Origin: Pelecanus crispus
Lineage: Eukaryota > Chordata > Aves > Pelecaniformes > Pelecanidae
NCBI RefSeq assembly: GCF_030463565.1
Contig: NC_134675.1
Coordinates: 17,567,862-17,631,861, forward strand
DNA: 64,000 bases
Direction of reading: 5' to 3'
In this document: piece by piece, positions 1 through 64,000 of the stretch
Layout: each line of letters begins with the position of its first letter
Position numbering within the stretch: position 1 is the first letter of the stretch
Notes under the pieces: generated by a model
What the model saw: the letters and a program-made list of their open reading frames with translations, nothing else
Databases searched by the model: none
What the model was told of the DNA's origin: nothing
Program-made: the position numbers and the translations under genes

Positions 1-20
1 TGAAATAAAGGGGTGGAGAT

Positions 21-596
21 TGTACTGGTTTTGGCTGGGATGGAGTTAATTTTCTTCATAGCAGCTCATATTGTGCTATGGTTTGGAATTGTGACCAAAA
101 GTGTTAGATATTGCTGAACAGTGTTTACACAGAGTCAAGGCCTTCTCTCTTTCTCACACTGCCCTGCCAGCAAGTAGGCTGGGGGTTCACAAGAAGTTGG
201 GAGGGGACACAGGTGGGACAGCTGACCCCAGCCGACCAAAGGGATATTCCATACCATATGACATCATGCTCAGCAAGAAAAGCTGCAGGGAAGGAGGAGG
301 AAGGGGGGCTGTTCGGAGTTATGGTGTTTGTCTTCCCAAGTAACCGTTACATGTGATGAAGCCCTGCTTTCCTGGAGATGGCTAAACACCTGCCTGCAGA
401 TGGGAGGTAGTGAATGAATTCCTTATTTTGCTTTGCTTATGCGCGCAGCTTTTGCTTTCCCTAATAAACTGTCTTTATCTCAACCCACGAGTTTTCACAC
501 TTTTACCCTTCTGATTCTCTCCCTTATCCCGCTGTGGGGGGAGTGAGTGAGCAGCTGTGTGGTGCTTAGCTGCCTACTGGGGTTAACCCACAACAC
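21..596 (+). mobile_element. ERV LTR, family A, plus orientation
   Basis: Starts TGTACTGGTTTTGGCTGGGA and ends near a ggttaaccca / caaca, the same ends found in the other family A copies at 5511, 32499, 34904, 42899 and 58942. It holds an aataaact polyadenylation-like signal near 461-470. It directly abuts the Polinton capsid relic. No clear target duplication is seen, and no ERV coding region follows, so it is read as a solo LTR. Confidence 0.75.
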
Positions 597-1455
597 AGAC
601 CAACTGATAATCCAGAGCAACAGCTGCTACTCCTACCGCGCCTTCATTGAGTTGCTTCTCAGTTACAGTCATGCCATGACACGCTGTCCACACACTCTTC
701 CACTGGGCTGTTCTACGAAGACACAGCCAGGCTGCAGGAAACAGTCATGCTGGATGGTGTTGGTAATCAGGTGTTTAGGGAATGCTCAACTCTGACAGCC
801 CAGAATAGGAGGACTGAACTGTAGGGACTCTTCCACAGTGATCTGTTCTTTCAAGACAAGCTTTTGTTGAACAACGTGGATATAAAAATTAACCTGATGT
901 GTAGGTTTTGTTCGATGAGCTCCCGAGCAGCAGGAGCCTGCAAGCTGACTACTTATGCCTCAGTGTTTGAGAAGAAGGTGTGGGTGGCACCTGGGTTGCA
1001 TTTGGGACATGCTGAGGCATTACTTATGGAAAATTGTTCCTGGGACAACTGCCCAAGCTTGTTGTTATTGGGTTCATAGATAATGACGCTTTTAGTGGCA
1101 ATTATGCTAAGGACACTTTCAATTTTAAACATTATTATATCAGTTTTGTGACCATCTATGTGGATGGTGAACAAATCCTGGTGAAACCACTGTAGCTTGT
1201 TCAGATTATTGGCAGCCATATGAAAGACCATTCCCTGCTGGTTGACAGGGAGGAGTTCACCCATGCCTATATCCTGTTCCCCTTCAACCTGTCTCCAGAT
1301 CAAGAATGTGCTGACCACTGTTCCCTGATTAAAACAGGGAACCTGAGAGCAGAATTACACTTTACAGGGACCTTGACCACCACCGTTAATATGATTCTGT
1401 ACGGCATATTTGACAACATGACAGAAATAAATGGGAAGAGACCTGCACTCTGACC
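596..1455 (+). pseudogene. Polinton/Maverick major capsid protein relic
   Basis: The plus strand, read in shifting frames, resembles the double jelly-roll major capsid (hexon-like) protein of Polinton/Maverick elements and adintoviruses. Recognisable blocks in order are YRAFIELLLSY (about 630-662), LNNVDIKINLM (about 867-900), VWVAPGLHLGHAEALL (about 978-1025), GFIDNDAFSGNYA (about 1071-1109), FVTIYVDGEQ (about 1146-1175), and FNLSPDQEC, then GNLRAELHF and ILYGIFDNM towards the end. At least two frame changes and in-frame stops (for example the TAG near 1194) break it, so it is dead. The N-terminal part is cut off by the LTR at its left. Assignment is from family knowledge and block order, without a database search. 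Confidence 0.75.
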
Positions 1456-1639
1456 ACATGTGAGAATGGACACCAAACAGCTTTCCTGGTTTCTTGCAGC
1501 AGACTCCCAATGCCAGAGAAACATTTCTGGGCATGTACCCGAGCTACTAGCTCCCTAAGGCCCATGTTTCTCCAAGACCAGCGAGTGTGGTTGTGAATAC
1601 GCATCCACAAAACCAACCTGGAGAGCGCTGGCTAGCAAT

Positions 1640-2230
1640 TTTCATAGAACCATAGAATCATAGAACCGTTTAGGTTGGAAAAGACCTTTAAGATCATCCA
1701 GCCCAACCATTAACCTAACACTACCAAGTCCACCGCTAAACCAATTAAGGGTAGAGTAATAATTAATTTCATGTTTCCTGGCTTGGTGGCTGGATTATTT
1801 TTTTAATGAAAGTAAAAACTAGGAATCATTAAGGTTGGAAAGGACCTCTAAGATCATCAGTCCAACCGTCAACCCAACACCACCATGCCCACTAAACCAT
1901 GTCCCAGAGTGCCACGTCTACCTGTTTTTTGAACGCTTCCAGGGATGGTGACTCCACCACCTCTCTGGGCAGCCTGTTCCAATGCTTGACCACCCTTTCC
2001 GTGAAGATATTTTTCCTAATATCCAACCTAAACCTCCCCTGGCGCAGCTTGAGCCCATTCCCTCTCGCCCTATCGCTAGCTACTTGAGAGAAGAGACCAA
2101 CACCCACCTCACTACAACCTCCTTTCAGGTAGTTGTAGAGCGCGATAAGGTCTCCCCTCAGCCTCCTCTTCTCCAGGCTAAACAACCCCAGTTCCCTCAG
2201 CCGCTCCTCATAAGACCTGTGCTCCAATAA
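1640..2230 (-). mobile_element. CR1 3' end with double tail
   Basis: The minus strand encodes the CR1 ORF2 C-terminal region (blocks [42 protein letters not shown]), followed by two successive CR1 tails: one around 1830-1890 and a second around 1645-1735. They are separated by about 90 bases including a ttaatgaaag / ggctggatt stretch. The 5' part is truncated at about 2230. The copy is about 90% identical at protein level to the inverted copy at 4380-5305. Confidence 0.92.
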
Positions 2231-2510
2231 TTCTCAGGCATAAGAGACAACAAGCAGTTGGCATTCTCCAGAAGACTTTTTATAAAATAACTTTTCCCAC
2301 AGTTGCTAGGCCCTACCAGAACAGCAGAAAAGGGGTGTTTCCATTGCATGCCCATGATCAAAAGCCATAGGGGAGGCTGTTAAAAGTTTTAGTCAGTATC
2401 ATTTTGTCATAGACCACCTTCTGTGTCTTCCAAAGGGGCCTGGTTTTTGTAGCCTGCTTCTCATTGTTCCTGATGATAGAGCCTTGCTCTATCATGATCT
2501 TTTTTAGGGT
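2231..2510. other. Unassigned spacer between CR1 and CR1 fragment
   Basis: No open frame or repeat that I recognise. It lies between the capsid relic and the polymerase relic, so it could be decayed Polinton sequence, but nothing in it proves this. Confidence 0.3.
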
Positions 2511-2514
2511 CATC

Positions 2515-3190
2515 ACTATCTGTATTTACACCATAATACGACCATAATCTCCCTGGAAGGGAGAGAGTTAGCAGCAGCCCTGTGAGGGAGTGATGGACAG
2601 GGTTGATGAGCAAAGGGCCTGGAGTGATGTGAACAAAAAGGAACACAAAATGAACAAAACAGGGCTTAAGCAGAGTTACCTCCAGCATTTGCATGTAAGG
2701 AAAGAAGTGCCTACAAGGCCCCATTATGGAGAAATCTCCCAAATGCTTTCTGGGAATTCAACATGCTGGGGTGCCTCTCTGAAGTGCCTGTGCGTTAATG
2801 CACATATCATGGGGAATAAACATGAGGAATTAGAGACCCATGTGCTGTTGCAGGGCTACAATCTTGTTGGGATCATGGCTCCCATGACTGGAGTGTTGCA
2901 ATGTTCTGTGAAAGAACAGCTGGAATGCATGGAGTTCTGCCTGGGGATGGATGATGAGCCACCTGAGAGCTTATGGGTAAGAATTAAAGAGCAGACCAGT
3001 ATGGGTAACATTGTAGTGGGTGTCTGCTACAGGCTGCCTGATCATGAAGAACAAGTGGATGAGGCTTTCCACAGAGAGCTAGAAGTAGCTTCACGTTCAC
3101 AGGCCCTGGTCCTCATGGGGGACTTCAACCACCCTGAAATCTGCTGAAGGGACAAGACAGCAGAGCATAAGCAATCCAGGAGGTTCCTAC
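2515..3190 (+). mobile_element. CR1 fragment, ORF1/ORF2 junction and endonuclease N-terminus
   Basis: An open frame at 2590-3147 includes CR1 endonuclease blocks: LKCLCVNAHIMGNKHEELE, WVRIKEQTSMGNIVVGVCYR and ALVLMGDFNHPEIC. The continuation (gggacaagacagcagagc) matches the CR1 at about 9186. The fragment stops abruptly at about 3190 and lacks any 3' end, which is odd for a LINE. It splits or borders the Polinton relic. Confidence 0.85.
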
Positions 3191-4075
3191 AAGGCTCTTT
3201 TTCCCTGTGCTTCCCATGAGGATAAATGGCAAGCTATTGTTTCCCCTGTGGGGCATTTGTGCTGGAGCCTGCCAGACTTTCTGCACCCACAGCAATGAAG
3301 AAAGACCCCTTGTGGGCACCTGGTATACCCTGGAACTGAACAAGGCTCTGCAGAATGGCTACAGGGTCTGTGAAATCTATGCTATTTGGCATTTTCAACA
3401 GAGGGATAGCGGTCTTTCATCAGATTATAAAAAACTACAACTCTGCCACAAGCAGGAAGCTTCAGGCTACCCAACCTGGTACACAGATGATGACAAAAAA
3501 GCTAAATAAGTTGAATATTGCAGGCAGAACGAAGACATTGTTTTACAGTCTTAACATATTAAAAAAACACACAAAACACCAAATTGCCAAACTGTTTTTA
3601 AATTCTCTGTGGAGTAAATTTGGTCAGGAGTCCAATCTTCTCTATACCACCATTGTGAGAGAACCAAACAAGCTGTACAGCTACCTCTTTTCTCAAGCTT
3701 ATGATGTGCGTCCATATAATTTTCTCAGTCAGGGTTTGGCCACTATCTTGTGAAAGCATGCCAAAGGATGTATAACCTTGGAGTGCAACACTGGCATTGT
3801 AATAGCCCTCTTAAACACATTATTTGTACATCTAGAGATTTACAGTCTCCTGGGTGTCCTGCAAGATCAATGAGTTTATCATGAGACAGACTCTGTGATA
3901 TTTGTCAGTGGTTCAGGTGACTGGAACCCCCTCCTCAGTGATTATTTCAGGGAGCTGAAGGGCAAGCTGCTGCCAGAGGAGCACATTACTGAGTTTGTTC
4001 TGCCAGGACCCCGAGTCCTTTGGTTACGAGCTGTCTGGGGGAAGATGTTGTTTAAAGACATCACTCTAAATGCAA
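3190..4075 (+). pseudogene. Polinton/Maverick protein-primed DNA polymerase B relic
   Basis: Translated blocks match the palm region of the Polinton family B polymerase. At 3207-3350 one frame gives MRINGKLLFPL and EERPLVGTWYTLELNKAL. Further on in that frame is KQEASGYPTWY. A frameshift near 3500 leads to KLFLNSLWSKFGQ (about 3583-3621), the family motif B, where the usual Gly after Trp is Ser. After a stop at 3751 and a gap, motif C is seen near 3880-3900 as ETDSVIF instead of the usual DTDS form, followed by GDWNPLLSDY and ITEF. The relic ends at about 4075 where LTR sequence begins. Frameshift, stops and the altered metal-binding motif show it is inactive. Confidence 0.85.
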
Positions 4076-4350
4076 CTGTGGCAGGTTCGCCTGGCTACCA
4101 GCCAAACTCTAACCTAGCTGCTCGCTCACTCCGCACTGCAGTGGTTCAGAGAGAGAAAAATATGAAGAACAAGAGTGAGAAAGCTCGTGGGTAAAAGATA
4201 AAGACAGGGAGATCGCATGCTAACTACTGTCATGGACAAAACGGAATTGACTTGGGGAAATTACCTTGATATCTTGCAGATTAAAATAAATATTTAATTA
4301 CTGATTCAGGTAGTGGGAAACAAAACAAACAAACAAACAAAAAAGAAACA
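4076..4350 (-). mobile_element. ERV LTR remnant, family B, minus orientation
   Basis: Starts tgtggcaggttcgcctggct and aligns, with many changes, to the reverse complement of the 3' half of the family B LTR at 9690-10434. Landmarks are aaagctcgtggg, gacagggagatcgc and gacttggggaaatta. It directly follows the polymerase relic, so the tail of the open frame at 3895-4194 is LTR-derived and not polymerase. An A/C-rich simple stretch (4321-4355) ends it. Confidence 0.7.
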
Positions 4351-4379
4351 AACATCTATGTTTGGACAAGCTGGTCTGA

Positions 4380-5305
4380 TGGGCCGGGTCCTGCACTTGG
4401 GTCACAACAACCCCATGCAACGCTACAGGCTTGGGGAAGAGTGGCTGGAAAGCTGCCTGGCCGAAAAGGACCTGGGGGTGTTGGTCGACAGCCAGATGAA
4501 CATGAGCCAGCAGTGTGCCCAGGTGGCCAAGAAGGCCAACAGCGTCCTGGCTTGTATCAGGAATAGTGTGGCCAGCAGGAGCAGGGAGGTGATTGTCCCC
4601 CTGTACTCAGCGCTGGTGAGGCCGCACCTGGAATATTGTGTCCAGTTTTGAGCCCCTCAATACAAGACAGACATTGAGGTGCTGGAGCATGTTCAGAGAA
4701 GGGCAACGAAGCTGGTGAAGGGTCTGGAGCACAGGTCTTATGAGGATCGGCTGAGGGAACTGGGATTGTTTAGCCTGGAGAAGAGGAGGCTCAGGGGAGA
4801 CCTTATTGCTCTCTACAACTACCTGAAAGGAGGTTGTAGCGAGGTGGGTGTTGGTTTCTTCTCCCAAGTAACTAGCGATAGGACGAGAGGGAATGGCATC
4901 AAGCTGCTCCAGGGGAGGTTTAGATTGGATATTAGGAAAAATGTCTTCACGGAAAGGGTAGTCAAGCATTGGAACAGGCTGCCCAGAGAGGTGGTGGAGT
5001 CACCATCCCTGGAAGTGTTCAAAAAACGGGTAGACGTGACACTCTGGGACATGGTTTAGTGGGCATGGTGGTGTTGGGTTGATGATTGGACTGATGATCT
5101 TAGAGGTCCTTTCCAATCTTAATGATTCCTAGTTTTTACTTTCATTAAAAAAATAATCCAGCCACCAAGCCAGGAAACATGAAATTAATTATTACTCTAC
5201 CCTTAATTGGTTTAGTGGTGGACTTGGTAATGTTAGGTTAATGGTTGGACTGGATGATCTTAAAGGTCTTTTCCAACCTAAACGATTCTATGATTCTATG
5301 ATTTA
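4380..5305 (+). mobile_element. CR1 3' part with double tail
   Basis: 5'-truncated CR1. It begins in the RT thumb region ([19 protein letters not shown]) and runs through [20 protein letters not shown] to the ORF2 end at about 5059. Two tails follow: one at about 5085-5130 and a second at about 5215-5305, ending with ttctatgattctatgatt. The spacer holds the same ccagccaccaagccaggaaa segment as the copies at 1640, 28530 and 41600. A single stop at 4649 interrupts the frame. Confidence 0.93.
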
Positions 5306-5510
5306 CACTTTTTGTCCCCCTTTTCAAGGCTAATCTTCATTCCCAAGCTCAACTTCACTCCAAGAACATTTCCTCCCCCCTTGCACGTTATCACTGCAAA
5401 TTATACTCATTCCCTTCAGTGAGGCAACAGGTGGCACAGGGTCAGGTTGCAATTAAGACATAGTAGTTTGTCTCTGCTGAGACAAAAGGGATGAGACAGG
5501 CCAAGGTCTG

Positions 5511-6052
5511 TGTTATGGTTTAACCCTGTAGGCATCTAAACACCGCACAACCGTTTGCTCTCTCCCCCCTTCCCCAGTGGGATGGGGGAGAGAATCAGGA
5601 AGAAAAATAAAATTCATGGGTTGAGAGAAAGACAGTTTAATAAGACAGAAAAGGAAGGGGAAATAATAATAACAACAACAACAACATACAAAGCAAGTGA
5701 TGCACAATGCAATTGCTCACCACCCGCCGACCGATACCCAGACAGTTCCCAAGCAGCAATTGCTGCTCCCCGGCCAACTCCCCCCAGTTTATATACTGAG
5801 CATGATGTCATATAGTATGGAATAGCCCTTTGGCCAGTTTGGGTCAACTGTTCTGGCTGTGCCCCCTCCCAGGTTCTTGTGCACCTGGCAGAGCATGGGA
5901 AGCTGAAAAAGTCCTTGCCTAGCATAAGCAGTACTCAGCAACAACTAAAACATCAGCATGTTATCAACATTATTCTCATCCTAAATCCAAAACACAGCAT
6001 TATGCCAGCTACAAGGAAGAAAATTAACTCTATCCCAGACGAAACCAGGACA
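5511..6052 (-). mobile_element. ERV LTR, family A, minus orientation (in block copy 1)
   Basis: Bounded by tgttatggtttaaccctgta at the left and cgaaaccaggaca at the right, the reverse complement of the family A ends. The left half belongs to the same subtype as the LTR at 42899. From about 5750 rightward it is nearly identical to the copy at 35190-35477. No primer-binding site lies to its left. The 205 bases before it (5306-5510) are unassigned. Confidence 0.8.
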
Positions 6053-6558
6053 CCCTGCTGGAGCAGTCCATTACTGAAGGACTGTACCCTGTGGTGAAGA
6101 ACTGCAGCCCGTGGGAAGGACCCACGTTGGAGCAGTTCATGAAGGACTGCAGCCCGTGGGAGGGACCCCATGCCGGAGCAGGGGAAGAGTGTGAGAAGGA
6201 AGGAGTGGCAGAGACAAAGCATTATGAACTGACCGCAACCCCCATTCCCCAGCCCCCTGTGCCGCTCAGGGAGGGAAAAGGAGGTAGAAGAGTTGGGAGT
6301 GAAGTTGAGCCTTGGAAGAAGGGAGGGGTGGGGGGGCAAGGTGTTTTTAGATTTGTTCTTATTTCTCATTGTCCTACTCTGTTTAATTGGCAATACATTA
6401 AACTAATTTCCCCAAGTCGAGTCTGTTTTGCCCGTGACGGTAATTGCTGAGTGATCTCCCTTGTCCTTATCCCGACCCATGAGCTGTCCTGTTGAGGAAG
6501 GGGAGTGACAGAGCGGCTTGGTGGGCACCTGGTGACCAGTCAAGGTCAACCCACCACC
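6053..6558 (+). mobile_element. ERV LTR, family B, 5'-truncated (in block copy 1)
   Basis: Matches the family B solo LTR at 9690-10434 from inside its 45-base tandem repeat to its end (gtcaacccaccac). It begins abruptly next to the family A LTR. The open frames here (for example 6091-6450 plus and 5953-6393 minus) recur almost unchanged in other LTR-B copies and are not genes. Confidence 0.8.
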
Positions 6559-6712
6559 CTGTCCACCAGGACCCCCAGATCCTTCTCTGCCAAGGTGCTT
6601 TCCAGCTTGTTGTCCCCCAGCATGTATTGGTGCATGGACTTCTTCTTCCCCAGGTGCAGGACTTGGCACTTCCCCTTGATGAACTTCATGAGACTTCAAG
6701 AGAGGGCAAGAC
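6559..6712 (-). mobile_element. CR1 fragment (RT region) in block copy 1
   Basis: The minus strand contains the CR1 RT/thumb stretch around the FNKGK-type motif. Landmarks on the plus strand are tgcaggacttggcacttcc and ttgatgaacttcatgag. It is about 150 bases, both ends missing. It is repeated at 35984-36137. Confidence 0.7.
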
Positions 6713-7105
6713 TGAGATAAAGAGGGACTGCGACTGCGAGAGAGAGAGAGGTGGGGGTGTGGCCGAGGTTGAGAGAGAGAGAGAGGCTAAGACTGAGAGG
6801 GAGATATTCACACATCCCAAGGGACACTTAGAGAGAGGGGGATAAGAGAGGTCAAGAGAGAGGCCGATGCCAAGAGAGAGACAGAGGGGCGGGGGGGGGG
6901 GGGGGCGAGGGGTGCGAGGCAGAGAGAGGGACAGAGAAGGGGAGATTAAGAAAGGCCGATGGGCTGATGGGGGAGAGAGAAGTCAAGGGCAAAAGACAGA
7001 GGGAGTGCGGACGAGACACAGAGAGAGGCAGGGGGGGCAAAAGAGGGAGAGAGGCAGAGGCTGAGACCATGGGTGGGGAGAGGGGGAGGGGGGCAGAGAG
7101 AAGAG
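6713..7105. repeat. GA-rich minisatellite with poly-G run (copy 1)
   Basis: Purine-rich, gagagagagg-type repeat on the plus strand, with a G run at about 6889-6905 inside it. The open frames in it are low-complexity artefacts. It recurs at 36138-36542, where the G run is about 10 bases longer. Confidence 0.85.
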
Positions 7106-7288
7106 CCTACTCACTGGTGGGGCAGTGTGAGAAGCAGAAAAGGCCTTGACTCCCTGTAAGCACTGCTCAGCAATAACAAAAACATCCCTGTATTATCAAC
7201 ACTGTTTCCAGTACAAATCCAAAACATAGCCCCATACTAGCTACTATGAAGAACATTAACTCTATCCCAGCCAAAACCAGCACAGAGG
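7106..7288 (-). mobile_element. ERV LTR-A fragment, minus (block copy 1)
   Basis: Landmarks ggggcagtgtgagaagcag, catactagctactatgaag and tatcccagccaaaaccagca match the reverse complement of the 5' part of LTR-A with a deletion. It is followed by about 50 bases (to 7339) that are also shared with the second block. Confidence 0.65.
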
Positions 7289-7339
7289 GAATAAAATTAA
7301 CTCATCACAGCAAGCTATTCCCTTTTGTTTTGGTAAACA

Positions 7340-7869
7340 AAGCACAGCCAGCAGTAAAGCTGAGGTTGCCAGAGAGGAGGAAAATAAATGATGCAACTAG
7401 AAGAGAGTTAGCAAACACCAAACACATTCACTGTTTAGCACCCTCTGACAGGACTGAGGCTTCTCTGTGTAATAGCAAAGAATCACCTTTTTCCTTCCTA
7501 AAAGTGCAGCCAGCAGAGGCAGCCAAAAGAGGCAGCAGCTTGTACAGCAGTCTCTTGGTTCTGCTTTGGGAGCTTCTGGATCTTCTGGGGAAAAGATCCA
7601 GGATCATCGAGGAACGCCTGGGAACCCTCTGAGAAACATGAGGGTGCCTGCTGCTGCCAGGTAAGAATGAGGTAGGGGGAGCCACAAGGATGTGGGTCTG
7701 AGGAAGCTCTAGCAGCTTCTAACAAGCATGATCAGCTGCCCTTGACCCAAGGGTGTCTGGAGCCTTTGTTACAACTGTAACCTGATTAGGGAGTGTCAAG
7801 CACCCTTTTAGCTGGTGCTAAGAAGAGGCCTATATAAGAGACCGCCCGAGTACAGCTGACAGACAGAGC
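7340..7869. other. Unassigned, possible CR1 5' leader
   Basis: This stretch precedes a CR1 ORF1 with no obvious element boundary. A TATA-like sequence (cctatataag) lies at 7830-7839 about 100 bases before the CR1 homology. It could be CR1 5'UTR/promoter or older sequence. I recognise no other feature. Confidence 0.3.
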
Positions 7870-8170
7870 AGTTTGCACACAAAGGTGCAAAGAAGGGGGC
7901 CTCAGCTGAATTTGTACCAGCATAACAGTCTCAGGTATGGTAGTGACATGCCACAGGGTGGTTTCTCCAACAGGTGCTGGAGCAGCTGCCCCTGCCAGGG
8001 CAGAGGCTTCATTGCAGACAGAACAGATGGTGGATGCAGCCCTCCAAGTCCCAGGCTGCAGGGAGTGCCTGTGGCCTCTCTCTGATGCCAGGAGAGATAG
8101 CCTTCTTTCCTGCAGAAGATATGCTGTCTCGGAGGAGCTGCATCACCAAGTGGAGGAGTTATGAGAGGAA

Positions 8171-9016
8171 GTGAGCAGGCTGCGCAGCATCAGAGAAGAT
8201 GAAAGGAAGATAGACAAGATGTTATCTGAGATGCAACAGCTTGAAGAGGCCTGGACCCCAACTGCAGTAGAGACGCAGGCAGTGTCCACCCCTAGTATTA
8301 AGGTAAGTGCAAACTCTGGAGAAGGCAAAGGATGGAAGCTGGTGACTTCTGGCACCCAGAGGAAGGCTCCTGACCTACCTAAGGGTTTACAACTACAAAC
8401 TAGGTTCACCACCCTCAATGTTGAAGAGGAGACACATGTGCCCACAAGCAAAGAACCTGGTCCACCTGACCCTAAACCATGCAAGACTACCAGGAAGAAG
8501 CAGCAAGTAATCATAATGGGTGACTCCCTGCTGCAGGGAACAGAAGCACCCATCTGCCTACCTGACCTATCATCTAGAGAGGCTTGCTGCCTGCTGGGGG
8601 CCAGGATCTGGGATGGTGTGGAGGGACTGCCGAAGCTTGTCCAGCCCTCTGACTACTAACCCCTGCTGTTCTTCCATGTGGGCACCAATGATACAGCTAG
8701 GGGAAACCTGGACAGTATCAAAAGTGAATACAGAGCTCTGGGGGTGGTAGTCAGGGGCATGGGGGCCCAGGCGGTGTTCTCCTCCATCCTGCTGGTGAGG
8801 GGAAAGGGTGTGAGGAAGAGGGCGCTGATAATGCAGGTCAATAATTGGCTGCGGAAGTGGTATTGGCGCCAGGGTTTTGCGTTCTATGACCATGGGACCC
8901 TGTTTGCAGATCAGCGTCTGCTTGGGAGAGATGGGACCCACCTCACTAAGCGGGGCAAAGGTATCTTTGCCAGCAGGATGGCTGATCTCATAAGAAGGGC
9001 TTTAAACCAAGAATGA
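8171..9016 (+). pseudogene. CR1 ORF1 SGNH-esterase domain, one stop
   Basis: Two same-frame-family segments (8171-8659 and 8678-9016) encode the esterase domain known from CR1-clade ORF1 proteins. Block I is VIIMGDSLLQGTE with the nucleophile Ser. The next block is HVGTNDTA (Gly-x-Asn), and the final block is DGTHLTKRGKGIFA with the Asp/His pair. A TAA near 8657 separates them. All catalytic residues remain, so decay is mild. Confidence 0.85.
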
Positions 9017-9689
9017 GAGAGGAGGGAGAGAGTAACCAGCAGCCCTGTGAGGGAGTGACAGACAGGGTTGACATGCAAAGGACATGGAGTGATATGACTG
9101 AAAGGTATCACAAAATCAAAAAAAGAGGGCCTACGTTCACAGGCCCTGGTCCTCATGGGGGACTTCAACCACCCCGATATCTGCTGAAGGGACAACACAA
9201 CAGGGCATAAGCAATCCAGGCAGTTCCTGGAGAGCATCAATGACAACTTCCTCATCCAAGTGGTAGAGGAGCCAAGGAGGAGAGTGGGCTCTGCCGGACC
9301 TCATACTCAACCACAAATAGGAGCTTGTTGGGGATGTGAAGGTCAAAGGCAGCCTTGGCTGCAGTGACCATGAGATGGTGGAGTTCAGGGTCCTGAGGGG
9401 AGGAAGCAGGTCAAAAAGCAAGATCACAACCCTGGACTTCAGGAGAGCAGCCTTTGGCCTCTTCAGCAATCTGCTTGGAAGAGTCCCATGGGATAGGGAC
9501 CTTAAGGGAAGAGGGAATCAAGAAAGCTCGGTAATATTCAAGAATCATCCCCTCGAAGCTCAAGAGTGGTCTATCCAAACGAGCAGGAAGTCAGGCAAAA
9601 AAGCCAGGAGGCCTGTGTGGATGAACAAGGAGCTCCTGGCCAAACTCAAACACAAAAAGGAAGCATACAGAAGGTAGAAGCAAGGCCGG

Positions 9690-10434
9690 TGTACTGGGTT
9701 TACGTGGCAAGGTTTGGGCGGGGTGGGGGGAGGGGCGGGCTGTAGGGGTGGCTTCTGTGACAAGACACCAGAAGCTGCCCCCCATGTCTGACAGAGCCAG
9801 TTCCAGCCCGCTCCAAGATGGACCAACTGCTGGCCAAAGCTGAGCCAATTAGTGACGTTGGTAACGTTTAAGAAAGGGTAAAAAATACTGGAGCAGTCCG
9901 TTACTGAAGGACTGTACCCTGTGGAACGGACCGCTGTTGGAGCAGTTCGTGAAGAACTGCAGCCCGTGGGAAGGACCCACGTTGGAGCAGTTCATGAAGG
10001 ACTGCAGCCCGTGGGAGGGACCCCATGCCGGAGCAGGGGAAGAGTGTGAGAAGGAAGGAGTGGCAGAGACAAAGCATTATGAACTGACCGCAACCCCCAT
10101 TCCCCAGCCCCCTGTGCCGCTCAGGGAGGGAAAAGGAGGTAGAAGAGTTGGGAGTGAAGTTGAGCCTTGGAAGAAGGGAGGGGTGGGGGGGCAAGGTGTT
10201 TTTAGATTTGTTCTTATTTCTCATTGTCCTACTCTGTTTAATTGGCAATAAATTAAACTAATTTCCCCAAGTCGAGTCTGTTTTGCCTGTGACGGTAATT
10301 GCTGAGTGATCTCCCTGACCTTATCTCGACCCATGAGCTTTTCATTGTATTTTCTCCCCCTGTCCTGCTGAGGAGGAGGAGCGATAGAGCAGCTTGGTGG
10401 GCACCTGGCAGCCAGCCCAGGTCGACCCACCACA
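9690..10434 (+). mobile_element. Solo ERV LTR, family B, inserted in CR1
   Basis: Complete LTR-B of 745 bases, from TGTACTGGGTTTACGTGG to gacccaccaca, interrupting the CR1 between the endonuclease and RT regions. It contains tttaagaaagggtaaaaaat (TATA region), 45-base tandem repeats near 9890-10030, and an aataaatt polyA-like signal near 10247. No clean target duplication is visible; the flanks read gccgg and gatgg. It shares very high identity with the partial LTR-B at 6053 and 35478. Confidence 0.88.
9890..10035 (+). repeat. 45-base tandem repeat inside LTR-B
   Basis: Units begin gttggagcagttcgtgaaga and recur with a 45-base period, so they stay in frame as 15-residue units ([13 protein letters not shown]). 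More diverged units are found at 33540-33870. Unit number differs between copies: the block copies at 6053 and 35478 have lost one. Confidence 0.75.
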
Positions 10435-12210
10435 GATGGGCAACCTGGAAGGAATACAGAGACATTGTCTGAGCATGCAGGGTTGAGGTTAGGAAAGCCA
10501 AAGCCCAAATGCAATTGAATCTGGCCAGGGATATCAAAGACAAATAGAAGGGCTTTTCTAAGTACATAGGTGACAAAAGGAAAACTAGGGAAAATGTGGG
10601 CCTGCTGCTGAATGAGGCAGGGGACCTGGTGACACTGGACATGGAAAAGGCTCAGGTACCGAATGTGGTCTTCACCTCAGTCTTTCCTGGCAAGACCAGC
10701 CTTCAGGAATCCCAGGTCCCAGAGACCGGGGGAAAATCTGGAGCAAGGAAGATGTACCCTTGGTGGAAGAGGATCAGGTCAGGGAATACTTCAGCAACCT
10801 GGACATACATAAGTCCATGGGCCCTGGTGGGATGCACCCACGAGTGCTGAGGGAGCTGGCAGATGTCATTGCAAGGCCGCTCTTGATAATCTTTGCTTGA
10901 TCATGGTAATTGGGAGAGGTGCCTGAGGACTGGAGGAAAGCAAATGCCCCTGCTATCTTCAAGAAGGGCAGGAAGGAGGACCCAGGGAACTACAGGCCAG
11001 TCAGCCTCACCTCCATCCCTTTGAAGGTGATGGAGCAACTATTCCTGGAAACCAGGCACACAAAGGACCAGAAGGTGATTGGGAGTAGCCAGCATGGATT
11101 CACCAAGGGGAAGTCATGCCTGACCAAAACTGATAAATTTCTATGATTAAATGACTGGCCTGGTGGTTGAGGGGAGAGCAGTGGATATTTTCTACCTTGC
11201 TTTCAGGAAGGCCTTTGACACTGTCTCCCATAAAATACTCATACAGAAGCTGATTAAGTATGGGCTGGATGAGCAGACAGTGAGGTGGATTGAAAATTGG
11301 CTGAATTGCCAGGCCCAGACTATGATGATCAGTGGCACGAAGTCTAGTTGGAGGCCAGTAACTAGCTGTGTACCCTCAGGATCAACACTGGGGTCAATGC
11401 TGTTTAACATCTTCATTAATGATCTGGATGATGGGGCGGAGCGCATGCTCAGCAAGTTTGCAGATGACACAAAACTGGGAGGAGTGGCTGATATGGCAGA
11501 GGGTCATGCTGCCATCCAGAGGGACCTGGACAGACTGGAGAAATGGGCTGACAGGAACCTCATGCAGTTCAACAAGGGGAAGTACAAGGCCCTGCCACAA
11601 AGAGGACAAAGGGTATCCTGGGCTTCATTAGGAGGAATGTTGCCAGCAGGTCAAGGGAGATGATCCTTCTCCTCTACTCTGCACTGGTGAGGCCACACCT
11701 GGAGTATTGTGTCCAGTTCCAGGCTCCTCAGTACAAGAGAGACACAGACATACTGAAGAGAGTCCAGCGAAGGGCCACGAAGATGATTAAGGGACTGAAG
11801 CATCTCTCCTATGAGGAAAGGCTGAGAAAGCTGGGACTGTTTAGCCTAGAGAAGAGAAGGCTCAGGGGGGATCTCATCAATGTATGTAAATACCTGAAGG
11901 GAGGGTGAAAACAAGGTGGAGCCAGGCTCTTTTCAGTGGTGCCCAGTGGCAGGACAAGGGGCAATGGGCAGAAGCTGAAACACAGGAGGTTCCGTCTGAG
12001 AATCAGGAAACACTTTTTCACTGTGAGGGTGACTGAGCACTGGAACAGGTTGCCCGGTGGGGTTGTGGAGTCTCCCTCCTTGGAGATATTCAAAAGCCAT
12101 CTGGACATGATCCTGGGTAACCAGCTCTAGGTGGACCTGCTTGAGCAGGGGGTTTGGACCAGATGACCTCCAGAGATCCTTTCCAACCTCAACCATTCCA
12201 CGATTCTATG

Positions 12211-14579
12211 AACAGACAGGGGCCCCAAGACAGAAATGCATGCACATGTAGACACTTGGTTTTTGAGGCAAGCTACAGTGTCCTTAATTAATCTGCGAGT
12301 AAGAGTCCACACCCTTAAATAACACACCCAAGATAGGTTAAAAAAAGGCTCTCATTTCTTTCAAAGACAGGGGGAGATATACAAGTTAGAGCTACTGCCA
12401 AAGCTCACAGTTCCACTTCCAGCCTCACTGCATGTCAGATGAGCAATCATGCTGGTCCCTTCTGTGTAGAATCACTATGAAAACATTACCTTTGTGTGCT
12501 GAGCCCAGACTGCTGAGCACATCCCATGCTTAGTTTGCAACCCATCACATTTCCATCCAAGACCCAAATCTCATCCAGACCAAATGTCATGTTTCTTCCC
12601 CCACTCATTTCCCAGACAAAGTATTTGCTAAGGGACAGACTGTCCTTTCCCTGCTACAGCAGTAATAACTTTGTCCCTCTCAATAAACAGGAACAATGAC
12701 CCGATCAGAGCCAATACTCTTAACTCCCACAAAACAGAAAAGCTTCCAGTAGGTGAAGCTGGCAAAGGCTAACAACATTATAGAAGTGAGAGAACCAAGA
12801 AGCTCCTATGGGAAGAACAAAGCCTCATTTCCAAAAGAAACTACCCAGTGGAAGTAGTGACAGCCATAAAGGCTTTCTACTGAGAGGTTTAGTGGGTCTG
12901 ACAGTCTCCAGAACCAGTTATAATACTAGTAAGACGTAGTTAACCACTTCACCTCCTGGCCATCTCATTTGACTGATTACCTCCAAGTCCCCAGAGATGT
13001 TTAAGTTAAAAATGCAATTTCGTTCTGTTCCATGTTCCACCCACCTCATGCAAATGTCTGGTTCTGGCAAAGTACCAAACAGATGAAAAACCTGGTTAAA
13101 TCAGATTAGAAGAGTTGCAAATAGTCTGAATTGCACCATACATACTAAACATCAGTACCCACAGGCACCTAAAGCAGGACCTGTTCCCGAACAGCTTCAA
13201 AAAAGTTCACATCTCTTCCCATTTCTATATATGAATATGCCCTTATCTCCCCAAAAGGGATCATTTTTGCAGCACTTGTAAGCTCAATATCAGCATCACA
13301 CTAAGGACAGCTACAGTGTTTTCAGTCAGCACAGAATGCAGGTAAAAGACCAAGCTGACCTAACAGTCTCACTGGTCTCCAGAGCTAACATACACACACA
13401 AAGGTCAACATCCTCACACAGGTAGAGTCCCATTTGCCATCTTGCAAGACTCAGTCTAAGGGCACATGGGCACCCTACCCTCCCCTGCAAAATGCAACAC
13501 AACTCCCATACTCCATAAGGCAACATACAGATTCTTGGCTGATTAAACAGAGGAAGGAGAAGCAAGCCACATCTGAGCTCTGAGGTGCAAATTCATAGGA
13601 GAGCACACCAAATTCCAGATGTGCTCTCTATTCATAGATGAAGCCTCTCTGCAAAGATTGTCACAGGCTGTGCCACATTTTTGGGAAAACAAACTTCTCT
13701 CACACAAATGTAAAGTATTCAACAGACTTCTTGTGAATGTCAGGTATGTCGAATGCTAGGGCCCTCTTTTCTGAAGTGGTGGTCTTAAGGTAGGAAATTA
13801 TGTGATATCCCCTCCAGGCTCCCCTTGAAAAATTCTCAAAGGCTATTTTCACTATAGCCCACAGCATTATGAAAATAAACATCAGTATTTTGAAAGTAAC
13901 AAAAATATAGTTCTGGGAAACATTCTTTCACTGAAGAACACTTCCCTGCAAATACTCATCAGCAGAGTGCTAGAACAACACTCTCCCAGTTGCTGTTTGG
14001 CATTATTTCTAAGCTTAACAAAATCTAACACACTTATGATTCTCAGAGGAGTTAATGTAGTAACTAAATTTAATTTTAAATGTAAGCCAGCAGATACTCA
14101 GATTCTAATAATAAACATGGACAGTAAGAGTTTGCAGGCTTTCCAAGTGCTTTATGTAAAAGCAGAATGGAGTTTGCAAACCCTGCAATGTAAACATCCT
14201 CAATAGACCAGCTATATATAGATTAAAAAAAAATATTAAGATACTGTTTTTAAACAAGTCTTTTCTAGAAATTCAATGTACGTACCTATGAAGCTATAAG
14301 ATTACGTGCTTAATCACTGCTACACGCACTGCACAGAATATGCACTTTTTAAAAAAGTGTTTATGTAAATCACCCAGGGTTTTGCCACGAAATGCCTTTG
14401 CATGCAGTTGTGAAGGACAGTTCAATTCCAAAATTTCTTCTACAGCTATCTGGATAATACATCATCACCAAAGAATCGACTGAACAACAGCCCTTAAAAT
14501 ACTTTATCAAACTGAGTCTTTTTGTAATGTGCAGAAGATGTGTCCAAAAAGACTGCCGTTTGATTTTTTTTTTTAACAT
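12211..14579. other. Unique sequence downstream of KCMF1
   Basis: AT-balanced sequence with no element, gene or RNA that I recognise. It may include the distal KCMF1 3'UTR. All open frames are short. Confidence 0.4.
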
Positions 14580-16155
14580 CCTCAACAATCAACTAAAAAT
14601 GAATCTTTATTGAGGGTAACTCCCGAGATAACCAGAAGACTAGTGTAAAAAGTTCCCTTAAAACGTTTTCTGTTGCAGAGACTAAAAGAAAAACAACGCC
14701 AATACAGTTCAAAATGGAAACAATCAGAATTTGAGAACTGAGAAAATGAGAATGGAACTCAAATGTCAACCTATGGGGTAGCTTCTTTTGTTGCTGTTAT
14801 CTTAGATTAACATACATATCACAGTTCTCTTCGGAACATCATCAGGTTTTCAAGTCTAATTTTTAGAAGTTGCATTCATTTTTATCTTTATAAGCTAACT
14901 TTACATTCCAAATAGCTAAAGCCTTGCTGTCCCTTGCTTTGGGGCTATTATAATAATCCATATAAAAAAAACTTATAGGATTAACAGCATAGGCAAATAG
15001 GTAGCATGACTCAATTAAAAAGGCTTTATTTTTTATGTCAGAAATATAACCCAAAAACCCAGTAAATAAAGGTTGATAGGAAGTTAGCATTAAGAATTTG
15101 TAGAATTGTAGAATTGTAGAATAAGAATTGTAACATATGGAGATATCTGAGAAGTCAAATCCTCAAGCTCTCCTGATACTAAGGAGTCTCTGCAAACTAT
15201 GAAGCAAATACATAAATAACTCAAAACGATAAGGACTGTGAAGGCTTAGAACTAAGACAACATAATCCAGGTTAACGCCCCCCCCCTCCCCCCGACAGTG
15301 AATATATGAATCATTTACACCTAAATAAAGTATATTTAACACAAAAAGGAAAACTTTAAAGAAAGGTGAACAAAATTTGGTTTTAGGGCACGCAGAAGCC
15401 CTTTGTGGTAGATTCCAGTAGTGGCCCTTGGTTTTTGTCTCCTACAGACAAATACAAAGTTCAATTCCACATGGATATGATGCCTAACAGAGCAACATAG
15501 TGGTCACGATATAGCAAAACATCACACTCTGGAGGCAAAAATATAGCCCACTGCAGAGTTTGCATTAATAGGCAGGGAGAGCACATAAAAAGGTCATGGA
15601 CCATGTGTTACTCAAAGGCTACTTCACGGCCACAAACTGCTAGTGAGCATTAATCTTTTTTTGTCACATTACCTTTGAATAATGGGAAAGCTTTGGGGTT
15701 TTATAGTTTTACTCCTTGTACTTACATTTTTTAAATGACAAGGTCACTAAAACTCATGCACGCTGCAAAAAAAATCATGCAATAGTTAAGGTAAACCATC
15801 CAAGCAATTTTTATTCATTAATATTCATAAATACACACAGCAGCTTTATTAGAGATTTTTCATTTTTTCCTCTTCAGTTTGAATGTGGAGTATTAGGAGA
15901 GCTTTTTGCACGTCAAGCTACAGGATGCAGAGCTTTTTTCTCCGCACTGCAACCTATATTTACCTGCTAAAAGTAAAAATTGGTTAAGTGGAAATGATTA
16001 TCGTATATATCTTTTCTCTCTTCCTTTGAATGTACACAATGTAACAAGAGTGACAGACCTGAAATTACAATCACCAAAACGAACCCAAGATAGTTGTTGT
16101 CCACTTTCATTGGCAAATACAGCACAGAGGACATTGTCTGCAAAGTGGGATGCCA
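14580..16155 (-). other. KCMF1: KCMF1 3'UTR, probable extent
   Basis: Sequence after the stop is AT-rich, free of recognisable repeats and without a long open frame, as expected for a 3'UTR. AATAAA signals on the minus strand occur at 15850-15845, 15815-15810, 15030-15025 and 14611-14606. I cannot tell which is used. The repeat-free stretch continues down to about 12.2 kb, so a longer form is possible. Confidence 0.55.
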
Positions 16156-16408
16156 TCAAAGAGGAGGCTCATTTCCTTTATTATTCTCTTTTAAATTGAG
16201 GTTTTCTAAAGCAACATCTAGAGGCATAATATCTACACAGCCCATAGCACCAAAATCAGCAATCTCTCCCCGTTCATCCTCATCTGAGGAGGAACTTTCT
16301 TCCCGCATCAAAGTGGACAGTAGAAGCTCTTGAACAAACAAGCTGCGGTCCGCCCGTTCGCTTTCCTTTGACTGACGCTCTGCTTCTGACATCTTAGGAT
16401 CATTCAAC
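16156..16408 (-). CDS. KCMF1: KCMF1 exon 7 (C-terminus and stop)
   Basis: The coding part of the last exon is 253 bases: one base completing Arg, then [12 protein letters not shown], the acidic run [13 protein letters not shown], the conserved [20 protein letters not shown], and the end KGNEPPL with TGA at 16158-16156. The terminal Pro run is shorter than in mammals. The acceptor is atgcag at 16414-16409 with a good pyrimidine tract (tcttctctctttctg). The reading frame stays open upstream through the intron to 16617. Confidence 0.95.
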
Positions 16409-19400
16409 CTGCATAGCATCACAGAAAGAGAGAAGACGGGCTTAATAATATCATCAACAAAATGGGCTTTCACTAATTGCCTAAACAGCTGGACTGACGC
16501 GTGCTGAATAACATCTGAAAGCCATTCCTTTGAGAAACAACCTAGGTACTGCTGCACTTCTTTTGACATGTACAGATCTGACAACACCTGGCACTCCTGA
16601 TGCAAGAATACAGACATTTAACAAACTTGTTCCTAGATGCTTCAAGAAACTTCATAGAAGTGGATTCTAAGGCTGAAGGAAAAAAAAATTAGCTATTTCT
16701 GAAGTTTCTTTCCCTTCAGAGGGGTTTTGTTTTAAGGGGTGTTAAAATTCTCTAGTCATCCCTTAAGTGCTCATTTTGTCCCCAGGACAACTTCTAAATG
16801 CAAGCATGACACAAAATACATTACTACACACATAATGCCCAGAGATTCCTAAAGCACAGTACATCATTCACTTCACTTATCAGTGCATGCACCATCACCT
16901 AATAGAAGCAAGGAAATTGCTTGCTCCAGTTCTATCCTCGCTCACAAGATCAGTGACTGACATTTGCAGATACTTTCATTAAAGTTACTATTTTCAAAAA
17001 GTTTTGGATTGAGATATTATCATAAGTTTTGATAAAAATCAGCATGACGGCAATAACTTGTCCCAGCCCAGGTTTCTTGACACAGAAACTGTTTAAATGC
17101 CTGTGCTCTTTCTCAACATCTAATTGAACACCCCCCCCCCCCCTTGAATCCAGAAAATCAGTATTCTAAACCTCCTAAAAGAGCGGGAACGAGAGTGGGC
17201 AACTCTTCTATAGCAGAATGGACTAGATGATCGTTGTAGGTCCCTTCCAACTGGACTATTCCATTCTACAGAACTCTAGGATCTAACTATACTTTCTGAA
17301 ACAGATAATGTATTCTGCTTATTAATAGAACATTCCTTATTTGCTTTTTTCATCCAAAATATTTTACATATAAACCTCTATTCAGCCTTCAGCCTTCATT
17401 AAAGATTCATTTCCTATTTAATAAACTACCTTTTAAGTTCCCTCCCCTCACATTATCAGTTTGAAACATATTATTGTAAAGGCTCTTGTTTTATCAGAAG
17501 TAGTAGGGTAAACAAGCACAGTTTAACAAAGTAATATCCCTTATGTTTCTCTACAAACTAAGAAACAGCAAGTAATATTTATTCATTGCCTGGGAACAAA
17601 CACACAGCAGGGTTGAAAAGGAGACGTTACAAATGCAAACAAAAGCATAGTATCTCAACTCCAAACTTCATTAGGGATCTGGCAGTAGTTTCACTGAATT
17701 CTATGTCCATAACAGGACCAAGGAAAACAGAAATGGCAGAAGAGTTAAACCCACAGAACAAGTTACCTTGTAAGAAGAAACTGGGAATTCTGTATAGTCT
17801 GCTGACTGTTTTCTGTGTTAGATGTATTGGTTGCTGCTATAGATTGTGTAAGAGTGGTGGGGATGCTGCTTGTGTTAGTGCGTCTAGTTGCATTGCGTGC
17901 AGTCTCCAGTTGTTGTCTTGCTGCCTGTGCATGCTGTCGCTCCAACTGCAGTTGCATCTGCAGCTGCTGTAACTGAGAAGCAGAAGGGCCAGAAGAATTG
18001 AGCTGCCCTGCAGAACGTCTCACGCCTGATAACTGAGATAAAAGCTCTGCCAGAAGAGAGAGAAATTTCTACAGTGAAAGCTGCTTAAATACATATCACA
18101 CAACAGCATAAATATGTCCCAAATACCAGTATATCAATTCCTTTGCTTTCTAAAACCTTTCATCAATGAAATTAATGAACAAATCGTATTGATTTGAAAA
18201 GCTTCATGGGCTATCCATTACAAGCATCCCATGTCTCAAAGCCCATAGGGTAAGGAAGATTAAGAATCATCTAGAGTAAAGAACTGTGCATAAATAGGAA
18301 AGTCAAAGCTTAAAGCTTTTTAAACCAATAAGAGTCAACCTATGGGGAATACCATATAAGCAATATCCTGTGCAACAATTTTCTAAAATTTTATCAAGTC
18401 AAAATAGTTATTGACTAATAACTATTCACTTCAATTCTGACTTCAGTTGGTGGTTTTATATCCCCCCCATGCACCTTCAATGCATATTCCAGAGGGAAGC
18501 TGCGCTGCAGAGAAGACAAATATTACAACATCATTTCAGACATTTTTAGAAAATATTCAGTTCAGAAAGGGTTTTCAAATGTTGTATTATATGAAAAATA
18601 TCTGACCACAGCAGGGCTTTTTTTGTGAGACTTTCAACCACTGCTGGAAAGAGAAATTGTAACAATAAAAAAAAAAAAAAATAAGTCTAGCCTGGATTCC
18701 TTTCCTCCAAAGTTCAAGACTGTGACAAATTCTGTCCATGCTAAGCATTTCCCAAAATAAACATTAATAATAAGTTACTGCTCAGTGATTTACTACAGAT
18801 TATATTCCACACAAAGTTGCAAGTGCTACTTTGTTGTGTTTGATGCAAGGAGGGCAGAAGTAGTAGATTATTTTGTTCCCCTATCTATCCAACCCTCATT
18901 AAAGCTGCAAGTTGTTATTACAGGTCACAAAAATTTTTCTTCCATCTTACTTTCAAGATATAATCCTTTGAAACTAGGCTTTTCTTAGGGGAATAAAGCA
19001 CAGTGCAGTAGCTCTTTGCACCAGGAACACTTGGAATGTCAACAGTAAATGCTCAAGTCACTTTTAATCAGCACAGCTAATCATATCAAGATTAACTACC
19101 AATAATATTTTATTTCACTAATTACTGATAACCACCACAAGAAGAAAAATAAATAAATAATGTTTACAGGTCTGTTACAAGCACAAGTTCTAACTTCTGG
19201 TAGTATGTACTAATTATTACCCCAATACAAAGGAAGACTTATAACACTGCCAGGTAGGACAGATGTATTTATCCTCACTGTTTGTAAGATCACTTTGAGT
19301 ACAGCTTAACAGAACCCTGATAGCAGATGTGAATTTGAGACACAGGCTTGGCATGACACAGACATCCAGCCAGGCTGCACTACATTCTCTGAATGAAAAA

Positions 19401-22400
19401 TAAAAAACCCAAAAAAACAAGACTCAAAGGAATACCATTTTATTACATGTGCTCCTAAAATGGGAAGGCCTTGTGAGGCTGAAACAAACCAAGGCAGCTG
19501 CTTCACATTTAACTCAGCTGAACTAACGCCCACTGTAATGGTAAGAGGAAGTCTTGCACTCCAGAACACACAAACATCCTTCCTTTTCCTTCTTGCACCA
19601 ACTTTAGTGCTTTACAGACCCATGACCTAACTTAACTCACTAAGATGACAGAAAATTTTTCATCCTCTTTTGCTGGGATATTTTTAGTAGTAGGAGTACA
19701 GCCAGCAGGTCCCGGGAAGTGATTCTTCCCCTCTATTTGGCACTGGCGAGGCCACATCCAGAGTGCTGTGTCCAGTTTTAGGCTCCCCAGGACAAGAGAC
19801 ACATGGACATAATGGAACAAGTCCAGTGAAGGGCCACCAAGACGATCAGGAGGCTGCAACACAGTACATGAGGAAAGAGCAGGAGAACTGGATTTGTTCA
19901 GCCTGGAAAAGAATACTTTGGAAGATATCTTATTGCTGTCTGAATCTACCTGATTGGAAGATACAGAGAAGACTAAGCTAGACTCTTCTCAGAGGCATAC
20001 AGTAATATGACAAGAGTGAGACAAGGGAACATGGGAAATTCCAATTACATCCAAAGGGGTTTATTTTTTGTATCCCCCCCCCCCCACTCACCCCTTTTAA
20101 AACATTAAGGTTTTTAAATAGTAGAACAGGTTGCCCAGAGAGGTTGTAGGAACTCTGTCCTTGGAGGCATTCAAAACTCAACTGAATGAGACCTTGAGCA
20201 ACCTGATCAACCTGATCTAAATAGATCTCCTTTGAGAAAGGGGCTGGAAATAGACAACCTGCAGAGGTCAATTCCAAACTAAATTTTTCTATTATTTTTC
20301 TGCCATTTCAATGAGTTAAATCAGCTCACAGAGGGCCTGAAGAGCAGCCAGCACAACAGAGGCAAAGGAACTATGCCTATGGAAAGGTGGGGGGGGGGGG
20401 GGGGTGTGTGTGTGTGTGGAGCTGCAGCTTCCTCTTTCAAAAGCAATGCACTCTTAAGTTGGTTCACTGCCTCTCAAGGAATCATAGCCTAACAATAAGA
20501 AGCTCCAGTTTAAACACTCATGTCCTTCCAGTGTCTGAAGCAAAGGCAGATAATAGCAGGAACTTAGATAAGTGCAGGAAGTTCTGAAGTTTCCCTGACA
20601 CTTATCATCTTTCACTATACAAGTGTAAGATTGATGTCTTAAGATTTTACACTAGGACAAATTATAGCTCTTTTAAAAATCAACTTCTTGGTCAATTTTT
20701 ATTTTTACCTCTTTATAGAGAACTTATTCTTGAAAATCACAAAGTTGAAAAAATACTTACAGACTATATCTGTAAATCCTAAAAATATGCCTTTGTGATT
20801 GCTGGAAGTTAAAAATAAGACATCTTCCCCTTCAAAATTCTCCTAAATCTGACCAAAATATGACACACAAATCAAAGAATTGAGTTGCAAAGGAACCTTT
20901 AAAGATTGTCTAGTCCAACCCCCTTGCCATGGGCAGAATCATCTTTTGCTAGATCAGGTTGCTCAAAGCCCCCTCCAACCTGACTTTGAACACTTCCAAT
21001 GTTGGGGCATCCAAAACTTCTCTGGGCAATCTATCCTAGCATCTCACCACCCTCATAGTGAAAAAAATATCTTCCTTATGTCCAATCTAAACCTACCCTC
21101 TTTCAGTTTGTAATTATTGCCTCTTGTCCTGTCACTACAGGCCCTGGTAAAAAGTCACTCTGTGTCTTTCTTATAAGCCCTCTTTAATTACTGAAAGGCT
21201 GCAATAAAGTCTCCCCGGAGCCTTCTCTTCTCCAGGCTGAACAACCCCAACTCTCTCAGTCTTTCTTCATACGAGAGGTGTTCCAGCCCTCTGATAATTT
21301 TTGGGGTCCTCCTCTGGACCCGCTCTAACAGATCCATGTCTTTCCTGTGCTGGCGACCCCAGAGTTGGACGCGCACTGGATGCAGGACCTTGCATTTGGC
21401 CTTGTTGAACTTCATGAGGTTCACATGGGCCCACTCCTCAAGCCTGCCAAGGTCCCTCTGGATGGCAGCCCTTCCTTCTAGTGAATCAACTGCACCACTC
21501 AGCTTGGTGTCATCTGCAGACTTGCTGAGGGTGCACTCAATCCCACTGTTTACATCGTTGATGAAGATATTAAATAGTATTGGTCCCAGTACGGACCCTT
21601 GAGGGACACCACTCATTACTGGTTTCCATTTGGACATTGAGCCATTGACTTAGAACTCTTTGGACGCAGCCTTCCAGCCAATTCCTTATCCACCTAACAG
21701 TCCATCCATCAAGCCCAGTTTAGAAGCAAGAATATTGTGGGAGACCATATCAAAGGCCTTACAGAAATCTAGGTAGATGATGTCTGTAGCTCTTCCCTTG
21801 TCCACTGATGCAGTCCCTCCATCATAGAACACCACTAGATTAGTCAGGCATGATCTGCCCTTGGTGAAGCCACGTTGGCCATCTCTGATCACCTCCCTGC
21901 CTTCCATATGGTTCGACATCTTTTCCAGGAGGATCTGTTCCATGATCTTACTGGGCACGGAGGTGAGACTGACTGGTCGGTAGTTCCCAGGGTCCTCCTT
22001 TTTACCCTTTTAAAAAATGGGCATGACTTTTCCCTTTTTTCAGTCACTGGGGACCTCGCCTGACTACCATGACTTTTCAAATATGACGGAGAGTGGCTAG
22101 GCAACTACATCAGCCAATTCCCTCAGGACCCTGGGATGCACCTCGTAGGGTCCCATGGACTTGTGTATGTTCAGGTTCCTCAGGTGGTCTCAAACCTGAT
22201 CTCCTACGACGGCAGGGAGTTCATTCCCCCAGTCCCTGCCTTGAGGTTCAGGGGCTTAAGGGATGTGGGAAGAGAGATTACTATTGAAAACTGAGGCAAA
22301 AAATCGTTGAGCACCTCAGCATTCTCCACATCAGTTGTCACTAGTTCACATGTCTTATTTATCAGGGGTGGGTACATTTTCTTTTGTCTTCCTTTTCTGG

Positions 22401-23214
22401 CCAACGTACCTGTAGAAGCCCTTCTTATTATTCTTCGTACCCCTTGCCAAATTCAGATCCAACTGCGCCTTAGCTTTCCTGGTCCCATTTCTACACATCC
22501 AGGCAGCATCCCTATATTCTTCCCAGGATACATGACCCTGGTTCCACTGCCTGTGCATTTCCTTCTTACACTTTAGTTTGACCAGGAGGTCCTTACTCAG
22601 CCATGCTGGTCTCCTGCCTTCCTTGCCTGATTTCTTGCACATGGGAATCGAGAGCTCTTGCGCCCTAAGAAAGATATCCTTAAAGAGCTGCCAGCCCTCT
22701 TCTGCTCCTTTGTCCCTGAGGGCAGTTTCCCAGGGGGTCCCATCCATTAATTCCTTAAAGAAGTGAAAGCTTGCTCTCCTAATATTCAGGGTCCTGACTC
22801 TACTCTTCACCTGGCCCATATCCCTCAAGACTGTGAATTCCACCAGGGCATGATCACTGCAGCCCAGGCTGCCACCAATCTTGACAGCCCTAATGAGTTC
22901 ATTTGTGTTGGTAAGCAACAGGTCTAGTAATGCTTCTCCTATGGTTGGGCTGTCTATCATCCGGATTAAAAAATTATCCAAATTTTCCAGTAGATGTCAG
23001 GGTGATTGAAGTCCCTCAGCAGGATCAGAGCCTGCAAGCGTGATGCTTCCTGTAGTTGAAGTAAGAACGCTTCATCATCAGGTTCCCCTTGATCAGGTGG
23101 CCTGTAGTAAACACCAACCACAAGGTTTCCTTTGTTGGCTTGGCCCCTAAGTTTTACCCATAATCTCTCAACCTGTTCATCACTGTTTTTCAAAGACAGC
23201 TCTGTGCAGTCAAT

Positions 23215-23252
<38 letters not shown>

Positions 23253-26200
23253 TAGAGGGCAACCCCCCCACCCCTCCTTCCTTCTGAACAGTTTACAGCC
23301 ATCAATTGCAGTGCTCCAGTCATGCGATTCATCCCACCATGTTTCAGCAATAGCAATTAGATCATAGCTTTCTAGCTGCACAGTGGCTTCCAGCTCCTCC
23401 TCTGTTACCCATGCTGCATGCATCTGTATAGAGGCACTTCAGCTAGGCTACCTCCCTTGTCACCTTTTTAGAGGAACATGCCCTAATTCCTTTGAGGCTT
23501 TTCACAGATGTTTCCCTGTTGGTTCCTAATACATCAGCAGCCCCTGGCTCCTGTCTGGTGCTCAGAACTCCAGCCCCTTCCCCCACACTAAATCTAGTTT
23601 AAAGCCCTCCTTGTAAGTCTGGCCAGCTTGTTGGTGAAGACCCTCTTGCCCCACTTGGTCAAGTGAATCCCATCAGCTCCCAACAAATCCAGCTTCTCAA
23701 AGGCAGATCCGTGATCACAGAAGCCAAAGCCTTGAGTATGGCACCAGCCACGCAGCCAGGCATTCACCTGTTCAATTCTTCTCCTCCTTCCTGAACCCCT
23801 TCCTCTGACTGGCAGGATAGAGGGAATACCACTTGTGCTCCAGATCCTTTTAACGTTGCTCCGAGGGACATATAGTCTCTTTTGATGGTTCTAAGTTGCC
23901 TTGTCGCAGTATCATTGGACCCTATGTGGAATAGTAGGAGCGGATGATAATCTGTAGGGTTCACCAGGCTCTCGGTGACGTCGTGAATGTGAGCTCCTGG
24001 TAGGCAGCAAACTTCTCTAGAGAAATTGTCTGGATGGCAAATGGGTGCTTCGGTGCCTCTCAGTGAGGAATCTCCATTTACTAATACTTTATGTGCTTTT
24101 CTGGTGGCACTGGTTCTAATGTGGGTGGATGGTTGGATCAACTTTGCATGGTCGGCTTTTCCTGGATCTTGTCCGTTACTCATGTGCTCTTTGTTCTCCA
24201 GCCCCAGAGCATCATCTCTGTTATGCAGGGGTACTTTAGGGGAAGGGGGAAGGTTCTTCCTTCTGCCCCGAGCAGAGACAAGAGTCCAGTCTCCTTCATC
24301 TTGTGAGTTACTTGTGTCAGTCAGCTCAAGGTTGAATTCAGGCTTACCTTCCCATTGCATAACCTTGTGGTGGTACATCTCCCCCTGCCCCTGTTCTTCT
24401 GTTCTGTTTTTCCCCTTCACTTCGGCCGCTTTACAATCTCAGGAATTCCAGGCCGCAGCTTTTGTGTAGCGAGTTGGTCAGTTAAGCGCCCCTTAATTGT
24501 ACCAGAAACTCCTACATGGCTGGAGCAGAGAGCGGCTCTGTTCTTATCAACATTCATATTATGGCTAACGAGGGGAACGAGAACAAACAGCTACCCCGGA
24601 CAGCCTTGAAACAGGGTGGTATCATCACTGCTGGAATTCTAACAACAAGCCGACCCGAATCGTGGCTCGGATGGAAATTTACTGGTGATTAAAGTCAATC
24701 ATCTCACAATCCTATAAATGGCAGTCCTAAGCGAGGCCCTTTGAGCTCTCCTGGACCACCACGGGCTGCACCAGCATCTCCCTTGAATCGAAATGTCTCT
24801 CAGAGTCAGCAAAAACTAGCAGATTCTGAAAGTCTGCTGCCACCAGAACTCCATTGCCGGAGATTGACAACGGAGCCTGGGCTGCTGATATTCTTCACTC
24901 CTCGAGACTCTACTCTTGCCCATTGAGAAATGCCAAGGCATTAGACGTATTTCACTAAACTCGAGGGGAATTTTTAACAGGTATACTATTTTCATATATG
25001 CATTTATAGTTGTAAGTGTGCATGCATGAATCAATTTAAGTAGTTTTGTAGATGTATGATTTAATTTTAAAAGGAGTTTTATATTGCTGTATTATTCTTA
25101 TAGCATTACTCTCCTAAACCGTTGACCAAGTCTGAGACTAAGAGTGGGCCCAGCCGCACCTAGGCTCCTCTCTGAGAAGGAGTTTAGAAAGCAAGGGGGT
25201 CCATTCTGAACCTCATGACTCAACGGGAGGGCCCCCCCCCTTGCCTTTATTCCATATATATGCAATGCTTTTATGAATCATTTTAACTCAGTGTGATTTA
25301 ATTCTCTTTTATGTGCTTCTATGTAGTAATAGAGTGAACCTTGCCATCTTCGAATCTGTCACTAAGTCACTGTTTTGATCAATTTTGTCTAATCACTTTA
25401 TTAATCATTGATGATTGGGTGCTATTAAAAATATTATAATCAAATTCTGCAATTCGCTACAAGTAAATTCTAACTTTTACTAAATCAAACTGTGTAAAGT
25501 CACTCATTCATAGTGAATTGACATAATCAGCAGGATTCACAGACCTGCATTCGTGACAAACCTTAAGGCAGGGCTGTTGCTCAGCTCTATATAAAATACT
25601 TATTAAAATACAGTTATGTAAGAATTTTAAAAGAGTTAAAAAAGACCTCCTAAAATCAGCAAGCCTGTCATCCAAACTGTAATCTGAAAGTAAACTGAGC
25701 ACATTTTAAATGTCTATCAATAATATTCGAATTGAACCAATTTCATCTTGATGAACTCAAGTACAGCACTTGGTTTGTGCTAAAAAAATTAAGATTCATC
25801 TCTAACACCTCTATGCACATGGCAAATTAAAGCTAGATGCACTGAAGTAGGTAATAGTGGTTATAAACAATTACATTTAAAAATACATACATACATATCA
25901 TATGAGGAGAGGCTAAGAGATCTGGGACTCTTCAGCCTGGAAAAGAGAAGGCTCAAGGGGGAGGAATCTTATCAGTGTATATAAATACCTGATGGGAGGG
26001 AATGAAGGAAAGGGAGCCATACTCTTCTCTGTACTGCCCACTGACAGGACAACAGGCAATGGGCACAAATTAAAACAAATTAAATCCATCTGAACACGAG
26101 AAAACACTTTTTACTGTGAGGGTGGTCAAACGCTGTAAGAGGTTGCAGAGTCCATCCATGGAGATATTAAAAAGCTGACTGGACATGGTCCTGGGCAACC

Positions 26201-29200
26201 TGCTCTAGGTAGCCCTGCTTGGGGGGGGCGGTTGGACTAGATGATCTTGAAAGGTCCCTTCCAACCTCAACCATTCTTTGATACCACCTGTGGACAGGTC
26301 AGTCATCAGAATGAGCCTAGAAGTCTTTAAATGTAAAAGCACAAGCTAAAGGGGCAGTGTTTTTAATTTCAGAAGTTCCGGGTTCAATCCCTGTAAACAA
26401 TCCAATTAAGGATACTTTTCATCAGTAAACACCCATCAATTATGACATTGGGAAGCATATATATTTTTTTTTTCAAAACACAGAAAAACAAGGCAACTAT
26501 TATCATCTTGGATTTTGTTTCAAAGTCTATTTAAAGACTCTGAGCTAAAATCAGTGGTTACAGCTCTTACCAGCTATAGGATCCATGGTTTCTCTGTTGC
26601 TTGGAGAATATGAACTCTGAGAAGATGAAAGCCCACCAGTGGAACTGCTAGTAAAGTGCATGTTTGATCTACGTGCACGGGGGCCTCCCAAACCCCGGCC
26701 TGGGTGAAACATTCTACGTACGTGCCGAACACCACTAGATTCATCGTAACCAAGCAGTTAAGAAAAGTCTTTTGCTATCAAGTATTAAACAGCAAGAACA
26801 CTTACTAGGTGGAATAATCAGGCAACACACTATTCCTCATTCATAAAACAATGATTCAACTTTATAAGTGTAATGCAATCATAGCTATGGTGCCAGTCAG
26901 ACCTATAGATCTGAACCCAAGGCACCCAGGGCTGCTTGCACCAATTTAATCTTTCCCAGGCTTTTTATCATGTCTAAAAAATGTCAGGATGGATTTCCTG
27001 CCTTCTGGATCAAAGTTTTCTACTAGGTAATTTAAACTGATGATGCATATTCAGCAGAACACATTACTCAACAGACATAAGGATTTTAACATCAAAATTG
27101 GGAAAGAAGGGTATTTAAATACTGAAAATAATCTACAAAGTTTTATTGCCATTCTTACCAAGAAAACACAGTAATTATTGCATTTTATACTTTTATCCAA
27201 GGAATTTCACCCACTCCAGTCTTCAAGGAATTGCAGGTCAACAGAGAATTCAGCACTTCTGTCATACTCCTTTGCTTCATCTTCCCTCTCTTTCTCCACA
27301 CAAATTCCATTTGCTCCAATTATGAAAACAAGCCCTTTCACTTTCTTTATTTCCCACATTTCTTAGGATGTCTATGACTTGAAATGAAATATAAGCTTTT
27401 TCATACATACTAAGAGACTATCAGCAAATCATTTAAAGATGATCTTTCCCAGAACAGTGTTAACATATGAGTTCTCCCAAGACAGTCTAGCTAAAGCTTC
27501 CTTTTATCTTAAGAAGCACTAGTGCAATTAACTACTAAGCTAGGAAATAACATACTTGGACATATCTTATTTTTCCAATTTCTAAATTAGTAGTTTTAGC
27601 TCACCTTATCTCCAATTTTCTTATTTTCAAAAATAGCATGTTTATCACTTGTATAAAATCTATTATTTGTATCAGACTGGTGCCCAATGTACTTATCACA
27701 CAACGTACAGTTATGGTGTAGAATTCATTTCCTCATGATATCACTGAGTTGAGAAATTTAAGACTGAAAAATTATTAGACTTCTTTTGGCAAGTAAGAAT
27801 ATCCAGTTACTATAATAAATGAAAATGCCCCCATTTAGGATTTTTTTAAAGTAAACTTGGGAAATAAGATAACTAGAACATCCTTAATATAAATCCTTTG
27901 AAAAATTCCAGCCTTGGTCTCATTTAGAAAAGGATCTTAGTAGCTTGCTAACTGCACCTTTCAAAGTGTTTTTAAGATAAACAACATTATTTAAATACTA
28001 GTTAAGAGTATATTGAAGTCTCACCCAACTATGCTGGGGTTAGAAAAGCATTTGGAACTCTTAACTCATTGCAAACTTATACTGAAAACAACCAAGCTAG
28101 AACCATTTACATGATCAAGACTAAAGTCATGTTTTAAACAGTAAAACAGTTGAAAATTGTTTAAGAAAGAAACTGGAATTTAAAGAGCTGTCCAGAGTCT
28201 CCAAGGATAAAGGTGATATCTTACAGTGGCTGCGCAGGATTCTTCACAAGAAATATGTGCAGCCATTTAAAACAGCTTAAAATCCCTTCTAACTGCTACA
28301 CAGAAGACAATATCCTTTCCTAAACTGCTAGCAACTGGGCAGGGGGAAATCTCTCCCCCTTTTTCTTCCTTTTAGTCCTAGCTGTCAGAAGACATGAAAT
28401 AGCACCCAACATGGAACAGCTAGTCCAGAAAAATTTTCCCTATCAAGTTTTGTGGACTTGGCAACACTGATTGCTAAAGCAACACTGTACAGAAACTTCC
28501 ACATGCATTTTCTATAATTATTTATAACATAGAATCATAGAATCATTTAGGTTGGAAAAGACCTTTAAGATCATCCAGTCCAACCATTAACCTAACACTA
28601 CCAAGTCCACCACTAAACCAATTAAGGGTAGAGTAGCAATTTCATGTTTCCTGGCTTGGTGGCTGGATTATTTTTTAATGAAAGCTCCCCCCATCAGTTG
28701 TGTGATGACTGACATTGTGGCCTTACTCAGTAACTGAAAAGATTATTCTAATTTCTCTAACTCTTATGTAGCTAGTAATAAACACACATTTCCCAATTAA
28801 AAGTTATCTGACATCACTGATGTGGAAGGGGGAGGAAAAGCTCCAGAAGCGTGAATTCTAATCCAACACCTCATCCACTTCAATAGGAAGTTAATTTCAC
28901 TGTGTAATTAGGACTGACAATTTAAATGTTAACAAATTTAAATGTAAATACAGATCATAACCAAAGTGAAACTATTTCCTCTAAAGTTGCTAGCAGTAGA
29001 TATAATGAACTTGAGTTGTTAGGCCTTTTTTTTTCTTTTAAGAAACCCTGAACAAAAAAGGCACTATCAAATTACAGTAGGAGTGTATTTTTTTTGAGAT
29101 ATAGAAAGATAAATAATTTATAGGAGATCGCTTAATGAGAGTTTTTCATGATGGCCTGTACTTCCATGAAGTAAGAGTACCTTCTGAAACTATGTTGTAG

Positions 29201-32200
29201 GTATTTGTACAGCAAAAAACAAGCCACATTACTATTCCTAAGACCAAGTAACACAAAAGAAAATTGTACTTAAAGTGCAAAGAAACTGTCAGTTTGAGCT
29301 CTTCAGTCATTGAGAGTAGTTATATCACTACAATCTGCAGATAACTGAAAGATAGCCCTAATCCCTAGGAAGTCTCCTGATAGCTCTTCTAGTTATATCT
29401 TAAAAAAAAAGTCAATAAATAACAGGCTGAAACTACCCTATTGAAATATAGTGATAAAATTAATCAAATGCTTAAAATCACTCAAAGTTCAAAGCATTCT
29501 CTAACACCTTTGCTTTTGGTGAAATTTACTGCTTTCAGTCTCGTAATTATCTATAATACACTATTGCATCTGGATTGCTGCTTTCCCATACACAAAATGG
29601 CATCAGAACTAATGACCAAGAAGGGTAAAAACTGCAGTGCAGAAAGAAGCAGCTGGGTGTCAAAACCATCTTTTAAAGGTTTTGCTATCAGGAATAAAAC
29701 AAAAACACACACCCACGTTGTCAAGCTACACCTAAAGCCCATTCACAGTCTGATAGATATAAATATATATACATATAAAAAATTCAGACAGACAGATCCC
29801 CTATAACTAAACACCAATTCTAAAAAATAAGCAAAAGTGATGTAGCCACTTGACTACAGAAGTCAAAACAAGTAGTTACAGCTATCATAAGGAATAGTCT
29901 ATCCCTTTTCCCTCAACTTAAGAAAGGATATTAAATCTCTAGGAGCTCTGTGTTCCAGTGTAAGATGAGCTGCAAAGTCATCTGTGACATGATTAGGATC
30001 CCCTCCAGGTAATGCTGCACATATTGGACAAATCTGAAACAACAAAGTGAGAAAAAAACAAACACAACCAACTTTACACAAACCACAAAACACATAATTC
30101 AGAGTTGATCACGACAGGGATTCTTATACTTTAAATATCACATTCTAATCCTATATCTAAACAGCCACAGGTTAAAACAGTAAATGTGTTCAAATGCAGC
30201 TGTTAATTTTAGTATCTTTTTAAGACCCACTTTTCCTTGTAATTATGCTTTCAATAATACCATGGAAACCAAAAAGCAAAATTTTCAAATCCTATCTGCA
30301 ATGTTTCAGCTTTCAAACTTGTCTTTCTATGTCAATTCCAGCACAGACAGTAGGTCTGGTTACACAGGATTACTGCTTGTATGTACCTGCATATGACATT
30401 ATCAAGTTCATTTACTGCTCTTTGAATCCCCAAGCAACTTCTCATTCATCTCACCAGAGAAGTGTGGGAAGGAGAATGAAACCAGATATGAATATTCATT
30501 AAAGTATCACCACTGAGACCACCCACTGAGGTAACATGCAAGTAGAGATTTGGCAGAGAAGAGAAACTCCTTATTCCTACCAAGTATTTGGGGAGATGGC
30601 ATTATAGTTTTGTTTTTTCCTTAAGCCTAAACACACATTTTAAAAAAAGTCTAGGACACTTACTGCCATAGCAACCTTCATTTATTATTTTTATTTTTCC
30701 TCCCAGTGACTTTGCATCCACCTGAGAGAAGTGTGCCTTAAAAGTCCTCTGCAACAGTTTTGCAGGCCAGCCTTAAAGTTTGACAGATCACAGGTTAATA
30801 AGCCAGAAAGGAGAAACTTCCACACAGTATTTAGGTTTTTACTCTTCCAGGGAGATCAACCTGGACTTTGCAACTGATAAGACTGTAAACTAAGGGGGAG
30901 ACCCCAGACAACAGACTGGGAGGGGTGAGGGAATCAATAGAACCATACAAACTGATAAAGAGACACGCAGGGGGAAGGGAGAGCAGGAAGGAACAAAGAG
31001 GAGGGTAGACAGAAAGGGGTATAAAGTGGGCCGGTTGCATGTAAAATAGAGCCGGTCAGTATGTTTGTCTGGCTGAGCCCTGAGCCTGATCACCGCAGTC
31101 TGTCCCGTCTTCTTATAAAATCTTAACAATCTCTCTGCATAATCTCACTCTCTACCCCATGTGTATGTATGCTGCAAGGACTAAGTGCCAGCTACTGGTG
31201 AGACCTGTGTATGTGTGAATGAAATTTGGTGTCAGCTACTGGAGTCAGACTGGGGCGGTAGGTGCCCCTGTGGCCTGTGGTGTCAGCTACTGGAACAAGC
31301 ATCAGTAGTTGGAGGGGCCATAGCTCTCTAGACCTAGGGCAGGTACTACAGACTTCATGCCTGGAGTGCTAGCTACTAGGGGACTGTCATGAGTGGATTC
31401 GGTGCCAGCTACTCCAGTCGGACCAGGGGTGCAAGCACCCCTGGCCTGTGGTGTCAGCTACTGGACTGAGTGGGGTCTTATCAGCTACTGGAGCGAGTCA
31501 TAGTCTCTGTCTTCAGCCACTGGGGTGGGAATGGTGTGTGTCCCAAAAAAACAGCTAATGGGGGGGGGGACACACCAGCATGAGTGAGGGGCCCAGCACC
31601 GGTAGTTGGAGCAGGACCACCAGTCACAGCCCATGTGGTGCCTGGTGCCAGCTGCTGGGGAAAAGGGGGGGGGGGGGTGGGTGTCTGCATCTTCCCCAAA
31701 CCTGGTGTGCGTGTGTATTGGCTAGCAAACTTCAAGCTGGACTAGCTAATGAGTAGGGAGGAGCCTCAAGTCTAGGCAGGAGTAAGAAGCAGGCAAGGGT
31801 CTGTGCTGGTATGCCCAGGGGGACTTGCGAATGTGGAGTGCCTGTGGGATGAATGTGTGAGTGCATGTGTGTTTGCTAGTGAGCATCAATCTGGACTAGC
31901 TGGCAAGTAGGAGACCTGTGAAGCAGGTAAGAGTGCCTGAGATCCAGGCAGGGGTACTGGACAAAGGGGGCCATGCCAGTACTCGAGGGATCACAGTGAA
32001 TGGGTATGTGCTTGTGAATCTAGAGAGCATCATGTGTGTACCTTCACTAGTGACCTTCTATCTCTTCAGCTGAAGAGGAAGAAGGGGATGTGGCTGCCTA
32101 TACTTATGTTTTATGCAAGCCCTACATGTAGGTGCTGTTGAAGGCATCTGTGTGACGGGCCATGTCAGCGTCCTCTGTGTGTGTACGGGTCTCTGGAATA

Positions 32201-35200
32201 CGTGCTCAGCTTCACTACTGGTTGAACCTGCAAATGGGAAAGTGGCAGCTGCATCCCTCAGCCTAAGCAGAGGCCCCAGGTCCCCAGGCTGGACTTCAGC
32301 AGCTGAGCAGAAGGGAGTCCTGTGCTGGAGAAGGCAGCCACCTTCTTAACATCCCTTAAAATTAACAGATCACCATATTACTTTGAATGAAATCCAGGAG
32401 ATGATTAAAAAGCCTTAAGGCAGTTAGGCTCCAAACATCACAGTTGACAGTTTCTAGATCTGTTCCCTTATTACCACCACCTCCCTGTTTATACAAGTAT
32501 ACTGGTTTTGGCTGGGATAGACTTAAATTTCTTCATAGTAGCCCATATAGTGCTATGCTTTGGCTTTGTGACCAAAAGAACATTGATAACACACCAATGT
32601 TTTAGCTATTGCTCAACAGCTCTCACACAGCATCAAGACCTTTTCTGTCTCTCACACTGCCCCAACAGCAGATAGACTAGGGATGTACAAGAAGTTGGGA
32701 GGGGACACAGGTGGGACAGCTGATCCCAACTGACCAAAGGGATATTCCATACCACATGACATCATGCTCAGCAATAAAAACCACAGGGAAGAAAGAAGGG
32801 GGGATGTTCAGAATTATGGCGTTTGTCTTCCTAAGTAACCATTATACGTGATGGAGCCCTGCTTTCCTGGAGATGGCTAAACATCTGCCTGCCAATGGGA
32901 AGGAGTGAATGAATTCCTCATTTTGCTTTGCTTGTGTAGACAGCTTTCGCTTTCCCTATTAAACTGTCTTTATCTCAACCCACAAGTTTTTGCACTTTTA
33001 CCCTTCTTATTCTCCCCCGCCATCCCACTAGGAGCAGGGGGGGGAGCGAGCAAGCAGCTGTGTGGTGCTTAGTTGCCAGGTGGGGTTAAACTATGACCAG
33101 TGTTTTTGGCACCCAGTGTGGGACTCAAAGGGTGTGAGATAAATAACAAATTTGACCAGAGCATATTAAAGGGAACAATATAAATATTATAGCTGTTTAA
33201 CCGTTGCTGACCACAATATTAACTTATCTGTTCTCAATATTAGTTTATCTGATCTTTGCCATGCTCCCTTTTTTGATGTACATGTTAAAGACACTTTTTG
33301 GCTCGAGAAGAGACCAGAAGCTGCCCCCATAGCTGACAAAGCCAGTTCCAATCAGCTCCAAGACAGACCCACCCCTGGCCAAAGCTAAGCCAACCAGAGA
33401 TGGTGGTGGCACCTCTGTGATAACATATTTAAGAAAGGGTAAAAAAGCTGCACAGCAGCAGCTGTGAGAAAGGAGCGAGGAAATGTGAGAGAAACAACCC
33501 TGCAGAAACCAAGGTCAGTGAAGAAGGAGGGGGAGGAGGTACTCCAGGCAGCGGAGCAGAGATTCCCCTGCAGCCTGTGGAGAAGACCATGGTGACACAG
33601 GTTGTCCCCCTGCAGCCTATGGAGGACCACATCAGAGCAGATATCCACACTGCAGCCCATGGAGGACCCCACATCAGAGGAGATGGATGTGCCCTGAAGG
33701 AAGCTGCAGCCCATGGAGAGGAGCCCATGCAGGAGCAGGTTTTCTGGCAGGAACTGTGACCTCGTGGGGGACCCATGCAGGAACAGTCTATTCCTGAAGA
33801 ACTGCAGCCCGTGGGAAGGTCCCATGTTGGAGCAGTTCATGGACTGTATCCTGTGGGAGGGACCCCATGGTTTCAGTCTCATTTACAAGTTCTTCCTCTT
33901 CTTCCTCCTCCTCTCCTTGTGATGGCCCTGATTTTCATCCTCCCTTTCTAAACGAGCTGACTTTCACTTCCAAGATTTCTTCTTGTGTACAGGGGTGACT
34001 GATACCGGCATGGGTTGGTCCCCTGCAGTATCCGCCTTGCCTGTCATGGGGGTTGGAGTAGCCGCAGTGCCTGTCGCTTTGTTGTCAGATCCAGAGACCT
34101 TCTCTTCCCCTTGAGGGTTCTGAATAGTGTTGAACAGGGCTCGGTAGGCATGGGCAAGGCCCCAGCACATTGCAGTGATTTCTGTCTCTGGAGTTGCCAG
34201 GGTGACAACATACTTTTTCCAAATACTTTACTAGTTCTTCAGGATTCTGCACTTGTTCAGGGGTGAAGTTCCAAAACACGGGAGGTGCCCACTGCCCTAG
34301 GTACTTGCCCATGCTATCCCACATACCCTGCCACTCATAACTATCCAGCCTTGGGGCAGATCTCTGGATGATATTCTTAAATTGCTTACTAACCTTTGTC
34401 AAAACCAAAACAGTATTCCCAAGAAGTATCAATAGAAGTATCTTAACTGCCCAGGGATGTTCAAAATACTGAAAAGTTATTGTAATGAAGAAGGAAACAT
34501 CATAGAAGAAGGTAGTGAAGGTGCCCTTCTGTATTTACTCCATAAAAAACCTCTCAGAAGAAGTATAATTGCTGATTGTCTCCATGAGGTGCTACCCGAA
34601 GTACAGTAATGGTTTCAGTACAAAACCCAAATACCAAAGAATGCTCAAGGTCAGTGTTTTAATAACAAATCTCCCAGGCAAAACATCACTAATCACTGCA
34701 GAACACAGCAGACTGCAAAAACCAACACCAGGCTTTAACACGTACAGCAAAAAATGGAGCATGGTACAGATCAGATAAAGTAAGATCGAGAACAGATGAA
34801 TCAATATCGTGACCCGCAACAATTAACAAATTCCTCAATAAGCTCTGGTTAATCTGTTATTATCTCAGACCCCTCGTGCCCCACGTTGGGCACCAAAAAG
34901 GACTGTTTTGGTTTAGTCCCTGTCGGCAACCAAGCACCACACAGCTGCTCACTCACCCTCCCCCCACTGGTGGGATGGGGGAGAGAAACAGAAGGGCAAA
35001 AGTAAGAAAACTTATGGGTTGAGATAAGAACAGGTTAATAACTGAAATATAATAATAATAATAGTAATAGAAAATATAATGAAAAGGAGAACGACGAGAG
35101 AGAGAGAAACAAAACCCAGGAAAAAACAAGTGATGCAACTGCTCACTACCCACCAACCAATGCCCAGCCAGTTCCCAAGCAGCGATCGCTGCTCCCCGGC

Positions 35201-38200
35201 CAACTCCCCCCAGTTTATATACTGAGCATGATGTCATATAGTATGGAATAGCCCTTTGGCCAGTTTGGGTCAACTGTTCTGGCTGTGCCCCCTCCCAGCT
35301 TCTTGTGCACCTGGCAGAGCATGGGAAGCTGAAAAGTCCTTGCCTAGCATAAGCAGTACTCAGCAACAACTAAAACATCAGTGTGTTATCAACATTATTC
35401 TCATCCTAAATCCAAAACACAGCATTATGCCAGCTACAAGGAAGAAAATTAACTCTATCCCAGACGAAACCAGGACACCCTGCTGGAGCAGTCCATTACT
35501 GAAGGACTGTACCCTGTGGTGAAGAACTGCAGCCCGTGGGAAGGACCCACGTTGGAGCAGTTCATGAAGGACTGCAGCCCGTGGGAGGGACCCCATGCCG
35601 GAGCAGGGGAAGAGTGTGAGAAGGAAGGAGTGGCAGAGACAAAGCATTATGAACTGACCGCAACCCCCATTCCCCAGCCCCCTGTGCCGCTCAGGGAGGG
35701 AAAAGGAGGTAGAAGAGTTGGGAGTGAAGTTGAGCCTTGGAAGAAGGGAGGGGTGGGGGGGCAAGGTGTTTTTAGATTTGTTCTTATTTCTCATTGTCCT
35801 ACTCTGTTTAATTGGCAATACATTAAACTAATTTCCCCAAGTCGAGTCTGTTTTGCCCGTGACGGTAATTGCTGAGTGATCTCCCTTGTCCTTATCCCGA
35901 CCCATGAGCTGTCCTGTTGAGGAAGGGGAGTGACAGAGCGGCTTGGTGGGCACCTGGTGACCAGTCAAGGTCAACCCACCACCCTGTCCACCAGGACCCC
36001 CAGATCCTTCTCTGCCAAGGTGCTTTCCAGCTTGTTGTCCCCCAGCATGTATTGGTGCATGGACTTCTTCTTCCCCAGGTGCAGGACTTGGCACTTCCCC
36101 TTGATGAACTTCATGAGACTTCAAGAGAGGGCAAGACTGAGATAAAGAGGGACTGCGACTGCGAGAGAGAGAGAGGTGGGGGTGTGGCCGAGGTTGAGAG
36201 AGAGAGAGAGGCTAAGACTGAGAGGGAGATATTCACACATCCCAAGGGACACTTAGAGAGAGGGGGATAAGAGAGGTCAAGAGAGAGGCCGATGCCAAGA
36301 GAGAGACAGAGGGGCGGGGGGGGGGGGGGGGGGGGGGGGGGCGAGGGGTGCGAGGCAGAGAGAGGGACAGAGAAGGGGAGATTAAGAAAGGCCGATGGGC
36401 TGATGGGGGAGAGAGAAGTCAAGGGCAAAAGACAGAGGGAGTGCGGACGAGACACAGAGAGAGGCAGGGGGGGCAAAAGAGGGAGAGAGGCAGAGGCTGA
36501 GACCATGGGTGGGGAGAGGGGGAGGGGGGCAGAGAGAAGAGCCTACTCACTGGTGGGGCAGTGTGAGAAGCAGAAAAGGCCTTGACTCCCTGTAAGCACT
36601 GCTCAGCAATAACAAAAACATCCCTGTATTATCAACACTGTTTCCAGTACAAATCCAAAACATAGCCCCATACTAGCTACTATGAAGAACATTAACTCTA
36701 TCCCAGCCAAAACCAGCACAGAGGGAATAAAATTAACTCATCACAGCAAGCTATTCCCTTTTGTTTTGGTAAACAAAGCATGGTTTTTTAGATTTGTTCT
36801 TATTTCTCATTTTCCTACCCTGTTTAATTGGCAATAAATTAAACTGATTTCCCCAAGTCAAGTCTGTTTTGCCTGTGATGGTAATTGCTGAGTAATATCC
36901 CTGTCCTTATCTTGACCCATGAGCTTTTTGCCATATTTTCTACCCATCCTGTTGCTGGGGAGGGAGGTGAGATAGAGCAGCTTGGTAGGCACCTGGCAGC
37001 CAGCCAAGGTTGACCCACCCCACCTAGTTCTTTCACTTCAGTCTAGTTGCTGCTTTACTAAATACAGAATGAATCCACTAAGTGTGACTGAGTAGCGTAA
37101 AACTGATGTCTTCAGTCTGAAACTTGATTCAAAGATGATATCTGATGGCATGTCTTACAATTTTCAGAGCTGCAACCCTGAAAAACTTCTACCTGAATGC
37201 TGTGTTTTATTTGTTAATCACTCCACTCTACTGAAACCCAATAACAACAGTAACAATCATCATAATGCCAGCCACATCCATCTGCACTTGCCCTGTATTG
37301 CTGACCGTTATCTTTGATCATTTAATGGAGAAATAATAATTACTGAGGTTTTAGTTCTAAAAATAAAGAAATATACGCCAATAGTTCATATGTTCTTAGC
37401 AAAGACCACGACACCTTTGAGTCTCAGAACAGGTTGACCAATTTTACCTCCTCTATTGCTCCTTCTCATAAGGCCCTTAAGCAGGCTCTAAGGAGAGAGA
37501 TTCTCCTTCCACTACATAATTTCTCAAGAAGTGAAGAGAGCTTAGAGGTCAGAACAAACAAGTTCAAAATCACAAGTCATTTCTCCACAACTTTTAATAG
37601 ATTTTAATAGCTTTCCTCAAGCATGCACATTTTTATAGGAATCTACAGCAAAAATAACTAGACAACAGTTCCCTGAATGTCCTTCTATAATCATACATTC
37701 CTCAGGCATAAACAGTATTCACACACAAACACGAATATATCCCCCACTGCTGGAAAGATACCCAAACTTCTTGGTCAAGAATTTAACCTAGGATTGCTAA
37801 CACACATAACTGTTGAATTAGTGAAATGGGCTTTAAAAATAAATACAAAACATACCCCTGCATCATAAAGGGAAATCTAAAAACAGGGCTACAGACTTTT
37901 CTAAAAAGAAAGTAGTCTGAACACTAAGCAGTGCAAGCATGTAGTTTCTCAACATTATAATGAAGGCTGAGAACAAACCATTTCTAATAGTATCAAAATC
38001 CAAGTTATTTATTATTTTATTGTTTACATAGCAAAGAAGTCACCTCATATTTCAGAAAAATTTCAGACCTTCTGGCACAAGCAACAGTAACATCTAGATA
38101 TAAAAACTTGAGAAGATCATAATGCTTACTGACAAAGACAGAAACAAAACGATTGTTCCAGTAGTCTATTATACAGTGTATAATTGCTCTACACCAATTA

Positions 38201-41200
38201 CTACTGTTGAAATCATCAGGAAAATCAAGTGGTAGGGGGTAAAGGGAAACAGTAAGAGCCACTTTATAAAAAGTCAATATATTTAAAAGCTATTTATTTT
38301 TACAAGGGTTTAACCTTCTCTGTAACACCAGGATTTAGTGGCCTGCATACCAAGGATCCAAGGACTCAGCTGCATAACCTTGACTCAGACTGCTGAGAGC
38401 GAGCTGTGAGAAAGTCTGTAGAGAGGTAAAGGTGATGTTGTAGGCAGATGTAGGATCGCTGAGTTGGGGACTGTTAGTAGCTCAAGGAGTCAAGAAGGAA
38501 AACACCAGCATGGTGTGTGTGTATGTACGTATGTATGGTACATACCTTCCTAGTCAGCATTTAAATGAACACATACTTCAAGAAAAAAAAATATATACTC
38601 ATTTCCTGGAAATTTTCATATACTTTCACTGTAATTGAAAAACAACGCTGAAGCGGCTTACCACCTCTGTTGATGTTTCTGCATGTTCAGAAGCAACATG
38701 TTCTTGAAGAGATGTTTCCGTATAACCCATCTTTCCACAATAAGGACAAGTAAAGGACTGTGGCTGCTCTACAGAAAAAGCTTCTCCACCATAATACAAA
38801 TCTGGAAAAAGATGATGTTTTAGGAGGGGTTATTTTCAAGCAGCATAGCTCATTATTTTATTTATATAACCTCTTTATATATGCACCTATGTGCATGTAA
38901 TCACTGTCAAATTAATTCATTATTTAATCAAAATAAACATTTTAATTCTGCACAAAGTGCATATGCCAATATTATAAAGTTGTTCAATGACTCAACTTCC
39001 AAAAGAATAGACAGACTACACAATTTTCACTAGCAAACAACATAACTTTCTAATATCCAGGAAGAGCAAAGTCTGATGGTGCTGCTGAACCATCACTTTT
39101 CCCCCATCCTTGTTTTTACCATAGGTGAGCTTGTACTACAGATAAGATCACTGTAGATGCACTGTGCTCTCACAGCCTTACTCGCAGCAAAACTATGTTA
39201 AATATCATAATTTTAAATGCCTCTCTGACACCAGCACTCCATATGTTGATACTGGTGTCATAGCTGAACCAGTGTTTAACAATAAGGGGAAATTTTAGTG
39301 AAGCAAAAGGAGCAAGATGTTACGTATCAGTTTCAACGCTTCAGCACTTCTTGACTACTTAAGTAGCAGCCTCCTTTAAGCTGCTAATTTAGTAATTAAC
39401 ATGAGACAAACCGATCATGAAAATTTAACAAACCATGCTAAATTCATACTAAATTGCATCACTCCAGGAAGTTTCCTTCACTGCTTATAGAGGAAGAGCA
39501 CTAAGATGATGCTTAGGCTCAGAATGCTCTCAAAAGGGGGCTCTCTAAAGGGGACTTGATGGTATACTAAATTAGATTTCAAGTCTAAGGGTATTTGGAA
39601 ACTACAGTGTTTCCTAAAGAAAATGGCTTTAGGACATCTGCCAATCTCAACGGGGAAGAAAGAGAACAATTTTGTTTCATCAACCACAGAGCTAGCACAT
39701 TCTTCTCTCTAGTTGCAAACCTCCTGGCACTCATTCAGAAATACACTAGCATTCCTCAGACAAAACCAGTATTTCAAGGAGCCGATTCAGAACTAAATGT
39801 AACAATTTGTTCTTGTAGACTGAGGAGACATATTACTTTAAGAAGTTCCACAGAAGACAGAGGAATTTTAATAAAACTTATTTTCATACAAGTGCAACTT
39901 CAGTTCAACTTAATATACGTAAACTAAAAATGTTGACATCATACAAGTAATATGCTGATTTCACACTAGTATTTGAACTAAAAAGTTGAAGAAACTGAAT
40001 GCTGACAAGCTCCCCCCCTCCTTTTTTTTTGGAGGTGGTACTTTAACACTGATCAATAAGCTTCATTAATCAGAACAGTATTACTCTTAAAGCTACTGCA
40101 TCTTTTGTTTTGCTTCACATTTTTGAGCTAAAAAGCTTCCCAAGCCATCTGGCTAGGTACCCTGCCAAAAGCATAAATAAACAATGCATACCTCTATATC
40201 TCCTGCCCTTTGTAAATACTCAGATAAAGACATATAGCTACATCTTTCATATAGACTCTGACATTTTGTCAATCACCATTTTTTGTCCTGCTTTACTAGA
40301 GTGATCTAATACCAGCAAGTAGAATTTCTATCCACCTTATTTAGAACTCTCTAACAGAAACCTCCCTTTTAAGTAAAAATGCAGCACAAGAGCCATGTTT
40401 GCTAGAGTAAAACGTAAGCTTGGCAGAGTCTGGAAAAAGTTGCCAGTTGCTTCCATATAGAACATCAATACTTCAACCTTTTTGAAATATCTCAGTGTAG
40501 CCATGTCCAGTAGCAAGAAACAGCACATTCTCTGTTTTTCTTCATACAAATTCATCAGTTTCTCAGTGTTCAGCTACAGAGCTAAGTAGTGGTTGCTTGG
40601 CTAACTACTTGAGAATCAGAAACACTCTGCTGGGTCTGACAGAGACCCCATGGCAGGGATTCAGTTAATTCATCCAGCAGTAGCTGGACATTCTGTTGTT
40701 GATACCACATACTGAAGCCATGAACATACACAGGTGATGATGCAGATTACAAAGGACTTGATTTGATGCCCGGTTGTCAACACCTAACACTGCCAACACA
40801 GCTGTCACTACTTGACTTAGCAAGACATGCAAGACTAAATGGATCATCTTCTAATAGTTTAAGACTGGTAAAGCCTCAAGCTGAATTCTAGTCAATCTAT
40901 CCAGACCTCAGACTTGTCATTTTTAAGCTTAACTTCGTGTAAGCAGCTCATGTTTTTGCAAAAGGTAGCTGAAGTGTTTTGATCTTGTACCCTATAAGCA
41001 CCTGAGCTGAACTTACACTGGGGACTTAAACAGAAGTAACAAAATATAAGTTCTTAATACAATTTTCCAGGAAAACCCTATTACTTACTTTGCCTAGTCT
41101 AACCCCTTGAAAATGGCAGGGACAGTGAGGAAACATGCTTCCACATAATACAAATCATAAAGCATTCTAACAGCTTAGAATGTAGAGTTTGTGGGTCACT

Positions 41201-44200
41201 GCCAGCAATTCTTTTTCAGGAACATCAAAATTGGGAAGTCTGCTCTGAACTTCTATGCTGTTCTAGCAAAAAGTATAATTTCTACAGAGACTACTAGATA
41301 TGCACATCCCTATTCTTTAAACAGACCTATTGCAATGCTATTCTGTCTTTTGCTATGACAGCATACCAATGTTTGTGCCCATTCAGCATTTTAAAATTTA
41401 CGTCTAACAAGCATCTTTTCCCAGCATCACTCTAGGAACTGAAGAACAATACAACTGTGACCATTCAGAATTCCACCTTCCTCATTCAGAAGAAATACTA
41501 GATTGTGCATTGACTTACAGAAGTGGTGAGCCAACTAGGCTCATAAACACAAACATGGGTGAAGCTGGAAGTCACTAGTGCTTCTTATTCATTTCTAACA
41601 GTCATAGAATCATAGAATCGTTTAGGTTGGAAAAGACCTTTAATATCATCCAGTCCAACCATTAACCTAACACTACCAAGTCCACCACTAAACCAATTAA
41701 GGGTAGAGTAGCAATTTCGTGTTTCCTGGCTTGGTGGCTGGATTATTTTTTAATGAAAGTAAAAACTAGGAATCATTAAGGTTGGAAAGGACCTCCAAGA
41801 TCATCAGTCCAATCATCAACCCAACACCACCATGCCCACTAAACCATGTCCCAGAGTGCCACGTCTACCCGTTCTTTGAACACCTCCAGGGATGGTGACT
41901 CCACCACCTCTCTGGGCAGCCTGTTCCAATGCTTGACTACCCTTCCTGCATATTTCGCTGTTCACTTGGGGATAGGGATCGGGTGGTTACCGTCTCATTT
42001 ATGGGTTCTGCCTCTTCCTCCTCCTCTTCTCATGATGGCCCTGGTTCATCTTCATCCCTTACTAAACAAGACGATCTTGTGTATTTTTTATTGTGTATAG
42101 GGGCGACTGATACCGGTACAGGTTGGTTCTCTAGTTCAGCCGCAGTGACTGTCACTGGAGTTTGAGTAGCTTCAGTGCTTGTCACTAGGGTTAGAGTCAC
42201 TGCAGCACCTGTCACTGGAGTTTGAGTAGCTGCAGTGTGTGTCGCAGGGTTTTGAGTAACTGCATTGCCTGTCGCGTGGGTTGGAGTGGCGGCAGTGCCT
42301 GTCGCGGAGGTTGGTCTTAAATAGTTGTTTAACCCTAAACAAGACCTGAACCGCATTCAGGAGACATAGCAATAGGAACATGCTGGTTTGAACATCCCAA
42401 GGATATTCAAAATTCTCAAAAGCTGTTGTAACAGTCTGAAGGAGAAAGGGATGGTGAAGGAGCAGAGGAAACTGTCCCCCTCTGTCTCCCCAATAGATTG
42501 CTTCTCCGAGGAAATGAGGTAATAAGTGTAATTATTAATAGTTTCTGAGAAATGGCTCCCGAAGCATGGGGATGATGGCAGTGCTGAGTACAATCTCATG
42601 ACCGATAATTTTATCATACCATAAGCCAGTGTTACACAGTACAGCAAAGCAATAGCATTAATCCAGCTCCCAGAGGTGATAACCAGCACCACAGGGAGTG
42701 CATATGGCAAGTAAGGTGTTACATAGCACAACTCTAAGAACAAGCATAACAGCTCAGAGCAAATGAATCAACATTGTGACTAGTGACTATTAAACTAATA
42801 TAATGAATGCTTATCACAAATTTGTTTTAACACACTCTGGTCAGACCTGTCGTTATCTCGAACTATTCGGGCCCCATGTTGGGCGCCAAAAAGACTTTTG
42901 TGGTTTAACCCGGCAGGCAGCTAAACACCACACAGCCATTTGCTCACTCCCCCCCTTCCCCAGTGGGATGGGGGAGAGAATCAAAAAAAGAAAGTAGTAA
43001 AATTTGTGGGTTGAGATAGAGACAGTTTAATAGGACAGAAAATAATAACAGTAATAATAATATACAAAGCAAGTGATGCACAATGCAATTGCTCACCACC
43101 CACCAACCAATACCCAGACAGTCCCCGAGCAGCGATCTCTGCCCCCTGGCCAACCCCCCCCAGTTTATATACTGAGCATGACATCATATGGTATGGAATA
43201 GCCCTTTGGTCAGTTTGGATCAAGTATTCTGGCTGTGCCCCCCCCAGCTTCTTGTGCACCTGGCAGAGCATGGGAAGCTGAAAAAGTCCTTGACTAGTGT
43301 AAGCACTACTTAGCAACAACTAAAACTTAGGGCTTAGGGCAAGCAGCTACTTGAGAATTATACGTGAATGAGATACTTCTCTGCTCAAAGAGAGCTCTGA
43401 GAAAGAAGCTGTATATTGGTATATTCAGCTGTTCTGAGCTTTACATGCATATAGGAAGTAGCATAATGTGTATATTCAATCCTTTTTTTTTTTTAAATCA
43501 AAAAGGTAAAAAAGTGACTAAGAGCTGAAAGCCTTCAAATACAATATAGTTTGAATCACTACAAACAGTTTTTACCAAAACATTAGCCTTGTGGGCTTAA
43601 AACAGGTATAAAAAGAAATAAGCATCCAATGTCAACAACATCTTAATGCAAAGATTTGCTATGGAAGTATCTCCTGAATTACAATACCGGTGTTATAAGT
43701 ATAATGTGATAGAAATGACTCATGGAAAAGAAAACAGCAACAGAGGACTACTTTCTAGCCCTTGCCACTAGTCTTCCGCATTCAGTACAGCCTACCACCC
43801 CTGCTGCATTAACATCCCCTGATGTAACTAGAAAACAACTTTTTCCCCAAACTCTCACCACTATTTCTCTTCTTCACCATGGTACTTTCTCGTACAACAT
43901 ACTAGGGGAAGGGGGAGCAGGTGCATGTAGTTTTGTTGCACCTTTTGAATTGGAAATTAATTTAGGAGTAATCCTTTTTATCAGATATATATCTAATAGT
44001 CTGATAATTTGCTGTGTGCCAAAAAACTTAACCCAAAAGAGTAAAGCAGATTTCATATGCTAGAACCAAAGAAAAAACAAGCTTTTTATCACAGAGATAG
44101 GAACCTGATATAATTTTCAGCATGCTATTTTGGGGAAAAAAGTTCCTAAGCAATGAAACAAAAATACAAGTTTTTAACTACTGCAAACAGCTCTAATATG

Positions 44201-44386
44201 AATTAAATTATTACTTACCAAAATCTACTCTTGTTAGTATGCACTGCATTGGATGGTCAGTTGTATGCCTCGTTGTTGTTGCACCACTTTCATAACAAGT
44301 TGCACACAAATCGTAATCGTAGCAAATTAAACACTTGTATCTGCGACCTCGAAAATTTCCTTTTAAACATGCATCACAGCTGACAC
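16156..44386 (-). CDS. KCMF1: KCMF1, E3 ubiquitin ligase, exons 2-7 (5' partial)
   Basis: Six exons on the minus strand join in phase into 1118 coding bases that match vertebrate KCMF1 from the second exon to the stop. KCMF1 is known as a RING-less E3 ligase that works with UBR4 and the E2 RAD6/UBE2A in proteasomal and lysosomal turnover and in silencing stress signalling. Domains in order: a ZZ zinc finger (exon 2), a C2H2-like finger (exon 3), a second Di19-type CPIC finger (exon 4), a Ser-rich linker (exon 5), a Gln-rich coiled coil (exon 6) and an acidic Ser/Asp/Glu stretch near the C-terminus (exon 7). With the expected 16 coding bases of exon 1 the product is 377 residues, against 381 in human as I remember it. 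The four-residue difference fits one Gly missing in exon 6 and a shorter terminal Pro run. There is no internal stop or frameshift. The first exon is not visible in the window, so intron 1 exceeds 19 kb. Confidence 0.97.
16409..17766 (-). other. KCMF1: KCMF1 intron 6
   Basis: A 1358-base GT-AG intron. It holds an old CR1 tail at about 17195-17270 (plus orientation, gactagatgatcgttgtagg / tcccttccaactgg) and a C run near 17130-17144. The 69 codons before exon 7 are open in the exon frame. Confidence 0.85.
17195..17270 (+). mobile_element. Old CR1 tail
   Basis: Short match to the CR1 3' end: ggactagatgatcgttgtag followed by gtcccttccaactgg and a decayed attccattct tail. Diverged, so an old insertion. 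Confidence 0.7.
17767..18046 (-). CDS. KCMF1: KCMF1 exon 6 (Gln-rich coiled coil)
   Basis: This 280-base exon encodes [18 protein letters not shown] followed by a Gln/Leu-rich helix ([19 protein letters not shown]) that should form a coiled coil, and then a Thr/Ser/Asn-rich tail ending FLLT plus two bases of an Arg codon. The acceptor is ggcag at 18051-18047 and the donor gtaact at 17766-17761. Human KCMF1 as I recall it has one extra Gly in SAGGQ; this copy has SAGQ. Confidence 0.95.
18047..19689 (-). other. KCMF1: KCMF1 intron 5, repeat-poor 5'-proximal part
   Basis: AT-rich intronic sequence below the exon 6 acceptor side. An A run lies at about 18667-18682. No element or gene recognised; open frames are short and unsupported. 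Confidence 0.5.
19690..20295 (+). mobile_element. Diverged CR1 3' part
   Basis: Plus-strand CR1, 5'-truncated. Landmarks are gccagcaggtcccgggaag, ggcactggcgaggccacatc, gttcagcctggaaaagaata and the tail cctgcagaggtcaattccaa. It is strongly diverged and contains a C run at 20075-20086. It is an old copy inside KCMF1 intron 5. Confidence 0.8.
20296..20868. other. Intron 5 spacer with G/GT simple repeat
   Basis: Contains a G run followed by a short GT repeat at about 20387-20418. Nothing else recognised. Confidence 0.5.
20870..24460 (-). mobile_element. CR1 LINE, near full length, minus orientation
   Basis: A 3.6-kb CR1 inside KCMF1 intron 5, antisense to the plus strand. From 5' to 3' on the minus strand: ORF1 with esterase (24420-23764; blocks [11 protein letters not shown] and HIGSNDTA), the Asp/His block further on in another frame, endonuclease (23423-22966), EN/RT linker (22981-22355), RT (21958-21188) and the tail at 20870-20960. 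RT motifs include [14 protein letters not shown] and SADDTKLSG, where the usual Phe before the Asp pair is Ser. It is broken by frameshifts and by a long A run in the endonuclease. The RT half resembles the copy at 56060-57165. Confidence 0.93.
23218..23249 (-). repeat. Poly(A) run inside CR1 endonuclease frame
   Basis: An uninterrupted run of about 30 T on the plus strand (A on the CR1 sense strand) lies between the end of one endonuclease segment and the start of the next. It is an internal expansion, not the element's 3' end. Confidence 0.85.
24464..25505 (+). mobile_element. LTR-like element, family E (tentative)
   Basis: Directly adjacent to the CR1 5' end. It begins tgtagcgagttggtcagtta and has a TATA-like cctataaatg at 24711-24720 followed by GC-richer sequence, features of an LTR U3/R. 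The end is unclear, perhaps gtaaagtca at about 25502. I recall similar sequence from bird genomes but cannot name the family. No coding region. Confidence 0.4.
25895..26282 (+). mobile_element. CR1 3' end fragment
   Basis: Plus-strand CR1 starting in the ORF2 C-terminal region (catatgaggagaggctaaga, cagcctggaaaagagaagg) and ending with the tail gactagatgatcttgaaagg / tcccttccaacctcaaccat. In KCMF1 intron 5. The 390 bases before it and the 290 after it up to exon 5 are unassigned intron. Confidence 0.9.
26571..26745 (-). CDS. KCMF1: KCMF1 exon 5 (linker)
   Basis: This 175-base exon begins GATGAATCT (DES) straight after a terminal AC and runs through [16 protein letters not shown], a basic patch, then a Ser-rich stretch to MDPIA. 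The last base starts the Glu codon finished in exon 6. The donor is gtaaga at 26570-26565. The upstream intron end is AC with a U12-type branch site. The basic PRARRS motif is a possible localisation signal, but that is inference. Confidence 0.95.
26746..29931 (-). other. KCMF1: KCMF1 intron 4, U12-type AT-AC intron
   Basis: The intron (3186 bases) starts ATATCCTTT at 29931-29923, identical to the minor-spliceosome AT-AC donor consensus. It ends in AC at 26747-26746. A branch element TTTCTTAAC lies at 26765-26757, one base off the TTCCTTAAC consensus, with the branch adenosine about 12 bases from the exon, the spacing typical of U12 introns. There is no pyrimidine tract. Phase 0 on both sides. 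A CR1 tail sits inside at 28530-28685; the rest shows nothing else I recognise. Confidence 0.93.
28530..28685 (-). mobile_element. CR1 double-tail subfamily, extreme 3' end only
   Basis: Minus-orientation CR1 tail (plus strand: catagaatcatagaatcatt, gtccaaccattaacctaaca, cttggtggctggattatttt). It stops within the spacer between the two tails, so only the outer tail and spacer are present. Inside the U12-type intron 4. Confidence 0.85.
29932..30033 (-). CDS. KCMF1: KCMF1 exon 4 (second zinc finger, U12 donor)
   Basis: This 102-base exon encodes exactly 34 codons, from [16 protein letters not shown] to LEHRAPRDL. The Cys pair CPIC and the paired His (HLTLEH) form the second Di19-like zinc-binding unit. 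The upstream acceptor is a normal tttcag. The downstream boundary has no GT: the intron begins ATATCCTTT at 29931-29923, the U12 AT-AC donor consensus. The exon begins and ends in phase 0. Confidence 0.95.
30034..30829 (-). other. KCMF1: KCMF1 intron 3, exon-4 side
   Basis: AT-rich intron with no element or gene recognised. Intron 3 in total spans 30034-38661 and is mostly ERV-derived. Confidence 0.5.
30830..32345 (+). mobile_element. LTR-like element, family D, with CAGCTACTGG tandem repeats
   Basis: An upstream part (30830-31140) has a TATA-like tataaagtgg at 31020 and an attached R/U5-like stretch (gtcagtatgtttgtctggct, cagtctgtcccgtcttctta). It is followed by an array of imperfect cagctactgg units (31187-31665) and further related sequence. 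The reverse-complement counterpart is at 59540-61150. No coding capacity is apparent. Exact ends are uncertain. Confidence 0.6.
31187..31665 (+). repeat. Imperfect tandem repeat, core cagctactgg
   Basis: About 12 copies of a core reading gtgtcagctactggag with variants (ccagctgctgg, cagtagttgg, cagccactgg), spaced about 20-50 bases apart. Spacers share g/t-rich and gacc-type segments. This is not a CRISPR: the spacers are related and the units are degenerate. Confidence 0.75.
32499..33099 (+). mobile_element. ERV LTR, family A, plus, with primer-binding-like site
   Basis: Reads tatactggttttggctggga at its start (the initial TG changed to TA) and ends ggggttaaactatgacca. The sequence that follows (tttggcacccagtgtgggac, 33105-33124) resembles the tRNA primer-binding site seen next to the LTRs at 34904 and 42899. 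It is thus the 5' end of a proviral remnant, whose interior continues only to about 33303. Confidence 0.8.
33100..33303 (+). mobile_element. ERV leader remnant after LTR-A
   Basis: Begins with the primer-binding-like site and runs about 180 bases of AT-rich leader before LTR-B sequence begins. No coding sequence is left. Confidence 0.55.
33304..33870 (+). mobile_element. LTR-B, 5' part, interrupted
   Basis: Matches LTR-B from gagaagagaccagaagctgc through the tttaagaaagggtaaaaaag region and an expanded, diverged set of the 45-base repeats, then breaks at gggaccccatgg. The 3' end of an LTR-B resumes at 36781 in the same orientation, so the two may be halves of one LTR. Confidence 0.75.
33871..34903 (-). 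mobile_element. ERV 5' internal region, gag leader, minus orientation
   Basis: To the left of the minus-strand LTR-A. The primer-binding-like site lies at 34879-34895 (ccccacgttgggcacca on plus). An open frame at 34432-34085 encodes a 115-residue Trp-containing segment and, further left (34170-33964), a Thr/Ala-rich stretch ending KKKSWK. Both look like the start of a gag-like product. The rest of the provirus is missing. The 42030-42880 region carries the corresponding part of a related ERV. Confidence 0.65.
34904..35477 (-). mobile_element. ERV LTR-A, minus, chimeric (block copy 2)
   Basis: Starts tgttttggtttagtccctgt and ends cgaaaccaggaca. The left half (to about 35150) is the subtype also found at 58942, with an extra gaaaaggagaacga-type segment. 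The right half (from about 35175) is nearly identical to the LTR at 5511-6052, a different subtype. This marks it as a recombinant. Confidence 0.8.
35478..35983 (+). mobile_element. LTR-B, 5'-truncated (block copy 2)
   Basis: Same sequence and breakpoints as 6053-6558: starts ccctgctggagcagtccatt and ends cccaccac. Open frames here repeat those of block copy 1 residue for residue and are not genes. Confidence 0.8.
35984..36137 (-). mobile_element. CR1 fragment in block copy 2
   Basis: Same 150-base CR1 RT-region fragment as at 6559-6712, with no difference that I noticed. Confidence 0.7.
36138..36542. repeat. GA-rich minisatellite with long poly-G run (copy 2)
   Basis: As at 6713-7105, but the uninterrupted G run (about 36316-36341) is around 10 bases longer, the main length difference between the two blocks. 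Confidence 0.85.
36543..36780 (-). mobile_element. LTR-A fragment and block end (copy 2)
   Basis: As at 7106-7339; the last shared sequence is gttttggtaaacaaagca. After it the two loci diverge completely. Confidence 0.65.
36781..37022 (+). mobile_element. LTR-B, 3' part
   Basis: Begins tggttttttagatttgttct and runs through aattggcaataaattaaact to cagccaaggttgacccaccc. It is a distinct, more diverged LTR-B than the copy inside the block. It probably belongs with the 5' part at 33304-33870. Confidence 0.75.
37023..38661 (-). other. KCMF1: KCMF1 intron 3, exon-3 side
   Basis: AT-rich, no recognised element. A short GT/ATGT simple repeat lies at about 38513-38545. Confidence 0.5.
38662..38801 (-). 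CDS. KCMF1: KCMF1 exon 3 (C2H2-like finger)
   Basis: This 140-base exon carries the segment [16 protein letters not shown], then a zinc finger with Cys pair CPYC and paired His (EHVASEH). It ends at TSTEV with donor gtaagc at 38661-38656. The acceptor is tccag just above 38801. The first two bases complete the Asp codon begun in exon 2. The exon was recognised by translating the minus strand across the gap between exons 2 and 4. Confidence 0.95.
38802..41600 (-). other. KCMF1: KCMF1 intron 2, repeat-poor part
   Basis: 2.8 kb of AT-rich intron with only short unsupported open frames. No element, RNA gene or exon recognised. Confidence 0.5.
41601..41945 (-). mobile_element. CR1 3' end, double-tail subfamily, cut by ERV
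   Basis: Plus strand reads catagaatcatagaatcgtt, then the outer tail, the ggctggattattttttaatg spacer, the inner tail and the ORF2 C-terminus. The CR1 match stops at about 41945 (gcttgactacccttcc), where ERV sequence begins. Confidence 0.9.
41946..42898 (-). mobile_element. ERV gag leader with Thr/Ala coding repeats, minus
   Basis: Minus-strand open frames at 42356-42030 and 42743-42357 lie upstream of the LTR at 42899. A primer-binding-like site (ggcgccc-type) is at about 42871-42888. The 42310-42120 part is a tandem repeat of about 30 bases that encodes Thr/Ala-rich decamers such as [10 protein letters not shown]. The arrangement (LTR, primer site, leader, start of gag-like frame) parallels 33871-34903. 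Nothing beyond the leader is left. Confidence 0.65.
42120..42310 (-). repeat. About 30-base coding tandem repeat in ERV leader
   Basis: About six units; plus-strand cores gtcactggagtttgagtagc and gtcgcagggttttgagtaac. Period is a multiple of three, so the frame is kept. The related ERV at 33871-34903 has only about one or two units. Confidence 0.75.
42899..43329 (-). mobile_element. ERV LTR-A, minus, truncated
   Basis: Starts tgtggtttaacccggcaggc, of the same subtype as 5511, and runs to agcaacaactaaaact, where it breaks off before the usual LTR end. Primer-binding-like sequence abuts its left side. Confidence 0.8.
43330..44218 (-). other. KCMF1: KCMF1 intron 2, exon-2 side
   Basis: No recognised element. 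The open frames at 43722-44063 and 43874-44056 have no features of a gene. Confidence 0.5.
44219..44386 (-). CDS. KCMF1: KCMF1 exon 2 (ZZ zinc finger)
   Basis: This 168-base exon encodes the ZZ-type zinc finger. Reading starts with the last two bases of a Gly codon and then [18 protein letters not shown]. The Cys pairs CDAC, CLIC and CATC and the paired His residues further on (TRHTTDH) supply the zinc ligands. ZZ fingers of this kind bind N-terminal degrons or other peptides. The acceptor is a cacag at 44391-44387 and the donor is gtaagt at 44218-44213. It ends on the first base of an Asp codon completed by exon 3. The open frame extends upstream to 44507, but that stretch is intronic. Confidence 0.96.
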
Positions 44387-47160
44387 CTGTGAACAAAGAC
44401 AACTGCTTGAAAACAACAATAATTTCACATTGTTTTAAAGATACAGACAACAATAAAAGGAATTCAGCCGAGAAGCTTTTATGCAGCTGATGGACAATAA
44501 GACTCAATTTTAAGCATATTTATATCTTTAAAAAGGCAATAATTATCCAAAGTGAAAGCCAAACTCAAAGTAAAATAAAAACCAGTCAAGCACTCAAAAT
44601 GATAATTGGTTATGCTATAAATTCTTTTTAATCACTTTTTTCCCCTGTTCAGAAGCTTGGTTCAAAACACTCTTGAGGTTAAATAGTACAGTGGTTGATC
44701 TGGAAGTTTTGTGAAAACAAGCAAACAAAGAAAAAGCCCACAGCAGACCATCCCACAAGCTACACAAAACCACACAAAACCACACACCACCACCACATAA
44801 CACCATCCCTCCCCAGCTTTTGTGTTTATTTTTATACTTTCTAATAGTTCAATTCTGAAGAATGCCACAACCATTTTTCACAACATATACATATCTGGGA
44901 GCAGAAATATGGGTCTTCTATTTTGAAGTACAGAAGAACTTTGAATACATCTTAATTTTATGTTGCATCAGCTCTTCAGCTTCTTCCTTTTGGAAGTTCA
45001 ATCAGTGCAAATGCAGAAAATGTTATAGAAACAGTGTTACTAGAAGAAAGCACTGACATTGACTCCAAGAGGATTAGGGGAAGATCAACAAGGTCTCAAA
45101 ACTGCAAATACCCCAATGATCATTTCCTAACTATAAATTCTATGATCAGATAAAAATCTAGTATTAACACAAACCACCACTACTACTTGCAACGTCAAGT
45201 CCAGAGTACAAAATTAAATTACATAGAGAGAATTCTTTCAACATCTCTCCAAGCTAGTATTTCTTCATATCACTCTAAATTACCATGTTTTCATTTTGAT
45301 AACCAGACAGCAGGTGGCATAACACACTACTTTCATAACCTTTAATGTAACAGGAGAGGAAAGTGTCAAGAAAAAAAAGCCTCATAAGTTCAGCTCTGTT
45401 CTTTTTAACCCATACACTGTGTTAATTAATATTTTAGAAGTTTGCCTCTCTGCCTCTTAAAAAAAAAACCCACACTGCAAGATAACAGAATGCCATTGAA
45501 CTGTATGCATCCATATCAATCTCAGGTTTTGAGGAAAAACACACACTCAGAAGGAGTTCCGTTATAAGCAGGGAACAAAAAGAGCAAACAAATAAACAAG
45601 TTGTGAAAAGAATTCAGGTTCTTCACAAAGTTCTGATTTACGTGACGTGTTAGTGACTTTTAAAAAGCTTTTAAAATTAATTCCTATTCAATGGAAACTG
45701 TTCTCCTGCATCTTCTCCAGAACGACCTTATGGAAATAACTACAAAAGAGAAATAATCCAGTTTATTTTTAAATAAAGTTTTTGATGCATTTTACCTTAG
45801 AGAATTGCAAGGAGACATTTCAGTTTTTCTACTGTCAATTATCAATACACAAATACAGAAGTAGACTGATAAACAGGCCCAAATAATGACATTTATACCA
45901 ATGTACCCTTTCCTCACAATTAGAATAACTGGGGCTACCAGGTCTAGTTAAAAAACTTGTTGCTCATGGACAAAAACGTGCTTGCTTTTTAATGCAACAG
46001 TATTCCACTAGAGGGTAGCATTAAGCTAAAAGCCTAAAGATTTTTTTACTCATTATACCTTTTAATGATCAAACCTCACTCCTAAAGGCATCTTCAACAG
46101 TATTCCCTTCTCAGTAATATCAATCAGTTTCTACAGGTAAGCATTTTGAATTTATGGACGAATCAAGAGATGCATAACAGTCCCATGAATTTAAAAAAAA
46201 AAAGAAAAGAAAAGGTTGTTTTCCTTTAGCACATTGGATTCACTATTCTGGTATGTCAAGGTAACCACATTTTTCACCTTTATCATGGCTGAAAATTTCA
46301 GAGAAGAAGTTATCACATAAGCATTTTATCTGCAACATGCTTAATACTAACATATTAAAAATATATATAGTTATCATCTTCCCAATCAAATATAATTTAT
46401 TCTTATACTATAAAATCTGGTTAATTTCTAATAAAAATAAACAGAAAAGAGGAGCTAAGTATTTATCAGATTAAGATGAACATCTGATCTAATGTCAAGA
46501 AAAGGAGAATAGTGCTGAATAATATTAGGGTTCAAATACCACCTCACACTGGGATTAAATTTTTTAAACTACAAACAAAACTCAGGTGTGAAATCTAATA
46601 AGATAACCTGAACATCCAAAATGAAAAAATGAGTAGCCTTGAATAAGCAGAAATAACAACTTGTTTTCTCTCTGAAAAGTAAAACACTTTTCCATTTGAC
46701 TTCCCCAAATACTACAATCAAGATAATATTAGGAGCAGGTAAAAATAACATTGGAAATTTCACATTCAGCTCACACAGGATACGCAAGACTTCAGGCTTA
46801 TCAAAAGATCTCAGGAATAACATTTTGAGGACATCAGTCTAAGACAGAGTTTTAAATAACTTGCTTCCTTTGTCAGTCTTATCCAAGACTGGCTCTATCC
46901 TGTTTCAGTATTTCACAGGAAAAGCACAGAAATACTGAATTCTACTTAACTACTAGACAAAGTAGGAACAACACTTCAATGTAAATATAAAACAGTTAAA
47001 GAGAATATGTCCATTGTAAATAAAAAAGCACTCTCTACTTGAAGACATTAAGCCACAATTACTTCCTACTCAGTACACCCAAGAAAGATAACAGATTTTA
47101 ACTGGAATAAGTAACAGTTGCAAAGTAGAGAGTAATAACTCATCCCTTCACAATCAAGTT
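44387..47160 (-). other. KCMF1: KCMF1 intron 1, proximal part
   Basis: 2.8 kb of AT-rich intron. A cacaaaac / caccacc simple stretch lies at about 44762-44800. No element or exon recognised. Confidence 0.5.
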
Positions 47161-47164
47161 AAAA

Positions 47165-49068
47165 AACATGGTCTATGGTCACCAAGGGAAGCAGCTCCGG
47201 TGCCAGCACAATCCACAGCGGAGCACTCTAGTGCAGTGTACAAGGGGCTTTCCTGAAGCAGGAAAACCTCAGGGGAAGCAACAGCATCTGACAAGACCTG
47301 GGCAGGGGCAGAAGCAACTGCAGTCAAGATCCCACACGTATAAAAGAAGCCCCTAGGGAGCACTAGCAACCAGGGCGGGTAAACAGGGTGTGGCACAGCA
47401 ATTTGCACAGAAGGGCACTGTAACTCTGCCGGCCTGAGCTGGGAGCAATGGTATCTACCCAGCAGAAGGCCATGGCCTCTCTAAACCCTGCACCCGTTGT
47501 GACTGACACAGCTTCCCAGACAGAGCTCCTGTGGGAACACACTGCTACCCAGGTGCCAGGCTGCAGGGTGTGCCCTACTCTTATGCCAGTACCGGATGGC
47601 AGTAGTGAGTACACCTGTGGGAGATACACCCAGGTAGAGGAACTCCTCAGCTTAGTGGCAGAGCTCCAGGAGCAGGTGAGTAGGTTGAGGAGTATCAGGG
47701 AGTTCAAGAGAGAGATAGACTACTGGAATTACACCCTACCTGCCCTGGGACAGGCCTGTCAGGCACACAGGACGCATGATACAGAGGATTCCCTATCTTC
47801 TCTCCACCTGGCAGAACACTGTGACTTAAGGGATGGGGGGAATGGTGACAAGTTCCTGCCCGGCACAGCAGACATGTCTCCTCCATGACTACCTCACCTT
47901 CCCAGGTGCCCTTCCATAATACGTACGAGGCTCTGCAAGTGGAACCAAACAATGATGAGGACGATGGTTCATCTAGGTTGGAGGTGTTGCTGAGGTTAAG
48001 TCAGCCTACACCCTGCGTCAAAACCACTTCCATAAAAAAAAAAAAAGACACGAGTTATTGTCAGGGGAGACTCTCTACTGAGGGGAACAGAAGGCCCAAT
48101 TTCTTAGGGAAGTCTGCTGCCTCCCTGGGGCCTGGGTTAAAGATGTGACGAGGAAGCTTCCTACCCTAGTACAGCCCTCAGATTATTATCCATTATTGAT
48201 TTTTCAGGTAGGCAGCAATTAAGTTGCAGTAAGAAGTCCAAGGGCAATCAAAAGATATTTCAGGGCCTTGAGACAACTGGTTAAGGGATCAGGAGCACAA
48301 ATAGTGTTCTCCTCTATCCTTCCAGTTGCAGGGAAGGATGAAGGAAGAAAGAAGACGACCCAGCAGATCAATAACTTGCTCCAAGACTGGTGTCAGCAGC
48401 AAAATTTTGGGTTTTTTTATCAAGGATCAGTCTACATGAAACCAGGACTGCTAGCAACAGATGGAATACACCTTTCTCAAAGGGGGAAAAGGATCTTCAC
48501 ACAGGAGTTCGCAGGGCTCATTGAAAGTGCTTTAAACTAGATTTGAAGGAGGAAAGGGACAAAACCAGGCTCACCAATGATAAGCCATGGGGCAGCACAC
48601 CAATGTTTGCAGGACAGCGTGCTAGCGAGGTCTTTTGGTCTGCTCCACGATGTGCTGAGCACACTGGAGCACATTTGAAATGTCCCTGTACTAATGCACA
48701 CAGCACCCTAGCCATCTCAGTGGAGGTAGGGGATGGAGATCCGTGCGGCAGCAAATACTAAAGGGTTGTTGATGTGTTAGAAACCATGGAAGCACCTGAG
48801 AATAGTCACACAGGAATTAGGGCTTCTCCCCCAAAAAAGGTGGCAGGATCAATGGCCCAACCGAAGTGTATCTACACCAATGCACGCAGCATGGGCAACA
48901 AACAGGAGGAGCTGGAAGCCATTGTGCAGCTGGAAAACTATGATATAGTTGCAATCACGGAAACATGGTGTTTATGGGTAAGAATCAGAGGAAAGGCCAA
49001 TAAGGCAGATATCATGGTGGGAGTCTGTTATAGACCACCCAACCAGAATGAAGAGGCAGATGAAATAT
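47165..49068 (+). mobile_element. CR1 piece 1 of three-part array (ORF1 + EN start)
   Basis: Has a CR1 5' part: ORF1 Cys-rich and coiled-coil region (47448-47888; LVAELQEQVSRLRSIREFKR), a degraded esterase (48040-48540; the nucleophile block is damaged but DGIHLSQRGKRIFTQ is kept), and the endonuclease start (48774-49070; YTNARSMGNKQEELEAIVQL, VGVCYRPPNQNEEADE). It ends abruptly at about 49068 inside the endonuclease. Confidence 0.9.
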
Positions 49069-52000
49069 GAAACCCAGACGAAGCTCCCGCACAAACATGC
49101 AGCTGTCCAGGTCTCCGGCTGCAGGGGGTGCCTGAGCCTGTCACTTGTACCGGAGGGCAGCGGAGATGGCAGATGTCTTCGGTGTGATCAGGTAGATGAT
49201 CTCCTCAGCCTGGTGGCAGAGCTGAAGGAGGAGGTGGAAAGGCTAAGGAGTATCAGGGAGTGCGAGAGGGAGATAGATTGGTGGAGCAACACCCTACCAT
49301 CCCTGGGGCCAAGGCAGCAGATGGAGGCCCCACAAGGAGCAGAGGATCCCCCTACCCTCTTGCCAGCAAGCAGAAGGAGGGGACCTAAGAGACAGGGGGG
49401 GAACGGAAACAGGTCCCTGCCAGGGGCAGCAGGCAAATCCCCTCCTGGCCTCCCTCACCTTCCTAGTTGCCCTTACATAACAGATATGGGGCTCTGGAAA
49501 TTGAGGGCCAGGCAAGTGAGGAGGTCCAGCCAGGGGGTTGCTGACAGTGAGTCAGTCAGCCCCATGCATTACAACTGCCTCTATTAAGAAAAAAAAGGAG
49601 AGTAATTGCAGTAGGTGATTCCCTCCTGTGGGGAACTGAGGGCCCGATATGCCATCTGGACCCATCCCACAGGGAAGTCTGCTGCCTCCCTGGGGCCCGG
49701 GTTAGGGACATTACTAAGAAACTCCCCGATCTGGTACAGCCCTCTGATTATTACCCACTGCTGGTTATACAGGTTGGCAGTGATGAGGTTGCAGAGAGAA
49801 GTCCTAAAGCGATCAAAAGGGACTTCAGGGCACTGGGGCAATTGGTTGCAGGATCAGGGGCACAGGCAGTATTTTCCTCTGTCCCATCAGTGGCAAGGAA
49901 GAATGCTGAAAGGAACGGGAAAACTCACCTGATTAACAAGTGGCTCAGAGGCTGGTGCCGTCGGTGGAATTTTGGTTTTTTCCAGTCATGGGGAGGTTTA
50001 CACAGCACCAGGCCTGCTGGCAGCAGACGGAGTTCAGCTGTCTCCAAAGGGGAAAAGGATTTTTGCTCATGAGTTAGCGGGACTCATCGAGAGGGCTTTA
50101 AACTAGGTTCGAAGGGGGAAGGGGATATAACCATGCTCACTAGAAAGGAGCCCAGGGGTGGCATGGCAATGTTGGGGGTGAAATCAATAGCCCATCTACA
50201 CCAATGCACATAGCATAGGCAACAAACAGGAGGAGCTGGAAGCCCTTGTGCAGCAGGATAGCTGTGACATAGTCGCCATCACAGAAACATGGTGGGATGA
50301 CTCTCATGACTGGAGTGCTGCACTGGATGGCTATAAGCTCTTCAGAAGGGATAGGCAGGGAAGGAGAGGCGGTGGAGTGGCTCTGTATGTTAGGGAGTGT
50401 TTTGACTGTATAGAGCTCGACAGTGGCGATGACAGTAAGGATGAGGGGGAAGGCCAACAAGGCAGACGTCCTGTTGGGAGTCTGCTATAGACCACCCAAC
50501 CAGGATGTAGAGATAGATGAAGCATTCTATAAGCGGCTGGCAGCAGTCTCGCAATCGCCAGCCCTTGTTCTCGTGGGGGACTTCAACTTGCCAGACATCT
50601 GCTGGAAATACAACACAGCAGAGGAAACAGTCTCAGAGGTTCCTAGAGTGTGTGGAAGATAACTTCCTGACACAGCTGGTAAGTGAGCCTACCAGGGAGG
50701 TGCCTCACTTGACCTGCTGTTTACAAACAGAGAAGGACTCGTGGGAGGTGTCATGGTCAGAGGCCATCTTGGGTTTAGCGACCATAATAGAGTTTTTGAT
50801 TCTTGGTAACATAAGGAGGAGGGGCAGCAAAACTGTTACCATGGGCTTCCGGAGGGCAGACTTTGGCCTGTTCAGGACGCTGGTTTGGAAAGTCTGATGG
50901 GAGACAGTCCTGAAGGGCAAAGGGGACCAGGAAGGCTGGGTGTTCTTCAAGAAGGAAATCTTAAGGGCGCAGGAGCAGGCTATCCCCATGTGCCATAAGA
51001 TGAACCAGCGGAGAAGACGACCAGACTGGCTAAACAGGGAGCTTCTGCTGGGACTCAGGGAAAAAAGGAGAGTCTACCACCTTTGGAAGAAGGGGCAGGC
51101 AACTCAAGAAGAGTACAGGGATCTCGTTAGGTCATGCAGAGAGGAAATTAGAAAGGCAAAAGCCCAGCTAGAACTCAGTCCAACCACTATTGTAATAGAT
51201 AATAAGAAATGTTTTTACAAATACATTATCAACAAAAAGAGAGCCAAGGAGAATCTCCATCCTTTATTGGATGCAGGGGGGAACATTGCCACCAAGGATG
51301 AGGAAAAGGCTGAGGTACTTAATTCCTTCTTTGCCTCAGCCTTTAATAGCCAGACCAGTTATCCTCAGGGTACTCAGCCCCCTGAGCTGGAAGACAGGGA
51401 CAGGGAGCAGAATGGAGCCCCCATAGTCCAGGAGGAAGCAGTTAATGACCTGCTACACCACATGGATACTCACAAGTCTATGGGGCCTGATGGGATCCAC
51501 CTGAGAGTGCTGAAGGAGCTGGCAGAGGAGCTTTCTAAGCCACTTTCCATCATCTATCAGCAGTCCTGGTTAACAGGGGAGGTCCCTGATGACTGGAGGC
51601 TTGCCAATGTGACACCCATCTACAAGAAAGGCTGGAAGGAGGATCTGGGGAACTACAGGCCTGTCAGCCTGACCTCGCTGCTGGGAAAGATAATGGAGCA
51701 GTTCATATTGAGTGCGCTCAACAGGCATGTGCAGGTCAGCCAGGGGATCGGCCCCAGCCAGCATGGGTTCATGAAAGGCAGGTCCTGCTTGACCAACCTG
51801 ATCTCCTTTTATGACCTGGTGACCCGCCTGGTAGATGATGGAAAGGCTGTGGATGTCATCTACCTGGACTTCAGTAAAGCCTTTGACACCATCTCCCATA
51901 GCATTCTCCTGGAGAAACTGGCAGCTCATGGCTTGGACAGATGGACTCTTCACTGGGTAAAAAACTGGCTGGGTGGCCGAGCCCAGAGAGTAGTGGTGAA

Positions 52001-52250
52001 TGGAGTTAAGTCCAGTTGGCGGCCAGTCACGAGCGGTGTTCCCCAGGGCTCAGTTTTGGGGCCAGCCTTGTTTAATATCTTTATCAATGATCTGGATGAG
52101 GGGATTAAGTGCACCCTCAGTAAGTTTGCAGATGACACCAAACTGGGTGGGAGTGTCGATCTGCTCGAGGGTAGGATGGCCCTGCAGAGGGACCTGGACA
52201 GGCTGGATCGATGGGCCGAGGCCAACTGTACGAGGTTCAACAAGGCCGAG
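49069..52250 (+). mobile_element. CR1 piece 2 of array (ORF1, EN, RT)
   Basis: Starts again at ORF1 (49069-50105, with Cys-rich CLRCDQVDDLLSLVAELKEE and an esterase relic), then endonuclease (50200-50900; ITETWWDDSHDWSAALDGYK, VLVGDFNLPDICWK) and the long RT frame 50940-52253. It ends abruptly at about 52250 just after the RFNKAE block, with no 3' tail. Confidence 0.92.
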
Positions 52251-52253
52251 TGA
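50940..52253 (+). pseudogene. CR1 ORF2 reverse transcriptase, 437 codons open
   Basis: An uninterrupted frame covering the EN/RT linker and most of the RT. Motifs in order: [67 protein letters not shown] (catalytic Asp in motif A), [17 protein letters not shown] and [18 protein letters not shown] (catalytic Asp pair in motif C). The C-terminal domain is missing because the next CR1 piece begins. It is the best preserved RT in the window, so this CR1 was recently active on a genomic timescale. Confidence 0.9.
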
Positions 52254-54585
52254 GTGAGCCAACTAGGGAAGGCACCCCTCTGGGCCTGTTGTTTGCGAAC
52301 AGAGAAGGACTTGTGGGTGATGTGATGGTTGGAGCCTGTCTTGGGCACAGTAATCATGAAGTGATAGAGTTTTTGATTCTTGGAGAAGTAAGGAATGTGT
52401 TTAGCAGAACTGCTAACCTTGGACTTCCGGAGGGCAGACTTTGGTGTATTCAAGAGCCTGGTTGACAGAGTCCCTTGGTAGGCAGTCCTGAAGGGCAAAG
52501 GAGTCCAGGAAGGGTGGACATTCTTCAAGATGGACATCTTAAAGGCACAAGAGCAGGCTGTCCCTGAAAGACAAGCTGGCAGGGAAGGCAGCTGTCCTGG
52601 CTGAACAGAGAGCTTTGGCTGGAACTCAGTTTATAAAGAGTAAAAGAGAAGAGTTTATGAGCTTTGGAAGAAGGGGCAGGCAACTCAGGAGGACTACAAG
52701 GATATTGTGATGTTATGCAGGGAGAAAATTAAAGGGCCAAAGCCCAACTAGAACTTAATCTGGCTACTGTGGTAAAAGACAATAAAAAATGTTTCTATAA
52801 ATACATTAGCAACAAAAGGAGGGCTAAGGAGAATCTCCATCCTTTATTGGATGCGCGGGGAAACATAGTGACAAAGGATGAGGAAAAGACTGAGGTACTT
52901 AATGCCTTCTTTGCCCCAGTAAGACCAATTCTTCTCGGGGTACCCAGCCCACTGAGCTGGAGGACAGGGACGGGGAGCAGAACAAAGCCACCATAATCCG
53001 AGGGGAAATGGTTAGTGACCTGCTACACCTCTTAAACATACACAAGTCTATGGGGCTGGATGGGACCCACCCAAGGGTACTGAGGAAGCTGGTGGAAGTG
53101 CTCACCAAGCCACGCTTTCCATCATTTATCAACAGTCTGGGCTAACAGGGGAGGTCCCAGTTGACTGGAGGCTTGCCAATGTGATGCCCATCTACAAGAC
53201 GGGACAGAAGGAGGATCTGGGGAACTACAGGCCTGTCAGTCTAACCTCAGTGCCGGGGAAGATTATGGAGCAGTTCATATTGAGTGCCATCACACGACAT
53301 GTACAGGACAACCAGGCAATCAGGCCCAGTCAGCATGGGTTCATGAAAGGCAGGTCCTGCCTGACCAACCTGATCTCCTTCTGTGACCTGGTGACCCGCT
53401 GAGTGGATGAGGGAAAGGCTGTGGATGTTGTTTACCTGGACTTTAGTAAAGCCTTTGACACCATCTCCCACAGCATTCTCCTGGAGAAACTGGCAGCTCA
53501 TGGCTTGGATGGGTGTACTCTTCGCTGGGTAAAAAACTGGCTGGATGGCTGGGCCCAAAGAGTTGTGGCGAACAGAATTAAGTCCAGTCGGCAGCCAGTC
53601 ACAAGCGGTGTTCCCCAGGGCTCAGTATCGGGGCCAGTTCTGTTTAATATCTTTATCAATGATCTGGACGAGGGGATCGAGTGCACCCTCAGTAAGTTTG
53701 CAGACGACACCAAGCTGGGTGGGAGTGTCAATCTGCTCGAGGGTAGGAAGGCCCTGCAGAGGGATCTGGACAGGCTGGATTGATGGGCTGAGGCCAACTG
53801 TATGAGGTTTAACAAGGCCAAATGCCGGGTCCTGCACTTGGGTCATAACTACCCCATGCAACAATATGGGCTTGGGGAAGAGTGGCTGGAAAGCTGCCTG
53901 GCCAAAAAGCACCTGGGGGTGTTGGTGGACAGCCAGCTGAACATGAGCCAGCAGTGTGCCCAGGTGGCCAAGAAGGCCAACAGCATCCTGGCTTGTATCA
54001 GGAATAGTGTGGCCAGCAGGAGCAGGGAAGTGATTGTCTCCCTGTACTCAGCACTGGTGAGGCCGCACCTGGAATACTGTGTCCAGTTTTGGGCCCCTCA
54101 GTACAAGAAGGACATTGAGGTGCTGGAGCATGTCCAGAGAAGGGCAACAAAGCTGGTGAAGGGTCTAGAGAACAAGTCTTATGAGGAGCAGCTGAGGGAA
54201 CTGGGGTTGTTTAGCCTGGAGAAGAGGAGGCTGAGGGGAGACCTTATCACTCTCTACAACTACCTGAAAGGAGGTTGTAGCGAGGTGGGTGTTGGTCTCT
54301 TCTCCCAAGTAACTAGCAATAGGACAAGAGGAAATGGCCTCAAGTTGTGCCAGGGGAGGTTTAGATTGGATATTAGGAAATATTTCTTCACAGAAAGGGT
54401 AGTCAAGCACTGGAACAGGCTGCCCAGGGAAGTGGTTGAGTCCCCATCCCTGGAGGTATTTAAAAGACGTGTAGACGTGGCGCTTAGGGAAATGGTTTAG
54501 TGGTAGACTTGGTAGTGTTAGGTTCACGGTTGGACTCGATGATCTTAAGGGTCTTTTCCAACCTAAATGATTCTATGATTCTACT
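52251..54585 (+). mobile_element. CR1 piece 3 of array (EN to 3' end)
   Basis: Begins inside the endonuclease (SEPTREGTPLGLLFANREGL), then linker (52640-53000), RT (53181-53783; [28 protein letters not shown]), C-terminal region (53802-54500, 232 codons open; [39 protein letters not shown]) and a single CR1 tail ending near 54585 (aacctaaatgattctatg). It is the only one of the three pieces with a 3' end. A stop near 53781 splits the frame. Confidence 0.92.
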
Positions 54586-56040
54586 TCAATTGGCATGACT
54601 TAAAGCAGCCATGTGAACGATATTTTCAAACCACATGAAAGATGTCTCCAAGATGACTTGTCACCTGAAGTGAAAAAGCTCAATATCTAAGCTGCCAAAA
54701 CTATAAAGCAGTGCAAACTTCACTCATCAATACACTAAGTCAGGACTAGAACTCAGTAGCTAGCTTTCTTATAAAGAATGCATGGTCAAGGGGAATCATA
54801 CAGTGAAGCTAAAATATTCAGCTGTTTCTTGCTCTCTGCCTCAAACATTATGAAGCACTGCACATTTAGCAATATTTTGGGATGCATATTTAACTTTTAG
54901 GAATACCAAAGGGAGAAAATATTATCCCCTAATCACTATAAAACCTACTTAAAATGTACATGAAACCTGCATCTGAGATATTCAAGTAGAAAATATTCCT
55001 GGCTAAGAAAGCTCAATGAGGACAGCAAGGTTTAGCTGTGGATACAGAACAGTATCTCAAGGTTAGAAAATCAATTTAGACTAAAACCCTTTAGTTTTAG
55101 CAGGACACTGAAGCAATGTGATGTCTATGGGTAGATCCACTAATGTAACATTCCAGTTAAGTGTTCATGAACTAGCCTTCTGGCCTATAACTTGATTACA
55201 GTCCTTCCTTCATTAATACACTAAGTAAGGATTACCAAATCCTTCTGGTATCCTATGTACATACAAAACTAGCCTAACAATTATCTCTCCTCCAGAAGAA
55301 AAGTGCCAGTTTTCTAAACTTTTCTTCCTAACTTATACAGAGTCCTAAGTAGGTTAATCCTTCTCAAAGACTAACGGAATTACATGCAAGAATACCACTG
55401 AATTTCAACACGCAACATCATCCTACAGCAGCATGGAAAAGGAAGCAACCAGACTACAGTCTTTCCAAAATTAATTGGTAGGATTGAGGCTGCAGCCAAA
55501 GGCAAGGTAGATTTGTAGCTGAATAGAAAAGAGGAAGAAAACCAGGCCTATACTAGGCCACAATGGCAGAAGAGTTATTGTTCTCCAAATGAGACTCATC
55601 CTCTCTCCCCCAACCTGGAGTAGAAGCAGATCCCCAGATCTTGTTCTCTCTCTGTTATCAACAAACTTGTGGAGTCCACTGCTACAGCATGTGATACTTG
55701 TCTGAACCTATTCTAAAGATACGAGCACCATCCAGTACTGCTGAGACAGTGAGTTTCAGCTCTGCTCATAACACATATGGGTGTAAACACAATGTTAGAG
55801 AGTTGTTTCACTTCACTTTCGCACCCCAGATTCCAGAACTTACACATAAAAAGTGCAAGTCATCTAGAAAGCAAGTAACAAGTGCTTAATAAGCACCCAA
55901 TAAAGTTTGACTTGCCTGACACTCTACAATAGACATGTGGCAGAGGTACAGTCAGTTCTCCACAGCAGTATCTTAAAAATATATCTACTGTTTTCCTTCC
56001 TGAACTTCCCAACACACATATTTGCTCTTGCAAGAAAAGC
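54586..56040 (-). other. KCMF1: KCMF1 intron 1, unique stretch
   Basis: AT-rich sequence without recognised elements, between two CR1 insertions. Confidence 0.5.
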
Positions 56041-56059
56041 AGCAATCATTTATTTTGGG

Positions 56060-57165
56060 GGGGGAAGAATCACCTCCTTCAATCTGTTGGCCACACTTCT
56101 TTTGATGCAGCCCAGGGCTGCAAGAGCACAATGCCAGCGCATGCCCCAGTATCCCCAAGTCCTTCTCCGCAGGGCTGCTCTCAATCCATTCATCCCCCAG
56201 TCTGTACTGATACTGGGGATTGGCCCAACCTAGGTGTGGGACCCTACACTTGGCCTTGTTGAAGATCATGAGGTTTGCACGGGCCTACTCCTCAAGCCTG
56301 CCAAGGTCTCTCTGGATGGCATCCCTTCCCTCTAGTGAATCAACTGCACCACTCAGCTTGGTGTCATCTGCAGACTTGCTGAGGGTACACTCCAGAAATG
56401 ATGTAAACAATAGGATTAAGATATTAAACAGTATCGGTCCCAGTACGGACCCTTGAGGGACACCACTCATTACTGGTTTCCATTTGGACATTGAGCCATT
56501 GACTTAGAACTCTTTGGACACAGCCTTCCAGCCAATTCCTTATCCATCTAATAGTCCATCCATCAAACCCATATCACTCCAGTTCAGAAGCAAGAATACT
56601 GTGGGGGACCATATCAAAGGCCTTACAGAAATCTAGGTAGATGATGTCCGTAGCTCTTCCCTTGTCCACTGATGCAGTCCCTCCATCATAGAACACCACT
56701 AGATTAGTCAGGCATGATCTGCCCTTGGTGAAGCCACGTTGGCCATCTCTGATCACCTCCCTGCCTTCCATATGCCTTGACACGTCTTCCAGGAGGATCT
56801 GTTCCATGATCTTACCAGGCACAGAGGTGAGGCTGACAGGTCGGTAGTTCCCAGGGTCCTCCTTTTTACCCTTTTTTAAAAAGGGGCATGATGTTTCCTT
56901 TTTCTCCAGTCACTGGGGACTTCACTTTACTGCCATGACTTTTCAAATATGATGGAGTGGCTTGGCAACTACATCAGCCAATTCGCTCATGACCCTGGGA
57001 TACATCTCATCAGGTCCCATGGACTTGTATATGTTCAGGTTCCTCAGGTGGTCTCAAACTTGATCTTTTCTTGCGATGGGAGGGACTTCGTTCCCTGTCC
57101 CTGCTTTGAGGTTCAGGGACTTGAGGGATGTGGGAAGAGAGATTGCCAGTGAAAACTGAGGCAAA
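56060..57165 (-). mobile_element. CR1 fragment, RT region, minus
   Basis: Minus-strand CR1 covering the RT (frames 56491-56285, 56822-56574; blocks [64 protein letters not shown]). It is closely similar to the element at 20870-24460. Both ends are missing: the left ends near 56060 and the right at an A run near 57164. Confidence 0.9.
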
Positions 57166-58941
57166 AAAAAAAAAGAAATTGTTGAGTACCTCTTGAGTAC
57201 ATCTATCATACCAGGAGAGGGCATACCACAACTAACACCAATGATACAGGCCTAAGAATAATCTTGCGACCCAAGTATAAACACATTATTGGAGAAGAGC
57301 TGCTAATGCTGAAGTCTCCAAGAATAACACTTCTATTTGCTGCCTTCTATACAGTTTTGCTAGCTTTACAACTTCCAGAAAACACTGCAAGAGACAAGCC
57401 ATGTTTTTCACAGTTAAATAAGCAAAGAATTTCACATTGGTAATACTGACCATCCAAAATTTATTCTTTATACCTGATGCCCTAATCAGTCTCTTTATGA
57501 TTATAGTCTACTTTTCTCTGAGTTAGTTTAAAGAACTATTAATAAAACACTTCCTCCTACAGCACACAGATATTCCTGTATTCAGACTACTATGGACCTT
57601 TGCATTTAAGAAAAAAAGTTAGGTATCTTCTTAAAATATTACATTTAACATATCTAAACATTTAGAAGATAACAGAAGTCATAAGCTGTAAGCAAAACTT
57701 ATTTGCAATAAAAGTTTTTTCATACCTAATAAATTTATAAAATAGAATTACAAACAGCGTACAATGCAAGGACTTGTAATCAAGCAGATTTTGTTTTAAT
57801 TAAATATTTGATGTTGTCTCTCAGTAGCCTTATCTTTCAATTAAGATAATTTAGTTTTCAAACACCATCACAACATGAAAACTTGCTTAACTACTATAAA
57901 TACAGTAATTTAAGTAAACAGCAATGCATTGTATCAGCACAGAAAGACTTATGTGGCAGCATAGGAACTGGCACTGTGCATGGCCTTACTTCACATTTCT
58001 GTTAGTTTGGAAATTGGTAAACAGCACACGAATTCTATGAACAGAGAATATTTGAACTGAGGAGAGCTCTACACAGTAACAAGTGCAAGAAAATATTAAC
58101 AGCAGCACCCTAACCCTGCACTCATTAAAATCAATGGCGAAGTTTCTCATTTAATAGCATGGGATCAAGGTCCTGAGGTTTTTGTAGTTGTGGAAAGGAC
58201 AATAAAGATTCAAGCTTGGGAGAACACAGGCTGAAGTGGGGGGACAGGGACGAACCACCTGAAAATTAATTTTATAGTTAGAATAAGTGTGAAGAGAAGG
58301 AACACAGAAAATCCTAAGGGTATACAAAACAAAAATTAAGAACTGACATTTCTCTGTTGAGTCCTGCAAGGTTTAGGGGTTGTCTTCTTGAAGAAAAGCT
58401 TCAAAAGTTTTTAAGAACTTGCCTTAACACACAACAAAACACACACAGAAAAGTGACAAAAAAAGGAGAAAACAAACAGTGGGAACAAGTGATATACCTG
58501 ATTAAGTTTCAGAGAACTAAGTAGTATAGCTCAGTTGAGCAGACAAACTGCCTTCACCTTAACTCATAATATTATAGACTTAACCAAGCTTTTTCTTTCA
58601 GTCACTGATTACTTAACACATCTGACAATAGTACAACTCAGTTTTCCTTGTAAACTCTTACCTTTACACAAGGCTATGTGGAAACTGGCTATTCTATTTA
58701 AAAGGTACACTGTTAGGAGGTGCTGAAGCTGGTAGCTCAATAAGGCAAGGCTACTACAGTGCCATACCCCCACGTCCAAAGAGTAGAAGACTGAGTGAGC
58801 ACGTATTTCCAATAGGCATGCATGCACACAACACATACACACAAATCAGCACTGAGAAAAATACAGCAACACTCTCAAACAGCACCAATGGCCTGTTCCT
58901 CTCTCTGGCTGATAAGGAGGAAAGCCTGTTAATGGACATTG
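57166..58941 (-). other. KCMF1: KCMF1 intron 1, unique stretch
   Basis: No gene or element recognised. A short A run at 57164-57175 marks the CR1 edge. Confidence 0.5.
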
Positions 58942-59532
58942 TGTTTTAGCCCCCGACTGCAACCAAGCACCACACAGCCGCTCGCCCACCCTCACCCCCC
59001 CAGTGAGATGGGGGAGAGAATTTGAAGGGCAAAAGTAAGAAAACTTGTGGGTTGAGATAAGAACAGTTTAATAACTGAAATAAAATAATAATAGTAATAA
59101 AATTGTAATGAAAAGGAGAACGAGAGAGATAGAAAAAACCCAGGGGGGAGAGAGGGGAGGGAAAAAAAAAAAAAAAAAAAAAAAGTGATGCAACCACTCG
59201 CCACCCGCTGACCAATACCCAGCCAGTCCCCAAGCAGTGATTGCTGCCCCCCGGCCAACTACCTGCAGCTTATATACTGAGCACGACATCATATGGTATG
59301 GAATGTCCCTTTGGCCAGTTTGGATCAACTATCTTGGCTGTGCCCCCTCACAGTTTCTTGTGTACCTGGCCGAGCATGGGAAGCTGAAAAGTCCTTGACT
59401 AGCATAAGCAGTACTTAGCAACAACTAAAACATCAGTGTGTTATCAACATTCTTCTCATCCTAAATCCAAAACACAGCCCTATGCCAGCTACTAGGAAGA
59501 AAATTAACTCTAGCCCAGCCGAAACCAAGACA
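58942..59532 (-). mobile_element. ERV LTR-A, minus, solo
   Basis: Runs from tgttttagcccccgactgca to agccgaaaccaagaca, complete at both ends, of the same subtype as the left half of 34904-35477. It contains an A run of about 23 bases at 59161-59183. No primer-binding site lies to its left, so it is a solo LTR. Confidence 0.8.
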
Positions 59533-59539
59533 ATGGAAA

Positions 59540-61150
59540 ATACATACATATGTAGAATAGAAATCCCTCCAGTAGCTGGCCCCTAGATCCCTAGTCTCCC
59601 CTATTCCTAGCAACTGGGCATGTGAACTCCCAAGGCCTGCAGCCCCACTCCAGCTGCTGGTACTCAGACCTCATGCATGTGTGCATAAACACACACATAC
59701 TGTGGATTCCTCCAGTAACTGGCCTTAGACACTCAGTCGGTTGAAGGCTAACTCTGAAACTTAGCTAACATCGTATCAGGCCAAGATGTTTTTGTAAGCT
59801 GGCAAGTAAAGGACACTTAATCATCCCTAATCAGAAGAACAAACATTCAGTATCCTTTAACCAAAGGCATCCCGGAGCAACTAGACCTTGAAGAAGTACT
59901 GAGAAACTGATAAAAGGGAAGATCCTACCCCAGCAGGTGCCAGAAAAACCGGACGATTGCCGAAAAACAGTAACTGGGGGAAAGGTAATTCCAGCAGGGG
60001 GAGATCGCAACCACCGACTCAATTTAGGACCAAAAGGATTCGCCCCCCCACACCCATTAAGGAGCATGCATGCTAATTTACATAGCAAGTGAGGCTAATT
60101 AGAATATAGTTGACCAATAGCAGATAGGATGGTAATTACTAATGAATCATCGTTAAAAGGATAATGACTAACTCTGTAAGTTTTGTATATAAATAAGGCA
60201 CAGAAAGTCTCCTTTGGTGTGCTAGCTTTGTGGAATTATCACCTAGCACCCATCTCTGTGCAGAAATGAAATAAAATTGATATCTCGACTCAGTGTGTGG
60301 ATTGGATTGTTGCACACCGGGTAACGAACTCCCTTTGTGAGACAACAAGTCTATCTAGTAGCTGCCCCCTGGATCCCCTGGTCTTCCAGTTGCCTCACAC
60401 AAAGACACACACAGACAGGTCTCTCCGGCAGCTCATCTGGACTTATGGCCTTTCCAGTAGCTGTCTCTCAGACCCTCTGGTCTCTCCAGTAACTGACCCA
60501 GACTTACAACCTCTCTGATATCTGGCTCCCAAGCCTCTCATCCTACTTTCCAGCTAGTCCGGCTTGAAGTTTACTAGCTATTACATGCACCCACACAACT
60601 GGAAGGCACTCCAGTTGCTGGGACCTCAGGTTCATGAGCCCCTATAATTCCATGGCCTCTTCTCCAGTTGCTGGCATCTAGACCTCCATACACACACATG
60701 CATGCAAAACAGAAAACCTCCTCACCTAGGAAAAATAGCGAGTTTAATAAGACAGGACAGACTGTGTTGATCAGGCACAGGGCACTGCCAGACAAGCATA
60801 CTGATCAGCAACTTGTTTACATGTGACTGGGCCTTTTATCCCCTTATCCCTCTATTTTCCTATGCTTACTCCTCTCCAATCCACCTTGATACCTCTCTTC
60901 CCTTGCCTTTCGGCCTTCCCCTAAATACCCCAATACTAAGTTTTGCACAATCCCAAAATACTCTTCCCCTGCATCCTATGAGTCCTATATCCCTGAAGGC
61001 AGAACACCCCCCCCCCCCATCCCCCAGAGTCTGCACAGTAATATAAGGAGAGCCTCTCTTGTTGACTCCTCTCAGCAGGTCTCACTCCCAGACAATGGGC
61101 TGACTTGCAAAAATAAGGGTTTCTTTGAACCCAAAAATAATACAAGTGTA
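59540..61150 (-). mobile_element. LTR-like element, family D, minus, split by LTR-C
   Basis: The reverse complement of the 30830-32345 element: ccagtagctgg-type units at 59570-59730 and 60355-60690, then the counterpart of the R/U5-like stretch at about 60740-60800 (gacaggacagactgtgttga, ggcactgccagacaagcata). LTR-C interrupts the array. Ends are approximate. Confidence 0.55.
59743..60346 (+). mobile_element. ERV LTR, family C, nested
   Basis: A compact LTR with a TATA box (gtatataaataagg, about 60187-60200), a polyadenylation signal (gaaataaaat, about 60267) and a U5 ending near tgcacaccgggtaacgaact. It sits inside the family D array in the opposite orientation and is therefore younger than it. 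Boundaries are estimated; target duplication not resolved. Confidence 0.55.
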
Positions 61151-61735
61151 CTGAAAAAAATTATAGTAGAACATAAAAAAACCCCTACACTGGATCATTT
61201 AAATATCACCCATGTTCTACCTTGAGGAATTCTCAAACATTTTCTTACAATGGAAACATAACAAAGAGAATGGCTTCACAACCACTCCCACTCACCATCA
61301 CAGAAAATCTCTCTCCACTCAGACAACACACCCACAGAAACTACAATTGCTTACAAGGAAAAGCAATACTAGGAAAGTACTGTCTTCAATATGGGAATTG
61401 TACAGTCTTTATAATAAAAAGCCTCAAGAACTTTCATACCTACTTCAGTCAAGCTTTAAACTTGTTCTGTTCCTCACCCCCCCCCTTCTTTCACTCACCA
61501 CTGCACATGCTTCTTAGCTATTAGCTTGTACTTTCCCCAAATACACAACCCAAATATCTGCCTGCTATACCACACATCCATCTTGCTTTCTCTTGATCTC
61601 ATAAGCAAGATTCACCCCGTTGGCTTCATGATTCAAAGTTTCTAATTTCTTTCTTGTTGGCATACACAGGAAGTATCCAAAATATGATCCCCTTACAGTC
61701 TTGCATCATTTTTACATGCCTCAGACCTATTTCTC
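61151..61735 (-). other. KCMF1: KCMF1 intron 1, unique stretch
   Basis: A/C-rich sequence with overlapping 100-codon open frames in two registers at 61212-61524. These look like base-composition artefacts. Confidence 0.45.
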
Positions 61736-62400
61736 AACTTATGTGGGAAGGGACTTCTGAAGGTTTCTGGTCTAACCCCCTACTTGAAGTAGGGCCAATG
61801 AAAGCAGATTGTGTAGGGCCTTGTCCCAGTTGAGGTTTGAATACCTCCAAGGATGAAGATATCACAACCTCTCTGGGACCCTATTCCAGCATTTAACCAC
61901 ACTCATGGGGGAAAAAAGTTTTTTCCTAATATCTAATCAGGATTTCCCATGTTCCCACTCCAACAGGTCCATGTATTTCCTGCGCCGAGGGCTCCAGAGC
62001 TGGACGCAGTACTCCAGGTGGGGTCTCAAGAGCAGAGTAGAGGGGAAAAATCACCTCCCTCAACCTGCTGGCCATGCTTCTTTTGATGCGGCCCAGGACA
62101 TGGTTGGCTTTCTGGGCTGCGAGCACACATTGCCGGCTCTTGTCCAATTTTTCATCCACCAGTACCCCCAAGTCCTCCTCCGCAGGGCTGCTCTCAATCC
62201 ATTCATACCCCAGTCTGTATTGATGCCGAGGGTTGCCTCGACCCAGGTGCAAGACCTTGCACTTGGCTTTGTTGAACCTCATGAGGTTCGCATAGGCCCG
62301 CTCCTCAAGCCTGCCAAGGTCCCTCTGGATGGCATCCTGTCCCTCAGGCAAGTCAACTGCACCACATGTCCATGTCAGTCTTGTACTAGGGAGCCCAGAA
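61736..62400 (-). mobile_element. Diverged CR1 3' part, minus
   Basis: Starts with a CR1 tail (gggaagggacttctgaagg on the plus strand) and reads back through the C-terminal region into the RT/thumb region (minus frame 62408-61926; [40 protein letters not shown]). Joined at about 62350 to a second CR1 whose thumb region is present again, so two elements abut. Confidence 0.85.
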
Positions 62401-63965
62401 CTGGACACATGAGATCACACCTGGAGTCCCAAGTGCCTAATAGAAGGAAAGACTCTCTTCCCTCAACCTGCTATTACACTCTTGCTAACACAGACCCATA
62501 TTTGGTTGGCCTTCACTACAAGGGCATACTGCTGTCTTTTATTCAACTTGTCCACCAGGTGTCTCATGTCCTTTTCTGCAAAGCTACTTTCTAGCCAGTT
62601 GGTGCTCAGCCTGAACTGGTGTGGGGTGTTATACCTCCCCAGGTGCAGGATTTAGCATTTGTCCTTGTTGAACTACATGAGGTGCCTGCCAGCCCATTTC
62701 TCTAGCCTGCTGAGGTCCCTCTGAATAACAGCCCAGCCTTATAACATATTGACTGCTCCCCACAATTTGGTCTTATCTGCAAACTTGCAGAGAGAGGACA
62801 AAGTTGCATTATCCAGTTGTTAATAGACATTAAACAGTATTGGCCCCAATATCCATCTCTAAGAGATACCACTAGTAATTGGCCACCAGTTGGACTTTGC
62901 ACCGCTGATCACAACCCTCCAAGTCCAGCAGTCCAGCTAATTTTCCACCCACCTTATCATCCACTTCACCAAATTTGTGAGGTATGGAGACCACATCAAA
63001 AGCCTTTCTAAAGTCAACATCCACCGTTCTCCCCTTGTCCACACAGCCAGTTATCGCAGAGAGGGCAGTCGGGCACAATTTACCCTTGGTAAACCCATGC
63101 TGGCTGGTCACAATCACCTTCTTGCACTTCATGTTCTCAGACGTGACTTCCAGGAGGATTTGTTCCTTAACTTTTCCAAGGACTGAGGCAAGGCTAACCG
63201 GCCTGTAGTTTCCCAGATCCTCCTTCTTGAAAATGGGAGTAATGTTTGGTCATATCCCCCCCAAGTCATCAGGAGCCTCTCCCAATCGCCATGGTCTTTC
63301 AAAGATGACAGAGTGGGCTCACAATAACATGAGTCAGTTCCCTCAGCACCCTCAGATGCATCCCATCTGGTCCCATGGACTTGTGAATCTGCAATTGGCT
63401 TAAGTAGTCCCCAACTGAATCTCTGTCTACTGTGGGCAATACTTCACTCCCACAAACTGTCACTAGGCTCTGGGACCTGAGAGGCCAGAGGGCAGACCTT
63501 ACCAGTGAAAACCAAGGCAAAGGGTCATTTAGTACCCAAGTACCTCAGCCTTTTCCATGTTCATTGAGGAGAAAAGTGGGCCTTTTGCTGCCAATGTAAC
63601 CCTTCCTGCTGTCCTCCACATCCCCCTCTAGTTGTGACTCCAGATGATCTCAGGCTTTCCTAACTCCATCCCTGCATGCTCAGACAACGTCCTGGGCTCC
63701 CCATAGCTCTATAAAAACTCTTGATACACTCAAGATCACCCTAGCATTATCATTGGTGCCCACATGCATGAGCAAAAAGAGGTAATATTCCAAGGGCCAG
63801 ATGAGTCTTTGCTCTTTCTGCAACTGCCCAAATCCAAGCCCCTGATAAGCAACAAGCCTCCCAAGACTGCAAGTCAGGCTGGCAGATGGGTACCTCAATC
63901 CCCCACAGGAGGCCTCACTACCATCACCCACCACTTCCTCTTGGTGAGGAATCTTTCATAATTCA
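62401..63965 (-). mobile_element. Second diverged CR1, minus
   Basis: Older CR1 from the thumb region (62500-62740) through RT (62900-63230; [15 protein letters not shown]) to a shortened EN/RT linker and the ORF1 esterase (63934-63680; HVGTNDNA block). Many stops and frameshifts, so ancient. Runs almost to the window edge. Confidence 0.8.
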
Positions 63966-64000
63966 GTTTTTCACTATAAATTATCACTTAACTGAAACTG

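Follow-up and report, generated by a model that had tools for sequence, protein, structure and literature searches.

What is the capsid-like coding block near KCMF1 in this bird genome, what remains of the element that it came from, and on which chromosome does it lie? The window, meaning the whole stretch of DNA that was analysed, is 64,000 nucleotides long (C45:17567862-17631861) and belongs to an assembly of 1.314 Gb in 310 contigs. An initial annotation of these letters read positions 596-1455 as the relic of a Polinton/adintovirus hexon-like capsid gene beside a host gene. We are highly confident that the block belongs to a vertebrate-type Polinton/Maverick, now dead and rearranged, of which ~13 kb can still be recognised, located downstream of KCMF1 on what is most likely the bird W chromosome. 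The features of the window are collected in Table 1.

Table 1. Features of the relic, of later insertions and of the neighbouring host gene, in window coordinates.
Feature	Position	Strand	Evidence and remarks
3' LTR of an endogenous retrovirus, in MCP codon 107	21-595	+	Ends TG..CA; flanks; MCP frame across the empty site
Major capsid protein (MCP) relic	596-1450	+	Residues 107-431 of 435; blocks 598-669 (aa 107-130), 678-1043 (aa 132-255), 1034-1450 (aa 279-431); TAG at 822-824 and 1193-1195
Protease (PRO) gene start, broken	1458-1647	+	Assigned by its place after MCP
LINE 3' part, presumably CR1-type, later insertion	1648-2226	-	95.3% identical, inverted, to 4725-5303
Packaging ATPase (ATP) gene start, putative, P-loop	2235-2379	-	Pfam below cut-off; place after polB
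polB C-terminal tail, original orientation before ATP	2380-2529	-	L017 8213-8450, E about 1e-23
LINE endonuclease fragment, later insertion	2572-3147	+	Pfam Exo_endo_phos E 0.012, below cut-off
polB body, inverted relative to its own tail	3191-4076	+	Collinear with L017 7264-8157, E 8e-102
LINE, presumably CR1-type, later insertion	4298-5303	+	Frame evidence; inverted likeness of 4725-5303 to 1648-2226
Host gene KCMF1	16159-44519	-	Coding exons in frames 16159-16617, 17766-18068 and 44214-44519; database matches named KCMF1

The capsid gene and the retrovirus inside it

The plus-strand block is the relic of a vertebrate Polinton/Maverick MCP gene, spread over three reading frames and broken by two in-frame stops (Table 1). 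A tblastn search of the 64-kb window with a turtle MCP of 435 residues (P0011) recovers it as three blocks, each in its own frame, with a joint E of 3e-81 and with alignment gaps of 3, 23 and 14 residues; the five other P0011 matches within the 64 kb have E values of 0.67 to 7.6. As a control, 596-1455 was shuffled 200 times with its dinucleotides preserved; 138 of the shuffles gave a match, the best of them at 22.3 bits versus 188 bits for the real sequence. The tblastn search and the shuffles thus confirm what the initial annotation read here, a correctly ordered series of capsid blocks interrupted by frame changes and stops.

The wider family was reached with a protein search using the frame 1016-1450, with an X at its stop; of 236 candidates, 101 proteins scored at E 1 or better. 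The best relative is a sea turtle protein (E 1.1e-54), which aligns with 96% of the query at 65% identity. The named matches, whose hosts are turtles, gharial, lizards, snakes, amphibians and fishes, are mostly called ‘uncharacterized protein F54H12.2-like’, which we take to be the mark of a Polinton capsid, and none of the 101 listed relatives is named as a known host protein. That assumption is backed by a fold model of the family (16 database relatives, mean pLDDT 69, pTM 0.72), whose best solved matches are the capsids of Sputnik, an iridovirus and PBCV-1, with mavirus also in the list. Proteins of adomaviruses, MELD-viruses and adintoviruses (the last reportedly the subject of Starrett 2021) are among its best predicted viral structural matches, and the modelled fold matches the double-jelly-roll capsid type. 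The turtle match, at E 1e-54, and the fold matches support the earlier claim that a hexon-like capsid relic of Polinton/adintovirus type lies in a bird-like genome; significant Polinton-type capsid matches were obtained by translated-type search, and no match among the 101 listed bears the name of an unrelated host protein.

None of four MCP pieces matched a Pfam profile, and full-length MCP relatives are likewise unmatched: Pfam is without any model that sees this family. A sequence search of the PDB and scans of IMG/VR yielded no relative. One IMG/VR scan gave two loci that match at the same 16 residues; in L001, one of the two, the match falls in a frame resembling a phage terminase and is put down to chance.

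The relic begins directly behind the 3' LTR of an endogenous retrovirus (Table 1), whose 5' LTR lies upstream of the window (L012 8245-8826, equal to C45:17566244-17566825) and begins inside MCP. The missing N-terminus of MCP, from residue 1 to about 108-111, is found 2.2 kb upstream in two frames (L012 7926-8247, C45:17565925-17566255). The five bases flanking the retrovirus agree at four positions, and the MCP frame resumes at codon 107 across the empty site. Since the LTR ends lie in MCP and the frame is continuous over the empty site, the retrovirus entered the MCP gene, and position 596, which the initial annotation had taken for the start of the capsid block, is the far edge of the retrovirus, the first base past its LTR; the end at 1455 stands as the limit of capsid similarity. 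By one aligner the two LTRs differ by 21% (420 of 529 ungapped positions identical), by another by 26% (387 of 523, K2P 0.33). With a neutral substitution rate of about 2e-9 per site per year, such a divergence corresponds roughly to 60-80 million years. Because the middle of the LTR aligns poorly and the element may be mixed, we say only that the retrovirus is probably tens of millions of years old, with a large uncertainty. The Maverick would then be older still; its relic is dead and old.

The remaining genes and the architecture of the element

From the integrase to the last polymerase piece, the element extends over about 13 kb, later insertions included. The initial annotation was right about the identity of the capsid block, which is only a small part of a relic that continues through putative PRO and ATP pieces and polB at 1458-4076 and has an upstream part as well.

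Downstream of MCP, the broken start of the candidate adenovirus-like protease gene shares 53.6% identity (E 4e-19) with the frame following MCP in the copy at C1:87.04 Mb, and one of two crane MCP proteins, P0078, extends from MCP into the same sequence. Pfam gave no match for this piece, nor for a 298-residue frame of the C1 copy L020, which stands open over the MCP end and PRO beside a part with 12 stops. The putative ATP start matches Adeno_IVa2 (E 0.006), Pox_A32 (E 0.035) and 14 other P-loop families, all below the Pfam cut-off, and follows polB, as in L017 and L022. The segment of L017 that matches the polB tail continues the polB frame of that locus. The polB body was also recovered by a polB search of its own genome (E 8e-35 and 5e-13), and it scores 17.1 bits against PF03175 (E 0.0028), below the cut-off of 25.8, which the polB pieces of L017 pass with 31.7 and 29.7 bits. 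In a protein search with polB, with a query region covering 73 of 97 residues, none of 10 candidates was related.

The upstream part of the element, in L012, also holds LTR and CR1 blocks. Its integrase (INT) piece, L012 772-1095, shares 58% and 77% identity with two pieces of L019, the copy at 14.70 Mb of the probable W (E 2.5e-25 and 1e-12); one of these L019 pieces matches rve below the cut-off of 32.6 bits (E 4.7e-5, 24.0 bits), and the second has no rve match in Pfam. In the place of mCP, L012 1089-1360 gave one tblastx block matching the copy on the probable Z; two L019 mCP pieces found nothing in L012 by tblastn at E 0.01, so that the assignment goes back to that single block. The gene in the place of PW, L012 7402-7917, is open over 172 codons, and a gene in this position was matched in five of ten loci searched, broken in all five. 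Neither PW nor mCP matches a Pfam profile, and we infer the names PW, mCP and protease from position in the published gene order. PZ and PM were not found in this copy.

As published, the Maverick architecture consists of two convergent modules, polB-ATP-PM-PZ and INT-mCP-PW-MCP-PRO (PMC8097293). This copy carries INT, candidate mCP, candidate PW, MCP and candidate PRO on the plus strand, and the putative ATP with the polB tail on the minus strand; it thus combines MCP, a polB of the protein-primed type (the priming itself being predicted), INT and the two convergent modules. In both L017 and L022, polB runs into ATP on one strand, and among these three copies the polB body is inverted only in the window. 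Taken with the published modules, this indicates that the window copy underwent an inversion with a breakpoint inside polB. The eight intact open reading frames of an intact, possibly active Maverick are absent: MCP and polB have stops, frame changes and gaps, those of MCP alone ruling out an intact element, and a retrovirus sits within MCP.

If the element lived like other members of its family, it would have integrated through its own retrovirus-like integrase and copied itself by a protein-primed DNA polymerase, and its ATPase could have loaded DNA into a double-jelly-roll capsid matured by its own protease. After insertion, coding capacity was lost: the retrovirus went into MCP at codon 107, LINE and LTR elements interrupted the sequence elsewhere, and stops, frameshifts, deletions and the inversion inside polB built up. 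The relic today has no evident function.

Two readings would take this sequence out of the realm of decayed Mavericks. The blank Pfam result on the MCP pieces would suit a host gene or a chance similarity, an idea to which we give practically no credence: it is refuted by the F54H12.2-like protein matches, by the shuffle control and by the other element genes alongside, polB and INT among them. It is likewise very improbable that selection, through host use of a viral protein, has kept the PW frame of this copy, judging from its sequence. The 172 open codons, set beside five broken counterparts, hint at such use; a longer open stretch, the 298 codons of the broken C1 copy, shows that long open stretches survive elsewhere, and on this ground selection on PW is rejected. 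The open frame is possibly due to chance. A decayed Maverick remains our reading of the locus as a whole.

Sex-chromosome assignment, sister copies and kinship

The initial annotation placed the capsid relic beside a host gene, and KCMF1, the nearest one seen, is indeed ~12 kb away. In a database search with this gene, the best 12 of the 120 matches listed, from a total of 689, come from birds of various orders, with no single order standing out. Four candidates in the assembly yielded three matches to the last exon of KCMF1: an identical, inverted pair on C45 and a single match on C46 with 91% identity (C46:55704868). No contig other than C45, of 22.2 Mb, and C46, of 86.8 Mb, showed KCMF1. 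Eleven DNA matches link the window to the C46 region around this gene, and nine of them follow one another collinearly (window 13809-30596, 69-82% identity). Birds are known to have KCMF1 as a Z/W gene pair (PMC4278454), and its presence on both contigs is why we take C45 for the W and C46 for the Z, the most likely assignment on the sequence of this one gene.

The neighbourhood is itself duplicated. An inverted, near-identical duplication joins window 6658-16617 and C45:17656834-17666797; the segment 6658-9449 is 99.8% identical to L033, the last exon of KCMF1 is 100% identical in both arms, and the traced portion of the arm does not include the Maverick relic. Near-identical minus-strand frames at 5953-6786 and 35381-36211 mark two very similar repeat copies ~29 kb apart.

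Searching the assembly with MCP gave 49 matches (56 candidates, all scored); joining those within 25 kb of each other leaves 18 loci: six on C45, three each on C46 and C1, two on C2, and one each on C5, C10, C15 and C20. With an inverted pair counted once, 5 of 17 loci fall on C45; this contig makes up 1.7% of the assembly, and its length would predict 0.29 (binomial P 7e-6, assuming, like the other P values here, independent loci and even detection, where elements may be split and decay on the W may be slower). C46 holds 3 of 17 against 1.1 expected (P 0.10), no clear excess. A second search, with a polB piece from L017, found 20 matches among 29 candidates, every one of which was scored; manual merging reduced the matches to 12 loci (C45 five, C1 and C5 two each, C46, C3 and C18 one each). 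Once the locus that supplied the query is set aside, 4 of the remaining 11 are on C45, where 0.19 would be expected (P 2e-5). When the MCP and polB lists are merged by hand, C45 accounts for 9 of 25 loci. A third count, 3 of 7, covers chosen loci only and is excluded from the result. The inverted pair consists of L004 and L005 (C45:9.665 and 9.700 Mb), 99.95% identical over 3,726 bp, with an MCP relic in both arms. Four C45 copies that were compared share 42-63% protein identity, and so are not recent duplicates of one another. On C15 (G000:C15:1588232-1642975), five matches to MCP residues 306-384, the first four spaced about 10.03-10.08 kb, look like a tandem array.

How far this excess reflects the W itself can be weighed together with the time of insertion. 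That it stems from few elements in distant fragments, from old segmental duplication or from slower decay on the W, which would leave relics easier to recognise, in place of preference or better retention, is quite possible: several C45 loci hold just short MCP or polB parts, and the 99.95% identical inverted pair and the duplicated last exon of KCMF1 demonstrate that C45 does duplicate itself. Against this, the excess persists with the pair counted once and again for polB, and the four C45 copies are far from identical in protein. We regard it as rather unlikely that the Maverick was already present when recombination between Z and W ceased here, with a subsequent loss from Z, as opposed to a later insertion on the W. 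Old Maverick loci on Z too would agree with the earlier date, but four element segments (MCP-PRO, ATP, polB and the PW-MCP start) and MCP proteins have no match in 40 kb of C46 around KCMF1; the flank on the W may itself have been rearranged. The oldest sex-chromosome stratum, of which KCMF1 is part, arose once, in the bird ancestor (PMC7599627), so that little time separates the two scenarios.

Trees were computed on about 150 aligned columns, with FastTree on all copies and with IQ-TREE without the C2, C5 and W 17.05-Mb copies, which are too short or divergent. The bird copies cluster together with a crane protein (SH 0.94 in FastTree; ultrafast bootstrap 92 in IQ-TREE, with the three copies out), and the gharial copy is nearest to it (0.86, FastTree); the polB tree of PMC8097293 agrees in placing bird copies with crocodilians. 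The copies sit on long terminal branches (0.13-0.69, IQ-TREE). Identity of the window copy with five turtle proteins is 65-72%, and with seven copies from its own genome 42-69%. These long branches and low identities fit old, separate insertions followed by decay. Two ‘hypothetical proteins’ on one contig of the crane Grus japonensis, P0078 and P0098, are Maverick MCP relics. P0078 groups with the window copy and the W 9.66-Mb copy (SH 0.80); that the crane pair is orthologous to one of the copies is not supported, and no tie to this locus was found.

Comparison with known Mavericks and the avian W

Mavericks of vertebrates, bird relics included, have been described with the same MCP family, gene set and convergent modules (Barreat & Katzourakis 2021, PMC8097293); the bird copies treated there are all said to be degraded and group with crocodilians, as does this one. 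What differs here is the W-like chromosome, the partly inverted polB and the retrovirus in MCP, and host and locus are apparently undescribed. Polinton remnants of chicken and turkey, on chromosomes 2 and Z, have broken INT, MCP and polB, as here (Guizard 2016, PMC4992247). This genome likewise has copies on C2 and on a Z-like contig; the available text of that paper mentions no W copy, whereas W-like copies are present here. Adintoviruses and polinton-like viruses have the hexon-like MCP fold in common (PMC11089739), and here only a host-integrated fossil is seen.

The avian W has been presented as a refugium of endogenous retroviruses (PMC8310711), an excess of old mobile DNA on a non-recombining W, as here. 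The main text of that paper names neither Polinton nor Maverick, and the excess described here is that of a DNA-virus-like element. The platyfish W has, by the title of the report, a Polinton-derived marker, another Polinton on a W, in a fish with an unrelated sex chromosome. Bird Mavericks are already published, and the W excess is the less expected part; the literature covered, mostly non-subscription journals and in part only, contained no paper on Mavericks on the bird W.

Besides the retroviruses for which it is known as a refugium, the W may preserve fossils of DNA viruses. More tentatively, and with some doubt, it could be suggested that the bird W is a general refuge for such fossils, with Mavericks kept or still inserting there after they had nearly vanished from the autosomes. 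Why Mavericks died out in birds and mammals has been called a mystery (PMC9683012), and if the W is such a refuge, W assemblies would hold the best record of when birds lost them. The locus itself is a large bird relic on a hardly recombining chromosome, and its nested later insertions give a relative chronology. Should the W excess hold in other birds, male or short-read surveys will have undercounted Mavericks, and female long-read assemblies would be the place to find and date them.
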